Below are positions 1 to 64,000 of a DNA stretch of 64,000 nt, one piece after another. The notes under the pieces were generated by a model, which had not been told where the DNA came from, searched no databases, and was given only the letters and a program-made list of their open reading frames with translations. Source of the stretch: Loktanella sp. DSM 29012 (GTDB lineage Bacteria; Pseudomonadota; Alphaproteobacteria; Rhodobacterales; Rhodobacteraceae); NCBI RefSeq assembly GCF_900110705.1, contig NZ_FOEJ01000009.1, forward strand, positions 1 to 64,000. Reading direction: 5' to 3'. The first letter of the stretch is position 1; each line of letters begins with the position of its first letter. The position numbers and the translations under genes are program-made.

Positions 1-669
1 ACAGGCCGTCGCTGCGGGACATGTCCTCGATCCGCGACAGTGCCTGGATCATAAGGTAATTCGAGAATGGCGCGTTGTCCGCGATTTTACGCGCGAGATC
101 ACGGGCCATGGGCAGGGCTTCGCCCTCGCCCACGGCATAGTGGCACAGGCCCAGACGCAGGCCGTCGTCCGCGCTATAGTTGCGGCCCGTCAGCATCATT
201 TCACGCATCCGGTCCGCGCCGATGATCCGGCCCACGCGCACGGTGGCCCCGCCGCCCACAAAAATGCCGCGCCGCCCCTCTGGCAGCTGAAACCGCACGC
301 TGGGTTCCGCGATGCGCACATGGGTGGCGGTGGCGATTTCCAGGCCGCCGCCAATCACGGCACCGGTCAGGGCGCTGACCACGGGCAGGCCGCCAAATTC
401 GATGGCATCCGCAACGCGGTGCCAGTTGCGCGAGTGGCGCATCGTATCCTCTGGACTGCGCTGTTTGTGTTCAGACAGATCCAGGCCGGAACAGAAATGG
501 CCACCCTCGCCGTGCAGGATCGCCACGCGCACACCCTCTGGCGGGTTCGAAAAGAACGCATCGAGCTCCGCCACCAGCGCATCATTCATCGCATTACGCT
601 TGTCCGGGCGCGCAAATGTCAGCGTGGCGATATCGCCGTCGATCGACAGGCGGGTGACGGGATCGGTCA
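1..669 (-). CDS. Enoyl-CoA hydratase/isomerase (crotonase) family, C-terminus outside window
   Basis: The frame is open from an ATG at 669 leftwards through base 1, giving 223 residues of a family that is usually about 250-270 long, so only the C-terminal end is missing. It opens with a typical crotonase start (DGDIATLTFARPDKRNAMN). It carries the oxyanion-hole stretch HFCSGLDLSEH and the second conserved glycine stretch GAVIGGGLEIA. The family hydrates enoyl-CoA thioesters in the cytoplasm. It is divergent from an amidohydrolase and a pca operon. A role in side-chain shortening of hydroxycinnamoyl-CoA or a related aromatic acyl-CoA is therefore plausible, but this is inference. Family call sure, substrate not. 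Confidence 0.85.
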
Positions 670-697
670 TGGTTGGCCCTCTGATTTTGGTGAAAGT

Positions 698-712
698 GTT
701 ATATAAGATAAC
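698..712. promoter_or_regulatory. Inverted repeat in divergent promoter region (candidate operator)
   Basis: The AT-rich 100-bp gap between the divergent hydratase and amidohydrolase genes contains GTTATATAAGATAAC, with 5-bp arms GTTAT/ATAAC. It stands out from the GC-rich surroundings and lies where a MarR- or GntR-type regulator of both units could bind. No regulator gene is adjacent inside the window. Confidence 0.35.
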
Positions 713-770
713 TGTTAACATACAAAACAATTATGCTATCATGATGCCAGCCAGATCGGGGAGGGTCGTC

Positions 771-1661
771 ATGGTCGATTTCAGCGCAGTCCGCGCCATT
801 GATTTCCACACGCATGCAGAGGAACCCTGCTGCGCCCCGCGCGATGATGGCTATACCGAATTTCAGGCCGGCATGGCCGCCTATTTCAAGAATCCCGCCG
901 GTGTCGACGGCATGCTGCCCACCGTGCAGGACACCGCCGCCTACTACCGCGAACGCAACATCGCGGCTGTGATTTTCCCGGTGGATGCAGAGCGCGAGAC
1001 AGGGTTCAGGCGCTATTCCAACGAAGAGGTTGCAACGATCTGCGCCGAAAACGACGATATCCTGATCCCCTTTGCCTCTGTCGATCCGCACAAGGGCCGC
1101 GCGGGCGCGCGCGAGGTGCGGCGGCTGGTGCGTGATTTCGGTGTGCGCGGGTTCAAGTTTCATCCCACGATGCAGGGGTTTTTCCCCAACGACCGCGAGG
1201 CCTGCTACGCCGTGCTGGAGGCCTGCGCCGAGGAAGGCGTGATCACGCTGTTTCACACCGGCCAGACAGGGGTCGGGTCGGGGATGCGCGGCGGCATGGG
1301 GATGCGGCTGAAGTATTCAAACCCGATGCATCTGGATGACGTGGCAGTCGATTTCCCGGACATGAAGATCGTGCTGGCGCACCCCAGTTTCCCCTGGACC
1401 GAAGAAGGCCTTGCGGTGGCCCAGCACAAACCGAACGTCTATTACGACATGTCCGGCTGGTCGCCGAAGTATTTCCCCGAGATATTCGTCAAATACGCCA
1501 ATTCGATTCTGAAAAAGAAGATGCTGTTCGGGTCCGACTGGCCTGCGATCACACCCGACCGCTGGCTGGTGGATTTCGAGGCCGCCCCGTTCAAGGACGA
1601 GGTGCGCCCACTGATCCTGAAGGAAAATGCACTGCGCCTGCTGGGAGTTTCCGATGCCTGA
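771..1661 (+). CDS. Amidohydrolase family protein (Amidohydro_2 type), possible aromatic beta-ketoacyl-CoA hydrolase
   Basis: A 296-residue metal-dependent hydrolase of the TIM-barrel amidohydrolase superfamily. The N-terminal strand has the metal HxH motif (IDFHTH, His13/His15). A central FKFHPT, a histidine in VLAHPSFPW and the late LFGSDWP aspartate complete the expected metal-site pattern. ATG 771 is chosen because GGGAGG lies just upstream; in-frame ATGs at 741 and 744 lack this. It is the first gene of a co-directional run with a P450 and pca genes. CouO of Rhodococcus, which hydrolyses p-hydroxyphenyl-beta-ketoacyl-CoA in coumarate catabolism, belongs to this superfamily. The adjoining enoyl-CoA hydratase makes a similar role plausible here but unproven. 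Confidence 0.8.
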   Translation: MVDFSAVRAIDFHTHAEEPCCAPRDDGYTEFQAGMAAYFKNPAGVDGMLPTVQDTAAYYRERNIAAVIFPVDAERETGFRRYSNEEVATICAENDDILIPFASVDPHKGRAGAREVRRLVRDFGVRGFKFHPTMQGFFPNDREACYAVLEACAEEGVITLFHTGQTGVGSGMRGGMGMRLKYSNPMHLDDVAVDFPDMKIVLAHPSFPWTEEGLAVAQHKPNVYYDMSGWSPKYFPEIFVKYANSILKKKMLFGSDWPAITPDRWLVDFEAAPFKDEVRPLILKENALRLLGVSDA

Positions 1662-2832
1662 CCTTGCCCCGCTGGATGACACGATCACGCTGGATCAGCT
1701 GGACCGCGATCCGTTCCCGATCTACCGCCGCCTGCGGGCCGAGGCCCCGGTGCTGCGCGTCAAATCGGTGGGGCGGACCCTGCTGACCAAGGCTGCGGAT
1801 ACCAAATACGTCAAGGACAACCCCGATCTGTTCAGTTCCGACGATCCCAATACGCCGATGAAACGCGCGTTTCAGGCGCATACGCTGATGCGCAAGGACG
1901 GGGCGGACCACCTGCGCGAACGCACGGCCATGGCGCCTGCGTTCAACCCCAAGGTCATCATGGGCGAATGGATGCCGCAATATAACCATATCGCGCAGGA
2001 CTACGTCGCCCGACTGCCGCGCGGTGAGGTGGTCGATCTGTTCAACGTGCTGTCCGGTGCCTTTGCCGCACGGGGTCTTGCGATCCTGCTGGGGATGCCA
2101 GAGGCGTCGGACGAGGACATGATGGAATGGTCGCAGGCCTTGATCGAGGGGGCGGGCAACTTCGGCTGGCGCGATGCGCCGTTCGAAAGGTCCGACCGCG
2201 CGAATGCGGGCATCAACGCCGTGCTGGACGCCGCCCGCGCGCGCCACTTGGCGGACCCCAACCCTTCGGCCTATTCCGTGATGCTGAACGCGGATGATCC
2301 GATCCCCGACAGCCAGATCTACGCCAATATCAAGATCGCGATCGGCGGCGGCATCAACGAACCGCGCGATGCGCTGAACACGACCCTGTACGGTTTGCTG
2401 ACCAACCCTGACCAATGCGCGCAGGTTGTCGCAAACGGCGACTGGGACCGCGCGTTCGAGGAAGGCGTGCGCTGGGTCGCGCCGATTTCTGCATCGTCCC
2501 GGCTGGTGACAGAAGATACGGAAATTCGCGGCCACCTGATCCCCAAGGGAGATACGGTCATGACGATACAGGCCAGCGCCAACCGCGACGAGGACGTGCT
2601 GGAGAATGGCGAGGTGTTCGACGTTTACCGCGACAAGGCCCCGCACCAATCGTTCGGCAACGGCCCGCACTTTTGTCAGGGCACCCATGTCGCCCGGCGC
2701 GCGGTGGGGCAGGTGATGCTGCCGATCCTGTTCGACCGCTTCCCGAATATGTCGATCCCCGACACCAATGCCGTGATCTGGCGTGGTTTCGGTTTCCGGG
2801 GGCCGATCCAGATTCCCGTCTTGTTGGAGTAA
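1654..2832 (+). CDS. Cytochrome P450
   Basis: A soluble bacterial P450 of 392 residues. The heme-thiolate loop FGNGPHFCQG is near residue 341 and an ExxR-type helix K region (EEGVRWVAP) lies upstream. The ATG at 1654 overlaps the end of the amidohydrolase gene (stop at 1661). The oxygen-activating I-helix reads IGGGINEPRD instead of the usual (A/G)GxDT, so the canonical acid-alcohol pair is not visible. Co-transcription with protocatechuate dioxygenase genes suggests O-demethylation or hydroxylation of an aromatic acid such as methoxybenzoate (inference). No ferredoxin or reductase gene is adjacent, so the redox partner must lie elsewhere. Confidence 0.88.
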   Translation: MPDLAPLDDTITLDQLDRDPFPIYRRLRAEAPVLRVKSVGRTLLTKAADTKYVKDNPDLFSSDDPNTPMKRAFQAHTLMRKDGADHLRERTAMAPAFNPKVIMGEWMPQYNHIAQDYVARLPRGEVVDLFNVLSGAFAARGLAILLGMPEASDEDMMEWSQALIEGAGNFGWRDAPFERSDRANAGINAVLDAARARHLADPNPSAYSVMLNADDPIPDSQIYANIKIAIGGGINEPRDALNTTLYGLLTNPDQCAQVVANGDWDRAFEEGVRWVAPISASSRLVTEDTEIRGHLIPKGDTVMTIQASANRDEDVLENGEVFDVYRDKAPHQSFGNGPHFCQGTHVARRAVGQVMLPILFDRFPNMSIPDTNAVIWRGFGFRGPIQIPVLLE

Positions 2833-2837
2833 CGCAG

Positions 2838-3215
2838 ATGACCGACCGATATGATGCAGGCATGGCGACCCGCCGCGCGGTGCTGGGCGACGCCCACGTG
2901 GACCGGGCAGAGGCGGCCAAGGAACCGTTCGACGCGCCGTTCCAGCGGATGATTACCGAAGGTGCCTGGGGTACTGTCTGGGCGGACGACACGATCACCC
3001 GGCGAGAGCGGTCGATGCTGACGCTGGCGCTGCTGGCCGCGACAGGCAATTTCGACGAAATCCCGATGCATGTGCGTGCCACGGCCAACACCGGGGCCAG
3101 CCCCGACGACATCATGCAGGCGTTTTTGCACGTGGGCGTCTATGCCGGCGTGCCAAAGGCGAACCACGCGATCAAGCTGGCGAAGCAAACACTTCGGGAA
3201 ATGGGGGTTCTATGA
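2838..3215 (+). CDS. pcaC: 4-carboxymuconolactone decarboxylase
   Basis: A 125-residue CMD-family protein, the normal length for stand-alone PcaC. It removes CO2 from 4-carboxymuconolactone to give beta-ketoadipate enol-lactone in the protocatechuate branch. The AhpD-like core is visible: [21 protein letters not shown] followed by [15 protein letters not shown]. The ATG at 2838 follows the P450 stop by five bases. The stop codon overlaps the next gene as ATGA, implying translational coupling to pcaH. pcaB and pcaD, the preceding and following steps, are not in the window. Confidence 0.9.
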
Positions 3216-3937
3216 CGCAGAACGGTTATTTCGCGCGTGACACGCAGTGGCATCCCCCCGCGCTGACGCCGGGCTATAAAACGAGCGTCGCGCGCAGTCC
3301 GACCCGCGCCAAGCTGTCGTTTCCGACGTCCCTGTCAGAGGAAACCGGTCCGGTGTTCGGCCACAACATCCTCGGCCCCTTGGACAACGACCTGATCCAC
3401 AACTTTGCCGCCGCCGATCAAAGCGCGATTGGTCCCCGCATTGTCGTTTACGGCCGCGTGCTGGACGAAACCGGCCGCCCCGTGCCGGGTGCACTGGTCG
3501 AGGTCTGGCAGGCCAACGCAGGCGGGCGGTATCGGCATAAGAAAGAGTCCTACCTCGCCTCGCTGGACCCGAACTTTGGCGGCTGCGGGCGGGTGATCAC
3601 AGACGAAAACGGCTGTTATGAATTCCGCACGATCCAGCCGGGACCCTATCCCTGGCCCAATGGTCCGAACGACTGGCGGCCCGCGCATATTCATTTCAGC
3701 GTCTTTGGTCAGGGTTTTGCCCAACGGTTGATCACCCAGATGTATTTCGAGGGTGATCCGATGATCTGGCTGTGTCCGATCGTCGGCACCATCGATGATC
3801 CCAGGGCGGTGGAATCGCTGGTTGCCGCACTCGACATGACGCGCACGATCCCGATGGATGCCCGGGCCTACAAATTCGACATCGTGCTGCGCGGGCGGCG
3901 CCAGACGTTCTTTGAAAACCGGGCGGAGGGGCTGTGA
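3212..3937 (+). CDS. pcaH: Protocatechuate 3,4-dioxygenase beta subunit
   Basis: A 241-residue intradiol dioxygenase subunit that binds the catalytic Fe(III). The dioxygenase core starts near residue 80 ([20 protein letters not shown]). The iron ligands are seen in [20 protein letters not shown], with tyrosines upstream and the HxH pair at its end. The enzyme opens the ring of protocatechuate to 3-carboxy-cis,cis-muconate. It starts inside the pcaC stop (ATGA) and its own stop overlaps pcaG (TGATG), the normal coupling for an alpha/beta complex. Confidence 0.95.
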
Positions 3938-4548
3938 TGGTGCAATCGTTGAACCTGCTCAAGGAAAGCCCGTCGCAGACGGCTGGGCCGTACGTTCACA
4001 TCGGCTGCACGCCGAATTTTTCCGGCATCGACATCTATGGCGGCGATCTGGGCACGACGATGAAAACCGGCCCGGTGCAGGGTACGGAAATCACCCTGCG
4101 CGGGGCCGTGTTCGATGGCACTGGCACGCCGCTGCGCGACGCGATGGTGGAAATCTGGCAGGCGGATGCAAATGGTATCTATCCCGGCAATGACCCGCGC
4201 GGCGCCGCCGACCCGCACTTTACCGGCTGGGGCCGGTCGCCGGGGGATATGGAAACAGGCGAATTCACGTTCCAGACAGTCAAACCGGGGCAGGTGCCCT
4301 GGCGCAATGGCCAGTTGCAGGCACCGCATATCACGTTCTGGATCGTCGCACGCGGCATCAACCTGGGTCTGCAAACGCGGATGTATTTCGCTGACGAGGT
4401 GGAGGCCAATGCCGCCGATCCGATCCTGAGCCGGATTGAACATCAGAACCGCGTGCCGACCTTGCTGGCGCAGCCCGACGGTACGGGCGTTTATCGTTTC
4501 GATATCCGGCTGCAAGGCGACGCCGAAACCATCTTTTTCGATATTTGA
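3937..4548 (+). CDS. pcaG: Protocatechuate 3,4-dioxygenase alpha subunit
   Basis: A 203-residue partner of PcaH. It has the shared beta-sandwich (GTEITLRGAVFDGTGTPL, then AMVEIWQADANGIY) but not the beta subunit's Tyr/Tyr/His/His iron site, as expected for alpha. ATG 3937 shares its A with the pcaH stop; a GTG three bases earlier is possible but less likely. The C-terminal PDGTGVYRFDIRLQGDAET matches the family's end. Confidence 0.93.
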   Translation: MVQSLNLLKESPSQTAGPYVHIGCTPNFSGIDIYGGDLGTTMKTGPVQGTEITLRGAVFDGTGTPLRDAMVEIWQADANGIYPGNDPRGAADPHFTGWGRSPGDMETGEFTFQTVKPGQVPWRNGQLQAPHITFWIVARGINLGLQTRMYFADEVEANAADPILSRIEHQNRVPTLLAQPDGTGVYRFDIRLQGDAETIFFDI

Positions 4549-4557
4549 GGGACGACC

Positions 4558-5391
4558 ATGACCACACCCTGCATCATCTGTGTCGCGATCACCGGGTCGT
4601 TGCCGCGAAAGGCCGACAACCCGGCGGTTCCCGTCACCGTCACCGAACAGGTGGAATCGACCCAAGCCGCGTTCGAGGCCGGGGCCACGATCTGCCACGC
4701 CCATGTGCGCAACGACGACGAAACCCCCAGCAGCGACTCCGACAAGTTCGCCGCCCTGAAGGAGGGTCTGGAAAAGCACTGCCCCGGCATGATCATCCAG
4801 ATGTCCACCGGTGGGCGTTCCGGTGCAGGCCAGACGCGTGGGGGCATGCTGCCGCTGCGCCCAGACATGGCATCGCTGTCGGTGGGGTCGAACAACTTTC
4901 CCACGCGGGTTTATGAGAATCCGCCAGACCTCGTGGATTGGCTCGCATCCGAGATGCTGGCCCATGATGTCAAACCGGAAATCGAGGCATTCGACCTGAG
5001 CCATATCCTGCGCGCCAAGGCGATGTACGACGCAGGCCAGATCAAGGACCTGCCTTATGTGCAGTTCGTCATGGGGGTCAAAAACGCGATGCCCGCCGAC
5101 CGCGAGGTGTTCGATTTCTACATCAAGACGGTCAAGCGCCTGTTCGGTGAGGACGCACCGTGGTGTGCCGCTGGCATTGGTGCGCAACAGGCGGTGCTGA
5201 ACGATTGGGCGATTTCCAGCGGTGGCCACGCGCGCACCGGGCTGGAGGACAACATCAGGCTGGACCGCGACACGCTCGCCCCGTCGAATGCGGCGCTGGT
5301 GGCGCGCACTGTCGCGATCTGCGAAAAATACGAACGACCCGTCGCGACGTGGCAACAGGCGCGGCAGATGCTGGGATTGCGCGGGGTCTGA
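4558..5391 (+). CDS. Beta-keto acid cleavage enzyme (BKACE, DUF849)
   Basis: A 277-residue TIM-barrel enzyme of the family that condenses a beta-keto acid with acetyl-CoA to release acetoacetate and a new acyl-CoA. The zinc-binding HxH is in ATICHAHVRNDDETP near residues 47-49. The phosphate/CoA loop STGGRSGAGQTRGG and the late GGHARTGLEDN are also conserved features. It lies nine bases after pcaG. Its position suggests it cleaves beta-ketoadipate to succinyl-CoA and acetoacetate, replacing the usual PcaIJ/PcaF end. Substrate is inferred from context only. Confidence 0.88.
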   Translation: MTTPCIICVAITGSLPRKADNPAVPVTVTEQVESTQAAFEAGATICHAHVRNDDETPSSDSDKFAALKEGLEKHCPGMIIQMSTGGRSGAGQTRGGMLPLRPDMASLSVGSNNFPTRVYENPPDLVDWLASEMLAHDVKPEIEAFDLSHILRAKAMYDAGQIKDLPYVQFVMGVKNAMPADREVFDFYIKTVKRLFGEDAPWCAAGIGAQQAVLNDWAISSGGHARTGLEDNIRLDRDTLAPSNAALVARTVAICEKYERPVATWQQARQMLGLRGV

Positions 5392-5469
5392 TGATCCCGC
5401 TTTGACGGGCAAGCGGATCGCGTGCATTCTGCATCAGACGATCATCGCAAGGCTGGGAGGAGACATGCC

Positions 5470-5988
5470 ATGGACATGAACGACAGCAAGGATATCGCAG
5501 CTCCGCCCGCGGCCGTTTGGGCAGCCCTGCTGGATGCGGATGTGTTGCGCCAGTGCGTGCCGGGGTGTTCGGAAATGGCGGGCAACCCGCAGGACGGGTT
5601 CACCGCGACGGTCACGCAAAAGGTCGGTCCGGTCAAAGCGACGTTCAAGGGTGAGGTCGCATTGTCGGACATGCAGCCGCCGCGTAGCCTGACGATCACC
5701 GGATCGGGCAAGGGCGGTGCGGCGGGCCACGCCTCTGGCGGCGCGGATGTGACGCTGACCGAAATCCCCGAAGGCACGCGGCTGGAATACAAGGTCAACG
5801 CCAAGGTGGGTGGCAAGCTGGCGCAATTGGGCAGCCGGATCGTGGACGGTTTCGCGCGCAAGATGGCGGACCAGTTCTTTGAGAACTTTCGCGCGGTGGT
5901 CGAAGGCGTGGATGGTGATGATGCCCCCGCCCCCGATGCCCCCGAAGAGGTCAAGAAGGGCTGGGTCAAACGCCTGATCGGCAAGTGA
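5470..5988 (+). CDS. CoxG-like SRPBCC-fold protein
   Basis: A 172-residue protein of the CO dehydrogenase subunit G family (START/SRPBCC fold). Recognisable parts are the N-terminal AAPPAAVWAALLDADVLRQC with the VPGC stretch, and VTQKVGPVKATFKGEVALSD. The start at 5470 follows a strong GGAGGAG. CoxG homologues usually help assemble or membrane-anchor molybdenum hydroxylases, but no such hydroxylase genes are adjacent. It is the last gene of the aromatic run and converges on opgC. Its role here is unknown. Confidence 0.8.
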   Translation: MDMNDSKDIAAPPAAVWAALLDADVLRQCVPGCSEMAGNPQDGFTATVTQKVGPVKATFKGEVALSDMQPPRSLTITGSGKGGAAGHASGGADVTLTEIPEGTRLEYKVNAKVGGKLAQLGSRIVDGFARKMADQFFENFRAVVEGVDGDDAPAPDAPEEVKKGWVKRLIGK

Positions 5989-6084
5989 TTTTTACCGCCG
6001 GGCCGTGCCCGGTGGCGCGGCTGCGGTGGTTCAGGCCGCCCGCGGCGGCTGTATGTTCTGAGCCACGGCGATCGGTTTTTGCGG

Positions 6085-7269
6085 TTATTTGCGGCCAGCG
6101 AGGGCGTCGGCCAGCCGCGCTGCGGCATAGCTGATCAGCACACCAACCACTGGCAATAGCCACGGCAGCCAGACCACATCCGCCTCGACCCGCAGCAGGA
6201 TCTGGCCCGCCAGTGACAGAACTGTCCCCAGCCCGAACACTAATAGCCCGTGCCGCCCTAGCAAGCGCAGCGGATCCGCGACGGGGTGCGCGCACAACCG
6301 GGTAACGACAGGCAGGCAGGACAACACATAGGCCAAGGCCAGAATGTGCAGCAAACGCGGTGCCGCCAGCATCGGTTTGTTGTGAGAGGTAAAGTTGGCG
6401 GGCGCACCCAGATCGCGCAGCTGCGCCATCTTGTGGTTCATGAATGCGCCAAGGTCGGGAATGTGTCGCCACGCAAAGGCAAAGAGCACAAAGGCCAGCG
6501 TCACCGCGAACAAGCCGCGCGACACCGGGACAAGGCGTTTGCCCTGCCGGTGCCGGATGCCGATCAGCAGCCCGATGGTAAAGATCAGCTGCCAGGTCAG
6601 CGGTCCCAGAAACCAGACGCCGTTGCCCGGATAATTGGGGATGTTCCAGCCGTTCGCCCCGGCAAAGCCCCACAACAGGATCGCCGCAGCCAGCGTCCAC
6701 CAGGGTTTTCGCAAACCGGCCATCAGGATGAACGGGGCTGCGATCATCAGCACGATGTACGTGGGCAAGATGTTCACGTAGCCGATCTGATAGGTCATGA
6801 TCGGCAGACCGATCAGCGCGGCGCCAGTATTTTCGTAGATTGCAGCAAGGTTATGCATTTCGCGGAATTCCCCGCGAAAAAACACGCCCGCCGACCAGCT
6901 GAACATCCCGATCGCTGCGATGGTCAGCACGAGCTGCACACAATACAATGTCCAGGCCCTGCGCCACATCGGGGCCATCCCGTCCCACAGGCGCGCCTCG
7001 CCGTGGAGCCAACGGTCAACGGCCGGGGAATAGGCGATGCCCGCGGCGATGCCCGACATGACGAAAAACGCCTCGGCTGCGTCGGAAAAACCGATGTTAC
7101 GGACGGTCACCGCCTCCCATGGGTTGCCGGGCATGTGGTCGATCAGGATCATGACCAGCGCCAGGCCGCGAAACACGTCGATCCGGGGATCGCGCGACAC
7201 CGGGGGGGCGACCACACCTATGGGACGCGATACGGGCGGGCGATCAGGCCGTGCGGGCGATTGCGCCAT
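6085..7269 (-). CDS. opgC: OpgC-type glucan-modifying membrane protein
   Basis: A 394-residue integral membrane protein of the OpgC family, which adds charged substituents such as succinyl groups to osmoregulated periplasmic glucans. It opens with the family's RIDVFRGLALVMILIDHMPG after a short cytoplasmic tail and has about ten hydrophobic segments. ATG 7269 is used because AAGGAA precedes it. It overlaps the last 26 bases of opgH, so the two are probably translationally coupled. It is the third gene of opgGHC. Confidence 0.88.
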   Translation of the reverse strand: MAQSPARPDRPPVSRPIGVVAPPVSRDPRIDVFRGLALVMILIDHMPGNPWEAVTVRNIGFSDAAEAFFVMSGIAAGIAYSPAVDRWLHGEARLWDGMAPMWRRAWTLYCVQLVLTIAAIGMFSWSAGVFFRGEFREMHNLAAIYENTGAALIGLPIMTYQIGYVNILPTYIVLMIAAPFILMAGLRKPWWTLAAAILLWGFAGANGWNIPNYPGNGVWFLGPLTWQLIFTIGLLIGIRHRQGKRLVPVSRGLFAVTLAFVLFAFAWRHIPDLGAFMNHKMAQLRDLGAPANFTSHNKPMLAAPRLLHILALAYVLSCLPVVTRLCAHPVADPLRLLGRHGLLVFGLGTVLSLAGQILLRVEADVVWLPWLLPVVGVLISYAAARLADALAGRK

Positions 7270-9013
7270 CGGCTGTTCCTTTTGGATCGGTGTCCCGCGC
7301 CAGATTGCGGCGGTAATCTGCAACGACAGGCGGCAGGGATGTTTCTTGGGGCACGCCGAAGACGCCACCCAGCATCGGCCATGACGTCACGGTGATCAAA
7401 AACGGAGCGATGATCATCGGCACCGTGACCGGCAGCAGCCAGACCACCAGATCAGGGGCCGCGCGCAGCACAAAGATTGATACGGCGACGCCGAACAGCG
7501 TGATCCAGCGCCCCGCGCGCCAACCCTCGACCCAGCCCAGGCGACCTTCGCCGCGAGCGGTGGCAGGCCAGCCGCCATCACGACCCGACAGCACCTCTGC
7601 CGCGGCGCGGGACTGATACATCAGCATCAGGGGGGCAATCAGGGCTGTCAGCAGGGTTTCGGCCAAGACCGACCCCAGCGCGCGCAGCGTGCCGCCGAAC
7701 TGGTATGCCCGGCCCGTCAAAACGGATTCGGCATAAATCGCCAGCTTTGGCAGCAGCAAGAGCCCGCCGACCCCGCAGGCCAGTGCCACGATCTGGAACG
7801 TGCGATCATCGGGAAAAACCGGGAACAGCTGGTAGGCATCGGGGAAATAATTCGGTGCCCCGGCCGTCGCGGCCGCCAACAGGGAGACGATTAGAAACGC
7901 ACCCCAGGCCAGGGACACCAGGTAGGATACGATCCCCTGGAAAAAGACGAACCTGCTCCACTTGCGCAGGCCGGGTGCGTTCAGCAATCGGATATGCTGC
8001 AAATTGCCCTGACACCAGCGTCTGTCACGCCGCGCGAAGGCCAGCAGGTTTTCGGGCCCCTCCTCGAAGGAGCCGTCGATCCGGGGGTCCATTTCGACCT
8101 GCCAGCCGCCGCGCACCAGCAATGCGGCCTCGACGTAGTCATGGCTGAGGATGGTGCCGCCAAAGGGCGGCGGGCCTGTCAGTTCAGGCAGGCCGCAGCA
8201 TTGTGCCAGCGCGCGCACGCGGGCGATTGCGTTATGGCCCCAGAACGGTCCCGCAGGGCCCTGCATCCGCGCCAGCCCGCGCGCAAAGACAGGGGAATGA
8301 AAGCTGGCTGAAAACTGCATCGCACGGCCGAACGCGGTTTCGGCACCGACGATCCGCGGCAGCGTCTGAAGCAATCCCAGACCGGGGTTTGCCTCCATCC
8401 GGGCGACCAGATGCCGGATTGCCTCGCCTTCCATCAGACTGTCGGCGTCCAGCAGCACGACATAGGTATAGTTCCCGCCAGACCTGCGGATGAAATCCTC
8501 GACGTTGCCAGCCTTGCGGCCACGGCGATCCTCGCGGACGCGGTAATAGACGGTGCTCAGACCGTCGTTCTGGTCAAACAGCAATAGCAGTGCGGCGCGT
8601 TCGGTCCGCAGGGCGTCGGGGTCTGACGTGTCCGACAGAATGGCAAAATCCGCAGGGACGCCAGCACGCACCATTGACTGCCGCATGGCCTGAACGCGGG
8701 CGCAGACCTCGACCGGGTTTTCGTTGCAGATCGGCACGAGGATTGCCGTGGCCGGAAAATAGCCGTTCATCAGGGTCGTGCGCGGGGCAGGGGCCAAAGC
8801 CGGCAGCCCGATAAACGCCTGCGCCGCCCCCCAGGCCAGCCAGCCTGTGGTGATCGCGATCAGCAGCACGCTTGCGCCGTCCCAGACGTCGAACCCGGTG
8901 TTCAACCCTGCCTGCGCAAGCGTTGCCGCCGCTGCGACCATGCACAGCAGCGCAAAGGTGATACCAACGATGCGGCTGGTCCGCACGCTGGACGGTCTCA
9001 GGTGCCTTTGCAA
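7244..9013 (-). CDS. opgH: Glucan biosynthesis glucosyltransferase (main reading frame)
   Basis: A 589-residue family-2 inner-membrane glucosyltransferase that polymerises UDP-glucose into the beta-1,2-linked glucan backbone. The GT2 core has LSDTSDPDALRTE, the DADSLMEGE metal-binding aspartates, and the acceptor signature DRRWCQGNLQH. Transmembrane segments flank the catalytic domain. It is much shorter than the enterobacterial protein (about 850 residues), as usual in Rhodobacterales. The only in-frame start is a TTG at 9013 without a clear ribosome site. A 56-codon ORF in the next frame ends at 9015, so the true N-terminus may lie there (see next entry). Confidence 0.88.
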   Translation of the reverse strand: MQRHLRPSSVRTSRIVGITFALLCMVAAAATLAQAGLNTGFDVWDGASVLLIAITTGWLAWGAAQAFIGLPALAPAPRTTLMNGYFPATAILVPICNENPVEVCARVQAMRQSMVRAGVPADFAILSDTSDPDALRTERAALLLLFDQNDGLSTVYYRVREDRRGRKAGNVEDFIRRSGGNYTYVVLLDADSLMEGEAIRHLVARMEANPGLGLLQTLPRIVGAETAFGRAMQFSASFHSPVFARGLARMQGPAGPFWGHNAIARVRALAQCCGLPELTGPPPFGGTILSHDYVEAALLVRGGWQVEMDPRIDGSFEEGPENLLAFARRDRRWCQGNLQHIRLLNAPGLRKWSRFVFFQGIVSYLVSLAWGAFLIVSLLAAATAGAPNYFPDAYQLFPVFPDDRTFQIVALACGVGGLLLLPKLAIYAESVLTGRAYQFGGTLRALGSVLAETLLTALIAPLMLMYQSRAAAEVLSGRDGGWPATARGEGRLGWVEGWRAGRWITLFGVAVSIFVLRAAPDLVVWLLPVTVPMIIAPFLITVTSWPMLGGVFGVPQETSLPPVVADYRRNLARDTDPKGTADGAIARTA

Positions 9014-9014
9014 A

Positions 9015-9185
9015 TCAGATGTTCCGCAGGAACAGGCGTGAGAACATTTCGAATGTCGACGGACGGGCTGCGTGTTCCAGCACCTGACGCGGCATGTCCA
9101 GCGGCGCGGGGCGCGGTGCCAGTGGCGTCAGGTCATGGGTCGGTGCCATAGTGCTATCCATCGTCACGGTCAGTTTTTCATCCAT
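9015..9185 (-). CDS. 56-residue ORF coupled to opgG; probable N-terminus of OpgH in another frame
   Basis: The ATG at 9185 overlaps the last codons of opgG, and the frame ends two bases before the TTG used for opgH. The peptide is proline-rich (APRPAPLDMPRQVLEHAARP) and ends SRLFLRNI. In style it resembles the cytoplasmic tail that alphaproteobacterial OpgH proteins carry before their first membrane segment. Skipping one base at the final ATC-TGA-TTT would join it to the opgH frame without a stop. It is either a real one-base insertion, an assembly error, a +1 frameshift site, or a coupled leader peptide. Confidence 0.55.
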   Translation of the reverse strand: MDEKLTVTMDSTMAPTHDLTPLAPRPAPLDMPRQVLEHAARPSTFEMFSRLFLRNI

Positions 9186-10768
9186 TGATATACCCACGTC
9201 TCTGTCAGCAGCCGGTCGCCTTCGGCCAGATTCGCCCGCATTTCGACGATTGCACCGGGATCGGCTGCGACTTCGAGCACAAGGCGCCATGTCGCATCCT
9301 GGCCGTCCACGCGTTGCAGCACCTCTTGAACAAGGGTGCCACCGTAAATGCTGGTTCGTGCCTCAACCAACAACTCTGCGATCGGTTCCGCCAACAGGCC
9401 GCCCTGGAAATCGATCACGAACTTTCGCGTGTCCGCGCTGGGTTCGACACCCGAGACACCGCCGGCGCCCGCCAATGTGTGCGTGATCTGCGCAAGGTCG
9501 GATTGCGCGCCCGGTGGGGTCATGCCCCAATGCAGCCTGTAGGACACCTTTGCACTGCTGCCCGCGCCATAGGGGTTCTGGGGAATCCAGAAGGCGACAA
9601 TATTGTCGTTCGTTTCCAGATCCGTCGGAATCTCGATCAGGCGCACCGTGCCGTCACCCCAGTCGCCCACAGGTTCGACCATCAGGCTGGGACGTCGTTC
9701 ATAGAAAGCTTCGGCATCCAGATAGCTTTCAAAGTCCCTGTTGCGCTGCACCAGACCGAACGACCGGGGCGACTGCGCACTGAAATAGGAATTGGCCAGT
9801 TTCTGCGGGTTGTTCAACACACGGTAAAGCGTTTCACCGCCTGCATTGTTGATGATCAGCGCCTCGCTGTCGTGGACACGCGTGCGGTAGTCATCGAATG
9901 GACCCTGGTCGTTCAGTCCGAACAGGAACATGGACGTCAGCGGTGCAATTCCCAGCTGTTCGATGTCGCGGCGAAAGAACAGTTCGGATGTGACGTCGAT
10001 GGTCGTCGTCTCGCCTGGTGTCAGCGAGAACTGGTATGCCCCTGCCACGGATTCGCTTTCCAGCAGGGCATAGAACGTGACGGCCGTGTCGCCCGGTGCC
10101 GGGCGCGTCAGCCAAAAGGCGCTGAAACGCGGAAACTCTTCTGCCTCGGAGGTGGCGGTGTTGACCGCGAGTCCGCGTGCACTGAGCCCGTAACGGTTAT
10201 CCTTGCCCAGTGCGCGGAAATAGCTGGCCCCCAGGAACGTCACGACCTCGTCGAAGCGGTCGGGCGCGTTCAGCGGCAAGTTTAGCCGGAATCCCGCCAC
10301 GCCCGGAAAAATTTCGCCATCGGTCAAGGGCTGTTCGACGTCGCCGCCGTATCTGAAATCGCGCGCCGAAAAGTCCATCGGAACAGCCATGCCGTCGACG
10401 ATTTCGAACAGATCGACGGTGCTGTCGAACAACCAGCCCGGATGATAGGCATGCAGCACGGCAAATGCCTCTGGCCCGGCCCAGCGGGCGCGTGCCTCGT
10501 TGAACTGGATCGTGCGGTAGGCGTCGTAATCCAGGTCGGTGAACGCCGCACTCAGAACCTCTGGCGGGACATAGGCCTGTGCGGCGGTCTGCCGCGCCCG
10601 GTCCACCAGCGCTGCAAACGAAAACGGCGTGGCCAGTTCGGCCGCGACCGTCTGTGCCGTTGCAGTTTGTGCCAGCGTCCCCAGCAAGGACAGTGCGGCG
10701 ATGGCTGATCCCCCTTGTTTCAGGACAGATCGGCGTGAAAGTGGCTGTGACGTGCGGGAGGGTCTCAT
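9170..10768 (-). CDS. opgG: Periplasmic glucan biosynthesis protein OpgG/OpgD
   Basis: A 532-residue exported protein that branches or processes the nascent glucan in the periplasm. The N-terminus has a Tat-type twin-arginine signal (PLSRRSVLKQGG) followed by a hydrophobic stretch and an AQTATAQ cleavage region. Tat export is more typical of OpgD than OpgG. The mature domain shows the family motif FDYDAYRTIQF-like stretch (LDYDAYRTIQFN) and RYGGDVEQPL. First gene of the leftward opgGHC operon. Divergent from an EEP-family gene across about 270 bases. Confidence 0.9.
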   Translation of the reverse strand: MRPSRTSQPLSRRSVLKQGGSAIAALSLLGTLAQTATAQTVAAELATPFSFAALVDRARQTAAQAYVPPEVLSAAFTDLDYDAYRTIQFNEARARWAGPEAFAVLHAYHPGWLFDSTVDLFEIVDGMAVPMDFSARDFRYGGDVEQPLTDGEIFPGVAGFRLNLPLNAPDRFDEVVTFLGASYFRALGKDNRYGLSARGLAVNTATSEAEEFPRFSAFWLTRPAPGDTAVTFYALLESESVAGAYQFSLTPGETTTIDVTSELFFRRDIEQLGIAPLTSMFLFGLNDQGPFDDYRTRVHDSEALIINNAGGETLYRVLNNPQKLANSYFSAQSPRSFGLVQRNRDFESYLDAEAFYERRPSLMVEPVGDWGDGTVRLIEIPTDLETNDNIVAFWIPQNPYGAGSSAKVSYRLHWGMTPPGAQSDLAQITHTLAGAGGVSGVEPSADTRKFVIDFQGGLLAEPIAELLVEARTSIYGGTLVQEVLQRVDGQDATWRLVLEVAADPGAIVEMRANLAEGDRLLTETWVYQWMKN

Positions 10769-10842
10769 GAATCAGGTTCCAATTCGTGCTGCAGCGCGGA
10801 ATACATTCGTTTTCAGCGAAACTTCAATACAAGACATAAGGT

Positions 10843-10859
10843 TGCAGCGGAAAGCTGCA
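10843..10859. promoter_or_regulatory. Inverted repeat in the opgG/EEP divergent promoter region
   Basis: TGCAGC and GCTGCA form a perfect 6-bp inverted repeat with a 5-base centre, 75 bases upstream of opgG and 180 upstream of the EEP gene. It could be an operator for either unit. The rest of the 272-base gap shows no gene and no clear sigma-70 promoter to my reading. Confidence 0.25.
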
Positions 10860-11040
10860 TAGACTGAATTTCTGCGGTGCAGCGTATGCCAACGACCCAA
10901 ATCGTCAGGTTTTCGCGCGCCACTTGCCATGAACCGGCAACAGGTTGCCTGTGCAGGACCGGGGCATTGCCCACAGGCATTGGCGGGCTATCCTGTATCG
11001 CAGTCCGTGGCAGTCCTGCGGATTTCGCAGACAGGCAAAG

Positions 11041-11787
11041 ATGACTGACAGACGCCATCCGATGACATGCGTGACGTGGAACCTGCATCGCACCGTCGGG
11101 CGCGATGGTCGCGCGGACGCGGATCGTATCGCCGGTGTCATGGCAGCAGATATCGCGGCGCATCAGCCGCAGATCCTCGCGCTGCAAGAGGCGGATTCGG
11201 ATGATATCCCGCCGCAGGCCTTGCTTGATCTGGATGCGGTGTCCCGCGCGACCGGGCTGCGCAGCCAGCATGCAAACCCGGACATGCGTTGTGGCGGGAC
11301 GGCGCATGGTTGTCGCGGCAATATCCTGCTTCTTGACCCCGAAATGATCCCGACGTCGCAGTTCGTCCTGCGATTGCCGGGTCGCTATCACCGCGCCGCT
11401 GTCGTGACCGAAGTGCTGTATCGCGGTGCCGCCATGCGGATCATTGCCTGTCATCTGGCGCTGTTGCAGGTTCTGCGTGTGGCACAGATGCGGACAATTG
11501 CGCGCGCCTTGGTGCCGCGTTCCGTGATGCCGACCGTCCTGCTTGGTGATCTGAACGAATGGCGACCCTGGGGCGGGCTGGCATTGCACCCCTGGGCCAC
11601 GTCGCTGCCGTTGACCGGCCCCCGTGTGCGGACCTTTCCGGTGCAGGCCCCGGTTCTTGCGCTGGATCGCGTGCTGACCTGCCCCGCGTTGCGCGTGGAC
11701 CACGCGGCTGCGCTCGATTCGCCCGAGATTCGCGCGGCGTCCGACCACCGTCCGCTGCTGGCGCAGATCACGAGGCTGGCCGCATGA
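11041..11787 (+). CDS. Endonuclease/exonuclease/phosphatase (EEP) family protein
   Basis: A 248-residue metal-dependent phosphodiesterase-type protein. EEP hallmarks are in order: CVTWNLHR near residue 10, the metal-binding glutamate in LALQEAD, the central GNILLLDP, LLGDLNEW (catalytic Asp-x-Asn), and the C-terminal ASDHRPLLA His. No signal peptide is evident, so it is predicted cytoplasmic. The ATG at 11041 (alternative ATG at 11062) begins a rightward run. Its stop overlaps the next gene as ATGA. Neighbours are lipid-headgroup and membrane enzymes, so a phospholipid-derived diester is a more likely substrate than DNA (inference). Confidence 0.82.
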   Translation: MTDRRHPMTCVTWNLHRTVGRDGRADADRIAGVMAADIAAHQPQILALQEADSDDIPPQALLDLDAVSRATGLRSQHANPDMRCGGTAHGCRGNILLLDPEMIPTSQFVLRLPGRYHRAAVVTEVLYRGAAMRIIACHLALLQVLRVAQMRTIARALVPRSVMPTVLLGDLNEWRPWGGLALHPWATSLPLTGPRVRTFPVQAPVLALDRVLTCPALRVDHAAALDSPEIRAASDHRPLLAQITRLAA

Positions 11788-12518
11788 AACACACCGCATC
11801 TGCCGTGGCATGGTCTGGATTGTCGGCCCCTGCACATCGACTGGCTTGCTGGGGGCTGGGTCTGTTTCCGGTGCTGCTGTGGCTGGCGTGGCAGGTCTTT
11901 GCCGCAGGCCTGCCTGTGACCTCGTTGGTTTATCTGGCCGGTTTGGCGTTCGTGGTGTTGCGCATGGCGCAGCATTACCCGCATCGCGCGGTCGGGGCCT
12001 GCAACATCGTGACAACTGTCCGGTTCATGCTGGTGGCCGTGCTATGTGCCGGGATTGGCGCCAGTGTCCCTCTCGCCCCAGAAGTGTCTTGGGCCGTCTT
12101 CGGGATCGCGGCGGTGGCACTGTCGCTGGATGGTGTCGATGGCTGGCTGGCGCGCAGGCAGGCGCTTGTGTCCGCCTTTGGCGCACGCTTTGACATGGAA
12201 GTCGATGCGCTGCTGGCGGCTGTCCTCGCGCTGCTGCTGTTCATGGACGGGCGGGCCGGGCCAGAACTGCTGGTGCTGGGCGGCGCGCGTTATGTCTTTG
12301 TGTTGGCAAGCTATGTCTGGCCGTGGCTGGATACGCCATTGCCGGCCAGTTTCAGACGCAAGCTGGTCTGCGTGATCCAGATCGCAGCGCTGGCGGCGCT
12401 GGCGCTGCCGGTGCTGCCCTATGCTGCCGGACGTGTGATTGCGCTGACCGCATCTGTTCTGCTGGTCTGGTCATTTGCCGTGGATATCCGCTGGTTGGCA
12501 CGCCGACGATGCACCTGA
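11784..12518 (+). CDS. CDP-alcohol phosphatidyltransferase family protein
   Basis: A 244-residue membrane enzyme. The complete CDP-alcohol phosphotransferase signature is present: D-G-V-DG-W-L-AR, then eight residues, G, three, D, three, D (region LDGVDGWLARRQ onward, near residues 110-140). Several hydrophobic segments surround it. The family transfers a phosphoalcohol from CDP-diacylglycerol or CDP-alcohol. The acceptor cannot be read from sequence. It overlaps the EEP gene by four bases and the following gene by ten, so the three are probably made together. Confidence 0.85.
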   Translation: MKHTASAVAWSGLSAPAHRLACWGLGLFPVLLWLAWQVFAAGLPVTSLVYLAGLAFVVLRMAQHYPHRAVGACNIVTTVRFMLVAVLCAGIGASVPLAPEVSWAVFGIAAVALSLDGVDGWLARRQALVSAFGARFDMEVDALLAAVLALLLFMDGRAGPELLVLGGARYVFVLASYVWPWLDTPLPASFRRKLVCVIQIAALAALALPVLPYAAGRVIALTASVLLVWSFAVDIRWLARRRCT

Positions 12519-13414
12519 CGCTGCGCCTGATCTGTGTTGCAGCGCTGTGCCTGCTGCTGGTTGTTGTGGTCGATACGGATGCCTTGTGGGACCGCCTGCG
12601 CAATGTGCAGCCCGGTTGGATCGTCGCTGCCACCCTTTGCCTGATTGCGCAGACGATGCTGATGGCGCAGCGCTGGCGGCTGGTGGCCGTCTGTCTGGGC
12701 GTGACTTTTTCCTATCCTTGGGCATTGCGTGAATACCTGCTGTCGCAGACGCTGAACCAGGGCCTGCCGGGCGGCGTGTTGGGGGACGGCGCGCGCGCAC
12801 TGCGGTCCGCGCCGGGAACCGGGAACCGGATGCCTGCCGCGCAGGCTGTCATTCTGGAAAGGGCCGCTGGCCAGTTGGGTTTGCTGGCAGTGGCGATGAT
12901 CGGGCTGACGTTCGCCCTGTTCGCGCCGGGCGCGCTGGCGGCGGCGCAGGGTTTTGTCGTCCGGATTGCGCTGGCGGCTGTCGCGCTTTGCATCCTGGGG
13001 GCCGTGATCGCCGTGGTGATGCGTGGATCACGCCCTGCCACGCTGGTGCGGCGATGTCTGCCCACATGGCGGATCGGCCTTGTGCAGGCGGGTCTGTCGG
13101 TGGCGGCAGCCTTGTTGAATATAGCGGCCTTTGCCGCCTGCGCCCAAGCGACCGGCACATCGCTTGATCTGCCCTCGGCGCTGGTCCTCGTGCCGTTGAT
13201 CCTGTCGGCCATGTTGATCCCGCTGTCCGTGGGCGGCTGGGGGTGGCGCGAAGGGGCGGCGGCGGTCGTCTTTCCGCTGATCGGCGCCTCGGCAGAGGCC
13301 GGAATTGCCGCCGGGGTGCTGTTCGGCGCTGTGATGATCCTGTCGTTGCTGCCTGCGCTGCCGTTGCTGATCTGGCGCGGTGCTGGGCGCCCGGTCGCGG
13401 CCCCGTCACCATGA
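12509..13414 (+). CDS. UPF0104/LPG-synthase-like transmembrane protein
   Basis: A 301-residue polytopic protein of the lysylphosphatidylglycerol synthase TM-region family (flippase-like domain), without the C-terminal aminoacyltransferase domain of MprF. Typical stretches are LSQTLNQGLPGGVLGDGARA, LERAAGQLGLLA and PLSVGGWGWREGAA. The family is linked to lipid translocation or lipid-linked donors. The ATG at 12509 lies inside the preceding gene, and its stop overlaps the next as ATGA. Confidence 0.8.
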   Translation: MHLTLRLICVAALCLLLVVVVDTDALWDRLRNVQPGWIVAATLCLIAQTMLMAQRWRLVAVCLGVTFSYPWALREYLLSQTLNQGLPGGVLGDGARALRSAPGTGNRMPAAQAVILERAAGQLGLLAVAMIGLTFALFAPGALAAAQGFVVRIALAAVALCILGAVIAVVMRGSRPATLVRRCLPTWRIGLVQAGLSVAAALLNIAAFAACAQATGTSLDLPSALVLVPLILSAMLIPLSVGGWGWREGAAAVVFPLIGASAEAGIAAGVLFGAVMILSLLPALPLLIWRGAGRPVAAPSP

Positions 13415-14979
13415 CGCCGCGGGTATCGACACGCCGGGATCTGGCATGGCTCTTTGTCGGGGTCGTGATGCTGCATCTGGTGCTGGTCTTGCCGTCGCAC
13501 CCGGCCGGGCTGACCGTGGCGCGGTGGTTGCGACCCACACCAGAGCTGCCGCTGATCCTGCTGTGCGTGGCGATCGTGCCGCGTGTCTGGGTCCTGGCAC
13601 CCGTTGTCGTGGCAGGATTGGGTCTTGCCGTACTCAAGATCGCGGACATCGGCACATACCTTGCGTTCAACAGGGCGTTCAATCCATTGCTGGACCTGCA
13701 TCTGTTGGTGTCGGGTTGGGCGCTGCTGGCATCCAGTATCGGCCACGGGCAGGCGGTGTTTGGGATTTGCGCAACCTTGTTGGCCGTCCTTGCGGTCGGC
13801 GCGGTGATGTGGCGCGGCCTGTGGCTGCTGTCCCGTCTGGGCTGGCGCCTGCGCAGCTTGACCGTCGGCGTCCCGGCGGGATTGGCCGTTCTGGCGATGG
13901 TGCTGCCGGGTTGGCAGGTGTTGCAGGTCACGCCACTGGTTCAGGCACAGGTCGACAGGATGGGTCGGGGCATCGCTGACTTGCGCGATTTTGCCGCAGA
14001 TTTACCTGATCCGGTCGGACCGGCCCCCACCTTCGCCGCTTTGCAGGGGCGGGATGTGATCCTTGCATTTGTGGAATCCTATGGCAGGTCGTTTCTGGAC
14101 GACCCGGAATTCGCGGCCACCTCTGCGCCACGGCTGGCGTCGGTCGAAACCGCAATGGACGCCACAGGCTGGCATGTGCGCAGCGGCTGGGTGGCGGCAC
14201 CGACCCGTGGCGGGCAAAGCTGGCTGAGCCATGGCACGTTGCTGTCGGGCCTGTGGGTCGATAGTCAGGTGCGCTATGATCGGCTGATGACATCCGACCG
14301 CACATCGCTGAACCGGCTGTTCGGGGCTGCGGGGTGGCAGACGGGCGCTGCGATGCCTGCCATCACCCTCGATTGGCCCGAGGCAGGCTGGTACGGCTAC
14401 GACACCACACTGGACGCCGCAGGACTGGACTACCGCGGCCAACCCTTTGAATGGGTGACGATGCCTGATCAGTACACCTGGACGGCGCTGGATGAAAAAC
14501 TGCGCAAGGCAGTCATGGCCCCCGCGATGATCGAGGTGGCGCTGATCACGTCACACGCGCCCTGGACGCCGCTGCCCGATATCGTGCCGTGGGATACCGT
14601 GGGCGACGGGTCGGTCTTTGACGGGACGCGGCGGCAGGGGGACAGCCCCCGTGTCGTCTGGTCGGATCCCGCGACGATCCGTGCGCAATATGCCAAATCC
14701 CTCGACTATGCGCTGGAGGTGGCGGGACAATACATCCTGCGCCACGGTGACGGCGCGTTTTTTGTCGTGCTGGGCGATCACCAACCCGCCCCGTTGCTGG
14801 CCGGTCAGGATGCGCCCCCCGATGTGCCGGTCCATTTCATTTCGGATGATCCACGTCTGCTGGACCGTTTGCCCGCCGATGTTTTCGCACGCGGGATCGT
14901 CCCTGCACCGGATGCGCCCGTTCTGCCCATGCAGGACCTCCGGGTCCTCTTGACCACCCTGTTTGAAACGCCACTTTGA
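13411..14979 (+). CDS. Membrane sulfatase-like hydrolase (alkaline phosphatase superfamily)
   Basis: A 522-residue protein with four or five N-terminal membrane segments, then an alkaline-phosphatase-superfamily domain from about residue 215 (GRDVILAFVESYGRS). The usual nucleophile position is represented by APTRGGQSWLSHGTLLSG. The metal-site end of the fold is visible as FFVVLGDHQPAPLL. The topology recalls LtaS/OpgB phosphoglycerol transferases, which act outside the inner membrane. Next to opgGHC and a CDP-alcohol transferase, a headgroup transfer to glucan or lipid is an attractive hypothesis. The stop lies 19 bases before the ABC binding-protein gene. Confidence 0.8.
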   Translation: MTPRVSTRRDLAWLFVGVVMLHLVLVLPSHPAGLTVARWLRPTPELPLILLCVAIVPRVWVLAPVVVAGLGLAVLKIADIGTYLAFNRAFNPLLDLHLLVSGWALLASSIGHGQAVFGICATLLAVLAVGAVMWRGLWLLSRLGWRLRSLTVGVPAGLAVLAMVLPGWQVLQVTPLVQAQVDRMGRGIADLRDFAADLPDPVGPAPTFAALQGRDVILAFVESYGRSFLDDPEFAATSAPRLASVETAMDATGWHVRSGWVAAPTRGGQSWLSHGTLLSGLWVDSQVRYDRLMTSDRTSLNRLFGAAGWQTGAAMPAITLDWPEAGWYGYDTTLDAAGLDYRGQPFEWVTMPDQYTWTALDEKLRKAVMAPAMIEVALITSHAPWTPLPDIVPWDTVGDGSVFDGTRRQGDSPRVVWSDPATIRAQYAKSLDYALEVAGQYILRHGDGAFFVVLGDHQPAPLLAGQDAPPDVPVHFISDDPRLLDRLPADVFARGIVPAPDAPVLPMQDLRVLLTTLFETPL

Positions 14980-14998
14980 CCAACCATTGGAGAGTATC

Positions 14999-16288
14999 AT
15001 GAAGAAAACCCTTTTCCTTGCGGCCGCCGCATCTGCGCTGCCTGTCATGGGCACGGCCCAGGACCTTGTCATGCGGACACGCGTCGGTCTGGCCGATGCG
15101 CCGAACACGCTGACATTTCGCCTGACGGCCTATGATCTGTATTCGTCCGATCCCGCAACCAAGGCCGCGTTCGAGGCGCTGTTCACCGATTTCATTACGG
15201 CGCGCCCCGACTGGAAGATCGAGACACAGTTGCAGACCGGAAACATCGGGCAGGAACAGGCCCGCCTGCTGCAACAGACGCAGGCCGGGCGCGGACCCGA
15301 TTGCGCCATGATCGATTCCAGCCAGCTTGCATTGTTCAAGGACAATGGCGTTCTCAAACCGATGAATGACGTGTTCAGCGACGCAGAAGTCGCAGACCTG
15401 TTTCCCTTTGTGCGTGATGCTGTGACCGATGCGGACGGCAACGTGTTGGCGTGGTGGTGGTTCACGGATCTGCGCGTGCTGTACCGCGATACCAGCGTCG
15501 TGCCCGACGCGCCGCAAACATGGGAAGACCTGAAATCGGCCGCGCTGTCTGCCGTGGAACAGGGCCGCGAAGGTATCCTGTTCAACGGTGGCCGCTGGGA
15601 AGGCACCGCCTTTGACTGGCTGGCGAACGTCTGGGCGCAGGATGCGACGCTGGTCGACGACAATGGCGCGCCCGTTTTTGCCAGCGGCGAAAACCGTGAA
15701 AAGGTGTTGACCGCCATCGCCTATTATCAGGATCTGGTCGACAGCGGTGCGGCCCCCGCACGGGTCACGTCGATCACGGATTACGATTCGTTCAATGCGG
15801 CAGCCGCGGCCGGTTCTGCCGCGATGTTCATCGGTGGCAACTGGCAATACGGTCAGCTGCGCAACACCCTGCCGCCAAAGACATTCGCCAATTGGGCGGT
15901 GTCGGAAATTCCCGGACCCACGGCGGACCAGCGTGCGACCGGCACTGGCGGCTGGACCATCGCGGCCCTGACGGATGATCCGGCAAAGGCATCCCTGTGC
16001 GGCGAGATCGCAAAGGAAATCTATGCCGGTCCCGGCAACGCCGCACAGGGGCTGCTGCCGACCTCTGCTGCGATCTATGACCAGTATGACACCTATGACG
16101 GCCCCGAATACGACCTGTTCAGCGCGGCATTGCAAAACGGTGTCGCGCGACCGGGGGCTGCGATCTATCCGGAATTGTCCAACCAGATCCAGATCATGCT
16201 GGGCGATGTTCTGTCCGGCACGGCCACGCCAGAGGCGGCGCTGGATACCGCCGATGCAGCCGTTCAGGCCGCGTTTGATCGTCAGTGA
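14999..16288 (+). CDS. ABC transporter extracellular solute-binding protein (sugar type)
   Basis: A 429-residue family-1 binding protein. The signal peptide is MKKTLFLAAAASALPVMG with cleavage near TAQD. The mature protein has family features such as QTQAGRGPDCAMIDSSQL, the conserved tryptophan-rich LAWWWFTDLRVLYRD, and SAAMFIGGNWQ. GGAGAG precedes ATG 14999. The gene follows the sulfatase-like gene by 19 bases and overlaps the first permease by four. The ligand is unknown. Sugars, or UgpB-like glycerophosphodiesters, fit the family and the context. Confidence 0.88.
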   Translation: MKKTLFLAAAASALPVMGTAQDLVMRTRVGLADAPNTLTFRLTAYDLYSSDPATKAAFEALFTDFITARPDWKIETQLQTGNIGQEQARLLQQTQAGRGPDCAMIDSSQLALFKDNGVLKPMNDVFSDAEVADLFPFVRDAVTDADGNVLAWWWFTDLRVLYRDTSVVPDAPQTWEDLKSAALSAVEQGREGILFNGGRWEGTAFDWLANVWAQDATLVDDNGAPVFASGENREKVLTAIAYYQDLVDSGAAPARVTSITDYDSFNAAAAAGSAAMFIGGNWQYGQLRNTLPPKTFANWAVSEIPGPTADQRATGTGGWTIAALTDDPAKASLCGEIAKEIYAGPGNAAQGLLPTSAAIYDQYDTYDGPEYDLFSAALQNGVARPGAAIYPELSNQIQIMLGDVLSGTATPEAALDTADAAVQAAFDRQ

Positions 16289-17199
16289 CGATCATAAACC
16301 GGACCACGGATCGGGGACCGGCACCGGGCGACGGACATCCGTTGCCCTGGCTGGTTCCCGCCATCGCGATCCTGGCGGCGTTCTATGCCGTCCCGGTGCT
16401 GGATGTCCTGCGGCTGGCGTTCAGTGACGCCAGCCTGCTGGCACCCGCCAGCCGCTATTCCACTGATGCGATTGGCGGTGTGCTGGCGGATCCCGCCCTG
16501 CCTGTCGTTCTGGGAACCACGCTGGTGTTCACGCTGGCCAATGTCGCGGCCCTGCAGCTGGCGGGTCTGTGCATCGCGCTGGTGATCGCACGCGGCGAAC
16601 GCCGCGGCTTGCGCGGCATGGCGGCGTTCCGGACGCTGGTCCTTGCGGCCTGGGTGGTGCCGGGCATTGCCAACGGCCTTGTCTGGCAGATGCTGTTCGA
16701 CGAGGCCCCCTATGGCACGCTCAACAGTCTGCTGGGGTATGTGGGGCTTGGCCCCGTGGCCTGGCTGTCTGACCCGCAGATGGCCATGGCCTCTGCCGTC
16801 ATCGCGAACCTGTGGCAAGGCACTGCCTTTTCGATGATCGTCTTTTATGCGGCGCGACGTGCCATCGACCCGACCCTGTACGAGGTCGCGGAACTGGACG
16901 CCGCGACACCGTGGCAGATGTTCCGCTATATCACACTGCCGCTGATGCGGCGGCTGATTGCGGTGAACACGGTGCTGGTGACCGTGCAGACGCTGAACAC
17001 ATTCGATTCCATCCTTGCGCTGACCGGCGGCGGTCCCGGTCGCGCGACCGAGGTGCTGGCCCTGTTCACCTTCAACACCGTTTTCTACAATCTAGATCTG
17101 GCGGGTGGCAGCGTATTGGCCGTGCTCTTGTTTGCCATCGGCATGGGCTGCGCGCTGCTGGTCCATTACGTCATTGGCCGCGAAAGGCCTGCCGCATGA
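16285..17199 (+). CDS. ABC transporter permease (MalF type)
   Basis: A 304-residue inner-membrane subunit with six predicted membrane segments and the EAA loop that contacts the ATPase (ELDAATPWQMFRYITLPL). It starts with GTG in a GTGA overlap with the binding-protein gene. Partner of the next gene. No ATP-binding subunit is encoded nearby. Confidence 0.9.
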   Translation: MTIINRTTDRGPAPGDGHPLPWLVPAIAILAAFYAVPVLDVLRLAFSDASLLAPASRYSTDAIGGVLADPALPVVLGTTLVFTLANVAALQLAGLCIALVIARGERRGLRGMAAFRTLVLAAWVVPGIANGLVWQMLFDEAPYGTLNSLLGYVGLGPVAWLSDPQMAMASAVIANLWQGTAFSMIVFYAARRAIDPTLYEVAELDAATPWQMFRYITLPLMRRLIAVNTVLVTVQTLNTFDSILALTGGGPGRATEVLALFTFNTVFYNLDLAGGSVLAVLLFAIGMGCALLVHYVIGRERPAA

Positions 17200-18029
17200 C
17201 GGTGGCACGCTGGGGCGATGTGGCGACCTATGCCGTGCTGGCCGTGTTGGGGGCGTTTTTTGCACTGCCGTTTCTGTGGCTGATCAGCCTGGCCGTCCGC
17301 ACACCGGCAGAGGTTTATCTGGGCGCGTCGCGGTTCATTCCGCAGGCACCGACACTGGACAATTTCCGGCTGATCCTGTCCGATCCGGCGTTTTTGATCT
17401 ACCTCTGGAACGGTCTGAAGCTGTCGGCATCGGGTGGCCTGGTGGCTGTCGCACTGGCGATTCCGGCGGCCTATGCCGCGTCACGGCTGAATTTCCGGGG
17501 CAAACAGGCGATCCTGGTGGGCATCCTCGCGGTGCAGATGATTTCGCCACTGGTGATCCTGTTGCCGCTGTATCGCTGGATGGTCGCACTGGGTCTGCTG
17601 AACAGTGATCTGGCGGTCATCGCGGTTTACGGCGCGCTGGGAATGCCGCTGGCGGTCTGGCTGTTGAAGGTGACGTTTGACGGGGTGCCCATCGAGTTGG
17701 AAGAGGCGGCGGCCATCGACGGGGCATCACGGTTCACGACGCTGTGGCGGATCACGCTGCCGCTGGCACGGCCGGGCATTGCGTCGGCCTTTATCCTTGC
17801 GATGGTGATGAACTGGTCGCAGTTCCTGATCCCGTTCATTCTGCTGGAACGTGACGGCGATTGGCCGATTTCGGTCGCGATCTTCAATTTTGCCGGTGCA
17901 ACCAACGCATCGACGACACAGGTGCTTGCGGCGGCCTGCATCATCGCGGTGCTACCAGCGGTCATGGTCTTTGTCGCGTTGCAGCGGATGATCGTCTCGG
18001 CGCTGATGGCGGGCGCGGTCAAGGGTTAG
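17196..18029 (+). CDS. ABC transporter permease (MalG type)
   Basis: A 277-residue second permease. The EAA loop is EEAAAIDGASRFTTLWRITL in the C-terminal half, with typical MalG-like ends. The ATG overlaps the previous gene as ATGA. The stop overlaps the convergent yceI stop by a few bases, closing the seven-gene rightward run. The missing ATPase is presumably shared from elsewhere in the genome, as with MsmX/UgpC-type subunits. Confidence 0.9.
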   Translation: MTVARWGDVATYAVLAVLGAFFALPFLWLISLAVRTPAEVYLGASRFIPQAPTLDNFRLILSDPAFLIYLWNGLKLSASGGLVAVALAIPAAYAASRLNFRGKQAILVGILAVQMISPLVILLPLYRWMVALGLLNSDLAVIAVYGALGMPLAVWLLKVTFDGVPIELEEAAAIDGASRFTTLWRITLPLARPGIASAFILAMVMNWSQFLIPFILLERDGDWPISVAIFNFAGATNASTTQVLAAACIIAVLPAVMVFVALQRMIVSALMAGAVKG

Positions 18030-18613
18030 TCGGCCGCGCGCATCGCCTCTGTTTCGATGATCAATGTCACCTCGTCCCCGACAAGGCCGTTGTCCACGCC
18101 GTAAACCATGCCCCACTGGCTGCGTTGCAGCGACCCGCGGGCCGAAATGCCCAGCGTGAACCGCCCGTGACCAAACGGATAGGCCTCGGCCTTGTTCAAT
18201 GTGACATCTAGCGTCAGCGGATGCGTCTGGCCCAACAGGGTCAGATCGCCCGTGACGGTGCCGCTTGTGGCGTCGGACGGCACGCCGCCATCGGCCGTGA
18301 ACACCATGTCCGGATGGTCGGCCACGGCCAGAAAATCGCCCGATCGCACGTGCTCGTCGCGGGCATCGTTCAATGTCTCGACGCTTTGCGTGCGGACCGT
18401 CACCTCCAGATCGCTCAATTCCTGCGTTTCGGTATCGTAGGTGAAACCGCCGCTGACTTCGGCGAACAGGCCCAGCGTTGCAGCATAGCCCACATGATCC
18501 ACCAGAAAGGCAATCGTCGTGTGTTCGGGGTCCAGTTCGAACCGCGCTGGTTCGGCAGACACCGTGTCGGCAAAGGCCAATAGCCCGATGAGTGTCGCGA
18601 TCGGCGTTTTCAT
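18026..18613 (-). CDS. YceI family periplasmic protein
   Basis: A 195-residue lipocalin-like protein that binds polyisoprenoid-type lipids in the periplasm in characterised members. The signal peptide is MKTPIATLIGLLAFADTVSA. The mature part has the family pattern FELDPEHTTIAFLVDHVGY, the KSPDF-like SGDFLAVADHPDMVF, and LTLLGQTHPLTLDV. ATG 18613 follows GGAGG. A second in-frame ATG at 18625 overlaps that site and is less likely. Confidence 0.88.
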   Translation of the reverse strand: MKTPIATLIGLLAFADTVSAEPARFELDPEHTTIAFLVDHVGYAATLGLFAEVSGGFTYDTETQELSDLEVTVRTQSVETLNDARDEHVRSGDFLAVADHPDMVFTADGGVPSDATSGTVTGDLTLLGQTHPLTLDVTLNKAEAYPFGHGRFTLGISARGSLQRSQWGMVYGVDNGLVGDEVTLIIETEAMRAAD

Positions 18614-18817
18614 ATCATCCTCCATCCCGATGGGGCAGCAATGGTAGGCCAGTTGGGGCCTTCGTAAAGACAGGCAAGGCAGCGTAGATGTCGCAGACCT
18701 GGCGGACGGGGCTGCGACACTCTTGTCCGCCGGGATCATTGGCGCAGGCGCACGAAACGGTTTGCGGGTCGGGCGAATCGCGTTAGCGTTCACAAATCCA
18801 TTACAAAGGCTGCTGTC

Positions 18818-19015
18818 ATGCCCGTCACACATTACATCGCCGAAACAGACGACCGGAACGCCATTGCCGCGGTCTGGGTGCACCGGAAAGGGGGGCGCGG
18901 TCCGCGCGTGTTCCACGCAGGCAGGGATCGTTTCGATCCGGCGGAACCCGCGGCCTTTGCCGGGGCCTGCGAACTGGCGATCAAGCGTTACCTGACCGAC
19001 CAGACCGTCAGCTGA
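18818..19015 (+). CDS. Small hypothetical protein
   Basis: A 65-residue ORF whose codon use matches its neighbours (G/C in third positions). It is rich in charged residues with a compact predicted fold (AETDDRNAIAAVWVHRKGGR, then ACELAIKRYLTDQ). It ends convergently with phnM, overlapping it by eight bases. No family recognised. There is no strong ribosome site, so it could be spurious. Confidence 0.4.
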   Translation: MPVTHYIAETDDRNAIAAVWVHRKGGRGPRVFHAGRDRFDPAEPAAFAGACELAIKRYLTDQTVS

Positions 19016-20150
19016 CCCTGACGCCCCGCGACCAGACCCCCCGCAAGACGGGGGTGTCGTCGAACATCCTGACCCGCACCACATCGCCGCGTAATCCCGT
19101 TTCCAGCCTGCCACGGTCGGTCAGCCCTGCCGCGCGTGCGGGATTGGCCGACACGGTGGCAATCGCGCGCGGCAGGTCATCCCACATCTGTGCCAGCTGA
19201 AACGCGGCCCCCAGCAGGGCGGCGGGCACATAGTCGGATGACACGATGTCCAGCAGGTCATGGCGCGCCAGTTCAGACGCGGCGACATTGCCCGAATGCG
19301 ATCCGCCCCGGATCAGGTTGGGTGCCCCCATCATCACCGCGATACCATGCGCCCGGCAGGCCTGCGCTGCGTCCAGTGTCGTGGGAAATTCGGCGAACCC
19401 GACGCCGTGGCACGCGGATGTCGCCACATGTTCCGCCGTCGTGTCGTCGTGACTGGCCAGTACCGCCCCAAGGCGTCTGGCCTCGGTCACCGCGCCGTTT
19501 TCGTGTTTGTCACCCAGCCGCGCCCGCAGCGCCAGCAGGTCCGCCACATGCTGAGCGAATTCATCGTCGTTCATGCCCCGCTTTTTCGCCACATAGGCCT
19601 TGAGCGCGCTGAGGTCGCGGAACTGGCGCTGACCGGGAGTGTGATCCATCAGGCTGACGATGCCTACACGATCAATGGGGTCAAAGGCTGCGAGTTCCTC
19701 CAGCAGGGTTTCTGAACAGATTTCGGCCCGCAGGTGCAGGAAATGGCTGATCTTGAACATGCCGCGGTCGCGGGCTGTCAGCATTTCGTCCGCAAGGGTG
19801 CGGGCATAGTCGACATAGCGGCCCTTGCCGGAATGGATGGATCCCACGCGCATCGCATCGAACACGGTCGTGATCCCGCAGGCGGCCAGTTCGGCGTCAT
19901 GTGCTAAAAGTGCGGGCAGATGCGGCCAGTCCACATCGGGGCGCGGTTCCATGTGGCGTTCGACGTTGTCGGTGTGCAACTCGACAAAGCCGGGCAGCAA
20001 CAGATCACCGTCGCAGTCGATGGCCCTATCGGGGACGCTGCTGCCGTCGGTGATCCGGGTGATCTGGCCGTCTGCGATGGTGACGGACCCCAGCACGACA
20101 CGGTCCGCCAGGACCAGCCGCGCATTGGCCAGGCACAGGTCGTTTGACAT
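19008..20150 (-). CDS. phnM: Alpha-D-ribose 1-methylphosphonate 5-triphosphate diphosphatase
   Basis: A 380-residue amidohydrolase-superfamily enzyme of the C-P lyase pathway that removes pyrophosphate from the ribosyl phosphonate triphosphate. It has the PhnM-specific LPGFVELHTDNVERHMEPRP (the second His of the superfamily HxH is Asn in this family), SLMDHTPGQRQFRD and ASHDDTTAEHV. ATG 20150 matches the usual length. The other ATG upstream (20201) would add 17 unlikely residues. Divergent from the DUF1045 gene across 49 bases. Confidence 0.93.
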   Translation of the reverse strand: MSNDLCLANARLVLADRVVLGSVTIADGQITRITDGSSVPDRAIDCDGDLLLPGFVELHTDNVERHMEPRPDVDWPHLPALLAHDAELAACGITTVFDAMRVGSIHSGKGRYVDYARTLADEMLTARDRGMFKISHFLHLRAEICSETLLEELAAFDPIDRVGIVSLMDHTPGQRQFRDLSALKAYVAKKRGMNDDEFAQHVADLLALRARLGDKHENGAVTEARRLGAVLASHDDTTAEHVATSACHGVGFAEFPTTLDAAQACRAHGIAVMMGAPNLIRGGSHSGNVAASELARHDLLDIVSSDYVPAALLGAAFQLAQMWDDLPRAIATVSANPARAAGLTDRGRLETGLRGDVVRVRMFDDTPVLRGVWSRGVRVS

Positions 20151-20199
20151 CGTCGTGTCACATGGTTTGGTCAAGGATGCCGACAGCATAGGGGAATTC

Positions 20200-20901
20200 A
20201 TGTCATACGCTCGCTTTGCGATCTACTATATCCCGCCGGACGGGCCGCTGGCGGATTTTGGCGCGGCATGGCTGGGATGGGACGTGCTGAAAGGCTGCGC
20301 CGTGCCGCAGTGCGATCTGCCCGGTTTGCATGACATCACCATGACACCGCGCAAATACGGGTTCCACGGCACACTCAAGCCGCCGTTCAGGTTGCGGGAC
20401 GGCCTGACCCAAGTCGATCTGGGCCAGGCGGTAGCCGGATTGGCGGCGCAGGTTGCGCCCGCGATCTGCGACGGTCTGCAACTGTCGCGCATCGGCCGTT
20501 TTCTGGCGTTGACGCCCGTAGGCCCGGTGGACGGTCTGACCCGCGTGGCGGGTGACTGCGTGCGTGCTCTGGACCGGTTCCGGGCCCCGGCCAGTGCAGC
20601 CGAACTGGACCGCCGCAGGCAGGCCGGGCTGACCCCGCGCCAAGAGGCGAACCTGACGACCTGGGGCTATCCCTACGTGATGGATGATTTCCGGTTTCAC
20701 ATGACCCTGTCGGGCCAGTTGACGCCCGAGGCTCTGCCGCAGTGGGAATCCACCTTGCGTGACCGGTTGCCCACCTTGCCCGCGCCTTTCGCGCTGAACG
20801 AGATTGCGCTGTGCGGCGCGGGGGATGACGGGCGGTTTGCGCTGATCCATCGCTATCCCCTGACGGGTTCAAGCAGCGCCAGCGCGCGTGCGATGGTCTG
20901 A
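20200..20901 (+). CDS. DUF1045 phosphonate-metabolism protein, 2H-phosphoesterase-like
   Basis: A 233-residue protein found with C-P lyase genes in many alphaproteobacteria. It carries two HxT motifs, FHGTLKPPF near residue 55 and FHMTLSG near residue 165. These are the hallmark of the 2H phosphoesterases that open cyclic nucleotide phosphates. It lies on the strand opposite to phnM and phnN, and its last 49 bases overlap the 3' end of phnN convergently. phnP is absent from the window, so this protein is a candidate to hydrolyse the cyclic ribose phosphate product. That role is inference. Confidence 0.85.
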   Translation: MSYARFAIYYIPPDGPLADFGAAWLGWDVLKGCAVPQCDLPGLHDITMTPRKYGFHGTLKPPFRLRDGLTQVDLGQAVAGLAAQVAPAICDGLQLSRIGRFLALTPVGPVDGLTRVAGDCVRALDRFRAPASAAELDRRRQAGLTPRQEANLTTWGYPYVMDDFRFHMTLSGQLTPEALPQWESTLRDRLPTLPAPFALNEIALCGAGDDGRFALIHRYPLTGSSSASARAMV

Positions 20902-21413
20902 TCCAGCGGGCCATCGTTCGACAGGTGCAGGACGTCCAGTCCGGCAGGTAGCGGTTTGTCCGCCTGTGCCAGACGGTTCGCGATTTCGGACCGGGTTTCG
21001 CGGCCGCGCGCGGTCAGACGCGCTGCGATGGTTTCGGGGGTCGCCGTCACGTGCAGCACCAGCATGCCGGCAAAGGCATCGGCCCCGGCGGCCAGCGCCT
21101 TGCGCGAGAAATTGGCGATGCAATGGGTTCCCTTGGCCAGCTGATACCGCACCGTCTGCGGGATGCCGTAATGCAGCCCGTGTGCGCACCAATGCACGAC
21201 AAAGGCGCCGTTGTCCGCCATGTCGTCGAATGCGGCAGGGGTGACGGCATCGTAATCCTCGCCGCCCAGATCGGGCGCGCGAGTGATGACGCGGCGCACC
21301 AGATGCAGGTCGGGCATGACCGCGCAGAGGCCGCACATCACGCTATCCTTGCCCACGCCCGAGGGGCCGACGACGGCGATGAGGCGGCCTGCCGATGCGT
21401 CACCCGCCGTCAT
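20853..21413 (-). CDS. phnN: Ribose 1,5-bisphosphate phosphokinase
   Basis: A 186-residue P-loop kinase that makes PRPP from ribose 1,5-bisphosphate, the last step of the pathway. The Walker A motif is GPSGVGKDS at residues 14-22, followed by the guanylate-kinase-like RRVITRAPDLGGEDYDAVTP and FVVHWCAHGLHYGIP. ATG 21413 overlaps the phnL stop as ATGA. Confidence 0.92.
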   Translation of the reverse strand: MTAGDASAGRLIAVVGPSGVGKDSVMCGLCAVMPDLHLVRRVITRAPDLGGEDYDAVTPAAFDDMADNGAFVVHWCAHGLHYGIPQTVRYQLAKGTHCIANFSRKALAAGADAFAGMLVLHVTATPETIAARLTARGRETRSEIANRLAQADKPLPAGLDVLHLSNDGPLDQTIARALALLEPVRG

Positions 21414-22093
21414 GCCACGGCCTGCGGGGTAAAGGCACCGACGTCGATTTCGCGGTCGCATAAGCGGTCGCGCGCTTCGGCGTCATGAAAGATGCCGATG
21501 ATCGCGGCACCGCGCGCCTTGGCGTCTGCAATCAGGGACAACACGATTTCGCGGTTGTGGGGATCGAGACTTGCGGTGGGTTCGTCCAGCAGCAGCGCAG
21601 GATAGGGATGGGCAAAGCCGCGGGCGATGTTGACGCGCTGCTGTTCGCCCCCCGAAAAGGTGGTGGGCGACAGCCCCCACAGCCGCTGCGGGATGTTGAG
21701 CTGGGTCAGCAAGGCGCGGGCGCGGTCCTGTGCGGCTGGCGCGGGGATGCCCAGGACGCGCAAGGGTTCTGCGACCACGTCCAGCGTCGGCACGCGCGGC
21801 ACCACCCGCAAAAACTGGCTGACGTAACCCAGTTTTGCCCGGCGCAGGGCGATCACATCGCGCGGCTGGGCCTGCACCAGATCGACATCACCGATGCGGA
21901 TGGATCCCGATTGCGTCAGGTAATTGCCGTAGATCATCCGCATCAGGGTCGATTTTCCCGCACCCGACGCGCCGGTCAGCGCCACGCATTCGCCAGGTGC
22001 CACGGTCAGGTTCGCCTTGTCGATCACCGCGATCACGGCGCTGCCCTGGTTATGCAGCGTAAAGGTTTTCGACACATCGGTCAGCGTAATCAT
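21410..22093 (-). CDS. phnL: C-P lyase ABC-type ATPase PhnL
   Basis: A 227-residue ATP-binding protein with Walker A GASGAGKST, the signature FSGGEQQRVNIARG and Walker B ALLLDEPTASLD. With PhnG, PhnH and PhnI it is required for attaching phosphonate to the ribose of ATP. Three bases separate it from phnK. Confidence 0.93.
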   Translation of the reverse strand: MITLTDVSKTFTLHNQGSAVIAVIDKANLTVAPGECVALTGASGAGKSTLMRMIYGNYLTQSGSIRIGDVDLVQAQPRDVIALRRAKLGYVSQFLRVVPRVPTLDVVAEPLRVLGIPAPAAQDRARALLTQLNIPQRLWGLSPTTFSGGEQQRVNIARGFAHPYPALLLDEPTASLDPHNREIVLSLIADAKARGAAIIGIFHDAEARDRLCDREIDVGAFTPQAVA

Positions 22094-22096
22094 GGT

Positions 22097-22900
22097 TCAA
22101 ACCTGCAAGACGGAGGACACAAGGAGCTGGCTGTAGGCGTGCTGCGGGTCGTCCAGCACCTGATCGGTCAGGCCGGATTCCACCACGCGGCCGGATTTCA
22201 TCACCATGATGCGGTCGGCCAGCAGGCGCACCACGGCCAGATCGTGGGTCACGATGATCGCGGACAGCCCCATGTCGCGCACCAGTCCGCGCAACAGGTC
22301 CAGCAGTCGCGCCTGCACGGACACATCCAGCCCGCCCGTTGGTTCGTCCATGAACACCAGCCGCGGCCCGGTGACCAGATTGCGGGCGATTTGTAACCGT
22401 TGCTGCATCCCGCCCGAAAACGTGGTGGGCCTGTCGTCGATGCGTCCGGCGTCGATTTCCACCCGGCCCAGCCAGTCGGTGGCCTGATCCCGGATCGATG
22501 CGTAGTTGCGCGCGCCCACGGCCATCAGCCGTTCCCCCACGTTGCCACCCGCCGACACCCCCATGCGCAGCCCGTCGCGGGCATGCTGATGAACAAACGC
22601 CCAGTCGGTGCGCGACAGCATCCGGCGTTCGGGTTCGGACATGGTGACGGTATCGCGCGGCCCGTGATTTTCATGATCTGCCGCGTCGCCCTCTGACGGC
22701 TTGCGGGTATCGAACACGACCCGTCCTGCATCCGGTGCCAGATGCCCCGCCATGCAGTTCAACAAGGTGGATTTGCCGGACCCGCTCTCGCCCACGATCC
22801 CCATGACCTCGCCCGGGTAGAGGTCAAAGGAAACGTCGGCGCAGCCGATATGCGCGCCATAGTGTTTGGTGATGCCCTGCACCGACAGCAGCGGGGTCAT
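22097..22900 (-). CDS. phnK: C-P lyase ABC-type ATPase PhnK
   Basis: A 267-residue ATP-binding protein, dipeptide-transporter-like in sequence, that docks on the PhnGHIJ core complex. It has Walker A GESGSGKST, signature FSGGMQQRLQIARN and Walker B LVFMDEPTGGLD. Its ATG overlaps the phnJ stop. Confidence 0.93.
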   Translation of the reverse strand: MTPLLSVQGITKHYGAHIGCADVSFDLYPGEVMGIVGESGSGKSTLLNCMAGHLAPDAGRVVFDTRKPSEGDAADHENHGPRDTVTMSEPERRMLSRTDWAFVHQHARDGLRMGVSAGGNVGERLMAVGARNYASIRDQATDWLGRVEIDAGRIDDRPTTFSGGMQQRLQIARNLVTGPRLVFMDEPTGGLDVSVQARLLDLLRGLVRDMGLSAIIVTHDLAVVRLLADRIMVMKSGRVVESGLTDQVLDDPQHAYSQLLVSSVLQV

Positions 22901-23754
22901 GCCGCGTCCTTTCCCTTGTGGCCGGCGGCCTGACGCGCCGTGCAGTAATCGGTGTCAGAACAGACGAACATGCGCCCGCCCTGATCGTCGGTGATCACCT
23001 CGTCCAGATAACTCTCGGTCGCGGCGCACAGGCCGCAGGGGTGATCTGCCTTGGACGGGGTGAACGGGTGATCGTCGAAATCCAGGCTGACCGCCTGCGT
23101 ATAGGGCGGCAGTGCATAGATCCGCTGTTCACGGCCCGCGCCGAACAGCTGGATCGCGGGCGTGCCCGACAGCTTGGGATTGTCGAATTTCGGGATCGGC
23201 GAGGGGTCCATGACATAGCGTCCCTCGACCTTGACCGGGTAGGCATAGGAGGTGGCGATATGGCCGTGGCGGCTGATATCCTCGTAGAGCTTGACATGCA
23301 TCAGCCCGTATTCTTCCAGACTGTGCATCTTGCGCGTCTCGCTTTCGCGCGGTTCAAGGAACCGCAGCGGTTCCGGGATCGGCACTTGATAGACAAGGAT
23401 CTGACCTTCGGTCAGCGGTTCCTCGGGGATGCGGTGCCGGGTCTGGATCACGGTGGCGGCGCGGGTCGCCGTTGTCGTGGCAACGCCCGCCGTCCGTTCA
23501 AAGAAGCTGCGGATCGACACCGCGTTCGTAGTGTCGTCGGCGCCCTGATCGATCACCTTGAGTGTATCGTCCGGGGTCAGCACGGCCGCCGATACCTGCA
23601 CCCCGCCGGTGCCCCAGCCATAGGGCATCGGCATTTCGCGGCTGGCAAAGGGCACCTGATAGCCGGGGATCGCCACACCCTTGAGGATGGCGCGGCGGAT
23701 CATTCGTTTGGTCTGTTCGTCCAGATAGGCGAAATTATAGGCCTGATCGGTCAC
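22897..23754 (-). CDS. phnJ: Alpha-D-ribose 1-methylphosphonate 5-phosphate C-P lyase (radical SAM)
   Basis: A 285-residue catalytic subunit that breaks the carbon-phosphorus bond with a 4Fe-4S cluster and S-adenosylmethionine. The cysteine pattern C-x2-C-x21-C-x5-C characteristic of PhnJ is intact near the C-terminus (CGLC, then FVCSDTDYC). GTG 23754 gives VTDQAYNFAYLDEQTKR, close to the normal length, and AGGGGG precedes it. The longer open frame upstream (to 24132) reads through phnI and is not coding. The GTGA start overlaps the stop of a 37-residue ORF. Confidence 0.94.
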   Translation of the reverse strand: MTDQAYNFAYLDEQTKRMIRRAILKGVAIPGYQVPFASREMPMPYGWGTGGVQVSAAVLTPDDTLKVIDQGADDTTNAVSIRSFFERTAGVATTTATRAATVIQTRHRIPEEPLTEGQILVYQVPIPEPLRFLEPRESETRKMHSLEEYGLMHVKLYEDISRHGHIATSYAYPVKVEGRYVMDPSPIPKFDNPKLSGTPAIQLFGAGREQRIYALPPYTQAVSLDFDDHPFTPSKADHPCGLCAATESYLDEVITDDQGGRMFVCSDTDYCTARQAAGHKGKDAA

Positions 23755-23864
23755 AAGAGCCCCCTGTGTTGCTGTTGCGCCCGCAGGTTCTCTGGCCAAG
23801 ACAGTTGGCGTTGCCAGTCCACCAGCACGCCGCAGATGTCGAATACGACTGTATCCACATTCAT
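23751..23864 (-). CDS. 37-residue coupled ORF with a HAD-like N-terminus
   Basis: The ATG sits in an ATGA overlap with the phnI stop and the stop sits in a GTGA overlap with the phnJ start, so it is coupled on both sides. The first 18 residues, including DTVVFDICGVLVDWQ, match motif I of haloacid-dehalogenase phosphatases. The rest (RQLSWPENLRAQQQHRGLL) does not continue the fold. It looks like the stump of a HAD gene that lost its body but kept operon reading continuity. It could also be a genuine small protein. Confidence 0.6.
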   Translation of the reverse strand: MNVDTVVFDICGVLVDWQRQLSWPENLRAQQQHRGLL

Positions 23865-24949
23865 TCCGCGGCCTCCTGCGCCGGTGCCGCACCCGCCGTC
23901 CGGCGCAGTTTGCGCACGAGCTCCAGTTCCGACTGGAAATCGACATAATGGGGCAGCTTGATGTGTTCGAGGAAACCCGTCGCCTGAATGTTGTCGGCGT
24001 GATACAGGACGAATTCGGCGTCCTGTGCGGGTGCGCCCACGTCGTCCTCGCCCAGTTCCTGCCAGCGCAGGGCCCGATCCACCAGCGCCATGGCGATTGC
24101 CTTGCGTTCTGATTGGCCAAACACCAGACCATAGCCGCGCGTGAATTGCGGCGGTTCGGTTTTCGATCCCTTGAACTGGTTGACCGTCTCGCATTCGGTC
24201 AGCGTGACCTCGCCGATCTCGACCGCAAAGCCCAGCTCGGGAATCTCCATTTCGACGGCCACCGTGCCGATCCGCAATTCACCCACAAAGGCGTGGTTGC
24301 GGGCGTACCCGCGCTGCGTCGAATAGGCGAGGCCGAGGGTGAAGCCTTCGTCAGCGCGGGTCAGCGCCTGCAGGCGCAGCGCCCGGTCGGCGGGCATTTC
24401 CAGCGGTTCGCGGGTCAGGTCCGGGGGCGTTGTGTCGTCGTGCGGGGCCTCTTCGATCAGGCCCTCGCGGTTGAGGAACCCGGTGACATGGGGCACCGGG
24501 CCTGTCGCCGCGTCCTGTTGCGGGGCATCTGGCACCACGCCATCGGCGGCCAGTTTGAAATCCAGCAGCCGGTGTGTGTAGTCAAATGTCGGCCCCAGAA
24601 TCTGCCCGCCGGGCAGGTCCTTGAACGTGGCCGAGATGCGCCTGTCACAGGCCATGGCAGCCGTATCGACGGGGCGCGATGCGCCGAACCGGGGCAGGGT
24701 CGTGCGATAGGCGCGGATCAGGAAAATCGCCTCGATCAGGTCGCCGCGCGCCTGTTTGATCGCCAGCGCGGCCAGGTCGGGATCATACAGCGACCCCTCG
24801 GCCATGACGCGATCGACGGCCAGTTTCAGCTGCTCGCGGATCTGTGCGGTGCCCAGTTCGGGCACATCCCGGTCGCCGCGGCGTTCCTCGGCCAGCCAGG
24901 CATGGGCGTTCTGGATGGCGCGTTCGCCGCCTTTGACTGCGACATACAT
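23861..24949 (-). CDS. phnI: C-P lyase core subunit PhnI
   Basis: A 362-residue protein. PhnI acts as the nucleosidase of the complex, supplying the ribose that accepts the phosphonate when PhnG, PhnH and PhnL are present. Recognisable stretches are YVAVKGGERAIQNAHAWLAE at the N-terminus, RRISATFKDLPGGQILGPT and GLAYSTQRGYARNHAFVGE. The start codon shares a base with the phnH stop (TGATG). Confidence 0.93.
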   Translation of the reverse strand: MYVAVKGGERAIQNAHAWLAEERRGDRDVPELGTAQIREQLKLAVDRVMAEGSLYDPDLAALAIKQARGDLIEAIFLIRAYRTTLPRFGASRPVDTAAMACDRRISATFKDLPGGQILGPTFDYTHRLLDFKLAADGVVPDAPQQDAATGPVPHVTGFLNREGLIEEAPHDDTTPPDLTREPLEMPADRALRLQALTRADEGFTLGLAYSTQRGYARNHAFVGELRIGTVAVEMEIPELGFAVEIGEVTLTECETVNQFKGSKTEPPQFTRGYGLVFGQSERKAIAMALVDRALRWQELGEDDVGAPAQDAEFVLYHADNIQATGFLEHIKLPHYVDFQSELELVRKLRRTAGAAPAQEAAE

Positions 24950-25530
24950 CACGACACCTCGGCGGTTGCGCTGACACGGGTCGAGCGCGGCAGGGCCGCC
25001 AGCCGGGTGCCGCTGGTCAGGATGAAATCCAGACCGCGCGGAAACAACGCCCGGTTGGCGCGAAAGGCCGCGATGTCGGGCAACGGCAGGCTGGCCTGTG
25101 TCTGAATGCCCGGTCCGGTCAGGGTGGCGCCGGGCCCGGTCAGGTCGGCATGGTCCACGATCAGGGTCGCCGAACGGTCGGGATATTGGGCTGTGCCGGT
25201 CGGATAGCTGTCCAGCGGCATCAGCGCGTCCCAGATGCCGACCGCGAACATGCAGTCCGACGGGCCTGTCAGCGGTGCGCCGGTGTGAAACGCCAGCCAA
25301 TCGCGCACGGCGCCGGTGTCTGCGTCACCTGCCAGATGCACGGCGGTGTCGCCGTCGCACAGGGTCAGCAGGACCGCGCCCGCCGCGGGCGACAGCGGCG
25401 CTGGTGGTTGTACGCCCGCGATGTCCTGCCGGGTGCCGGGGCGCGCCATCGCATCCAGGATGCTGCGATAAGCGTGGGCGGACTGGATCGCGGGGTGATC
25501 GAACCCGCCGGACAGGGTGTCGGGCTGCAT
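24949..25530 (-). CDS. phnH: C-P lyase core subunit PhnH
   Basis: A 193-residue subunit, the usual length. The N-terminus GGFDHPAIQSAHAYRSILDA and PGTRQDIAG are typical, as is the C-terminal FPRGLDFILTSGTRLAALPR. It starts in a TGATG overlap with phnG and ends in one with phnI. Confidence 0.92.
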   Translation of the reverse strand: MQPDTLSGGFDHPAIQSAHAYRSILDAMARPGTRQDIAGVQPPAPLSPAAGAVLLTLCDGDTAVHLAGDADTGAVRDWLAFHTGAPLTGPSDCMFAVGIWDALMPLDSYPTGTAQYPDRSATLIVDHADLTGPGATLTGPGIQTQASLPLPDIAAFRANRALFPRGLDFILTSGTRLAALPRSTRVSATAEVS

Positions 25531-25985
25531 CAGTCCTCTCCTCTTGTCATGGTGAAAAATTCGACCTTGGTCGCGGCGGCACGGGTGGCGCGCGCGGCGC
25601 GCCTGTCGGTCTGTTCGCCGGCCAGCGGGTCCAGCACGGCGGTACGGATGCGGTCCGCATCCGGTCCCTGCATCAGCGCATCGACCAGTGCCGCGGCGGT
25701 GGCGTCGGCGGTGCGGCGGCCCTGCACGTAGGCGTGACCGACGGTCCCGTCGTCCAGCGTCAAGGCGCAGCGGGTCACCGTCACCTCGCCCATGTTGAAC
25801 GCGGCACCCGTTCCCCCGGCGCGTCCGCGCACCATGGCCGTGCCGATTTCGGGGGCCCGCAGCCAGCGATAGGCCGGGCGCGTCATGGCCGCATCCAGCA
25901 GCGCTGCAACGCGGCCCTCGGGCGCCTTGGCCAACAGGCCCATCCAGGCCTTGCGCGGATTGTCGTGGTCGGGGGAATCTTTCAT
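25530..25985 (-). CDS. phnG: C-P lyase core subunit PhnG
   Basis: A 151-residue subunit. Conserved stretches are KAWMGLLAKAPEGRVAALLD, RAPEIGTAMVRGRAGGTG and FNMGEVTVTRCAL. ATG 25985 fits the family length of about 150. The gene heads the leftward phnGHIJKLN unit and is divergent from phnF. Confidence 0.92.
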   Translation of the reverse strand: MKDSPDHDNPRKAWMGLLAKAPEGRVAALLDAAMTRPAYRWLRAPEIGTAMVRGRAGGTGAAFNMGEVTVTRCALTLDDGTVGHAYVQGRRTADATAAALVDALMQGPDADRIRTAVLDPLAGEQTDRRAARATRAAATKVEFFTMTRGED

Positions 25986-26004
25986 CTCGACAACTTTTGC
26001 AGAT

Positions 26005-26020
26005 ACTATACAACTATACA
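26005..26020. promoter_or_regulatory. Tandem 8-bp repeat in phnG/phnF intergenic region (candidate PhnF operator)
   Basis: Two perfect head-to-tail copies of ACTATACA lie between the divergent phnG and phnF starts. This is the only conspicuous AT-rich repeat in the 80-base gap. GntR/HutC-family regulators often bind TATAC-type half sites beside their own gene, so PhnF is the natural candidate. Not tested. Confidence 0.45.
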
Positions 26021-26066
26021 TATTCTAACCGAACCCCCGCCAAAAGACAGAAGAGATTTGTGAAGT

Positions 26067-26786
26067 TTGCGTGACAGATCCCCCAAGACCCCGGTGTGGC
26101 AGGCGATCGCCGATGCCCTGCGCGCGGACCTGAGCGAGGGGCGTCACGCTCCCGGCGATCGGTTGCCGACCGAGGCTGCCTTGGCCGAACGGTTCGGGGT
26201 CAACCGCCATACAGTGCGGCACGGTGTGTCCGCGCTGGTCGCCGAGGGGCTGGTGCGCAGGCGGCGCGGGGCAGGGGCCTTTGTCACTGCGACGCCGACC
26301 GATTATCCCATCGGGCGCAGGGTGCGGTTCCACGACAACCTGATCGCCGCCGGGCGCAAGCCGGAAAAACGGCTGCTGTATCTGGATACACGCAGCGCCA
26401 GCGCGGGCGAGGCGCAGGCGCTGGCATTGGCCGAAGGCGATGCCGTCTGCGCCTATCACGGGTTGTCGCTGTCCGACGGCCAGCCCATCGCCCTGTTCGA
26501 GAGCCTGTTTCCCCTATCGCGCCTGCCGGGAATCGTGCAGGCGCTGGAACAGACCCGCAGCGTGACGGCCGCGCTGGCGGCGGCGGGGGCCGCCGATTAC
26601 ACGCGGGCCACGACACGGCTGACGGCCGTCCGGGCGACCGCCACGCAGGCGCTGCACCTGCACCTGACCGAGGGCGACCCCCTGCTGCGGTCCTCGGCGG
26701 TCAATGTGGGCGAAGACGGTTCTCCCGTCGAATACGGCCGTACATGGTTCGCGGGCGACCGCGTGACGCTGACCATCGACGCCTGA
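26067..26786 (+). CDS. phnF: GntR-family regulator of phosphonate genes (PhnF)
   Basis: A 239-residue regulator with an N-terminal winged helix (APGDRLPTEAALAERFGVNR, then HTVRHGVSALVAEGLVRRRR) and a C-terminal UTRA effector domain (PLLRSSAVNVGEDGSPVEYG). An in-frame stop at 26061 leaves TTG 26067 as the only start that retains the full DNA-binding helix. It probably represses the divergent phnG operon and itself. Confidence 0.88.
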   Translation: MRDRSPKTPVWQAIADALRADLSEGRHAPGDRLPTEAALAERFGVNRHTVRHGVSALVAEGLVRRRRGAGAFVTATPTDYPIGRRVRFHDNLIAAGRKPEKRLLYLDTRSASAGEAQALALAEGDAVCAYHGLSLSDGQPIALFESLFPLSRLPGIVQALEQTRSVTAALAAAGAADYTRATTRLTAVRATATQALHLHLTEGDPLLRSSAVNVGEDGSPVEYGRTWFAGDRVTLTIDA

Positions 26787-26791
26787 CCGCG

Positions 26792-27676
26792 TTACGCGCG
26801 ATAGCGGTCCTCGAATTCGAAACCATAGGCCTGCGGTGCGATCTGCCGGGGCGACAGCGCATAGGTTTCGGTCCTGAGAAAATCCATCATGCCCTGCGCA
26901 TCATCGGCATAGCGCGCGATCCGCGCAGGTGCGATGGGCGCACCGATGGCGATGCGCACGGGTTTGTTGGTGCGCCTGCGAAATTCCTTGAGCAAGAGCG
27001 CGACCCGCAGGTTGGGGTGGATATGACTGGCAAACTGGAACAGGCGTGAATTTTGTCCGTCGAAATAGACGGGCACGACAGTGGCGCTGGATTTGACGAT
27101 CATGCGCGCGGTGAACCTGCGCCAGCCGGGGTCCAGCGGCTGCATGAAGGGTCTGGCCGCGGTCGAGACAGTCCCACCGGGAAACACGCCGATTGCACCG
27201 CCCGCCCGCAGGCAACCGATGGCCGCCGCGCGGGTCTCGAGGTTCTGTTTCACAGCGTCCCGCGTCTGCGCGAAATTGACCGGCAGCACCACCCGGTCGA
27301 GGTCCGGCGCGTCCTGAAACACGCTGTTGGCCAGGATGCGGAAATCGGGCCGCCGCACCGACAACAGGTATCCCATGATCAGCCCGTCAAGGATGCCGAA
27401 CGGATGATTGGCCACCACGACCAGCGGGCCATTGGCGGGAATGTCGGTGATCGCGCCCGACATCGCGTCAAGGCTGAGCCCGTAGCGGTCGACCATGACC
27501 TCCCAGAAATTGCGGCCCTGCCGGATTTCCAGATCATAATCGCGGGCGCGCTGGATCAGGTGCAGGCGGCCGGTCGCGTTCTCGATCAGCTTGATCATGG
27601 TGCGGCCCGCGCGCGACTGCGCCGCGGTGGCATAGCTGACGTGGGAACGGGCGGGGCTGTCCATGTGCTGCACCAT
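26792..27676 (-). CDS. Lysophospholipid acyltransferase family protein
   Basis: A 294-residue PlsC-like protein. The catalytic NHx4D box is VANHPFGILDG near residue 110 and the glycerophosphate-binding stretch is GVFPGGTVSTA. Start choice between ATG 27676 and 27664 is uncertain. It is co-directional with the phn genes but 57 bases after the hexapeptide transferase. Its substrate is unknown. Membrane lipid remodelling during phosphate shortage is one possibility. Confidence 0.8.
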   Translation of the reverse strand: MVQHMDSPARSHVSYATAAQSRAGRTMIKLIENATGRLHLIQRARDYDLEIRQGRNFWEVMVDRYGLSLDAMSGAITDIPANGPLVVVANHPFGILDGLIMGYLLSVRRPDFRILANSVFQDAPDLDRVVLPVNFAQTRDAVKQNLETRAAAIGCLRAGGAIGVFPGGTVSTAARPFMQPLDPGWRRFTARMIVKSSATVVPVYFDGQNSRLFQFASHIHPNLRVALLLKEFRRRTNKPVRIAIGAPIAPARIARYADDAQGMMDFLRTETYALSPRQIAPQAYGFEFEDRYRA

Positions 27677-27732
27677 GTTGCCTGGGTCGCATCTGATTAC
27701 GACCGTCAGGCAACAGTCGCGTGACAGGTGGA

Positions 27733-28356
27733 TCAGGTCGCGTCCTCGTAGCGGTCCAGAAAGGCCGCGGTAGACAGGTTGCGGAAATCGGACAGTGCCG
27801 CGCGCAGGCGGTCGTGCGGCCAGTCCCACCACGCCAGTGAGATCAGCCGGTCCGCGATGTCGCGCGGCTGGCGCAAGCGCAGCGGGCGCGCGGGTGTGCC
27901 TGCCACGATGGTATAGGGGTCCACGTCTCGGGTCACCACGGCGCCGGCTGCCACCACGGCCCCGTGGCCCAGCGTCACCTCCGGCTTGATCATGGCACCC
28001 GCGCCGATCCAGGTGTCATGCCCGATATGCGCCAGCCGGCTTGCGCGATGGGCAAAGAATGCGGGGTCGCGGTCGGCATCATCCCAATAGTCGTCCGAGC
28101 GATAGAGGAAGTGGTGACAGGCCGCCGTGTCCAGCGGGTGATCGGTGGCACCGATCCGGGTAAAGGCCGCGATATTGGCGAACTTGCCGATCCGGGCATT
28201 GGCGATATCGGCGTAGCGGTCGCAATAGCTGTAGTCGCCGAATGTCGTGTTGCCGATGCGGCTGCCACGGCCGATTTCGACATATGCGCCAAAGTGGCTG
28301 TCGGTGATGTCGCAGTCGGGATGCACAAAGGCTTTGTCGGCGGACAGGCGTGGCAT
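27733..28356 (-). CDS. Phosphonate-associated hexapeptide-repeat acetyltransferase
   Basis: A 207-residue left-handed beta-helix protein of the phosphonate-metabolism transferase family often encoded in C-P lyase operons. Hexapeptide repeats run from about residue 15 ([16 protein letters not shown]) to 155. The acetyltransferase-type tail is [20 protein letters not shown], then [19 protein letters not shown]. It may acetylate aminoalkylphosphonates, like PhnO (inference). Two bases separate it from the deleted SDR. Confidence 0.85.
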
Positions 28357-28358
28357 GG

Positions 28359-28598
28359 TCAGAACGGCCTTTCTTTGCCGGTAAAGTGCAGAAATCTTCC
28401 GGTGTCGGCCATCGTCAGACGGTCGATGAGTGTGATGATGCCCGCAGCGACCGTGCCGGGCCGGTTCAGCGTCAATGCCGTGAACCCGTCACCGCTATGG
28501 CGCGTGGTGCCGATGGGGCTGTGGCCCCCGGCGCGCGCGGCGTTCATCAGGGCCGCACCTATGCCGCGATTGGCTCCGGTGATTAGGACGCGGGGCAT
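28359..28598 (-). pseudogene. Internally deleted short-chain dehydrogenase, frame intact
   Basis: The 79-residue ORF starts like an SDR (LITGANRGIGAALMNAARAG, dinucleotide-binding Gly motif) and ends like one ([18 protein letters not shown]). It lacks the 150 or so residues between, including the catalytic Ser/Tyr/Lys. The junction lies near residues 42-48. The frame survives and the ATG shares a base with the phnE2 stop, so translation of downstream genes would be preserved. It cannot be a working dehydrogenase. A residual structural role cannot be excluded. Confidence 0.7.
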
Positions 28599-29926
28599 CA
28601 GTCATTGCGTCCGATCAGCTTGCCGCGCAGCCAGCCCGAAAACCAGTCCATGAACATGACCATCGCGATGATGAGGACGATGTAATAGGCGACCTCTTCC
28701 CAGTCCTTTTGGGTCTGGATCGCCTGCGTCAGCATCAGGCCGATGCCGCCGCCGGTGATCGCACCGATGATCGTGGCGGACCGGGTGTTGGATTCCAGAA
28801 AATACAGGATCTGCGCCAGCAGCACCGGCACCACTTGCGGGATCACCCCGAACCGGTAGCGCTGGATCGGTTTCGCGCCGGTGGATGCGACGCCCTCGAT
28901 CTGGCGTTGATCGACGTTTTCCAGCGCCTCGGAGAAGATCTTGCCAAAGGTGCCGGTGTCGGTGATCAGGATCGCAAGCGCGCCGGTCAGCGGGCCGGGG
29001 CCAAAGGCGCGCGCCAGAACCACCGTCCAGATCAGCGCGTCGACGCCGCGCACGAAATCGAACAGACGCCGGGTCGCCGCCCGCACCAGCATGATGGGCG
29101 AAAACCGCTTGGCCGCGAGAAAGCCCAGCGGCAGGGCGATCATTGCCGCACCCATCGTCCCCAGAAAGGCCATCAGGATCGTCTCGCCGATGGCCCAGGC
29201 CACATCCTTGTGCCGCCACATGGCGTTGTTCCACCAGTCCGAAACGGCCCCCGCGATATTGGGGCGCGCAGGGTCGATGCGGTCGCCGAACAGGATCGCC
29301 GTCAAGCCCTGTCCGTAATAGGGGCTGTCCAGCGTGAACCAGAACAATTCCCAGCCGGGGAAATAGTTGAATACCTCGCTGCGTGACCCGGTCAGGGTGA
29401 TCCGGCCCTCGGGGGTGGTGATCCCGATGCGGCGGGTGGTGGCGGAAATCCAGTCGGGCAGGTCGTCAGGCAGATTGCTGGCCAAGCTGCGGCCTTCGGC
29501 CTGCACGGTAATGCGCTGGAACCCCGGCACGTCGATTTCTGTCACGCGGTCGGGCAGGTAGCGCACGATATGGCCCGCGCCCAGGTCGATGGTCAGCCCG
29601 CCTTCGGTGCCGCTGACCCAATCGGGGCGCATGCCGTCGGGATAGGTGCCCTTGCGTTCGCCCTCGATCGCATAGGTGATGTCGCCGGACCTGTTGTCGC
29701 GGTTGACGTGCACCTTGTGCGACCAGCTGTCGGCAGCCAGCGTGATCGCGTTTTCGAGGCTGGCACGCTGCGCGAGCCCCGGCAGGTCAAAGGCAAAGAA
29801 GATATAGATCAGGTAGGCCCCGATCACCGAAGGAACCCCCAGCGCGAACAGCCGTTTGCGGCGGAACAGATCCTCTGCCCGATGTTTGGCTGCGGAAAGG
29901 TCGGTGTTGATATCGATCGCGGTCAT
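28598..29926 (-). CDS. phnE: Phosphonate ABC transporter permease (second PhnE, long form)
   Basis: A 442-residue permease. The C-terminal 220 residues are a standard PhnE core with the EAA region (EALENVDQRQIEGVASTGAK). The N-terminus has one membrane segment (GVPSVIGAYLIYIFFAF) followed by about 150 mostly polar residues, probably periplasmic, absent from short PhnE. ATG 29926 overlaps the first permease stop as ATGA. Confidence 0.9.
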   Translation of the reverse strand: MTAIDINTDLSAAKHRAEDLFRRKRLFALGVPSVIGAYLIYIFFAFDLPGLAQRASLENAITLAADSWSHKVHVNRDNRSGDITYAIEGERKGTYPDGMRPDWVSGTEGGLTIDLGAGHIVRYLPDRVTEIDVPGFQRITVQAEGRSLASNLPDDLPDWISATTRRIGITTPEGRITLTGSRSEVFNYFPGWELFWFTLDSPYYGQGLTAILFGDRIDPARPNIAGAVSDWWNNAMWRHKDVAWAIGETILMAFLGTMGAAMIALPLGFLAAKRFSPIMLVRAATRRLFDFVRGVDALIWTVVLARAFGPGPLTGALAILITDTGTFGKIFSEALENVDQRQIEGVASTGAKPIQRYRFGVIPQVVPVLLAQILYFLESNTRSATIIGAITGGGIGLMLTQAIQTQKDWEEVAYYIVLIIAMVMFMDWFSGWLRGKLIGRND

Positions 29927-30798
29927 TGACCCTGCCCCTCTGTCAGGCGGTTGCGATAGCGGCTGGACACCTGGTCAAAGGACACGATGGTGCCGAACAA
30001 CAGGATAAAGATGGCGGCGGCCTCGTCGAACCGGCCCGGCCCCCAGGCCATCGAATTGCGCAGCTCGTAGCCCAGACCGCCTGCGCCGACGAAACCCAGG
30101 ATTGCCGAGGCGCGGATGTTGATTTCGAACCGCAGCAGCGTGTAGCTGACATAGTTGGGCGCGACCTGCGGAAGGACGCCCAGCAGCATCCGCTGGAACC
30201 ATGTGGCCCCGGTCGATGCCAGACCCTCGACCGGTTTGAGGTCTGCGTTTTCGGCCACCTCGGAAAACATCTTGCCAAGTGCGCCTGCCGTGTGGATCGC
30301 GATGGCGATCATCGCAGGCACCGGACCACCGCCCAGCACAAAGATCAGCACCAGCGCGATGACGATTTCGGGCACCGCGCGCATGATGTCCGAGATACGG
30401 CGAAACAGCGGAATCAGGCGTGGCCATTTCGCAAGACCTCGCGTCCCTAAGAGCGACAGGAACAACCCGCCGACAGCGCCGATCAGGGTCGATACGGCGG
30501 CGATGTTGATGGTTTCCACCAAGGCCGGAAAATACTTGGCCATCAGGCCGGGCAGGTCGCCGCGTTTTTCCCAGGCCTCTGACAGCACGTCGGCGGGATA
30601 GTCGCCGATCTGGTGCAGGCCTTGCCAGAACCCGCCCGCGTTGCGCTCGTCGGCAACGTTGAAACCGGACACCATCAGCACGACGAACAGCAGCAGCATC
30701 AACCCGCCATAAAGTCTGCGTCGCTGGACCTGCGCCATATAGCTGGACTGTATGCTGTCCACGCGCACCGCGCCGCCGCTGAGTGATATGTCTGACAT
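29923..30798 (-). CDS. phnE: Phosphonate ABC transporter permease (first PhnE)
   Basis: A 291-residue permease with the PhnE core and EAA loop (VAENADLKPVEGLASTGATW). Start 30798 follows a strong GGGGGGCAGG, so the upstream ATG at 30852 is not needed. It pairs with the long PhnE to form the membrane channel for phosphonates. Confidence 0.92.
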   Translation of the reverse strand: MSDISLSGGAVRVDSIQSSYMAQVQRRRLYGGLMLLLFVVLMVSGFNVADERNAGGFWQGLHQIGDYPADVLSEAWEKRGDLPGLMAKYFPALVETINIAAVSTLIGAVGGLFLSLLGTRGLAKWPRLIPLFRRISDIMRAVPEIVIALVLIFVLGGGPVPAMIAIAIHTAGALGKMFSEVAENADLKPVEGLASTGATWFQRMLLGVLPQVAPNYVSYTLLRFEINIRASAILGFVGAGGLGYELRNSMAWGPGRFDEAAAIFILLFGTIVSFDQVSSRYRNRLTEGQGQ

Positions 30799-30865
30799 CC
30801 TGCCCCCCGGACATAGAAAGACCGGCAGCCCGCGGGGGGGCTGCCGGATCAATGGTTCAACTGGT

Positions 30866-31780
30866 TCAGTTGCCGATCACGGCCTGACGGGCGGCGACGA
30901 TGCTTGTGTACATGTCATGGGTGACGGGCTGGAAACCCAGCGTGTCACCGGCCGCCACGCCATAGGCGCAATCGGGGTCGTTTTCATACAGGTTGGCGAC
31001 CAGCGCGGTCATGGTTTCGCGCACATCGGCCGGCAGGGCCTTGCGCAGGACGACGGGACCCTCGGGGATGACGGCGGATTTCCAAATTTCGACCAGGTCG
31101 TTCATGTCGACCAGACCAGCATCCACGGCCTTGCGCAGCGCGCCAGAGTTGTAGCCGTCTTCCCAGTTGCCCTGACCGTCAGCCCAGGTCACCCCGCCGT
31201 CGATATCGCCGTTTGCGACAGCGACGATGGTCTGTTCGTGACCGCCGGTAAAGGAGACCTCGCCAAAGTATTCACCGGATTCCATCGTGATGCCGTCCTT
31301 GTACTGCGGGATCTCGATCGAGGGGATCAGGTAGCCGGAAGTGGAGTTCGGATCACCAAAGCCGAACACCTTGCCTTCCATGTCGTCCAGCGAGGTGATG
31401 CCGCTGTCGGCGCGGGCAAACCCGATGGAATGATAGCCAACGGAGCCGTCAAGGTTCACCTTGATCAGCACGGGATCGACGGCCTCGGGGTCCTGAAGAA
31501 AGATCGAGGCATAGGCTGATGCGCCCAGCCACGCCATGTCGATGCTGCCGCCCAGCAGGCCCTGGATCACACCGTTGTAGTCGGCGGGCGCGAACAGGCG
31601 GGTTTCGACGCCAAGCGCCGCGGTCGTGTAGTCGGCCAGGCACTGGTAGCTGTTCATGCGGTCCTGTGCGTTTTCGCCGCCCAGGATGCCGATGCGGAAT
31701 TCCGTGATCTCTTGAGCGAAAGCGCCGGATGACAGTGTCGTGGTGGCGGCAAGCGCCAGGGCGAGGGTCTTTTTCATCAT
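30866..31780 (-). CDS. phnD: Phosphonate ABC transporter substrate-binding protein
   Basis: A 304-residue periplasmic protein. The signal peptide MMKKTLALALAATTTLSSGA ends at AFAQ. The mature part shows PhnD features such as AMLAWLG-type DMAWLGASAYASIF and FGFGDPNSTSGYLIP. Start 31780 or 31777; GGAGA precedes both. It binds phosphonates, and in homologues often 2-aminoethylphosphonate. Ligand not readable here. Confidence 0.92.
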   Translation of the reverse strand: MMKKTLALALAATTTLSSGAFAQEITEFRIGILGGENAQDRMNSYQCLADYTTAALGVETRLFAPADYNGVIQGLLGGSIDMAWLGASAYASIFLQDPEAVDPVLIKVNLDGSVGYHSIGFARADSGITSLDDMEGKVFGFGDPNSTSGYLIPSIEIPQYKDGITMESGEYFGEVSFTGGHEQTIVAVANGDIDGGVTWADGQGNWEDGYNSGALRKAVDAGLVDMNDLVEIWKSAVIPEGPVVLRKALPADVRETMTALVANLYENDPDCAYGVAAGDTLGFQPVTHDMYTSIVAARQAVIGN

Positions 31781-31835
31781 GTTCTCCATTGGGTTTGATG
31801 AAGGTGGCCCGCGAAGTCTGCGGGGTGGTGCTGGT

Positions 31836-32651
31836 TCAGGCGTATGCCGCGGCCAAACGGACCTCGGGCCTGTCCAGTGTTTCGATTTCGGTGGATGTGG
31901 CGGCCTCGGAAAAATCCGCACCGGCACCATAGATGTCGCGCGCGGTGGCGGTGGTCAGTTCCTCGGGGGTGCCGTCAAACACGATGCGCCCGTCGCGCAT
32001 CCCGATCACGCGGTCGCAGTAGCGACGCGCGGTATCCAGCGTGTGCAGGTTGGCGATCACCATGCGGCCGTCCTCTTCGTGGATGGCACGCAGGGCCTGC
32101 ATCACCACCTGCGCGTTCATCGGATCAAGCGATGCGATGGGTTCGTCGGCCAGAATGATCTTGGGGTCCTGCATCAGGGCGCGGGCGATGGCCACGCGTT
32201 GTTGCTGGCCACCTGACAGGGCCTCGGCGCGTTTGGGGGCCTGTTCCGCGATGCCCAGACGATCGAGGATTTCGATCGCATGATGAATGTCGGACTGCGG
32301 ATACAGGTTGAACAGCGTGGCAAGGGTCGACCGCTTGTTCAGCGTGCCGTGCAGCACATTGGACACCACGTCCATGCGCGGCACGAGGTTGAACTGCTGA
32401 AAGATCATCGCGCAGCGGGATTGCCAGTCGCGCCGGCCGGCACCGCGCAGCGCGGTGATGTTTTCATCCCCGAACATGATGGTGCCGCTGGTTGCGTCGC
32501 TCAGGCGGTTGATCATGCGCAGCATGGTCGACTTGCCGGCACCGGAACGGCCGATAATCCCGATCATGGCGGGTTTCGTGACGACGATATTGGCCGTGTC
32601 CACGGCTGTCTTGTCCCCAAACCGTTTTGTCAGTGCGTCTATCCTGAGCAT
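31836..32651 (-). CDS. phnC: Phosphonate ABC transporter ATP-binding protein
   Basis: A 271-residue ATPase with Walker [10 protein letters not shown], the PhnC-typical Q-loop [20 protein letters not shown], signature [16 protein letters not shown] and Walker [14 protein letters not shown]. First gene of phnCDE1E2, preceded by GGGGG and a Pho-box array. Confidence 0.94.
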
Positions 32652-32685
32652 GTCACCCCCTTGGTTTGAGGGCGGGATAAGGGCG

Positions 32686-32751
32686 TCTGACGACAGAACC
32701 GTGACGGTTTTGTTTCAGGCTCTTTACGGTTTTGAAACGGTTCTGTGACGG
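32686..32751 (-). promoter_or_regulatory. Array of six 11-bp PhoB half sites upstream of phnC
   Basis: Reading the minus strand from 32751, six consecutive 11-base units follow without gaps: CCGTCACAGAA, CCGTTTCAAAA, CCGTAAAGAGC, CTGAAACAAAA, CCGTCACGGTT, CTGTCGTCAGA. Each matches the Pho-box half site (CTGTCAT plus four mostly A/T bases) in phase, making three adjoining Pho boxes. A TTATCC about five bases downstream could serve as the -10 element, with the phnC start 35 bases from the array. This implies PhoB activation under phosphate limitation. Confidence 0.8.
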
Positions 32752-32828
32752 GCGGGGTGCCGCGTTTTCTGGCTCTGCTGGTCAGGAAACACTTGCCGAT
32801 AGAATACTAATTCCGTAATTCGTGAAAT

Positions 32829-33665
32829 ATGGAATCAATGATCGCACACCGTCTGTCCATCCTGGGCCATCCGCAACGCCTTGCGCTGTTTCGGCTGCTG
32901 ATGCGCCGCTATCCCGATCATGTGCCCGCCAGCGAACTGGCGCGGGCGCTGGGGCTGAAACCCAATACGTTGTCCGTTTATATCGGCGCGCTGATGCAGG
33001 CCGGACTGGTCGATCAGGAACGCGCCGGGACATCCCTGCGCTATGCCATCCGGCTGGACAGCACGCGCGAGACATTCGACTACCTGCTGCACGATTGCTG
33101 CCGGGGGCGGCCCGACATCTGCACGCCGCTGGTGATGGATGGCCCCGCCGCCGATGCTGCGGGTCGCAAGTTCAAGGTGCTGTTCCTGTGCACCGGCAAT
33201 TCCGCACGGTCGATCATGGCCGAAACCATCCTGCGGGCAGTGGCAGGTGACAGGTTCGACGTCTGGTCCGCAGGCACCCGGCCACGGTCCGCGCTAAACC
33301 CCGATGCCGTCGCACTGCTGCAGCAAAAGGGGCACGACACCGCCACGCTGGAGGCCAAGAGCATGACCGTGTTTCAGACCCCCGATGCGCCCGATTTCGA
33401 TTTCGTGTTCACCGTCTGCGATCAGGCCGCGAACGAGGATTGCCCCGCCTGGCAGGGGCAACCGATCAGCAGCCACTGGGGTCTGCCCGATCCGGCCGCC
33501 GTGACAGGCGCGGACGCGGAACGCGCGCTGGCGTTCCACCAGACCTATGGCGCGTTGCTGCACCGGATCAGGGCCTTTGCGGCGCTGCCGGTCACATCGC
33601 TGGACCGGATCGCCCTGCAACGGGCGGTCGATGACATTGCTGCACAAAAAGGATTTGCCGCATGA
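32829..33665 (+). CDS. ArsR regulator fused to low-molecular-weight-phosphatase-type arsenate reductase
   Basis: A 278-residue two-domain protein. Residues 1-85 form an ArsR winged helix ([20 protein letters not shown]). A cysteine cluster, [10 protein letters not shown] (Cys90, 91, 98), may sense arsenite. From about residue 115 there is an LMW-phosphatase fold with the CX5R loop CTGNSAR (Cys121). It would regulate the operon and reduce arsenate in one polypeptide. ATG 32829 or 32838. Its stop overlaps the GAPDH gene as ATGA. Confidence 0.88.
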
Positions 33666-34660
33666 CCACCTATGCCCTCAACGGCCTTGGCCGCATCGGG
33701 AAACTGGCCCTGAAACCGCTGCTGGCACGCGGCGCAAGGATCGCATGGATCAATGACGCGGTGGGCGATCCCGCGATGCAGGCGCATCTGCTGGAATTCG
33801 ATTCGGTCCACGGTCGCTGGGATGCGGATTTCAGCCACGACGCCGACAGCGTGACCATCGACGGCGTGCGGCTGCCCTTTGTGGGCACACGCAACATCGC
33901 GGATCTGCCACTGGACGGGGTGGATGTGGTGATCGACTGCACCGGCGTGTTCAAATCCGAGGCAGCCCTTGCCCCCTATTTCGCCGCCGGCGTGAAAAAG
34001 GTCGTGGTCTCGGCCCCGGTCAAGGACGGCGACGCGGCCAATATCGTCTATGGCGTGAACCACGACACCTATGATGCCGCCCGCCACCGGATCGTCACGG
34101 CGGCCAGCTGCACGACCAACTGCGTGGCCCCGGTGGTCAAGGTTGTGCACGAAAACCTCGGCATCAAACACGGGTCCATCACCACGATCCATGACGTGAC
34201 CAACACCCAGACCATCGTGGATCGCCCGGCCAAGGATCTGCGCCGCGCACGGTCTGCGCTGAATTCGCTTATCCCCACGACGACGGGCAGTGCGACGGCG
34301 ATCACGCTGATCTACCCCGAACTGACGGGCCGTCTGAACGGTCACGCGGTCCGCGTGCCGCTGCTGAACGCATCCCTGACCGATTGCGTGTTCGAGGTGG
34401 ACCGCCCGACCACTGCCGCAGAGGTCAACGCCCTGTTCAAGGCGGCCGCCCAGGGACCATTGCAGGGCATACTGGGATACGAGGAACGCCCGCTGGTGTC
34501 GTCTGATTACACCAACGACACCCGGTCGGGGATCGTGGACGCCCCATCGACCATGGTGATCAACGGCACGCAGGTCAAAATCTATGCCTGGTATGACAAC
34601 GAAATGGGTTACGCGCACCGCTTGGTTGACGTGGCCCTGATGGTCGGGAATTCGGTGTGA
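33662..34660 (+). CDS. ArsJ-associated glyceraldehyde-3-phosphate dehydrogenase
   Basis: A 332-residue GAPDH with the NAD-binding start [16 protein letters not shown] and catalytic [11 protein letters not shown] (Cys about residue 152). In ars operons this dehydrogenase makes 1-arseno-3-phosphoglycerate from arsenate and glyceraldehyde 3-phosphate, which ArsJ exports. It overlaps arsJ as GTGA, which supports that role over glycolysis. Confidence 0.92.
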
Positions 34661-35913
34661 CCGCGACAAACACGCGCCCCGAGGGGCTGTCGGCCTATAT
34701 CGCCGTCACGGCGGCCTATTGGGCGTTCATGCTGACCGATGGCGCGCTTCGGATGCTGGTGCTGCTGCATTTCCATACGCTGGGGTTCAGCCCGGTGCAG
34801 CTGGCCTATCTGTTTGTCCTGTATGAAATCGCGGGCATGGTGACGAACCTGTGCGCGGGCTGGATCGCGGCGCGGTTCGGCCTGACCGCCACACTCTATG
34901 CGGGTCTGGGCATTCAGGTGCTGGCACTGCTGGCGCTGACACAGCTGGACCCTGCCTGGACCGTGGGCCTGTCGGTCGCCTATGTCATGGTGGTGCAGGG
35001 GGCCAGCGGCGTGGCCAAGGACTTGGCCAAGATGTCGTCGAAATCCGCGGTCAAGCTGCTGGCCCCCGCGCAGGACGGCGGATTGTTCCGCTGGGTGGCC
35101 TTGCTGACCGGGTCCAAGAACGCGGTCAAGGGGCTGGGCTTTCTCGCCGGGGCGGGCATGTTGGCCACGATCGGTTTCACCGGGGCGGTGCTGGGGATGG
35201 CTGCCGTGCTGGCGGTGATCCTGATCGCGGTGCTGATCGCGATGCCGCCGGGCCTGCCGCGCGGACGACGCGGCACCAAATTCAGCGAGGTGTTTTCCAA
35301 ATCCGCCAACGTCAACTGGCTGTCGGCGGCGCGGGTGTTTCTGTTCGGCGCGCGCGACGTCTGGTTCGTCGTAGGCATCCCGATCTATTTCTACGCGGTC
35401 CTGTCCGATGGCACGACCGACGGCAACCGGGCCGCGTTTTTCATGATCGGCAGCTTCATGGCGGTCTGGGTGATCCTCTATGGCATGGTGCAGGCTGCAT
35501 CGCCACGCCTGCTGCGCGCCGCACAGCGCAGCGAAGCCAATCTGACCCTTGCGGCGCGCGGCTGGGGCTGGACATTGGCCGCGGTGCCGGCGGTTCTGAC
35601 GGTGGCCGCACTGGTGGCGGGCGGCCCGCAGACCTGGCTGACCGTAACGCTTGTGGCTGGGCTTTTGGCCTTTGGCGGGGTGTTCGCGATCAATTCGGCG
35701 CTGCATTCCTATCTGATCCTCGCCTTTACCAAGGCCGAGCGTGTGACCATGGATGTCGGGTTCTATTACATGGCGAATGCGGCGGGCAGGCTGCTGGGCA
35801 CGGTGCTGTCGGGACTGACCTATCAGCTGGGCGGTCTGTCGTTGATGCTGGGTGTGGCCACGGTCATGGTGGGGCTGTCAGCGGTGATCACAGGGCGTCT
35901 GCGTCCCGCCTGA
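34657..35913 (+). CDS. arsJ: Organoarsenical efflux MFS transporter ArsJ
   Basis: A 418-residue major facilitator with about twelve membrane segments. ArsJ-typical stretches are [20 protein letters not shown] and [23 protein letters not shown] 34657 overlaps the GAPDH stop. It is thought to export 1-arseno-3-phosphoglycerate, which decomposes outside the cell. Confidence 0.92.
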
Positions 35914-35936
35914 CGGAGCCCTGCGCTGCCGATCAA

Positions 35937-36449
35937 TCACATGCGTGATAGCCGCTCCTCGTCATCCACAACGGCCAGGGACCCGGCACTGTCCGTCCAT
36001 GCCCACAACACGAGGTTCATGTCCGATGCCGCCGCGCCCTTGGCAAAGCTGCGAACAAGCAGACCAGCAAAACCGTCCGCCGATAGTCTGCGCGCAAGAT
36101 CCTGTGTCGGCACCGTCTGATGATCCAGCATTCTGCTGCGCCATGCGGCATCGGCAAGCAGCGCTGGCGTAACACCGTATCTTTTCAGTGCCAGTTCATC
36201 ACCCGTATCGAAAATCGGGCCAAGGTCTGCGGTGTAGGACACGAGGATCGTGGGCTGCAGACTGCCGACCTGATGGGCCTCGCGCAGCGCTGTTGCGGGG
36301 TCGAGCGCGGTATACAGCGCCGGTGTCCCCTTGGGATTGAAGCGCCCGCCGAACAGGGCCGCACCGTGCCCGGACAGGGGGGTGCGCGCATAGACCGGGT
36401 TCAGGGCCCGAAAAAGCGGCCCGGTATAGCGCCCGTGCCTGAATGGCAT
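35937..36449 (-). CDS. RES-domain toxin
   Basis: A 170-residue protein with the RES fold: FRALNPVYA at the start, GGRFNPKGTPALYTALDPAT with the conserved Arg and Tyr, and a late VRSFAKGAAASDMNLVLW containing the conserved Ser. Family members degrade NAD+ when freed from their antitoxin. The ATG shares a base with the antitoxin stop (TGATG). Confidence 0.88.
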   Translation of the reverse strand: MPFRHGRYTGPLFRALNPVYARTPLSGHGAALFGGRFNPKGTPALYTALDPATALREAHQVGSLQPTILVSYTADLGPIFDTGDELALKRYGVTPALLADAAWRSRMLDHQTVPTQDLARRLSADGFAGLLVRSFAKGAAASDMNLVLWAWTDSAGSLAVVDDEERLSRM

Positions 36450-36799
36450 CAGGCAAAGACACCGGCATCGACCGCGTCGATATATTCCAGAACCTGCTGC
36501 GCCTTGCCTTCTTGGACCAGTTGCATGGCGGTCCTGCCGTCAAAGCCGGGCAGAGGTTCGGATCGATACCACGCATAGGCGATCAGTTCCGATCCAAAGC
36601 GTGGCGACACCTTGTTCAGCACCTCGACCAGTTCGCGCAGGCGGCGCTGTGTCTTGTCCGAACCAATGCGGGCACGCCGCTGCAAGGCATCCTTGCCCAG
36701 ACCGACCGTCAAGGCGATTTCCTCGGACGACGTGCGCAGGACAGCCGCGATCTTGCGTGGTTCGAATTGTCCGGCTTCTGCAAAATGGGTGATGTGCAT
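36449..36799 (-). CDS. Antitoxin of RES toxin (Xre/MbcA/ParS toxin-binding family)
   Basis: A 116-residue protein with an Xre-like N-terminal helix-turn-helix (EPRKIAAVLRTSSEEIALTV) and the C-terminal toxin-binding domain (KVSPRFGSELIAYAWYRSEP, then LPGFDGRTAMQLVQ). ATG 36799 is preferred over an in-frame TTG at 36811. It neutralises the RES protein and probably represses the pair through the palindrome just upstream. Confidence 0.88.
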   Translation of the reverse strand: MHITHFAEAGQFEPRKIAAVLRTSSEEIALTVGLGKDALQRRARIGSDKTQRRLRELVEVLNKVSPRFGSELIAYAWYRSEPLPGFDGRTAMQLVQEGKAQQVLEYIDAVDAGVFA

Positions 36800-36820
36800 G
36801 ACGGGTTCCAACAGCTTATA

Positions 36821-36838
36821 TGACGCTATATGGCGTCA
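36821..36838. promoter_or_regulatory. Palindromic operator of the RES/Xre pair
   Basis: TGACGC and GCGTCA form a perfect 6-bp inverted repeat around TATATG, 22 bases upstream of the antitoxin ATG. This is the expected place for autorepression by an Xre-type antitoxin. Confidence in the repeat is high, in the function moderate. Confidence 0.55.
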
Positions 36839-37172
36839 CTATTACCGAATTTCAAGTGTTTCAGAAGCAAGCTATAAGTAGACCCCGATCAAAAGGGCGC
36901 GACCGACCGGCGTAATACCGTCGTCGGATGTGGGCCGGTGCGTCGCCCTCAACCGCGGCGATCTTGGCGAAAAACTCCAAGGCGCGTCTTGCATTCCTGA
37001 ACCAATTGCCCGGTTTCCACAGGGATCCCAGCGGCACCAGAGGCTGGGACCGCTCTGTTGCCAGCGTACCGGGGCGCAGCGATGGTGCGCCGGACAAGCT
37101 GGCAGCGCACGCATGCAGACTGCCCTGAACCAACCGCTATATGACATAATGTTGGTTACGCGGCGATGCGTA
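36839..37172. other. Intergenic stretch without a recognisable gene
   Basis: About 330 bases between the toxin-antitoxin promoter and csoR. Short frames exist on both strands, none with a recognisable family or a ribosome site. The segment may be eroded mobile-element or gene debris. Its right end holds a 7-bp inverted repeat (37128-37157). Confidence 0.4.
37128..37157. repeat. Inverted repeat downstream of csoR
   Basis: AACCAAC and GTTGGTT are perfect 7-bp arms separated by 16 AT-rich bases. It lies 16 bases past the csoR stop. There is no T-run on the csoR strand, so it is not a convincing terminator. Confidence 0.35.
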
Positions 37173-37445
37173 TCACCGGGACGCCTTTTGCAGCAGGCCG
37201 ATCAACTCATCGAATTTGGCGCGCTGTTCGGCCGGATCGCCGCTTAGGATCGCGGTTTCGACGCAATGGGCGGCGTGGTTTTCCAGAACCAGTCGTTCGA
37301 CACCCAACAGCGCTGACCGGATCGCGGCGGTCTGCGCCAGCACGTCCATGCAATATCGGTCCTCTTCGACCATGCGGGCCACCCCGCGCACCTGACCTTC
37401 GACGCGGGACAGCCGGTCGAGGGTTTTCTGCTTGTTGGCTTTCAT
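37173..37445 (-). CDS. csoR: CsoR-type copper-sensing repressor
   Basis: A 90-residue all-helical metal-sensing repressor. Cys32, His57 and Cys61 reproduce exactly the spacing (25 and 4) of the Cys-His-Cys copper site of CsoR, in contexts RVEGQVRGV, DRYCMDVL and ENHAAHCVETA. It is divergent from a glutaredoxin-membrane fusion, with a palindromic operator between them. Copper is the best guess for the signal; related repressors sense nickel, formaldehyde or sulfide with different ligands. Confidence 0.85.
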   Translation of the reverse strand: MKANKQKTLDRLSRVEGQVRGVARMVEEDRYCMDVLAQTAAIRSALLGVERLVLENHAAHCVETAILSGDPAEQRAKFDELIGLLQKASR

Positions 37446-37486
37446 CCGGTCACTCCTGTTCCGCCGGGTCCGGTAACCCTCTGGTC

Positions 37487-37507
37487 ATATACCCCTATAG
37501 GGTATAT
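37487..37507. promoter_or_regulatory. CsoR operator
   Basis: Perfect 8-bp arms ATATACCC and GGGTATAT flank CTATA. This is the G-tract type palindrome known for CsoR/RcnR-family repressors. It lies between the divergent csoR and glutaredoxin-fusion genes and could control both. Confidence 0.7.
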
Positions 37508-37569
37508 ACGTCACCCGAAAACGTCATGTCGCGATATGCGACATGACCACCCCTGTCAGGAGGCAGACG

Positions 37570-38358
37570 ATGTCGATCCAAACCCGCAACGTGTCTGATG
37601 TGACGACAGACCCTGCCACCGCAGCCACCCGAAAAACGGCCGTTCTGTATCGCATGGCCCTGCCCGACCACCTGTGTCCGTCCGGTCAAAAGGCGCGCTG
37701 GCTGTTGCAGTCCAAGGGGTATGACATCGACGACCGCCTGTTTCGCACCCGCCCCGAGGTCGATGCGTTCAAGGACACCTTTGACGTGCCGACCACGCCG
37801 CAGGTCTGGATCGACGGCACACGCATCGGGGGCTACAGCGATCTGCGCGTGGCCTTGACCGACCACGATCCAAAGGCCACGACCTATCGCCCGGTGATCT
37901 ATCTGTTCGTAGTGGCAGCCGCGACGGCACTGGCCTTGTCGATCGGTTTTCTGGGGGCGATCACATGGCAGACGTTGGGTTGGTTCATCTCGGTTTCGAT
38001 GATTCTGCTGGGCATGCAAAAGCTGCGCGACATCGAAAGCTTTTCCACCATGTTCCTGAACTATGACCTGCTGGCGCGCAAATGGGTGCCCTATGCCTAT
38101 GTCTACCCTTGGGTCGAAACCGGCGCTGGCGTGTTGATGACGGGGATGCTGCTGACCCCGTTTGCAGCACCAGCCGCGCTGTTCATTTCCACCGTCGGTG
38201 CCATCAGCGTGTTCAAAGCGGTCTATATCGACAAGCGAGAGCTGAAATGCGCCTGCGTGGGCGGCAATTCGAACGTGCCGCTGGGGTTCGTCAGCCTGAC
38301 CGAAAACCTGATGATGATGGGCATGGCAATCGTCATGATCGTGCTGGCCCTTAGCTAA
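37570..38358 (+). CDS. Glutaredoxin domain fused to a MauE/DoxX-like membrane domain
   Basis: A 262-residue fusion. Residues about 30-110 are glutaredoxin-like, with a monothiol active site LCPSGQKARWLL, the cis-proline stretch VPTTPQVWIDG and GGYSDL. Four membrane segments follow. The cysteine pair CACVGGNSNVPLG before the last segment resembles MauE. ATG 37570 follows AGGAGG. Divergent from csoR, so probably derepressed by copper. A role in periplasmic thiol or copper handling is inferred. Confidence 0.8.
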   Translation: MSIQTRNVSDVTTDPATAATRKTAVLYRMALPDHLCPSGQKARWLLQSKGYDIDDRLFRTRPEVDAFKDTFDVPTTPQVWIDGTRIGGYSDLRVALTDHDPKATTYRPVIYLFVVAAATALALSIGFLGAITWQTLGWFISVSMILLGMQKLRDIESFSTMFLNYDLLARKWVPYAYVYPWVETGAGVLMTGMLLTPFAAPAALFISTVGAISVFKAVYIDKRELKCACVGGNSNVPLGFVSLTENLMMMGMAIVMIVLALS

Positions 38359-38572
38359 GGTCATCCTTGTCGCGGTAATTGTCCGGGTCAAAGACCACGA
38401 AAAATTCGTAGGTACACCAACCCGCCGCGGCGCATGCGATCATTGTCCAAAGCGGCGTGCCCAACAGCAGTTCGAACAGCGCCCAGCCCCACAGCACCAC
38501 GCAGACCACCAGCCTGCGGGACCGCGGCGCAAAGAACGGCGCGCGCACGTTGATCAGGTCGCTCAAGGGCAT
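38351..38572 (-). CDS. Small hypothetical membrane protein
   Basis: A 73-residue protein with two hydrophobic segments (VVCVVLWGWALFELLL and LWTMIACAAAGWCTYEFFVV) and a charged tail. Its ATG overlaps the end of the upstream dioxygenase gene by ten bases and its stop converges on the glutaredoxin fusion. No family recognised. Confidence 0.6.
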   Translation of the reverse strand: MPLSDLINVRAPFFAPRSRRLVVCVVLWGWALFELLLGTPLWTMIACAAAGWCTYEFFVVFDPDNYRDKDDLS

Positions 38573-39726
38573 CGGCGGTTGTCCATTTCTGTCAGCGCGG
38601 CGTCCAGCCGGTCGCCGGGCCAGTTTTCGGTCAGGGCGCGACGCAGGATGTCAGCCTGCGACACCGGGGCGTTGCCGTTCAGCGGCGGGTCCGTGTCGAG
38701 GTTCGTCGGAAAGGCATAGCCTTCGGCGCTGGCCGCGATCACCGCCGCAACCTGCGCCGCCGTCATCGCGGACCCCGACAACACAGGATAGAGCGCACGG
38801 ACCATCGCCGCGCGGTCGACGCTTTCCATGGCGCGACCAAAGGCAGAGGACACCTGCAACAGCATCACCATCCGCGCGATGTCGGCACTGCGATTTTCGC
38901 CCGCCGCATGAAACAGCGCGGGATTGAAAAAGATCACGTCGCCCTTGGCCAGGGGCAGCTGGATGCAGTGATCCTCGAACAGCGCGCGGTGGGCGGGATC
39001 GTGAAACGCGACATAGCCCGGCGAATAGAGCTGCGAGAACGGCAGCAGTTTCGTAGGCCCGCTTTCGATGGGCATGTCGCAATGCGCGATGCCACCCTGC
39101 AGCGTCAGCGCAGCGGTCAGGTCATGGGCGTGTACGGGATAACGCGCGGCCCCTGCAGCGGATTGGAACCCCAGGTGATAATCGCGGTGCGCCTGCTGCG
39201 CCTTGCCACCGGGGCGCACCTGATTGACCTGGGCGGTCATCTGATAGGCCGGGCCCAGCCAGGCCTCGCAAACAGCGGCAATGGCGTCGTTGGCAAAATA
39301 CCCGGCAAAACAGGCAGGATCGCGCAGGCACAGTTTCTGCAAGGCGTTCCAGATGCGGTCATTGGCACCCGATGCCGCGAAATGGTCGCCCTTTCCCGCG
39401 CCCTGCGCCGCCTCTGCCGCGATGATGGCGTTGAACACATCCGTCGCCCGGTCGATGACGCCGGTGTCGCCATAGCTGCCGCGCAGAACGATCACCCCTG
39501 CGGATTCCCGCAGCACCCAGGCCCATTCCGCCATCAATGCCCGCCGCGCGTCCTGGTCGGCCAGCGCCGGGGCCAGGGCGTGCATGTCGTAGATTGGCAC
39601 CTGCCGCGTCACCGTCGCGGCATGGGGCACATCGGCATGATCAAGCCGCCGCCCGATCAACGCACGCAGCGTCTCTGGATCGCCTGCGTCAGCGTCGAAG
39701 TAGCCTGCTGTCCGGTCCTGCGTCAT
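38563..39726 (-). CDS. Phytanoyl-CoA dioxygenase (PhyH) family protein
   Basis: A 387-residue Fe(II)/2-oxoglutarate-dependent oxygenase. The iron-binding HxD is in QQAHRDYHLGFQ and the distal His is in NPALFHAAGENRS. It is longer than the family core, with an extended N-terminus. It follows the two Gfo/IolE-like genes in the same direction with five bases to spare, so it probably acts on the same sugar or polyol derivative. Substrate unknown. Confidence 0.82.
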   Translation of the reverse strand: MTQDRTAGYFDADAGDPETLRALIGRRLDHADVPHAATVTRQVPIYDMHALAPALADQDARRALMAEWAWVLRESAGVIVLRGSYGDTGVIDRATDVFNAIIAAEAAQGAGKGDHFAASGANDRIWNALQKLCLRDPACFAGYFANDAIAAVCEAWLGPAYQMTAQVNQVRPGGKAQQAHRDYHLGFQSAAGAARYPVHAHDLTAALTLQGGIAHCDMPIESGPTKLLPFSQLYSPGYVAFHDPAHRALFEDHCIQLPLAKGDVIFFNPALFHAAGENRSADIARMVMLLQVSSAFGRAMESVDRAAMVRALYPVLSGSAMTAAQVAAVIAASAEGYAFPTNLDTDPPLNGNAPVSQADILRRALTENWPGDRLDAALTEMDNRRCP

Positions 39727-39731
39727 GTCGC

Positions 39732-40892
39732 CTACCCCCGGAACATCGGTGGTCGCGCATCCACCCACCGGCCATCGTCACGCCCGCTGGCGGCCACGGC
39801 GAAAACGGCGGCCATGGACCGCAAGCCATCCTCGGCGCGCGGGTACAGATCGGCAGCGGGATCGACAGGCTGACCTGCGGTATGGGCGCGGATCGCGGCA
39901 GCCAGATCGAGGTAGATATTGGCAAAGGCCAGCGGCATCCCCTCGGCATGACCGATCGTGACGCGGCTGGTGCGGTCGGCCTCTGGCGACAGGTTCGCCT
40001 CGCCACGTTCGATGGTCTGCAACCGCCCGCCGAGCGGCATCCAGAACAACTGGTTGGGCTGTTCCTGCGACCACCGCAATCCGCCCTTTTCGCCAAAGAC
40101 CTGCAAGGTCAGACCGTGCTGGCGTCCCAACGCGACCGAGGATGTCCACAACCGCCCGACAGCCCCGCCGTCAAAGCGCATGTTCACCATGGCGTCATCC
40201 TCCAGCAGGCGGCTGGGGATGCAGGACACGGTGTCGGCGGACAGTTTTTCCACTTCTTGCCCGATGACGAATGACGCCATGTGCAGCGCGTGAATGCCGC
40301 AATCGGCAAATTGCGCCGACACCCCGGCTTGTGCGGGATCATAACGCCAGCGCACGCGCGGATTATCGGCGTCGGCGGCATCGGCGTGGTGACCATGGGC
40401 GAACTCTGCCTTGACCAGACGGATCGCACCCAGATCGCCGCGCGCCACCATCGCCCGCATGTGGCGCACTAGTGAATACCCGCTGTAGCCATAATTCACC
40501 GCACAGATCTGCCCGGTGGTCCGGGCGATCTTGACGATCTCTTCGCCCTCTTCGACGGTCATCGTCATCGGCTTTTCGCAAAGAACGTGAAACCCTGCCT
40601 CCAGATAGGCCTTGGTGATTTCGAAATGGGTGGCGTTTGGCGTAGCCACCGTCACAAGGTCGATACGGTCGTCGCGCCCACGCTCGCCCGCCAGCATCTC
40701 TTGCCAGTCGCCATAGGACCGGTCGGCGGCCAGACCCAGCGTCTGACCATAGGCGCGGCCCGCGTCGGGGCGGTGATCCAGTGCGGCGGCGGTGAATTCA
40801 AACGCACCGTCCAGCCCTGCACCCAGCCGGTGCGCCGGCCCGATCTGGCTGCCTTCGCCACCGCCGATCATGCCCCATCTCAGTTTCGTCAT
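39732..40892 (-). CDS. Gfo/Idh/MocA family oxidoreductase
   Basis: A 386-residue NAD(P)-dependent sugar or polyol dehydrogenase. The Rossmann start is WGMIGGGEGSQIGPAHRLGA and the EKP motif is HVLCEKPMTM near residue 108. The substrate-side histidine is in FADCGIHALHMA. The ATG overlaps the stop of the IolE-like gene as ATGA. Confidence 0.88.
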   Translation of the reverse strand: MTKLRWGMIGGGEGSQIGPAHRLGAGLDGAFEFTAAALDHRPDAGRAYGQTLGLAADRSYGDWQEMLAGERGRDDRIDLVTVATPNATHFEITKAYLEAGFHVLCEKPMTMTVEEGEEIVKIARTTGQICAVNYGYSGYSLVRHMRAMVARGDLGAIRLVKAEFAHGHHADAADADNPRVRWRYDPAQAGVSAQFADCGIHALHMASFVIGQEVEKLSADTVSCIPSRLLEDDAMVNMRFDGGAVGRLWTSSVALGRQHGLTLQVFGEKGGLRWSQEQPNQLFWMPLGGRLQTIERGEANLSPEADRTSRVTIGHAEGMPLAFANIYLDLAAAIRAHTAGQPVDPAADLYPRAEDGLRSMAAVFAVAASGRDDGRWVDARPPMFRG

Positions 40893-41797
40893 GTCACAAT
40901 CCCCTCGTCAAAGCCGATCCCGGCCAGATAATCACGGTTGGCCCGCGCATCCGCCACGGGCGACACATCCAGCGTCGGGTCGCAGTCCTGTTCGACCGTG
41001 CACCATCCCGCATAGCCCGCATCCAGCAGCAGGGCGCGCACCGCTTTGAAATCGACCTCTCCATCCGACAGGTTGCAGAAAATGCCCTGCCCGCAGGCAT
41101 CGTAGAACCCGGTGCGCTTGGCGATCACATCCGCCTTGACCACGGGGTCCGTCGTCTTGAAATGCACATAGGTCAGCCGGTCGATATGCCGTTGCATGAA
41201 CGCCAGCGGATCGAATCCGGCATAGGTGCAATGACCGGTATCAAGGCACAGTTTCAGCTGTGCAGGATCAGTTTCCAACAGGATGCGCTCGACCTCGGTC
41301 TCGAAATCCAGAAATCCGCCCGCATGGGGATGCAGTTCCGGCGTCAGGCCATAGTCATCGGCGGCCATGCGCGCGACGGTCATGATCCGATCGCGGAACG
41401 CCTGCCATTCGGCGGCATCCATCTGTTCCGCCTCGGCCGCGCGGCCCGCAGTCGGCGCACGGCGCGGCGAGATGGAATCGATGATCACCAGATGTTCGGC
41501 CCCATGCGCCTGCAAGGCGCGGCAGGTCCGCACCGCACCGTCCATCACATCATCCCAGGCGGCGGGGTCGTGAAACGGGCGGAACACCACCCCGCCGATC
41601 AGGTCCAGCGCATGTTCATCCAGCGCATCACGCAGCACGGCGGGGTCCTCTGGCATATAGCCCACGGGCCCCAGTTCGATCCCGCCATATCCCGCCGCCG
41701 CGCAATCACGCAGCACATCGCGCCAATGGGGGTTGCGCGGATCATCCGCGAATTCCACACCCCAGGAACAGGGCGCATTGCCAATACGTATCGTCAT
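40889..41797 (-). CDS. Inosose-dehydratase-like sugar phosphate isomerase/epimerase family protein
   Basis: A 302-residue xylose-isomerase-like TIM barrel similar to IolE: MTIRIGNAPCSWGVEF at the start, YGGIELGPVGYMPED, LTPELHPHAGGFL and KLCLDTGHCTYAG. IolE dehydrates scyllo-inosose. Neighbouring IolB-like and MocA-type genes support a cyclitol-type pathway, but the exact substrate is open. Confidence 0.85.
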   Translation of the reverse strand: MTIRIGNAPCSWGVEFADDPRNPHWRDVLRDCAAAGYGGIELGPVGYMPEDPAVLRDALDEHALDLIGGVVFRPFHDPAAWDDVMDGAVRTCRALQAHGAEHLVIIDSISPRRAPTAGRAAEAEQMDAAEWQAFRDRIMTVARMAADDYGLTPELHPHAGGFLDFETEVERILLETDPAQLKLCLDTGHCTYAGFDPLAFMQRHIDRLTYVHFKTTDPVVKADVIAKRTGFYDACGQGIFCNLSDGEVDFKAVRALLLDAGYAGWCTVEQDCDPTLDVSPVADARANRDYLAGIGFDEGIVT

Positions 41798-41806
41798 GGT
41801 CGGTCC

Positions 41807-42910
41807 TCAGGTCTGGGGCACATCGACCCAGCGCCGTTCCCGCGCCGAGGTCAGTGCCGCGTCGATCACCTGCGCCACGGCAAGCCCGTCGCGAAAGGTA
41901 GGGAATACGGACTTGCGTTCATGAATCGCGGTCAGGAAATCCTTGGCCTCGATGATGATCTGGTCCTGATAGCCCGTGCCGTGGCCGGGCCCCTGACAGA
42001 AAGGCGCGTAATCGGGATGCGCGGGGCCGGTCAAGATCTTGCGAAAACCGCGTGTCGCCTCGGGGCCTTCGGCCTTGTACAGCCACAGGGCGTTCTGGTC
42101 CTCTTGGTCGAACCGGATCGCGCCGCGCGTGCCGTGGATTTCATAGGCATAGCCCATCTTGCGGCCCGTGGCGGTGCGACTGGAATAGATGTGGCCCAGC
42201 ACGCCGCTGGCGAACCGGCACATGATCTGGGCGTGGTCGTCGTTGGTCACGCGCCCGCCGGGACGGTCGGTGTGCAGCGTCTCGACCTCGGCCATGACGC
42301 TGGTGATGGGCCCCATCAGGGCCAGGGCCGCATTGACCGGATGCGGGGCCAGATCGCCCATGTTGCCATTGGCCATCCCGTCGCAGCGCCAGTTGTGCGG
42401 CGCATCGGGGTCGGCCAGAAAATCCTCGGTGTGTTCGCCGCGAAACCATGTGACGCGCCCGATTTCCCCATCGGCCAGCAGTTGCCGCGCGAACTGGCTG
42501 GCGGGGGTGCGGATATAGTTGAACCCGACCATATGGGCGACACCGGATGCCTCGGCCATGGCGACCATGGCGCGGCTGTTTTCCAGCGTATCGGCCAACG
42601 GTTTTTCGCAGAACACGGGCTTGCCCGCGGCAAAGGCCGCCTGTGCCATCGCGTGATGCGTATCCGGCGGGGTGGCGATGATGACGGCCTCGACCGCAGG
42701 ATCGGCGATCAGCGTCTGCCAGTCGGGGGCGGCGCGTGCGAAACCGAAATCACGGGCATAGCGCGCCGCACTGTCCGGCGACGATGCGGCGATCATTTCC
42801 AACCGGGGACGCAGGGCGGTTCCGAACACGGCACCCACGACCGACATGGCCACCGCATGGGCCTTGCCCATATAGCCGCCACCGATGATCCCGATGCCGA
42901 TCTCGCGCAT
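41807..42910 (-). CDS. Gfo/Idh/MocA family oxidoreductase
   Basis: A 367-residue dehydrogenase with GIGIIGGGYMGKAHAVAM at the N-terminus, the EKP motif KPVFCEKPLADT, and GDLAPHPVNAALALMG carrying the substrate histidine. AGGAGG precedes ATG 42910. Head of the leftward unit and divergent from the IolB-like gene across 110 bases, where a shared operator is likely. Confidence 0.88.
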   Translation of the reverse strand: MREIGIGIIGGGYMGKAHAVAMSVVGAVFGTALRPRLEMIAASSPDSAARYARDFGFARAAPDWQTLIADPAVEAVIIATPPDTHHAMAQAAFAAGKPVFCEKPLADTLENSRAMVAMAEASGVAHMVGFNYIRTPASQFARQLLADGEIGRVTWFRGEHTEDFLADPDAPHNWRCDGMANGNMGDLAPHPVNAALALMGPITSVMAEVETLHTDRPGGRVTNDDHAQIMCRFASGVLGHIYSSRTATGRKMGYAYEIHGTRGAIRFDQEDQNALWLYKAEGPEATRGFRKILTGPAHPDYAPFCQGPGHGTGYQDQIIIEAKDFLTAIHERKSVFPTFRDGLAVAQVIDAALTSARERRWVDVPQT

Positions 42911-43019
42911 GTCACGACCTCCTCTTCGTGTAGGCGCCGTTGCGCGCGCCCCCGAAATCAGTAGCCTGCGATCTGCGCCCAGACAAGCCGGGTGCAACGC
43001 GCCGACAAAAGGACCGCCC

Positions 43020-43862
43020 ATGCACATCGCCCCCTATGACAACAGCAACCGCCCGATCGTCGATATCGACGACGACACGGTGCCGCTGAACTATTTCAAC
43101 ATCGTCAAATTGACCCTCGGGCAAAGTTTCGACTACCGCGTGCCCGGCTACGAAACCTGTATCGTGCCCGCCACCGGCACGGTCGATATCATGGTCGAGG
43201 GCGTGGCCTTTGACGGACTGGGCGGACGCGGCACCGATGTCTGGGACGGAGAGCCGGAGGGCGTCTATATCCCGTCAGGGGCCAAGGTGACGATCACCTG
43301 CACATCGGACGCGACAGAAACATTCGTTGCGGGCGCAAAATACGACAAGGTGCTGGACCCCTTCGATGTGCGCCGCGACCAGATCGACCTTGTGCAATAC
43401 GGCAGCGACGACACGAAAACCCACCGCAAGATCAAGCATATCCTGGGTCAGAAACAGGCCGACCAGGTGGGCCGCCTGTTGGTAAGCGAGCTTTATACCG
43501 TGGGTCAGGGCGGCTGGTCCGGTTTTCCCAGCCACAAGCATGACACCGACCGCCTGCCGCAGGAAACCCGCCACGACGAGACCTATAATTTCCGGTTCCG
43601 CCCCAACCACGGGTCCGGTCTGCAAATGCTGCAACGCGAGGACGGCAAACCGGGCGACGCCTATCACATCGTCGATGGTTCCACGATCTGCATCGACCGG
43701 GGCTATCATCCCTGCGCCGTGCTGCCCGGCTACGAGATGTATTATTTTACCATCCTCGGCGGTCTCAGCCAGCGGCCGCTGGTGCAGTATTTCCAGCCCA
43801 GCCATGCCGACCAGATCGAAACCATCCCCGGCATCAAGGACATGATCGCGAAATTCAAATGA
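43020..43862 (+). CDS. 5-deoxy-glucuronate isomerase-like protein (IolB family)
   Basis: A 280-residue cupin-type isomerase. The metal site is in GGWSGFPSHKHDTDRLPQET with a second part at YHIVDGSTICIDRGYHP, and PGYEMYYFTILGG is typical of the C-terminus. In inositol catabolism IolB isomerises 5-deoxy-glucuronate. The gene overlaps the aldolase as ATGA. Confidence 0.85.
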   Translation: MHIAPYDNSNRPIVDIDDDTVPLNYFNIVKLTLGQSFDYRVPGYETCIVPATGTVDIMVEGVAFDGLGGRGTDVWDGEPEGVYIPSGAKVTITCTSDATETFVAGAKYDKVLDPFDVRRDQIDLVQYGSDDTKTHRKIKHILGQKQADQVGRLLVSELYTVGQGGWSGFPSHKHDTDRLPQETRHDETYNFRFRPNHGSGLQMLQREDGKPGDAYHIVDGSTICIDRGYHPCAVLPGYEMYYFTILGGLSQRPLVQYFQPSHADQIETIPGIKDMIAKFK

Positions 43863-44713
43863 CCCTTGCGACGCTGTCCGATGTGCTGATCCCGGCGCGT
43901 GACGGTGGCTATGCCATAGCAGGGCTGGTCTGTCAGGGCTGGGAAGACATGCGCGCCTATGTGACCGCCGCCGAGGCTGAACGCGCGCCCGTGATCCTGC
44001 AGGCCGGGCCGGGCTGTCGCGCGCATACCCCCCTGCCCGTTCTGGCCGGGATGATGCGGCATCTGGCCGAGGCGGCCAGCGTGCCGGTCGTCATCCATCT
44101 GGATCACGCCCATTCGCTGGATGAATGCCGGGCCGCCATCGACCTTGGGTTCACCTCGGTGATGTTCGACGGATCGCGCCTGCCGCTGGCGGACAACATG
44201 GCACAGACAGCGCAGGTCGTGCGGATCGCGCAGGCGGCAGGCGTGTCCTGCGAAGGCGAGATCGGTTTCGTGGGCTATGACGCGGGCGTGGCATCCATCG
44301 GCACCGACCCGGCAGAGGCCGCGACATTCGCCCGCGACACGGGCGTGGACGCGCTGGCCGTCTCGGTCGGCAACGTGCATTTGCAACAGGGGGCCGGGGC
44401 CGCGCTGGACGAGGCGCGCATACACGCGATCGCGGCGCTGACCGATGTGCCGCTGGTGATCCACGGCGGGTCGGGCGTGCCGCCGGTGCAGCGCAGCGCA
44501 TTGGCGCGGGGGTCCAACATCTGCAAGTTCAACATCGGGACAGAGCTGCGCATGACATTCGGTGCTGCCTTGCGGCAGAACCTGGTCGACGACGACCAGA
44601 TTTTCGACCGCATCGACATCCTGTCCGCGACCGAGGCCTCGCTCTGCGCCGCCGCCCGCCGGATCATCGCGTCACTGGGTGTTCAGTCCCGGCACGTGTT
44701 GGATGGGATTTAG
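43859..44713 (+). CDS. Class II fructose-bisphosphate-type aldolase, 3' end recombined with an IS remnant
   Basis: A 284-residue zinc-dependent aldolase. The metal histidines are in VVIHLDHAHSLDEC and VSVGNVHLQQ, and the substrate loop is VIHGGSGVPP. In inositol catabolism the IolJ member cleaves the 6-phospho-2-dehydro-3-deoxygluconate derivative. The last dozen residues (from GVQSRHVLDGI) are encoded by sequence that on the opposite strand is the end of an IS481-type transposase. The original C-terminus has therefore been replaced. Whether the enzyme is still active is unknown. Confidence 0.85.
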   Translation: MTLATLSDVLIPARDGGYAIAGLVCQGWEDMRAYVTAAEAERAPVILQAGPGCRAHTPLPVLAGMMRHLAEAASVPVVIHLDHAHSLDECRAAIDLGFTSVMFDGSRLPLADNMAQTAQVVRIAQAAGVSCEGEIGFVGYDAGVASIGTDPAEAATFARDTGVDALAVSVGNVHLQQGAGAALDEARIHAIAALTDVPLVIHGGSGVPPVQRSALARGSNICKFNIGTELRMTFGAALRQNLVDDDQIFDRIDILSATEASLCAAARRIIASLGVQSRHVLDGI

Positions 44714-44797
44714 AATGAAACGATCTGGCTCTGAGGTCCAGATTTTGCAGTTGTATTCATAGGGGGTGAGGCCGCTCGGGGTCTTTCGCCTGCGTGC
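44672..44797 (-). mobile_element. 3' remnant of an IS481-family transposase
   Basis: Read leftward from about 44797 the frame gives RKTPSGLTPYEYNCKIW, then TSEPDRFILNPIQHVPGLNT and a stop at 44672. This is the characteristic C-terminus of IS481-type transposases. The upstream part of the transposase is missing. No paired inverted repeats or target duplication were identified. Confidence 0.75.
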
Positions 44798-44936
44798 GCG
44801 GCTGCTTCGGCTGTCTTGCACCGCATAATGGGTGGGCGCTGACCGTGCCTGCGCGACCGCCGGGATTCATCTGCCACTGGAAAGCGGCGTTTCGATATGT
44901 TCAAAACACGCGAACCGAATTCAAAGGACGTCACCC

Positions 44937-46733
44937 GTGCCAAAGATCGCCCCAAAGGACCTCCGCTCTGCGCAATGGTTCAACAATCCTGACAACCCGG
45001 AGATGACCGCGCTCTATCTGGAACGCTATCTCAACTACGGCATGACACGGGCGGAATTGCAGGGCGGCAAGCCGATCATCGGGATCGCCCAGACCGGCAG
45101 CGACCTGTCGCCGTGCAACCGCCACCATATCGAACTGGCCAAACGGGTGCGCGACGGCATCATCGCCGCCGGTGGCGTGCCGATCGAAATTCCGGTGCAT
45201 CCGATCCAGGAAACCGGCAAACGACCCACCGCCAGTCTGGACCGCAACCTGGCCTACCTCGGTCTGGTCGAGGCGCTTTATGGTTATCCCATCGACGGCG
45301 TGGTGCTGACCATCGGCTGTGACAAGACGACCCCTGCCCTGCTGATGGCCGCCGCCACCGTCAATATCCCGGCCATCGCGCTGTCGGTCGGCCCGATGCT
45401 GAACGGCTGGCACGAGGGCGAACGCGCGGGGTCCGGCACCGTCATCTGGAAGGCCCGCGAAATGCTGGCCGCCGGTGAAATCAACGACGACCAGTTCATG
45501 GACATGGCCGCCGCCTCTGCCCCTTCGGTGGGCTATTGCAACACGATGGGCACCGCAACCACGATGAATTCACTGGCCGAGGCTCTGGGGATGCAACTGC
45601 CCGGTGCCGCGGCGATCCCCGCCCCCTACCGCGAACGCGGGCAGATCAGCTATGAAACTGGCCTGCGGATCGTGGACATGGTCTGGGACGACCTGCGCCC
45701 CACCGACGTCATGACGCGCGCCGCATTCGAAAACGCGATTGTCGTGAATTCCGCCATCGGTGGATCGACCAACGCGCCGATTCACCTGAATGCGATTGCA
45801 AAACATCTGGGCATCACCCTGACCAACGACGACTGGCAACAGGTCGGCCACCGCGTGCCGCTGCTGGTGAACCTGCAACCTTCTGGCACATACCTGGGCG
45901 AAGATTATCACCGCGCAGGCGGCGTGCCTGCCGTTATCGGCGAACTGATCGCCGCCGACATGCTGCCGCATCCGGACGCGCTGACGGTCAATGGCCGGAC
46001 CATGCAGGACAACTGCGGTCTGCGCCGGACCGTGAACGACGACGTGATCCATCCCGCCAGCCTGCCGCTGATGGCCAGTGCCGGGTTCATCAACCTGTCG
46101 GGCAACCTGTTCGACAGCGCGATCATGAAAACATCCGTGATCGGTGCCGCATTCCGTGCCGCCTATCTGGAAAACCCGGATGACCCCAATGCGTTCGAGG
46201 GCCGCGCCGTGGTGTTCGACGGACCAGAGGATTTTCACCACCGTGTCGACGATCCGGCAGAAAACATCGACCGCGACTGCATCTTGGTGATGCGCGGTGC
46301 CGGGCCCAAGGGCTATCCCGGTGCGGCCGAGGTCGTGAACATGCGCCCACCCAATTACCTGATTAAACAGGGTATCCACGCCCTGCCCTGCATCGGTGAC
46401 GGACGCCAGTCCGGCACATCCGGCAGCCCCTCGATCCTGAACGCCTCGCCCGAGGCGGCGGACAACGGCGGCTTGGCGCTGCTGCAAACCGGCGACCGCA
46501 TCCGCATCGACCTGAACACCTGTTCGGCCAATATCCTGGTGCCAGAAGATGAACTGACCGCCCGGCGCGACGCGCTGATCGCAAAGGGCGGCTATCCGAT
46601 CCCCGCCAGCCAGTCGCCGTGGCAGGACATTTTCCGCGATCTGGTGGAACCGCTGTCAGAGGGCATGACCCTGCGCGGCACGACCGATCACCGCGACATC
46701 GCGCGCAAGGGGTTGCCGCGCGACAGTCACTGA
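44937..46733 (+). CDS. IlvD/Edd family sugar-acid dehydratase
   Basis: A 598-residue iron-sulfur dehydratase. Cluster-binding cysteines are in [24 protein letters not shown] and [16 protein letters not shown]. Length and sequence style are nearer to pentonate/hexonate dehydratases such as L-arabonate dehydratase than to dihydroxy-acid dehydratase. GTG 44937 is chosen because AAAGGA precedes it and the family start [14 protein letters not shown] follows. It is predicted to turn an aldonate into a 2-keto-3-deoxy acid. It converges with an FAH-family gene of the same pathway type. Confidence 0.85.
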
Positions 46734-46743
46734 TCTGTTCAAG

Positions 46744-46771
46744 GGGGGCGCGGCTGACCTGCCGCGCCCCC
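46744..46771. terminator. Convergent hairpin between dehydratase and FAH-family genes
   Basis: A perfect 10-bp GC stem (GGGGGCGCGG with CCGCGCCCCC) and an 8-base loop sit in the 45-base gap between converging genes. There is no T-run, so termination strength is uncertain. Confidence 0.5.
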
Positions 46772-46778
46772 TGCCCTG

Positions 46779-47624
46779 TCAGTCCTCTTGCACCAGCGCC
46801 TGCCGCTGTTTGCCTAGTCCCGCGATCCCCAGTTCCATGACGTCACCGGCCTGCAGATAGACAGGATGCGGTTTCATCCCCATGCCCACGCCCGGCGGTG
46901 TGCCGGTGGAAATCACGTCACCGGGGTGCAGGGTCATAAGCCCGGACAGATGTTCGATAATCTGGGCCACGGTGAAAATCATCGTGGCGGTCGATCCGGT
47001 TTGCCGCCGTACACCGTTCACATCCAGCCACATGTCCAGCGCCTGCGGGTCCGGCACCGCGTCGCGGGTGACCAGCCACGGACCCGTCGGGCCAAAGGTG
47101 TCGCAGCTCTTGCCCTTGGTCCACTGTCCCGTCAGCCCGGTCTGGTAATGCCGTTCCGACACGTCGTTGACGATGCAATAGCCCGCGACATGGTCCAGCG
47201 CCTGTGCGGCACTGACGTGTTTCGCCCGTGTGCCGATGACCACGCCCAGCTCGACCTCCCAGTCGGTGTTCGTGGACCCGCGCGGGATCATCACGTCATC
47301 ATTTGGCCCCACGATGGCCGATGTCGCCTTCATGAACAAAATGGGATGTTCGGGGATCGGCATGCCGGCCTCGGCGGCGTGATCCGAATAGTTCAACCCG
47401 ATGCACAGCATCTTGCCGATGGACCCCACACATGGCCCCAGACGCGGGTTGCCCGCCACCACCGGCAGATCGGCGGGGTCCAGCGCCCGCAGCCGGGCCA
47501 ACCCAGCGTCCGACAGCACGTCCCCCGCGATGTCATCCACGACACCGGACAGATCATGCAGCGCGTCACCCACCATCATGCCGGGTTTTTCCGCACCTTC
47601 CGCGCCGTATCTCACCAGTTTCAT
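46779..47624 (-). CDS. Fumarylacetoacetate hydrolase family protein
   Basis: A 281-residue FAH-fold enzyme. The substrate/metal region is MLCIGLNYSDHAAEAG followed by the Glu-x-Glu metal site in TDWEVELGVVIG. Late family motifs are HPGDVISTGTPPGVGMG. Next to an SDR and opposite an IlvD/Edd dehydratase, it fits a 2,4-diketo-3-deoxy sugar acid hydrolase of a non-phosphorylative deoxyhexose pathway (inference). Confidence 0.87.
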   Translation of the reverse strand: MKLVRYGAEGAEKPGMMVGDALHDLSGVVDDIAGDVLSDAGLARLRALDPADLPVVAGNPRLGPCVGSIGKMLCIGLNYSDHAAEAGMPIPEHPILFMKATSAIVGPNDDVMIPRGSTNTDWEVELGVVIGTRAKHVSAAQALDHVAGYCIVNDVSERHYQTGLTGQWTKGKSCDTFGPTGPWLVTRDAVPDPQALDMWLDVNGVRRQTGSTATMIFTVAQIIEHLSGLMTLHPGDVISTGTPPGVGMGMKPHPVYLQAGDVMELGIAGLGKQRQALVQED

Positions 47625-47642
47625 GCCTGTCCTCCCTTGCGA

Positions 47643-48380
47643 TCAACCCGACCAGCCGCCGTCGATGACATGCGGCTGCCCGGTGGTGAACGCACTTTCG
47701 TCGCTCGCAAGATAGACCACAAGGGCCGCGATTTCCTGCGCCGTCGCCACCCGGCCCATCGGCTGACGTTGGACGAAACGGTCCAGCGCCGCGTCACGAC
47801 TGCCCAGTTCCGCCCCCAGCGCCGTGACGCGGTCCTGCCAGCTGGGGCTGTCAACGGTGCCCGGACAGATGCAGTTGCAGCGAATTCCACGGGTGATGTA
47901 ATCGACCGCGACCGATTTCGTCAGCCCGATCACCGCCGCCTTGGTCGTGCCATAGATGAACCGATCAGGTGCGCCGATGATCGACGAACAGGCCGACGAC
48001 ATGTTCACGATGCTGCCCGCACCCCGGTCCAGCATCCCCGGCAGCGCCGCGCGGATCGTGCGAAACATCGACGTCACGTTCAGATCAAAGGTCGCGGCCC
48101 AGTCGTCATCAGTCGCCGTCAGCACTGACCCGTGCGGGACGATGCCCGCGCAGTTGAACAACGCATCGGGCCGGGCTTGCGCCACGCCCGCCCTGACGGA
48201 TGCATCATCGCGCACATCCAGCGCCAGGGCCGTGATCCCGTCCAGATCCGCCAACAGGTCAGGGTTCACGTCACTGGCGAAAACCAACGCCCCTTCGGCC
48301 GCCATCGCAATGGCAGAGGCACGCCCGATACCCTGCCCCGCCGCCGTGACCAGCACGCGTTTGCCGTCCAATCGTCCCAT
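47643..48380 (-). CDS. SDR family oxidoreductase, probable 2-keto-3-deoxy sugar acid dehydrogenase
   Basis: A 245-residue short-chain dehydrogenase with TAAGQGIGRASA (nucleotide loop), VNMSSACSS (catalytic Ser), YGTTKAAVIG (Tyr-x3-Lys) and PGTVDSPSW. The last two are shared with L-fuconate/rhamnonate pathway dehydrogenases that oxidise the 2-keto-3-deoxy acid at C4. The product would be the substrate of the FAH-family enzyme 18 bases downstream. Confidence 0.87.
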   Translation of the reverse strand: MGRLDGKRVLVTAAGQGIGRASAIAMAAEGALVFASDVNPDLLADLDGITALALDVRDDASVRAGVAQARPDALFNCAGIVPHGSVLTATDDDWAATFDLNVTSMFRTIRAALPGMLDRGAGSIVNMSSACSSIIGAPDRFIYGTTKAAVIGLTKSVAVDYITRGIRCNCICPGTVDSPSWQDRVTALGAELGSRDAALDRFVQRQPMGRVATAQEIAALVVYLASDESAFTTGQPHVIDGGWSG

Positions 48381-48492
48381 GATCGTCCCTCCATCCCGGT
48401 GCAGACTGTCCGACGCATCGTCACCTGTCCAGCACCCGTGACGCGGCCCGCCAATCACGCTAGGTCATACGGCACCCATGAAAGGATCGCCC

Positions 48493-48804
48493 ATGCCCTC
48501 TGTCGATTTCAACGTCCCCCACGCATTGCCCAAGGAAGACGCGGCCGCACGCCTGCTTGCCGGTATCCCCAAGCTGGAAAAGGCCATTCCCGGCGGCGGC
48601 GACGTGCAGGCCGAACGCGTGGGCGATGACGGCATGATCCTGTCGATCAAGGCGATGGGCCAAACCATCACCGTGGATTCCGTCCTGTCCGACAGCGCCG
48701 TCAGCGGTCAGGTCAAGGTGCCGCTGATGCTGGCGATGATGCAGACCCAGATCCGCGACATGGTGCAGGACAGCGTCACTCGGATGCTGGCGAAACCCGC
48801 CTAG
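48493..48804 (+). CDS. Polyhydroxyalkanoic-acid-system family protein
   Basis: A 103-residue protein of the PHA granule-region family (PF09650). Typical stretches are FNVPHALPKEDAAARLLAGI and VDSVLSDSAVSGQVKVPLML. AAAGGA upstream selects ATG 48493 over 48478. It overlaps the glgX stop convergently. Role in PHA granules or storage is inferred from the family name only. Confidence 0.75.
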   Translation: MPSVDFNVPHALPKEDAAARLLAGIPKLEKAIPGGGDVQAERVGDDGMILSIKAMGQTITVDSVLSDSAVSGQVKVPLMLAMMQTQIRDMVQDSVTRMLAKPA

Positions 48805-50861
48805 GCCACCGCACCGTCACGGGTCAGCACCACGACGGTCTGTTGATTGACGACGATATCGCCCGACACCTGCGCGGGTGCGATGTCGTCGTTGCTGTCC
48901 AGCTGTTTGGTCCATGCGCCCTCTGGCAGGGCAAAGGTCACGTCCTCGCCTGCGTTGAGGATGATGAACACGTCACCATGATCCAGCCCCATGATCCGCT
49001 TGGCAAAGGCGCGCAGCCCGCCGTCGGACCAATCGTCCTCTGCCATCTCGCGGCCTTCGGGATGATACCACAACGTCCGCTTGCCGCTGCTGGGATCGGA
49101 TGTGCCGAATTTCGGATCGACGAAACCGTCCAGCGCCCGCCGCCAGGCAAAGGCGCGCGCGGTCGCGGCAATCAGCGTTGCATCTGCATTTTCCCAGTCG
49201 ATCCAGGTCAGTTCGTTATCCTGACAATAAGCGTTGTTGTTGCCGTGCTGGGTCTGACCCATCTCGTCCCCGGCCAGAATCATCGGCACGCCCTGCGACA
49301 CCGCCAGCGTGGTCAGCATGGCGCGCACACGGCGTCTGCGCGCAGCAAGGACCGCGGGATCGTCGGTCGGTCCCTCTGCACCCATGTTGTCGGAAATGTT
49401 GTGGTCGTGGCCGTCGCGGCCATCCTCGCCATTCGCCGCGTTATGCTTGTCGTTGTAACTGACCGTGTCCCAAAGGGTGAACCCGTCGTGCGCCGCAACA
49501 AAGTTGATCGAGGATGTCGCAGGCCGCATGTCATGGTCGAACTGCACGGGCGATCCCGACAGCCGCTCGCTGATCCGGGGCACCAGACTGTCGTCACCAC
49601 GCCAATAGGCCCGGATGTCGTCGCGGGCCTTGTCGTTCCATTCGCGAAACGGCCAGGGAAACCCGCCGACCTGATAACCGCCATCACCGATATCCCAGGG
49701 TTCGGCAATCAGTTTGACCCGGCTCAGCGTCGGGTCCTGCCGGATCGCGGCGAAAAACGCGCCTTCGCGTTCAAACCCGGTGATTTCACGCCCCAAGGTG
49801 CTGGCCAGGTCGAAACGGAACCCGTCCACATGCATCACCTCTACCCAATAACGCAATGAATCCAATACCATACGCAAAACCATCGGATGCGCCACGTTCA
49901 CCGTGTTGCCGGTGCCGGTCGTGTCAAAGGCATAGCGTGGATCATCGGAACCCAGATAATAACTGGCATTGTCGATGCCGCGGAACGACAGCGTCGGCCC
50001 AAGTTCGCTGCCTTCGGCGGTGTGGTTGTACACCACGTCCAGGATCACCTCGATGCCCGCCTGATGGAACCGGTCGATGGCGCGTTTCACCTCGGCGATG
50101 TCGTAGCCCTTGAGGTAGGCCTGATGCGGGGCGAAAAACGACAGCGTGTTATAGCCCCAGTAATTCGACAGCCCCTTTTCCAGCAGGTGCCGATCCTGGG
50201 CAAAGGCATGGATCGGCAGCAGTTCGATCGCGGTGACGCCGATTTTCGTCAGATGCTCCAGAATCGGGTCGGCTGACAGCGCGACAAAGGTGCCCCGGTC
50301 CGCCTGTGCGATGCCGGGGTGGCGCATGGTCAATCCCTTGACGTGCCCCTCATAGATCACGGTGTCCTTGAATCTGTGGTTCAGCGTTTCCTTGGCCGAC
50401 CATTCGAACTGGTTCTCGACCACCACGCCCTTTGGCATGAACGCGGCTGAGCAGCGTGGATCGAAACTCAGGTCATCCTCGCCGATGGTGTAGCCGAACA
50501 GCGCATCGTCCCAGACGATGTTGCCCATCAGCGCCTTGGCGTAGGGGTCCAGCAGCAGCTTGTTTGCATTGAACCGATGCCCCTCATGCGGCGCGTAGGG
50601 ACCATGCACGCGGTAGCCATAACGCTGCCCTGCCCCGATGCCCGGCAAGAACCCGTAATAGATGCCGCCTTCCATTTCGGGCAGTTCCAGCCGGGCGGTT
50701 TCATGCTGACCGCTTTCGTCGAACAGGCACAGCTCGACAGCTGTCGCATTGCCGGAAAACAGCGCGAAATTCGTCCCGCCGCTGTGGGGGTCCGCCCCCA
50801 ACGCATCGGGACGCGCAAGGGAACGGTCAAACGCCGCAATGGCGCTGTTGTGCTGTGTCAT
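48801..50861 (-). CDS. glgX: Glycogen debranching enzyme GlgX
   Basis: A 686-residue GH13 enzyme with an N-terminal CBM48-like domain. It hydrolyses alpha-1,6 branches. Catalytic regions are VILDVVYNHTAEG, the nucleophile stretch DGFRFDLASTLGRE, the acid KLIAEPWDIG, and FVAAHDGFTLWD. It is third of treZ-treY-glgX and would supply linear maltodextrins to TreY. Confidence 0.95.
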   Translation of the reverse strand: MTQHNSAIAAFDRSLARPDALGADPHSGGTNFALFSGNATAVELCLFDESGQHETARLELPEMEGGIYYGFLPGIGAGQRYGYRVHGPYAPHEGHRFNANKLLLDPYAKALMGNIVWDDALFGYTIGEDDLSFDPRCSAAFMPKGVVVENQFEWSAKETLNHRFKDTVIYEGHVKGLTMRHPGIAQADRGTFVALSADPILEHLTKIGVTAIELLPIHAFAQDRHLLEKGLSNYWGYNTLSFFAPHQAYLKGYDIAEVKRAIDRFHQAGIEVILDVVYNHTAEGSELGPTLSFRGIDNASYYLGSDDPRYAFDTTGTGNTVNVAHPMVLRMVLDSLRYWVEVMHVDGFRFDLASTLGREITGFEREGAFFAAIRQDPTLSRVKLIAEPWDIGDGGYQVGGFPWPFREWNDKARDDIRAYWRGDDSLVPRISERLSGSPVQFDHDMRPATSSINFVAAHDGFTLWDTVSYNDKHNAANGEDGRDGHDHNISDNMGAEGPTDDPAVLAARRRRVRAMLTTLAVSQGVPMILAGDEMGQTQHGNNNAYCQDNELTWIDWENADATLIAATARAFAWRRALDGFVDPKFGTSDPSSGKRTLWYHPEGREMAEDDWSDGGLRAFAKRIMGLDHGDVFIILNAGEDVTFALPEGAWTKQLDSNDDIAPAQVSGDIVVNQQTVVVLTRDGAVA

Positions 50862-50971
50862 CGGTTTTGTCCAATAGCGGGCAGTCTATGCCCTGAGGTC
50901 GCGATTGGCTGTGTCGCCTAGATAGTGGCCCACGGGCCCGCGACAATCCAACCGCAACCGGTTGTTTCAGA

Positions 50972-53215
50972 TCATTCTGGTGAAAAATCGACGCGCAGAC
51001 CGGGCAATGCCTCTTTCATCAGCGTTCCTGCCCCCAGATCGGCACCGTTCGGATCGCAGGTGACCGTTACGCGGCCACCTTCCCCGACCCGCGTCAGCAC
51101 AAATCCCGCCCCGGTTGCGGCAAACTGCACGGCAGCCCCATCCCAGAACGCCGGATCGTCCCGCCGGGCGCGCAGCACGGCATGGGTCAGCCGCGCCTTT
51201 TGCCCGGCGAACCCCGATGCCTCGGTCAGGGCCATCAGCGCATCCAAATCGACCGGCAGACGGTTGTCGGGATCAGTCAGCGCGAAATGCGGCCCCTCGC
51301 AGCCACGGTAAATGTCGGGCACACCGGGCATAGTGAGTTTCAATGCCGTCTGGATCAGTGACAGCACCTCGCCCCGCGCAATCAGCCGCATCAGTGCCCC
51401 AGGCCGTGCCGCCGCCCAATCGGCCGTCAGTTTCGGGATCAGCGACAGGACCCGATTTTCGGCCTCGGTGTCGGGATAGATCCAGTTCGTGATGGTCTTG
51501 CCCTCGCGCAGGGCCTTGACCACGTGGTCGTGCACCCGCTGGTCCAGATCATCCTCGCCCCAGATCGCAAGGGCCACCTGTGTCAGGTACCAGCGGTCAT
51601 TCGCGCAGGCCACCCCTGCCCCATCCAGCCCCGCGACCCGGTCCACCAGTGCCGCAAAATCATCCGGCAAGTGACTGATCGCCACCAGCCGCATCCGCGC
51701 GTCCTCTGACCGTTTGGTGTCGTGGCTGGAGGTCAGGGTCAATGCGCTGCCCTGCCGTGTGGCCAACCAGTCCTGCATGCCATCCGCCGTGATCGTGGCT
51801 GCATCGGGATCGGCACCAACCTCGTTTGCCGCCAGATAGGCGTTCCAGCGGAACCCGGCGGTGTCCTCGTGCGATTTGGCCAGCAATGCGCCCGTGACCT
51901 GCTGGAACCGCACCTGGAACGCGCGGGCAGCGTCTGTGCCGGGGGCCGTGATAAACCCTGCCAACTGCTGCACGACCGCCCCGTTGCGCAGGTCTGCCGC
52001 AGCCTCGGTCGTGACCCTCTCCATCAGCGCCAGGTCCTCTGGACGCTGAACGGTCTGACAAAAATAGGGTCTATATCGGGGAAATGCGATCAAAAGCGCG
52101 ATCACTGCCTCGCGCAGCGCCTCGCCGCCCTGCTCACGCGCATCCGCCTGCGTGGCACGATGCCCCAGATCGATCAGGTCCAGCATTTCGGCGGCCAGTT
52201 CCTGCCGCAGCACCTCGTGCTTGGCGGTCTGGATCGCGTCGTGAAACGACCCCGTCTCGCCTGTCGCGGCGCGCCAGTCGCTGACGATACGTGCGTGGCC
52301 CTGTGGATCGGTCAGCACCTGCGCCAGCTTGCGCGCCGCCTCATAGCCCGTGGTGCCCGCTAGCCCCCAATCCGGCAGCACCTCGTCCCCGGTCAGGATC
52401 TTTTCGACCCAGATCGGACAATCCCCGACCCGCGCCTGCAACCGCCTGAGATAACCGCCCGGATCGGCCAGCCCGTCGATGTGGTCCAGACGCAGCCCCT
52501 GCACCAACCCGCGGTCGATCAGATCGAACGTCTTTGCGTGCATGTCGTCGAACACCTGTTCGTCCTCGACCCGCATCCCGATCAGACCCGTCACGTTGAA
52601 AAACCGCCGATGCGTGATGCTGTCGCGTTCGCGTTCCCAGCGGGTCAGACGCCAGGCCTGTGCGGCGTGCAAGGCGTCCAGATCAGCCGTCACCTTGCCC
52701 GGCGCGATCGGAATGGCCAGACCATCGCCCACCGTCATCACCGGCCCGTCCTCGGCCTGACCAATGCCGACTTGGCCACTCGACAGCGCATCGGCAAAGG
52801 ATTCCGTCAGAAACGGCAGGACCAGCTTGTCCGACCAGTTGATGTCAAAATGGCGGGCATAGACGCTGTTCTGACCATGACGCAACACATCGCGCAGCCA
52901 GGGTGTCTGCAACGAAAACGCCATGTGATTCGGCACGATGTCGATGATGATGCCGATATTGTGCGATGCTGCGGCCGCCGCCAGCCTCTCGAACCCCGCC
53001 TCACCCCCTAGAACAGGGTCGATGACATTGGCATCGATCACATCATACCCGTGCGTGGACCCCGCCTGCGCGGCAAAGATCGGCGAGAGATACAGATGGC
53101 TGATCCCCAGCGACGCCAGATGCGGCAAAAAGCCGGTGGCCGCATCGAATGTCACATCTTCGCGCAATTGCAGGCGGTAGGTCGATGTGACTGGAATCAT
53201 GCGGGTGTCGTCCAT
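50972..53215 (-). CDS. treY: Malto-oligosyltrehalose synthase
   Basis: A 747-residue GH13 isomerase that converts the reducing-end alpha-1,4 bond of maltodextrin to the trehalose-type alpha-1,1 bond. Family features are STYRLQLREDVTFD, HGYDVIDANVIDPVLGG, IIIDIVPNHMAF, GLRLDHIDGLADPGGYLRRL and LTLTSSHDTKRSEDARMRL. ATG 53215 lies inside the end of treZ; a TTG at 53221 is also possible. Confidence 0.94.
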   Translation of the reverse strand: MDDTRMIPVTSTYRLQLREDVTFDAATGFLPHLASLGISHLYLSPIFAAQAGSTHGYDVIDANVIDPVLGGEAGFERLAAAAASHNIGIIIDIVPNHMAFSLQTPWLRDVLRHGQNSVYARHFDINWSDKLVLPFLTESFADALSSGQVGIGQAEDGPVMTVGDGLAIPIAPGKVTADLDALHAAQAWRLTRWERERDSITHRRFFNVTGLIGMRVEDEQVFDDMHAKTFDLIDRGLVQGLRLDHIDGLADPGGYLRRLQARVGDCPIWVEKILTGDEVLPDWGLAGTTGYEAARKLAQVLTDPQGHARIVSDWRAATGETGSFHDAIQTAKHEVLRQELAAEMLDLIDLGHRATQADAREQGGEALREAVIALLIAFPRYRPYFCQTVQRPEDLALMERVTTEAAADLRNGAVVQQLAGFITAPGTDAARAFQVRFQQVTGALLAKSHEDTAGFRWNAYLAANEVGADPDAATITADGMQDWLATRQGSALTLTSSHDTKRSEDARMRLVAISHLPDDFAALVDRVAGLDGAGVACANDRWYLTQVALAIWGEDDLDQRVHDHVVKALREGKTITNWIYPDTEAENRVLSLIPKLTADWAAARPGALMRLIARGEVLSLIQTALKLTMPGVPDIYRGCEGPHFALTDPDNRLPVDLDALMALTEASGFAGQKARLTHAVLRARRDDPAFWDGAAVQFAATGAGFVLTRVGEGGRVTVTCDPNGADLGAGTLMKEALPGLRVDFSPE

Positions 53216-54933
53216 GTGCAAAAGCCAAAGGGTTTGTCCGGCGCACCCACCGTCAGCCGCGCGTCGGTGTCAGGCCACAGATGTGGCGTGTCCGGCAAGC
53301 GGTCGAAATGAAATGCAACGTAGAGATGTCCCCCATTGTAGCCCCAACTCGCGACAGCGGAACTGGTTCCTGTTGTCCTGACGCGCGCGGGTTGCGCGCC
53401 GCCACTGCGTACCAGTGGCATCACCTGCGTCGCCCGCCAGCCCAACAGACGCGCCGTCAGGCGCGACCAATCACCCGCATCCTCTGGCGGATGCGCATAG
53501 GGGCGGGCCATGTCGCGGGTCGCCTCGGCCAAGGGGTCCGGCAGATCGCCCTTGAACCCGTCGAAATCAGCAAATTCCGCCTTGCGACCGTTACGCACGG
53601 CATCGGCCAAATCACCAGTGAAATCGCAGAAGAACGGGAACGGGGTACGCGACCCGATTTCTTCGCCCTGAAACAGCATCGGCACATAGGGTGCTGTCAG
53701 CAGCAGGGCATGCGCTATGCGCATTGCCTCGACCCCGGCAAGCGTGATCAGCCGGTCGCCCAACGCGCGGTTCCCGATCTGGTCGTGGGTCTGGTTGGCA
53801 TTCACAAAGGCGCTGGCCGGCAGATGTCCTGACGGCGCCCCCCGCGAGGCGCCGACGCGGGGCTGGCCCTGTTCGACCTGACCTTCGGCCAGGGCGCCTG
53901 TCAGATCGGCCATCGGGTCGGCGGCATAATTGCGGTAATACCCCTCGCTCTCGCCGGTCAGCAGGCAGTGGACCGCGTGGTGAAAATCGTCGTTCCACTG
54001 GGCGTCGATGCGACCGGCGTCGCGGTCGGTCGTCAGGTTGCGTTCATCCTCGGCAATCAGATGCAGCGGCCGGCCCGCATCCATCGCCCGCAAACCGCCG
54101 GTCAAGGCGTGAAAGAACGGCTCGGGGCTGGGGTCGACCAGTTGGTGCACCGCGTCGAACCGAAACCCGTCGACACCAAAATCGTTCACCCACATGGCCG
54201 CGTTCTGGAAAAAGAATGTCCGCACCGGGTCTTGGGTAAAATCAACCGCCGGCCCCCATGGCGTGCTGCGCCCGTGGTCGAAAAACGCAGGCGTCAACGC
54301 ATGGATATAGGCGCCGTCAGGGCCGAAGTGATTATAGACCACATCCAGAATGACGCTGATCCCCAGATCATGCGCGACAGCGACAAAGTTGGCGAAATCC
54401 TGAGGTGTGCCATAGGCGGGATGCACCGCGTTGGGCAGCACACCGTCATAGCCCCAGCCGTGGTTGCCACCGAATTGCACGATGGGCATGACCTCGACCG
54501 TGTTGATCCCGACGGCTGCGAGGTCGCCCAGTTTTTCCGCCGCGGCCTGAAACGTTCCGGCGTCGGTGAATGTGCCGATGTGGATTTCGCAGATCACCGC
54601 CTCGGGCCAGTCACGCCCGACCCAGGGCGATGGGGCCTGCGGCGGTCGTGTCAGCATCGACAGATCATGCACGCCACCGGCCTGCCTGCGCGACGCGGGA
54701 TCCGGGACCGGCTGGCCATCCAGCATGTAGCCATAGCTGTCACCGGCGCGGGCAGGCAATCGGGCGCGAAACACACCGTCCGCGTCCCGCGTCATGGGGT
54801 GGGTGACCCCGTTCAGCATCAGGTCAAGGCTGTCGCGGTCCGGGGACCAGATCGCGAAATCCCAATCCGTATCGGTTGCGGGTCGTGCACCCCAGAGGTG
54901 CGCAAGGTCGGTCAATTGATCACGAGGCTTCAT
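53197..54933 (-). CDS. treZ: Malto-oligosyltrehalose trehalohydrolase
   Basis: A 578-residue GH13 enzyme that releases trehalose from malto-oligosyltrehalose. Catalytic parts are DVVYNHFGPDGAY, FGVDGFRFDAVHQLVD (nucleophile Asp), HLIAEDERNLTT (acid Glu) and ASAFVNANQTHDQIGNRALG. ATG 54933 starts the expected CBM48-like N-terminus (LWGARPATDTDWDFAIWSP). Upstream in-frame codons read into the palindrome region and are unlikely. Confidence 0.94.
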   Translation of the reverse strand: MKPRDQLTDLAHLWGARPATDTDWDFAIWSPDRDSLDLMLNGVTHPMTRDADGVFRARLPARAGDSYGYMLDGQPVPDPASRRQAGGVHDLSMLTRPPQAPSPWVGRDWPEAVICEIHIGTFTDAGTFQAAAEKLGDLAAVGINTVEVMPIVQFGGNHGWGYDGVLPNAVHPAYGTPQDFANFVAVAHDLGISVILDVVYNHFGPDGAYIHALTPAFFDHGRSTPWGPAVDFTQDPVRTFFFQNAAMWVNDFGVDGFRFDAVHQLVDPSPEPFFHALTGGLRAMDAGRPLHLIAEDERNLTTDRDAGRIDAQWNDDFHHAVHCLLTGESEGYYRNYAADPMADLTGALAEGQVEQGQPRVGASRGAPSGHLPASAFVNANQTHDQIGNRALGDRLITLAGVEAMRIAHALLLTAPYVPMLFQGEEIGSRTPFPFFCDFTGDLADAVRNGRKAEFADFDGFKGDLPDPLAEATRDMARPYAHPPEDAGDWSRLTARLLGWRATQVMPLVRSGGAQPARVRTTGTSSAVASWGYNGGHLYVAFHFDRLPDTPHLWPDTDARLTVGAPDKPFGFCTWTTPA

Positions 54934-55025
54934 TCGAACAACCGTGACCCAAGCAGCAACGCTTGTCCATTCAGCATGATGCGCATGACGACGTTTCATC
55001 GGGGCAGGGGGCGCGGCGTTGCGCG

Positions 55026-55041
55026 ATTGCCAATTGGCAAT
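55026..55041. repeat. Partition-site candidate, left copy
   Basis: ATTGCCAATTGGCAAT is a perfect 16-bp palindrome. Here the symmetry extends three bases further on each side (55023-55044). It sits between treZ and rep, and the identical 16-mer recurs just after parB. The two copies bracket the rep-parA-parB module, as expected for a ParB-binding centromere. It differs from chromosomal parS and from the repABC parS consensus. Confidence 0.6.
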
Positions 55042-55070
55042 CGCCCTTATTTTTTCGTGCAATCAATCGC

Positions 55071-56081
55071 TTAGAGCGGATTTGCCTCTGCAAACTTGCG
55101 AAAGAACGCAAGGTAGGCGCGATCGGGGTCATCGGCGGGTGCCTTGCCCCGCGACCAGTCGCGCCAGGCGGATTCAATGTAGTAGATATCATAGCCCGGG
55201 AACCGCATCCGGGCCGTTTCATACGTCTGGGTCTGCAGGGCCGCACCCTTGGCATCCAGTTGCCCGGGGCGCGGGCGCAGGTCAGGATCATCGGTGGCGC
55301 GTTGGCGCCGCCCGGTGCTGGCAAAGCTGAGGGCCCGTTCCGCCTTGCCCGTCGCATCACCGTCCTTGCGCCACCAGCGCAATTCGACATGGGTGACACT
55401 GCGGCCGGTCTTGATCGGGTTGATTTCGACCATGTAGTCGGACAGCGCGCAGACCTCTTCGACGGCGGGTTCGATCGCACGCAACCGCAGGTTCGACCAT
55501 GATGTCAGCTTGCCCTTGGGCACACCCAGCACACCGCGAATGGCATCCAAAGTAAATTTCTCAGACGATTTCCAACGCAGGTTGCCGCGTTTCTGCACCA
55601 TCTCGTAGAGTGTCAGCGCATATTTGGACGTCAGCGCGAACATGACCTCGCGCTGCAGGCGCGCAAAAACGGTGGAATTGCGGATCACCTTGCGCAGGCG
55701 CGCCGGGATTTCGTATTCGAACAACCCGTCGCCGCGCGCCATTTCGACGTTGCCACCCAGTAGCTGCACCCGTTCGATCGCCGGCTTGCCGTCCCAGGTC
55801 ACCTCCATCTTGACGATGGACGACATCAGCCGTTCGATGGATTCACCGATCCGGTCATTGGAATTGTGGCTGCCGCGCAGATCCGCCTTGGCGATGACAT
55901 GCGTGACGGGTTTGTCGATCGCGTCCCAAGCGTTTTCCAGCAGCTGGTTATAGATGCGCCGATCGGCCAGCGTCAGCGGCGTCACCTCGACCAGGTCGAC
56001 CAGTTCGCCAGGTTTGATCAGCGTATCGGCACTGGGCCGCGCGTCGAGTGTACGGTAGGATGTCTGCGTCGGTTTTGCCAT
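55071..56081 (-). CDS. Plasmid replication initiator, probably Rep_3/RepB superfamily
   Basis: A 336-residue initiator. The N-terminal winged helix region (VEVTPLTLADRRIYNQLLENA) and the second winged helix (LTSKYALTLYEMVQKRGNLR, then SEKFTLDAIRGVLG) fit iteron-binding initiators of the Rep_3 type. The long open frame reaches 56669, but GGAAAG precedes ATG 56081 and the upstream part is iteron DNA. It presumably binds the 22-bp repeats beside it and may repress itself. Divergent from parA. Confidence 0.82.
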   Translation of the reverse strand: MAKPTQTSYRTLDARPSADTLIKPGELVDLVEVTPLTLADRRIYNQLLENAWDAIDKPVTHVIAKADLRGSHNSNDRIGESIERLMSSIVKMEVTWDGKPAIERVQLLGGNVEMARGDGLFEYEIPARLRKVIRNSTVFARLQREVMFALTSKYALTLYEMVQKRGNLRWKSSEKFTLDAIRGVLGVPKGKLTSWSNLRLRAIEPAVEEVCALSDYMVEINPIKTGRSVTHVELRWWRKDGDATGKAERALSFASTGRRQRATDDPDLRPRPGQLDAKGAALQTQTYETARMRFPGYDIYYIESAWRDWSRGKAPADDPDRAYLAFFRKFAEANPL

Positions 56082-56152
56082 CTGCGCACTTTCCGTTACG
56101 TGCTTGCGCTTACTTTTGTATGATAATCTGTGTAAGTCAAGCGCGCGGGGCA

Positions 56153-56168
56153 GCACCCGATCTGTAAG
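56153..56168 (+). repeat. Outlying degenerate iteron near rep
   Basis: GCACCCGATCTGTAAG matches the iteron unit at 56256 in 12 of 16 positions, and both are followed by a TTTCG stretch. It lies about 70 bases upstream of the rep start, a good position for Rep autorepression. Confidence 0.45.
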
Positions 56169-56255
56169 GTTTCGACCACCACCCGCGGCCCGCCGCGAAT
56201 CGCAAAGGGCATGAAAACAGGGGATCGCCACTCGTGCCGATTCGACCAGATCGAG

Positions 56256-56360
56256 CCACCCGAAACGTAAGATTTCGCCCACCCCAGAGGTAAGGACAGA
56301 CCACCCCAGACGTATCGCCATCCCACCCCAGACGTAGCGCAAACCATCCCAAGCCGTAAG
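56256..56360 (+). repeat. Five 22-bp iterons of the replication origin
   Basis: Units start at 56256, 56279, 56301, 56323 and about 56344 (spacing 23, 22, 22, 21). The conserved part is CCACCCCAGACGTA; variants are CCACCCGAAACGTA, CCACCCCAGAGGTA and CCATCCCAAGCCGTA. Helical-phase spacing next to an initiator gene is the standard architecture of an iteron origin. Confidence 0.8.
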
Positions 56361-56667
56361 GGATAGGGCTGCGCGGGCCTTGCGGGGTAGGGGGACCAGG
56401 CTGCCGAACAGATGAATCCGAATATCTGAACAGATCGGGTTTTTCTGGATTTTGATTTTGCAGGGGGGCCAATTGCATGGCTGACACGCTAGACTGCCAT
56501 CAACACCCGGATCAGATGGCATATTGCTAGTCGCACCTGCGCAACTTCCAATGCTGGACTGTAACTGCACCAGGGTTCGATTTTTGAATGGCGTACCGCT
56601 GAATATCGCACTTGTCTGCAAAGGCCGCACAGGGCATTCTCTTGCAAAACAATATGGCGGACAGGTC

Positions 56668-57867
56668 ATGGAAGAGCAGAGCTACCCAATCGAGCTGGCA
56701 GAGATCGACGCCCTTGCATCACGTGCAGGGCGTGTCATCGAAAAGTTGCGGGCGCGGGTGTTTTCACCGGGCACGGCCAAGACGCTGGATGTGCGCTATA
56801 ACGTACGCACCGCCGCCGAAATGTGCGGCCGCACCGAAAAGGCGATCCGCGACGCAGAGGATGACGGACGGCTACCCACACCTGACAAGGACCCCGATAC
56901 CAACCGGCGCACAGGCTATTCACTGGCCGACGTGAACCGCATGCGCGAGGTATTCGGGACACTACCGCACCGTGCGCCTGATGATCCTGCGATGGTGCTG
57001 GCGATCCAGAACTTCAAAGGTGGGGTTGGCAAATCCACGGTTGTCGCACATTTGGCGCAATACCTGGCACAAAAGGGCTACCGCGTTTGCGTCGTCGATT
57101 GTGACAGCCAGGCCTCGACCACCAGCGTGTTCGGGCTGAACCCCGATGTGGACGTCGACGAAGACGAAGACACGCTCTATCCGTTCTTTCGCCACGGCGG
57201 GCCGTCCACGCTGCATTATGCCTTGCGGGCGACCTATTGGCCGGGCATCGCACTGATCCCGGCAAACCTGGGGCTGTATGACGCCGAATACGAATTTGCA
57301 GCACGGATGGTGCGCGAACAGGATTTCGTTCTTGATAGACTAAGGACGGGGTTAGAGACGATTTCCGACCAGTTTGACGTCATCCTGCTGGACCCGCCGC
57401 CCGCGCTTGGCATGATCTCACTTTCCGTGTTGCGGGCCGCGAATGCGATCGTCGTACCTGCACCGCCCAACAACATCGACTTTGGCTCGACCGCGCATTT
57501 TCTGAAAATGATGTCCAGCACGCTGGGCGAGCTTGCGCAACATGGCGGCACGCGGGGGTATGACTTTGTTAAGATACTCGCCACCAAGATGAACGACCAG
57601 AAAAGCGCGCATCAGGCGATCAAGCGGATGATGGACGCGGTGTTCCCGCAAGACATGCTGAACGCCGTGTTGAAGGACAGTGCCGAAATCGACAACGCCG
57701 CCGCCAACCTGATGACGGTTTACGAGTTGACGGGGGCTGCGACACGGTCGGAGACGCACAAGCGCTGCCGGGTCTATCTGGACGCCGTTGGCCGTGAGAT
57801 AGAGACTGAAATTCGCAAGACATGGCCCAGTCACACCGCGCGCCTGCGCAAGGAGGGGATCCTATGA
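56668..57867 (+). CDS. parA: Plasmid partition ATPase ParA
   Basis: A 399-residue protein. An N-terminal MerR-like DNA-binding region (VRTAAEMCGRTEKAIRDAED) is followed by the ATPase domain with the deviant Walker A FKGGVGKSTVVAHLAQYLA near residue 118 and Walker B VILLDPPPALGM. This N-terminal extension is typical of type Ia plasmid ParA that also represses its operon. GGCGGA precedes ATG 56668. It overlaps parB as ATGA. Confidence 0.92.
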   Translation: MEEQSYPIELAEIDALASRAGRVIEKLRARVFSPGTAKTLDVRYNVRTAAEMCGRTEKAIRDAEDDGRLPTPDKDPDTNRRTGYSLADVNRMREVFGTLPHRAPDDPAMVLAIQNFKGGVGKSTVVAHLAQYLAQKGYRVCVVDCDSQASTTSVFGLNPDVDVDEDEDTLYPFFRHGGPSTLHYALRATYWPGIALIPANLGLYDAEYEFAARMVREQDFVLDRLRTGLETISDQFDVILLDPPPALGMISLSVLRAANAIVVPAPPNNIDFGSTAHFLKMMSSTLGELAQHGGTRGYDFVKILATKMNDQKSAHQAIKRMMDAVFPQDMLNAVLKDSAEIDNAAANLMTVYELTGAATRSETHKRCRVYLDAVGREIETEIRKTWPSHTARLRKEGIL

Positions 57868-58814
57868 GCAAGAAGCACGACGCCATTTTTGACGACATCC
57901 TGAACGATCTGGGTGCAGATGAAACGCTGGAACCGCGCGGGTCTGCCCGGTTTCTGAAACGATCCAACGCGATGGCCGATCAGGTCGGCGGGCAGCGTCA
58001 GGAAAAGGTGTTGCGGCTGGTCGATCCGGCCACCTGCGTGATGTGGAAAGGGCATAACCGCGCCTATGACCTGCTGACGGCCGAAAACTGCGCTGACCTG
58101 ATCGAAGGGCTGCGCGCACAGGGCCAGCAAGAGTTCCCCGCGATCGTGCGCAAGCTGGACGGCACGGATGCAGAATACGAGGTGATCTGCGGCGCGCGAC
58201 GGCATTTCGCGGTGTCCTGGCTGCGGGCGAACAATTACCCCCAATTCCGCTATCTGATCGAAGAGCGCGACCTGACCGACGAAGAGGCGTTTCGCCTTGC
58301 CGATATCGAAAACCGCGACCGCGAGGACATCAGCGATTATGAACGCGCGCAGGATTACGCCCGCGCGGTAGAGACCTATTACGGTGGTCAGCAAAAGGTC
58401 ATGGCCGACCGTTTGCAAGTGTCGCCCGCGTTTCTGTCGCGGTTCCTGCAACTGGCGAAGCTGGACCCGCGGATCGTCGCGGCCTTTCCGTCGATCCGAG
58501 AGGTACGCGAACTGCACGCGCGTCAGCTGCGCGCCGTGATGGTTAAGGACGATGCGGCAGAACGTGTGCTGGTTGAGGCTGACCGCATCGCGGGGCAGGG
58601 GATGACGGCGGCCGAGGTGATGACCCGGCTCAAGGCGGCAGGCAAGGCACCCCGCAAGCGTCGCGCCAACGACAATGTTTACACGCATCCGCTGGGGAAT
58701 GTTGCGATGCACCGGCAGGGCACAACGACGGCGCTGAAATTTTCCAGCACCCTGCCGGATGCGGCGATCCGTGCGGCAGTCGAATCCTATCTCAAGGATC
58801 GTGCAAAGGGCTAA
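57864..58814 (+). CDS. parB: Plasmid partition protein ParB
   Basis: A 316-residue ParB/RepB-type protein. The ParB N-terminal domain includes CGARRHFAVSWLRANN (box II, with Ala where many have Glu) and DIENRDREDISDYERAQDYA. The helix-turn-helix is VMADRLQVSPAFLSRFLQLA. A strong AGGAGGGG precedes the ATG. The stop codon is one base into the right-hand palindrome. Confidence 0.92.
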   Translation: MSKKHDAIFDDILNDLGADETLEPRGSARFLKRSNAMADQVGGQRQEKVLRLVDPATCVMWKGHNRAYDLLTAENCADLIEGLRAQGQQEFPAIVRKLDGTDAEYEVICGARRHFAVSWLRANNYPQFRYLIEERDLTDEEAFRLADIENRDREDISDYERAQDYARAVETYYGGQQKVMADRLQVSPAFLSRFLQLAKLDPRIVAAFPSIREVRELHARQLRAVMVKDDAAERVLVEADRIAGQGMTAAEVMTRLKAAGKAPRKRRANDNVYTHPLGNVAMHRQGTTTALKFSSTLPDAAIRAAVESYLKDRAKG

Positions 58815-58829
58815 TTGCCAATTGGCAAT
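58814..58829. repeat. Partition-site candidate, right copy
   Basis: Second perfect copy of ATTGCCAATTGGCAAT. Its first base is the last base of the parB stop codon. It mirrors the copy at 55026 on the other side of the module. Confidence 0.6.
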
Positions 58830-58867
58830 CACCTGTATTTAGCTTTTAAATCAGATGGATACCGGAT

Positions 58868-58897
58868 TTTTGGGTGCGCAATCTCGCGCACCCAAAA
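58868..58897. repeat. 12-bp-arm palindrome between converging parB and mrpG
   Basis: TTTTGGGTGCGC and GCGCACCCAAAA are perfect arms around AATCTC. It lies between converging genes, so termination is the obvious role. However, the T-run precedes the stem on both strands instead of following it, so it is not a canonical intrinsic terminator. Confidence 0.5.
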
Positions 58898-58904
58898 TGT
58901 AAGA

Positions 58905-59267
58905 TCAGGCTCCGGTGTTCTTGGCGTCGGTCGCCCAGATCTTGTCCTGCGGCGGTGGCGGCACGTCGGTATGTTTGCGGCGGCCATGCAGGTGCGTTTT
59001 CGAGATGAAGTTTCCGGTGATCGGGGCAGTCACAAAGAGGAACGCCATGATCAGCACCTCGTTCAGCGACCCGTCGCCATAGGCAAAGGCATTGAGCATC
59101 GACGCCACCAACAGCGATCCGATGCCAAGGGTTGAGGCCTTGGTCGGGGCATGCAGGCGCGACATGCAATTGTCGAGTTTCAGCAGACCAAAGGAGCCCA
59201 CCAGAATGAACAGGGCGCCAACGGCGAGCGACGCGACGATCAGGATGTCGAGGATTGTTGCGATCAT
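58905..59267 (-). CDS. mrpG: Na+/H+ antiporter subunit G
   Basis: A 120-residue subunit of the Mrp antiporter with three membrane segments and the family core GSFGLLKLDNCMSRLHAPTK. A hydrophilic tail rich in proline follows. The start overlaps mrpF as ATGA. Last gene of the operon. Confidence 0.93.
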   Translation of the reverse strand: MIATILDILIVASLAVGALFILVGSFGLLKLDNCMSRLHAPTKASTLGIGSLLVASMLNAFAYGDGSLNEVLIMAFLFVTAPITGNFISKTHLHGRRKHTDVPPPPQDKIWATDAKNTGA

Positions 59268-59533
59268 TCGATGATGTCCCCCCGCAGCACGAAACGACAC
59301 AGCGCGACCGATGAGACAAAGCCCAGCATGGCGATGATCAGCGCGCTTTCGTAATAGACGGCGGTGCCCCAGTGGATGCCAAGCAGGACGATCAGGGCGA
59401 TGGCGTTGATGACCATCGTATCAAGTGCCAGGATACGGTCACCGACCATGGGTCCACGCACAAGGCGGACCATGGCGAGGATCTGGGCAAGGCCGACCAC
59501 GGCCATTGCGATGATAACGGCTGTTCCAATCAT
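59264..59533 (-). CDS. mrpF: Na+/H+ antiporter subunit F
   Basis: An 89-residue subunit with three membrane segments and the conserved VRLVRGPMVGDRILALDT. It overlaps mrpE and mrpG by four bases each. Confidence 0.93.
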   Translation of the reverse strand: MIGTAVIIAMAVVGLAQILAMVRLVRGPMVGDRILALDTMVINAIALIVLLGIHWGTAVYYESALIIAMLGFVSSVALCRFVLRGDIIE

Positions 59534-60036
59534 TCCTCAAATATCCTTTTCAGGCGGGATTCGTAGCGGGCCTTGATGTCGTCGCGCACGGCGTCGGGGT
59601 CGGGTGCGTCAAGCGCATGCACCAGCAGGGCCGTGCCATCGGCCGACAGGTCCGCGCTGACGGTGCCGGGGGTCAGGGTGATGGTGCCGGCCAGCATGGT
59701 GATGGCCTCTGGCGTGCGCAGGTCCAGCGGGATGACGACCCAGTTGGGCTGCATGGCGGCGTTCGATTTGAACAGCACGATCCGTGCGACCTCGATGTTT
59801 GCGACGACCACGTCCCACATCACCAGCGCGAGGTAATTCACCAAACGCCAGGGTTTGGGCAGAGGGGGACGGTTCGGCCAATAGGCTGCCGTCGTGATCG
59901 GGATGATAAAGCCCAGGATCAGGCCCATCACCACTGTGCCCAGCGTGATGGTGTTTTGCAGCAGACACCATACCACGACCAGGATCAGCGTCAGGATCGG
60001 GTGCGGAAAGATCCGGTAGAGCAGGCGCAGGGGCAT
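59530..60036 (-). CDS. mrpE: Na+/H+ antiporter subunit E
   Basis: A 168-residue subunit with N-terminal membrane segments and the conserved soluble part PEAITMLAGTITLTPGTVSA, then LLVHALDA. ATG 60036 is one base past the mrpD stop. The longer frame to 60081 overlaps mrpD and is unlikely. Confidence 0.92.
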   Translation of the reverse strand: MPLRLLYRIFPHPILTLILVVVWCLLQNTITLGTVVMGLILGFIIPITTAAYWPNRPPLPKPWRLVNYLALVMWDVVVANIEVARIVLFKSNAAMQPNWVVIPLDLRTPEAITMLAGTITLTPGTVSADLSADGTALLVHALDAPDPDAVRDDIKARYESRLKRIFEE

Positions 60037-60037
60037 A

Positions 60038-61660
60038 TCAGTAACCTTCCTCGGCCGTGGCGGCATCGCCGCCGGTGTCATCGCCGTAGTCGCCGCTTTC
60101 GATCACCTTGCCTTCGGTTGTCAGGACAACGTCGATATAGGGCGCGGGGTTGAACAGCTGTGCTGCGGTTGCATCCATGGTTCGCATCACGGGACCGGCG
60201 AACAGGGTCAGCGCGACCAGCATCGTCAGCGTGCCACCGATGGCCACGACAGGCAGCACGGGCGGGGCAGGAACCTGTTCGGGGGTGTTGGATTCGTCCG
60301 CTTCGCTGTCAGGTACGGTGGTTTCGGCTGCGACCTGATGCGATTTCCAGAAAATCTGGCTGCCCGCGCGACCAAAGCCTACGACCGCGATCAGCGACCC
60401 GATCAGGATTGCGGTCCAGATCCACGCCTCCAGCGGGTGATCCAGGGCTGCGGTCATGACCAGCAGTTTTCCGATGAACCCCGACAGTGGTGGCAGGCCG
60501 GTCATGGCGATGGCCGCGACAAAGAACATGCCGGCCACCAGCGCCCCGCCCGCGATGGGGGCCGCGTTGCGCAGGTGCACGCCCATGTCGCCGCGCCGGT
60601 CGCGCATCACGTCCACCAGCAAGAACAGCGCCGCGGCGGCAAAGGTCGAATGCACGGCATAATACAGCGCTGCGGCAATGCCTTGTGGTGTGAACACCGA
60701 TACCGCCGCCAGCAACAGACCCATGGAGCCGATGACAGAAAAGGCGACCAGACGGTCGACGCGGTTGGACCCCAGTACGCCGATCATGCCCATCATGAGC
60801 GTTAGCAATGCGGCGGGCATCATCCATGTGTCGAACAGACCCTGCGTCAGCGACAGGTCCGTCGGGAACACCAGCGTATAGACGCGGATGATGCAATAGG
60901 CGCCGACCTTGGTCATGATCGCGAACAGGGCCGCGACGGGGGCAGGGGCCTCGGCATAGCTGGCAGGCAACCAGAAGTGCAGCGGAAGGAGTGCCGCCTT
61001 GATCGCGAAAACCAGCAGCAGCAGGACGGCGGCGACCCGGATGCCGGCGGTATCGGCAGGGTCGAGCGCGGCCACCCGCACGGCAAGGTCGGCCATGTTC
61101 AGCGTGCCGGTCTGCGCATAAAGCGTGCCGAGCGCGAACAGAAACAGCGTCGACCCCAGCAGGTTGAACAGCACGTATTGCGTGCCCGCGCGCAACCGGT
61201 CGGCCCCGCCGCCGTGGATCATCAGACCGTAGCTGGCGATCAGCAGGATTTCAAAGAACACGAACAGGTTGAACATGTCGCCAGTCAGAAAGGCGCCCAT
61301 GATCCCCATGATCTGGAACTGGAACAGCGGATGGAAATGCCGCCCCCGTTCATCCCAACCCGACCCGATGGCATAAAGCAGGACCAGCGGCGCCAGAATG
61401 GCGGTGATCAGCACCATCAGCGTCGACAGCCGATCCGCGACCAGCACGATTCCGAACGGGGCCTGCCAGTTGCCCAGCTGATAGATGTCGATGGTGCCGT
61501 CGGATGCGCGCCAGAACAGACCGATGGCCAGCGCCAGCGTCAGGACCGATCCGGCCAGCGAAAAGGTGCGTTGCAAAACCCGGTGATAGCGCGTGACCAT
61601 CACCAGGATTGCCGCCAGCATGCCCGGCAGCAGAATGGGCAGGATCAACCAATGGGTCAT
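60038..61660 (-). CDS. mrpD: Na+/H+ antiporter subunit D
   Basis: A 540-residue NuoM/NuoN-like proton-translocating membrane subunit with about fourteen segments. Characteristic stretches are TGDMFNLFVFFEILLIASY, PLHFWLPASYAEAPAPVAAL and LPPLSGFIGKLLV. The acidic C-terminal tail is longer than usual. Confidence 0.94.
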   Translation of the reverse strand: MTHWLILPILLPGMLAAILVMVTRYHRVLQRTFSLAGSVLTLALAIGLFWRASDGTIDIYQLGNWQAPFGIVLVADRLSTLMVLITAILAPLVLLYAIGSGWDERGRHFHPLFQFQIMGIMGAFLTGDMFNLFVFFEILLIASYGLMIHGGGADRLRAGTQYVLFNLLGSTLFLFALGTLYAQTGTLNMADLAVRVAALDPADTAGIRVAAVLLLLVFAIKAALLPLHFWLPASYAEAPAPVAALFAIMTKVGAYCIIRVYTLVFPTDLSLTQGLFDTWMMPAALLTLMMGMIGVLGSNRVDRLVAFSVIGSMGLLLAAVSVFTPQGIAAALYYAVHSTFAAAALFLLVDVMRDRRGDMGVHLRNAAPIAGGALVAGMFFVAAIAMTGLPPLSGFIGKLLVMTAALDHPLEAWIWTAILIGSLIAVVGFGRAGSQIFWKSHQVAAETTVPDSEADESNTPEQVPAPPVLPVVAIGGTLTMLVALTLFAGPVMRTMDATAAQLFNPAPYIDVVLTTEGKVIESGDYGDDTGGDAATAEEGY

Positions 61661-62034
61661 GATTGGGCCCCCGCGCGCGCTTGGTCATCGGCCGCATCTG
61701 GTTCGGTGTCCGCGTTGGGGGTGTCCACCATGTCGTCGTCATTGGCGAGCCATGACCCCAGCGCCACGATCACCACGACAGCGGTCATGCCGAATGAAAT
61801 CACGATGGCGGTCAGCACCAGCGCCTGCGGCAGGGGGTCGGAATAGATGTCCACCCCGTCGGTCAGCACGGCCGGGGCATTGGGCAGCAGGCGGCCCGAT
61901 CCGAACAGGAACACGTTGACGGCGTAGGTCAGCAGCGAAATTCCGATGATCACCGGAAAGGTCCGCAGCCGCAGCACCATGTAGATCCCCGATGCCGTGA
62001 GCATGCCCACGGCGGTTGCGACAAGAAGTTCCAT
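61657..62034 (-). CDS. mrpC: Na+/H+ antiporter subunit C
   Basis: A 125-residue NuoK-like subunit with three membrane segments and the motif GIYMVLRLRTFPVIIGISLL, then DPLPQALVLTAIVISFG. It overlaps mrpD as ATGA and follows mrpA by two bases. Confidence 0.93.
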   Translation of the reverse strand: MELLVATAVGMLTASGIYMVLRLRTFPVIIGISLLTYAVNVFLFGSGRLLPNAPAVLTDGVDIYSDPLPQALVLTAIVISFGMTAVVVIVALGSWLANDDDMVDTPNADTEPDAADDQARAGAQS

Positions 62035-62036
62035 GT

Positions 62037-64000
62037 TCAGCCCTCCTTCTGCGCTGTGGTGCGAAGGCTGCCAATGGGCGGCACCTCTCGGGAGGGATCG
62101 ATGTCCATCGCGTGTTCGTTGGTTTCATCCCCCTGACGCCGTGCAAGGCGCGAGTAGGATTCAAGGCTGAGCATCACGGCACCGACCACGGCGAGGAACA
62201 CGCCTAGGTCAAAGGCCATTGCCGTCGCCAGTTCGAATTCGTTCATCGGCGGAATGCGGAAATATCCGAACGCAGAGCTGAGGAAGGGCACGCCCGCAAA
62301 CCAGCTGCCGATCCCCGTCAGGCCAGCCACCAGCACGCCCGCGCCGATGATCCCGTGATAGGGATAGCGCTGGCGCCGTTCGGCCCAGGCAAAACCCGAC
62401 GCCATGTACTGCATCACAACCGCGATTGCGACGACGAGGCCGGAAATGAACCCGCCGCCCGGCTCGTTGTGGCCGCGCAGGAAGATGTAGAAACCCACCA
62501 TCAACACCACGGGCATCATCACGCGGGTCAACACGACCATCATCAGCGGATGCGCGTCGCCTGCCTGTTCCTCTTCGTAGCCGCGGTTCAGCAGACGCGC
62601 GCGCACGGACGACGACAGCAGCGATTCCGTCAGGGCATAGATCACGAGTGCTGCGATCCCCAGCACGATGATCTCGCCAAAGGTATCGAATCCACGGAAA
62701 TCCACGAGGATGACGTTGACCACGTTGTCACCGCCGCCGCCCTTGTAGGAATTGGCCAGGAAATATTCGCTGATCGAGGCTGTCGGGAAATCCGACATCA
62801 GGATGGAATACATCAGCATGGTGGTCGCCACACCGCCCAGGACCGCGATCACGCCGTCACGGGTCCGGCGGGCCGGGCTGGATTCGACCGGCGTGCTGTT
62901 GGGCAGGAAATTCAGCGCCAGCAAAAGCAGGATGATCGTCACCACCTCGACCGAGATCTGTGTCAGTGCAAGGTCGGGGGCCGAGAAATAGTTGAATCCG
63001 ACGGACACGATCAGACCTACGATTCCCATCAGGATCAGCGTGGCCAGGCGGTTGCGATGCACCCGCACCATGAACAGGGTCGCGGCGACCAGCATTGCCC
63101 ATCCGGCAAAGGCCGGTGGCGTGATCGGCAGCATCTCGCGGCCCTGGGCCAGTGACGTGCCGGTGATCCATGCAAAGGCACCGACCGCTGTTGTCGTCAC
63201 GATCATGATCGCGGCGTAGCGGGTGAAACTGCCGTTGTGCAGACCTTCGGCAAAGCGGTTGGCGGCGGTGCCGCACCCGTTCACCAGCGCCTCGAATATC
63301 GTCTTGGCCTCGGGGCGGGGGGTGTTGTCCCATGCCTTGATCAGTGGCTTGTAGGCCAACAGCATCAGGATGCCGCCGATCACGGCGATGACGGACATCA
63401 GCAGGGGCAGGTTGAACCCGTGCCACAGCGCCAGGTATTTGTCCGGGACCAGTGATGCGTCGCCCAGTACGGCGGCGGTCACGGTTTTCACAAAAGGTTC
63501 GGCGAGGAAGGGTGCCACACCCAGCACGACCACGGGGATCGTCAGCAGGGCAGGGGACAGCCACAGCCCGACACCGGGATCATGCGGCGTGGCGGGATAA
63601 TCGCTGCGTTTCGGGCCAAAGAAGGTGTGACCGAGGAAACGGAACGAATAGGCAGCAGAGAACAGCGCGCCCACGGTCGCCACGATGGTCACCAGCCAGG
63701 GCGAGCCATAAAGGGTGGTGACTGTCGCTTCTTCGAGCATCATTTCCTTGGAAATAAAGCCGTTGAGCAGTGGGATACCCGCCATCGACAGCGATGCGAG
63801 TGTGGCGATCATAAAGGTGATCGGCATCAGGTGCCGCAACCCGCCCAGCCGGGTCATGTCGCGGGTGTGCGCCTCGTGATCGACGATGCCGGCGGTCATG
63901 AACAGTGCGGCCTTGAACGTGGCGTGGTTCAGGATGTGGAACACGGCGGCCATGACACCGAACGGTGTGCCGGTGCCCAAAAGGAACGTGATCAGACCCA
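62037..64000 (-). CDS. mrpA: Na+/H+ antiporter subunit A/B fusion, N-terminus outside window
   Basis: The frame is open to the window end (654 residues seen). It is the C-terminal part of the NuoL-like MrpA, including HILNHATFKAALFMTAGI and LSMAGIPLLNGFISKEMM. It continues into the MrpB domain (RVMMPVVLMVGFYIFLRGHN, EPGGGFISGLVVAIA), so A and B are one protein as in many Gram-negative Mrp operons. The complex expels Na+ in exchange for protons. Confidence 0.93.
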   Translation of the reverse strand, partial: GLITFLLGTGTPFGVMAAVFHILNHATFKAALFMTAGIVDHEAHTRDMTRLGGLRHLMPITFMIATLASLSMAGIPLLNGFISKEMMLEEATVTTLYGSPWLVTIVATVGALFSAAYSFRFLGHTFFGPKRSDYPATPHDPGVGLWLSPALLTIPVVVLGVAPFLAEPFVKTVTAAVLGDASLVPDKYLALWHGFNLPLLMSVIAVIGGILMLLAYKPLIKAWDNTPRPEAKTIFEALVNGCGTAANRFAEGLHNGSFTRYAAIMIVTTTAVGAFAWITGTSLAQGREMLPITPPAFAGWAMLVAATLFMVRVHRNRLATLILMGIVGLIVSVGFNYFSAPDLALTQISVEVVTIILLLLALNFLPNSTPVESSPARRTRDGVIAVLGGVATTMLMYSILMSDFPTASISEYFLANSYKGGGGDNVVNVILVDFRGFDTFGEIIVLGIAALVIYALTESLLSSSVRARLLNRGYEEEQAGDAHPLMMVVLTRVMMPVVLMVGFYIFLRGHNEPGGGFISGLVVAIAVVMQYMASGFAWAERRQRYPYHGIIGAGVLVAGLTGIGSWFAGVPFLSSAFGYFRIPPMNEFELATAMAFDLGVFLAVVGAVMLSLESYSRLARRQGDETNEHAMDIDPSREVPPIGSLRTTAQKEG

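Follow-up and report, generated by a model that had tools for sequence, protein, structure and literature searches.

The window analysed here is a stretch of 64,000 nucleotides from Loktanella sp. DSM 29012, in which a cassette of seven genes occupies positions 11041-18029. All seven open reading frames lie on the forward strand at the places given by the initial annotation. They code for an EEP-family hydrolase of the YbhP subfamily (11041-11787; PF03372, 44.4 bits), a CDP-alcohol phosphatidyltransferase (11784-12518; PF01066, 51.7 bits), a flippase-like integral membrane protein of PF03706, LPG_synthase_TM (12509-13414; 95.9 bits, residues 12-278), a membrane-anchored enzyme of the sulfatase/LtaS/EptA fold which is a probable phospho-alcohol transferase (13411-14979), a CUT1 sugar-type solute-binding protein (14999-16288; SBP_bac_1, 76.5 bits, and SBP_bac_8), and two CUT1 permeases, one MalF/UgpA-like (16285-17199; BPD_transp_1, 59.2 bits) and one MalG/UgpE-like (17196-18029; BPD_transp_1, 65.2 bits). 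The enzyme classes proposed earlier are supported. The Pfam scores quoted are all over the cut-offs, and the fourth product was recognised by its family alignment and its fold. The junctions are, in order, -4, -10, -4, +19, -4 and -4 bases, in agreement with the overlaps of 4-10 bases and the 19-base gap described before, and we infer a single transcript for all seven. A scan of 10700-18200 gave 0 sigma-70-type promoter sites (shuffled sequences had a mean of 1.2) and terminator-like sites at background (6 versus 5.4).

Upstream, on the reverse strand and separated from the EEP gene by 272 bases, lies opgG (mdoG, 9170-10768; PF04349, 577.8 bits) together with the genes for the glucosyltransferase OpgH (7244-9013, reverse; NF003959, 716 bits with a cut-off of 550) and an OpgC-type acyl (succinyl) transferase (6085-7368, reverse; PF10129, 298.7 bits); the family models confirm that the cassette is divergent from opgGHC. 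The 3' end of the cassette meets a convergent gene for a YceI-family protein (18026-18700, reverse, start approximate; NF002994, 110 bits, below the cut-off of 232).

The locus was compared with relatives in several samples. The family sample, from the window's own family, has 24 transferase carriers and 174 non-carriers, and the class-wide sample has 28 carriers and 359 non-carriers, from which 25 loci were used for neighbourhoods, the class matches G442 and G551 being left out of these counts. A named set supplied 80 loci for neighbourhoods and 29 carriers that were searched for opgG. Thirteen loci, from Jannaschia, Tropicimonas, Palleronia and others, are window-like, and 10 of these have a YceI gene near the block. 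It should be noted that the open reading frames of some relatives' loci were called by a crude base-composition rule and include some antisense non-genes (L044 at 14361, L030 at 10514).

The EEP protein is similar to E. coli YbhP (blastp, 34.7% over 124 aa, E 8e-11), and a profile made from 17 cassette EEP proteins, YbhP excluded, scores YbhP at 76.3 bits. Residues N14, E50, D170, N172, D235 and H236, which we take to have catalytic roles, are invariant across 18 aligned sequences, YbhP included. The CDP-alcohol enzyme has T77, D119, R124, D137, E139 and D234 invariant in an alignment of 45 of the 48 rows, the poorly aligned L031, L174 and L175 being left out. Its structural model (pLDDT 94) finds PgsA, 7drj, as the nearest solved fold (TM 0.58/0.73, E 1.1e-3), and the best NCBIfam model is that of PgsA, TIGR00560, at 33.6 bits where the cut-off is 109.1. 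A separate canonical PgsA is encoded elsewhere in the genome (141 bits), and the cassette enzyme is additional to this housekeeping protein. When the profile of the cassette enzyme was searched against the sequences of the PDB, cholinephosphotransferases were the nearest matches (E 4.6e-6) and PgsA had an E-value of 0.22. The PF03706 protein belongs to the same Pfam family as YbhN, the latter by record annotation; direct profile similarity between these two was not found.

In 22/24 family and 78/80 named loci a CDP-alcohol gene is found at most about 10 kb from that for the transferase, and an EEP gene is near in 11/24 family and 7/80 named loci. The full line of enzymes does not go with every such transferase, since among the 25 class-wide loci a CDP-alcohol gene is nearby in 8, a PF03706 gene in 0 and an EEP gene in 0; some of the class-wide transferases may be paralogues.

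The sulfatase-like protein of the window gave no credible Pfam match as a single sequence. Its family belongs to the PF00884 Sulfatase superfamily, which was matched by 22 of 23 aligned members (E <= 1; best E 3.2e-12). One scan confirmed at least 559 relatives. In the alignment of 23, E222, S270, R297, H382, D456, H457 and H475 are invariant. The predicted structure (pLDDT 89.1) has a helical N-terminal region (residues 8-196) followed by an alpha/beta catalytic domain, and Foldseek returned LtaP (best, E 2.6e-10), LtaS, MCR-1, EptA and GacH among its PDB matches, at 12-16% identity. Among the top ranks of the matches listed, the query-normalised TM was highest for MCR-1 (0.51) and EptA (0.48), over 587-589 alignment columns including gaps. 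LtaS/LtaP, GacH, EptA and MCR-1 are membrane-anchored metal-dependent phospho-alcohol transferases. Sequence searches of the PDB gave no match for the single protein and nothing credible for its profile; solved relatives were found by the predicted fold only. Similarity to the sequences of OpgB and OpgE was not detected (hhalign probability about 0.5% for both; hmmsearch -0.9 and -2.3 bits). The LtaS/OpgB-like nature claimed for the fourth protein is thus borne out by the fold, in the structure prediction which the initial annotation had proposed as a check, and not by sequence. With a predicted membrane-anchored N-terminus and catalytic domain like those of LtaS/EptA-type phospho-alcohol transferases, the product is probably such a transferase; S270 is the probable nucleophile, and a metal site may be formed around E222, D456, H457 and H382.

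The initial annotation connected the block with glucan synthesis and suggested a co-occurrence search. In the family sample opgG is present in the genomes of 23/24 carriers versus 60/174 non-carriers (p = 4e-9, kinship uncorrected), and in 22/23 carriers when the window's genome is taken out (p = 1e-8, kinship uncorrected). The gene lies within 10 kb of the block in 10/24 family loci (9/23 without the window); with the window set aside, it does so in 9/22 of the family carriers that have opgG, where about 0.6% is expected for each. On a tree from which L060 and L062 were left out for their short reading frames, L184 having no transferase, the opg-linked state changed at least 6 times. The window's own clade has opgG within about 10 kb in 2/13 loci, and in G564, from another family, the transferase frame starts 32 bases past opgG. 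The single family carrier without opgG, G132, is also without a PF06165 gene. Among the named carriers searched, 20/29 have opgG, and in each of the remaining 9 PF06165 is matched by open frames, 2840-2932 aa long and presumably for NdvB-type proteins. Class-wide, opgG is found in 11/28 carriers versus 49/359 others (p = 0.0013, kinship uncorrected) and in 7/12 of the carriers scoring over 400 bits; 17/28 carriers are without opgG, and 16/28 are without both opgG and PF06165 (NdvB-type). Close linkage (10 kb) occurs in 1/80 named and 1/25 class-wide loci. A universal link is rejected by the class-wide carriers, of which no more than 11/28 have opgG, and what stands of the proposed connection is its family part: the opg link is genuine in the family sample, yet not universal. 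Outside the family the outcome that the initial annotation named as refuting its idea, a wide occurrence of the block in the absence of opg genes, was indeed observed.

If the enzyme does transfer a phospho-alcohol, the acceptor could be something other than a glucan, i.e., lipid A/LPS, a surface polysaccharide or a glycolipid (by LtaP-like priming), the opg genes being envelope neighbours and not substrates. This is possible, though we doubt it. The high TM values of MCR-1 and EptA would fit such an acceptor, as would the best E-value of LtaP, which is a glycolipid-priming enzyme, the 16/28 class carriers without either glucan synthase, and a GT4 gene near the block in 15/24 family and 57/80 named loci; it fails, however, to predict the co-occurrence with opgG in 23/24 family carriers, the repeated linkage in the family and the tandem opgG-transferase pair in G564.

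The best solved relatives of the solute-binding protein are 5ci5, MalE3 and SmoF, and it is 75-82% identical across 11 window-like relatives. With the two permeases it makes up a CUT1 importer of the MalEFG type. An ATPase gene is absent from the cassette (11041-18029); the six best candidates for UgpC/MalK-like ATPases are on other contigs (46-58% identity). Importer and sulfatase-like genes are no more than 200 bp apart and on one strand in 12/13 window-like loci, which supports the view that the cassette is conserved as a unit among close relatives. An SsuA-like importer takes the place of the CUT1 type in 13/24 family loci; exactly one of the two families is present near the block in 17/24 and neither type in 7/24. 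The idea that a released diester is re-imported got no direct support, the binding protein being a MalE-like CUT1 sugar binder and the importer SsuA-like in 13/24 loci. A phosphonate role, considered on account of phn genes downstream, was ruled out because PhnM is near the block in the window alone (1/24 family, 0/80 named and 0/25 class-wide loci). One might also suppose an unconnected catabolic function for the importer, or for the entire block, with its place next to opgGHC a matter of chance: genomes of this kind are rich in ABC importers, the type varies among lineages, and both types are missing near the block in the 7 loci mentioned. We consider this very unlikely; chance placement of the importer is set aside because of the tight linkage in 12/13 loci of the clade, and for the block the 9/22 linked carriers stand against an expectation of about 0.6% each.

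In Rhizobiales loci the transferase and CDP-alcohol genes are usually beside a GTP-derived set; GT4, PTPS, Zn-ADH, RibD_C and FkbM genes, not glucan genes, commonly lie near. Within about 10 kb in the 80 named loci, Zn-ADH was counted in 58, GT4 in 57, PTPS in 56, RibD_C in 51 and FkbM in 47. Much of the set accompanies the pair in seven deep lineages (L160, L161, L174, L175, L177, L179 and L181), and Zn-ADH is present in 6/24 family carriers versus 9/174 others (p = 0.004, kinship uncorrected). These observations, together with the 17/24 family loci where one importer type, and not both, is near, would agree with an older pathway in which a GTP-derived module (RibA, RibD_C, PTPS, Zn-ADH, GT4, methyltransferase) made the head and of which the window's lineage kept the lipid part, the head now being imported. 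Such an origin seems unlikely to us: at E 1e-30 an orthologue of Zn-ADH is missing from the window genome, 18/24 family carriers are without one, 9 genomes have Zn-ADH without the transferase, PTPS is not nearby in 17/25 class-wide loci, and shared Rhizobiales ancestry could explain much of the linkage. More speculative still is the proposal that an undescribed alphaproteobacterial pathway has its membrane half in the transferase and CDP-alcohol genes and would build a phospholipid whose glycosylated head is GTP-derived (pterin- or ribityl-type) and pass it to an envelope acceptor, the window's lineage having lost the head-making half, gained an importer instead and retargeted the transfer to OpgGH glucans; we give it a slim chance. 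Cytochrome b561 and YceI genes often lie near the genes of this putative pathway.

The reading we prefer, tentatively and at somewhat less than even odds, is that the cassette is a system for transfer of a phospho-alcohol from a donor lipid to an acceptor, similar to OpgB, OpgE and LtaS and with its own lipid supply. We base it on the LtaP/LtaS/EptA/MCR-1/GacH fold with N-terminal helices preceding the catalytic domain, on the CDP-alcohol gene near nearly all family and named transferase genes, on the co-occurrence and linkage with opgG in the family, the higher share of opgG among class-wide carriers than among the others and the tandem pair in G564, on the PF06165 matches in all 9 named carriers lacking opgG, and on the YbhP-like EEP protein, the ybhP-clsB-ybhN gene order and the PgsA-nearest fold of the CDP-alcohol enzyme. 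Against it count the cholinephosphotransferases nearest to the CDP-alcohol profile, the dissimilarity to OpgB and OpgE in sequence, the carriers without opgG and PF06165 (class-wide, and G132 in the family), the partial gene line in class-wide loci, the Rhizobiales neighbours and the 2/13 linkage in the window's own clade. In this transfer system the CDP-alcohol enzyme would make a phosphatidyl-alcohol, which is probably PG-like and may have its head phosphorylated; the YbhP-like hydrolase might trim or dephosphorylate this lipid, unless it recycles a product. The PF03706 protein would, judged by its family, move the lipid to the periplasmic face, where the LtaS/EptA-fold enzyme would pass the phospho-alcohol to the acceptor, leaving diacylglycerol; in this family the OpgGH glucan is the most likely acceptor in view of co-occurrence and linkage. 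The CUT1 importer, with an ATPase borrowed from elsewhere, might bring in the head alcohol or sugar or recover breakdown products.

A published description of the cluster was not found in the open-access literature searched, nor among the titles and abstracts listed for OPG, YbhP/ClsB, cgmB and CDP-alcohol enzymes. If the model is true, the donor with which some bacteria decorate their periplasmic glucans, or another glycan of the envelope, is a dedicated lipid and not bulk PG or PE, roles are suggested for PF03706 and YbhP-type proteins, and a large sulfatase-like group of unassigned role obtains a testable reaction. The GTP-derived gene set of Rhizobiales would be a further pathway, and it too is without a description beside these genes in the literature searched.

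Among known systems, LtaS/LtaP, GacH, EptA and MCR-1 are the best fold matches to the cassette transferase, whose predicted nucleophile is Ser, unlike the Thr of LtaS. The CDP-alcohol enzyme is like the PGP synthase PgsA in its nearest solved fold and best NCBIfam model, and unlike it in that its score stays below the cut-off; a canonical PgsA is present separately in the genome. The E. coli ybhP-clsB-ybhN genes follow the order of the first three cassette genes, with an EEP of the YbhP subfamily first, then the phospholipid synthase and then the PF03706 protein, and in this the cassette is ybhPON-like; it differs in that the synthase is a PF01066 enzyme in place of the PLD-type cardiolipin synthase ClsB, in the added transferase and importer, and in that the PF03706 protein and YbhN share the Pfam family only. 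A parallel in function would be E. coli OpgB and OpgE, described in passages of PMC3818809 as the phosphoglycerol and phosphoethanolamine transferases of OPG, with membrane PG and PE as donors and without sequence similarity to each other. As these passages give for OpgB and OpgE, the cassette transferase has N-terminal membrane helices and a periplasmic sulfatase-superfamily domain, here predicted, and its gene is linked with opgGH in the window's family. Unlike them, and with no detectable similarity in sequence, it is accompanied by a CDP-alcohol enzyme, a PF03706 protein and an importer.

The cassette consists of seven genes on the + strand (11041-18029) with junctions of -4, -10, -4, +19, -4 and -4 bases, and opgGHC lies divergent from it across a gap of 272 bases. 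Pfam and NCBIfam recognise an EEP hydrolase (11041-11787), a CDP-alcohol transferase (11784-12518), a PF03706 membrane protein (12509-13414) and, in the importer at 14999-18029, a CUT1 solute-binding protein and two permeases; the fourth protein (13411-14979), here called the transferase, is recognised by neither. There is good support for the protein classes and for the operon being a unit in close relatives. Of 13 window-like loci (the window and 12 from Jannaschia, Tropicimonas, Palleronia, Roseivivax, Allosediminivita, Mesobaculum and Pseudoroseicyclus) all have the CDP-alcohol gene, 12 have PF03706 and 12 have the importer no more than 200 bp away; YceI occurs in 10 and EEP in eight, and two have opgG at a distance of up to about 10 kb. 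Just past the YceI gene the window carries phnM, phnN, phnL and phnK of a C-P lyase operon (19008-22900, - strand); among the relatives covered, PhnM did not occur near the block. Genes for the protocatechuate 3,4-dioxygenase alpha subunit and 3-oxoadipate:acetyl-CoA acetyltransferase lie on the far side of opgC (3934-5391).

Transferase orthologues were found in 24 of the 198 genomes sampled from the window's family, taken to be Rhodobacteraceae, the window's genome among them, and near these genes are CDP-alcohol (22 loci), PF03706 (20), b561 (18) and EEP (11). The gene opgG occurs in 83 of the 198 genomes, and with counts that ignore phylogeny it is present in 23 of the 24 carriers against 60 of the 174 non-carriers (p = 4e-9), or in 22 of 23 carriers when the window's genome is left out (p = 1e-8). 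Of the 24 carriers, 10 have it within 10 kb of the transferase, or 9 of 23 once the window is excluded, counted in the same way. Six of these ten adjacent genes fall in a divergent opgG group with full-length matches of 431-504 bits, which is found in eight family genomes (G035, G037, G062, G074, G105, G159, G175 and G067), seven of them carriers. Linkage to opgG or opgH marks 13 rows of a 127-row tree made by a quick method, with support below 80 on 33 of 124 branches; eight changes are needed, of which at least six rest on well supported branches.

In a class-wide sample the transferase was found in 28 of 387 genomes, with opgG in 11 of the 28 carriers against 49 of the 359 others (p = 0.0013; 10 of 27 and p = 0.003 without the window's genome). 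Neither opgG nor PF06165 was found in 16 of the 28. The finding that the initial annotation would count against its proposal, a block widespread without opg genes, is thus made outside the family; the tie to opgGHC holds in the family sample but is not general. Seven of the 12 class-wide carriers scoring above 400 bits have opgG, and the weaker matches may be paralogues. In G564, a genome of another family, the transferase frame starts 32 bases past opgG (L162:7462-10829), and no CDP-alcohol or PF03706 genes were detected near this pair. Thirty named carriers were chosen from the best 80 of at least 559 matches; of the 29 searchable, 20 have opgG, and in all nine others PF06165 is matched by open frames 2840-2932 aa long, which we take to be of NdvB type. 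The family carrier G132 had neither.

One scan confirmed at least 559 transferase relatives, and the best 80, mostly Rhizobiales by their titles, have near the transferase CDP-alcohol (78), PF03706 (67), Zn-ADH (58), GT4 (57), methyltransferase (57), PTPS (56), RibD_C (51), FkbM (47), b561 (40) and opgG (1). At L066:3131-9964 (Rhizobium sp. CF080) the order is RibD_C, SAM methyltransferase, GT4, PTPS, Zn-ADH, then CDP-alcohol, FkbM, PF03706 and transferase. Similar clusters with varying members occur in many of L060-L128 and in L160, L161, L174, L175, L177, L179 and L181; RibA adjoins Zn-ADH in L033, and cytochrome b561 is often near. This cluster looks like a pathway from GTP, tied to lipid. 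In 25 class loci (the 27 non-window matches minus G442 and G551) PTPS, Zn-ADH, GT4, methyltransferase and CDP-alcohol are near the transferase in eight each, opgG in one, and PF03706 and EEP in none; CDP-alcohol and PTPS occur together in seven, spread over several deep branches. Zn-ADH is present in 15 of 198 family genomes and six of 24 carriers (p = 0.004); a search at E 1e-30 did not find it in the genome of the window. We read the transferase and CDP-alcohol genes as an old pair, its partner often being the GTP-derived set outside the family and the opg genes inside it. The 17 class loci in which no CDP-alcohol gene was detected speak against the two being a fixed core.

The cassette (11041-18029) holds no ATPase gene. 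At locus L036 a UgpC-subfamily ATPase (475 bits, cut-off 432) adjoins an importer related to that of the cassette; used as a query it gave 12 matches in the window's genome (E <= 1e-40), of which the best six, at 46-58% identity, all lie on contigs other than the cassette's. A CUT1 importer is near the transferase in four of 24 family loci, an SsuA-like importer (27.7 bits to SsuA_fam, under that model's cut-off) in 13, and neither in seven; the two never occur together. The latter, labelled NMT1 in the analysis, replaces the CUT1 importer at L041 (6648-9259 region, - strand, e.g. 7264-8259) as a solute-binding protein, an ATPase and a fused double permease. The pattern suggests that an uptake step matters to the system though the importer type can change, but only weakly, because importers are abundant in genomes of this kind.

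The window's genome has four PF01066 matches: a canonical PgsA elsewhere (141 bits, cut-off 109), a protein nearest phosphatidylcholine synthase (238 bits, under the cut-off of 350), one that fits no type clearly (55.8 bits at best against a cut-off of 180) and the cassette enzyme, which scores 33.6 bits to the PgsA model. The predicted structure of the cassette enzyme (pLDDT 94) has PgsA 7drj as nearest fold (E 1.1e-3, TM 0.58/0.73), whereas its profile ranks cholinephosphotransferases first among PDB sequences (E 4.6e-6) and PgsA at 0.22. For the transferase, the best solved structures matched by an AlphaFold model (pLDDT 89) include LtaP, LtaS, MCR-1, EptA and GacH. PF00884 is matched by 22 of 23 aligned members, in which E222, S270, R297, H382, D456, H457 and H475 are invariant; we infer what single residues do from their likeness to LtaS. 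Predicted fold and gene company make it likely that a dedicated lipid gives up a phospho-alcohol to an acceptor in the periplasm, and within this family our first guess for that acceptor is the OpgGH glucan. Both together, an OpgB/OpgE-like glucan substitution with its own donor-lipid line, make a tentative reading to which we give somewhat less than an even chance.

PMC3818809 describes OpgB and OpgE as having membrane segments and, after them, a periplasmic domain of sulfatase type; they take their phosphoglycerol and phosphoethanolamine groups from PG and PE, and the two are reported not to be significantly similar to each other. No sequence similarity of the transferase to OpgB or OpgE was found; it has the same layout as the one described there. 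The cassette EEP protein belongs by sequence with YbhP, which scores 76 bits with a profile of 17 cassette EEPs and has the stretch FP...P.L.LDR in common with them, and YbhN is linked to the cassette membrane protein by PF03706 membership only. The E. coli order ybhP-clsB-ybhN is that of an EEP, a phospholipid synthase and a PF03706 protein.
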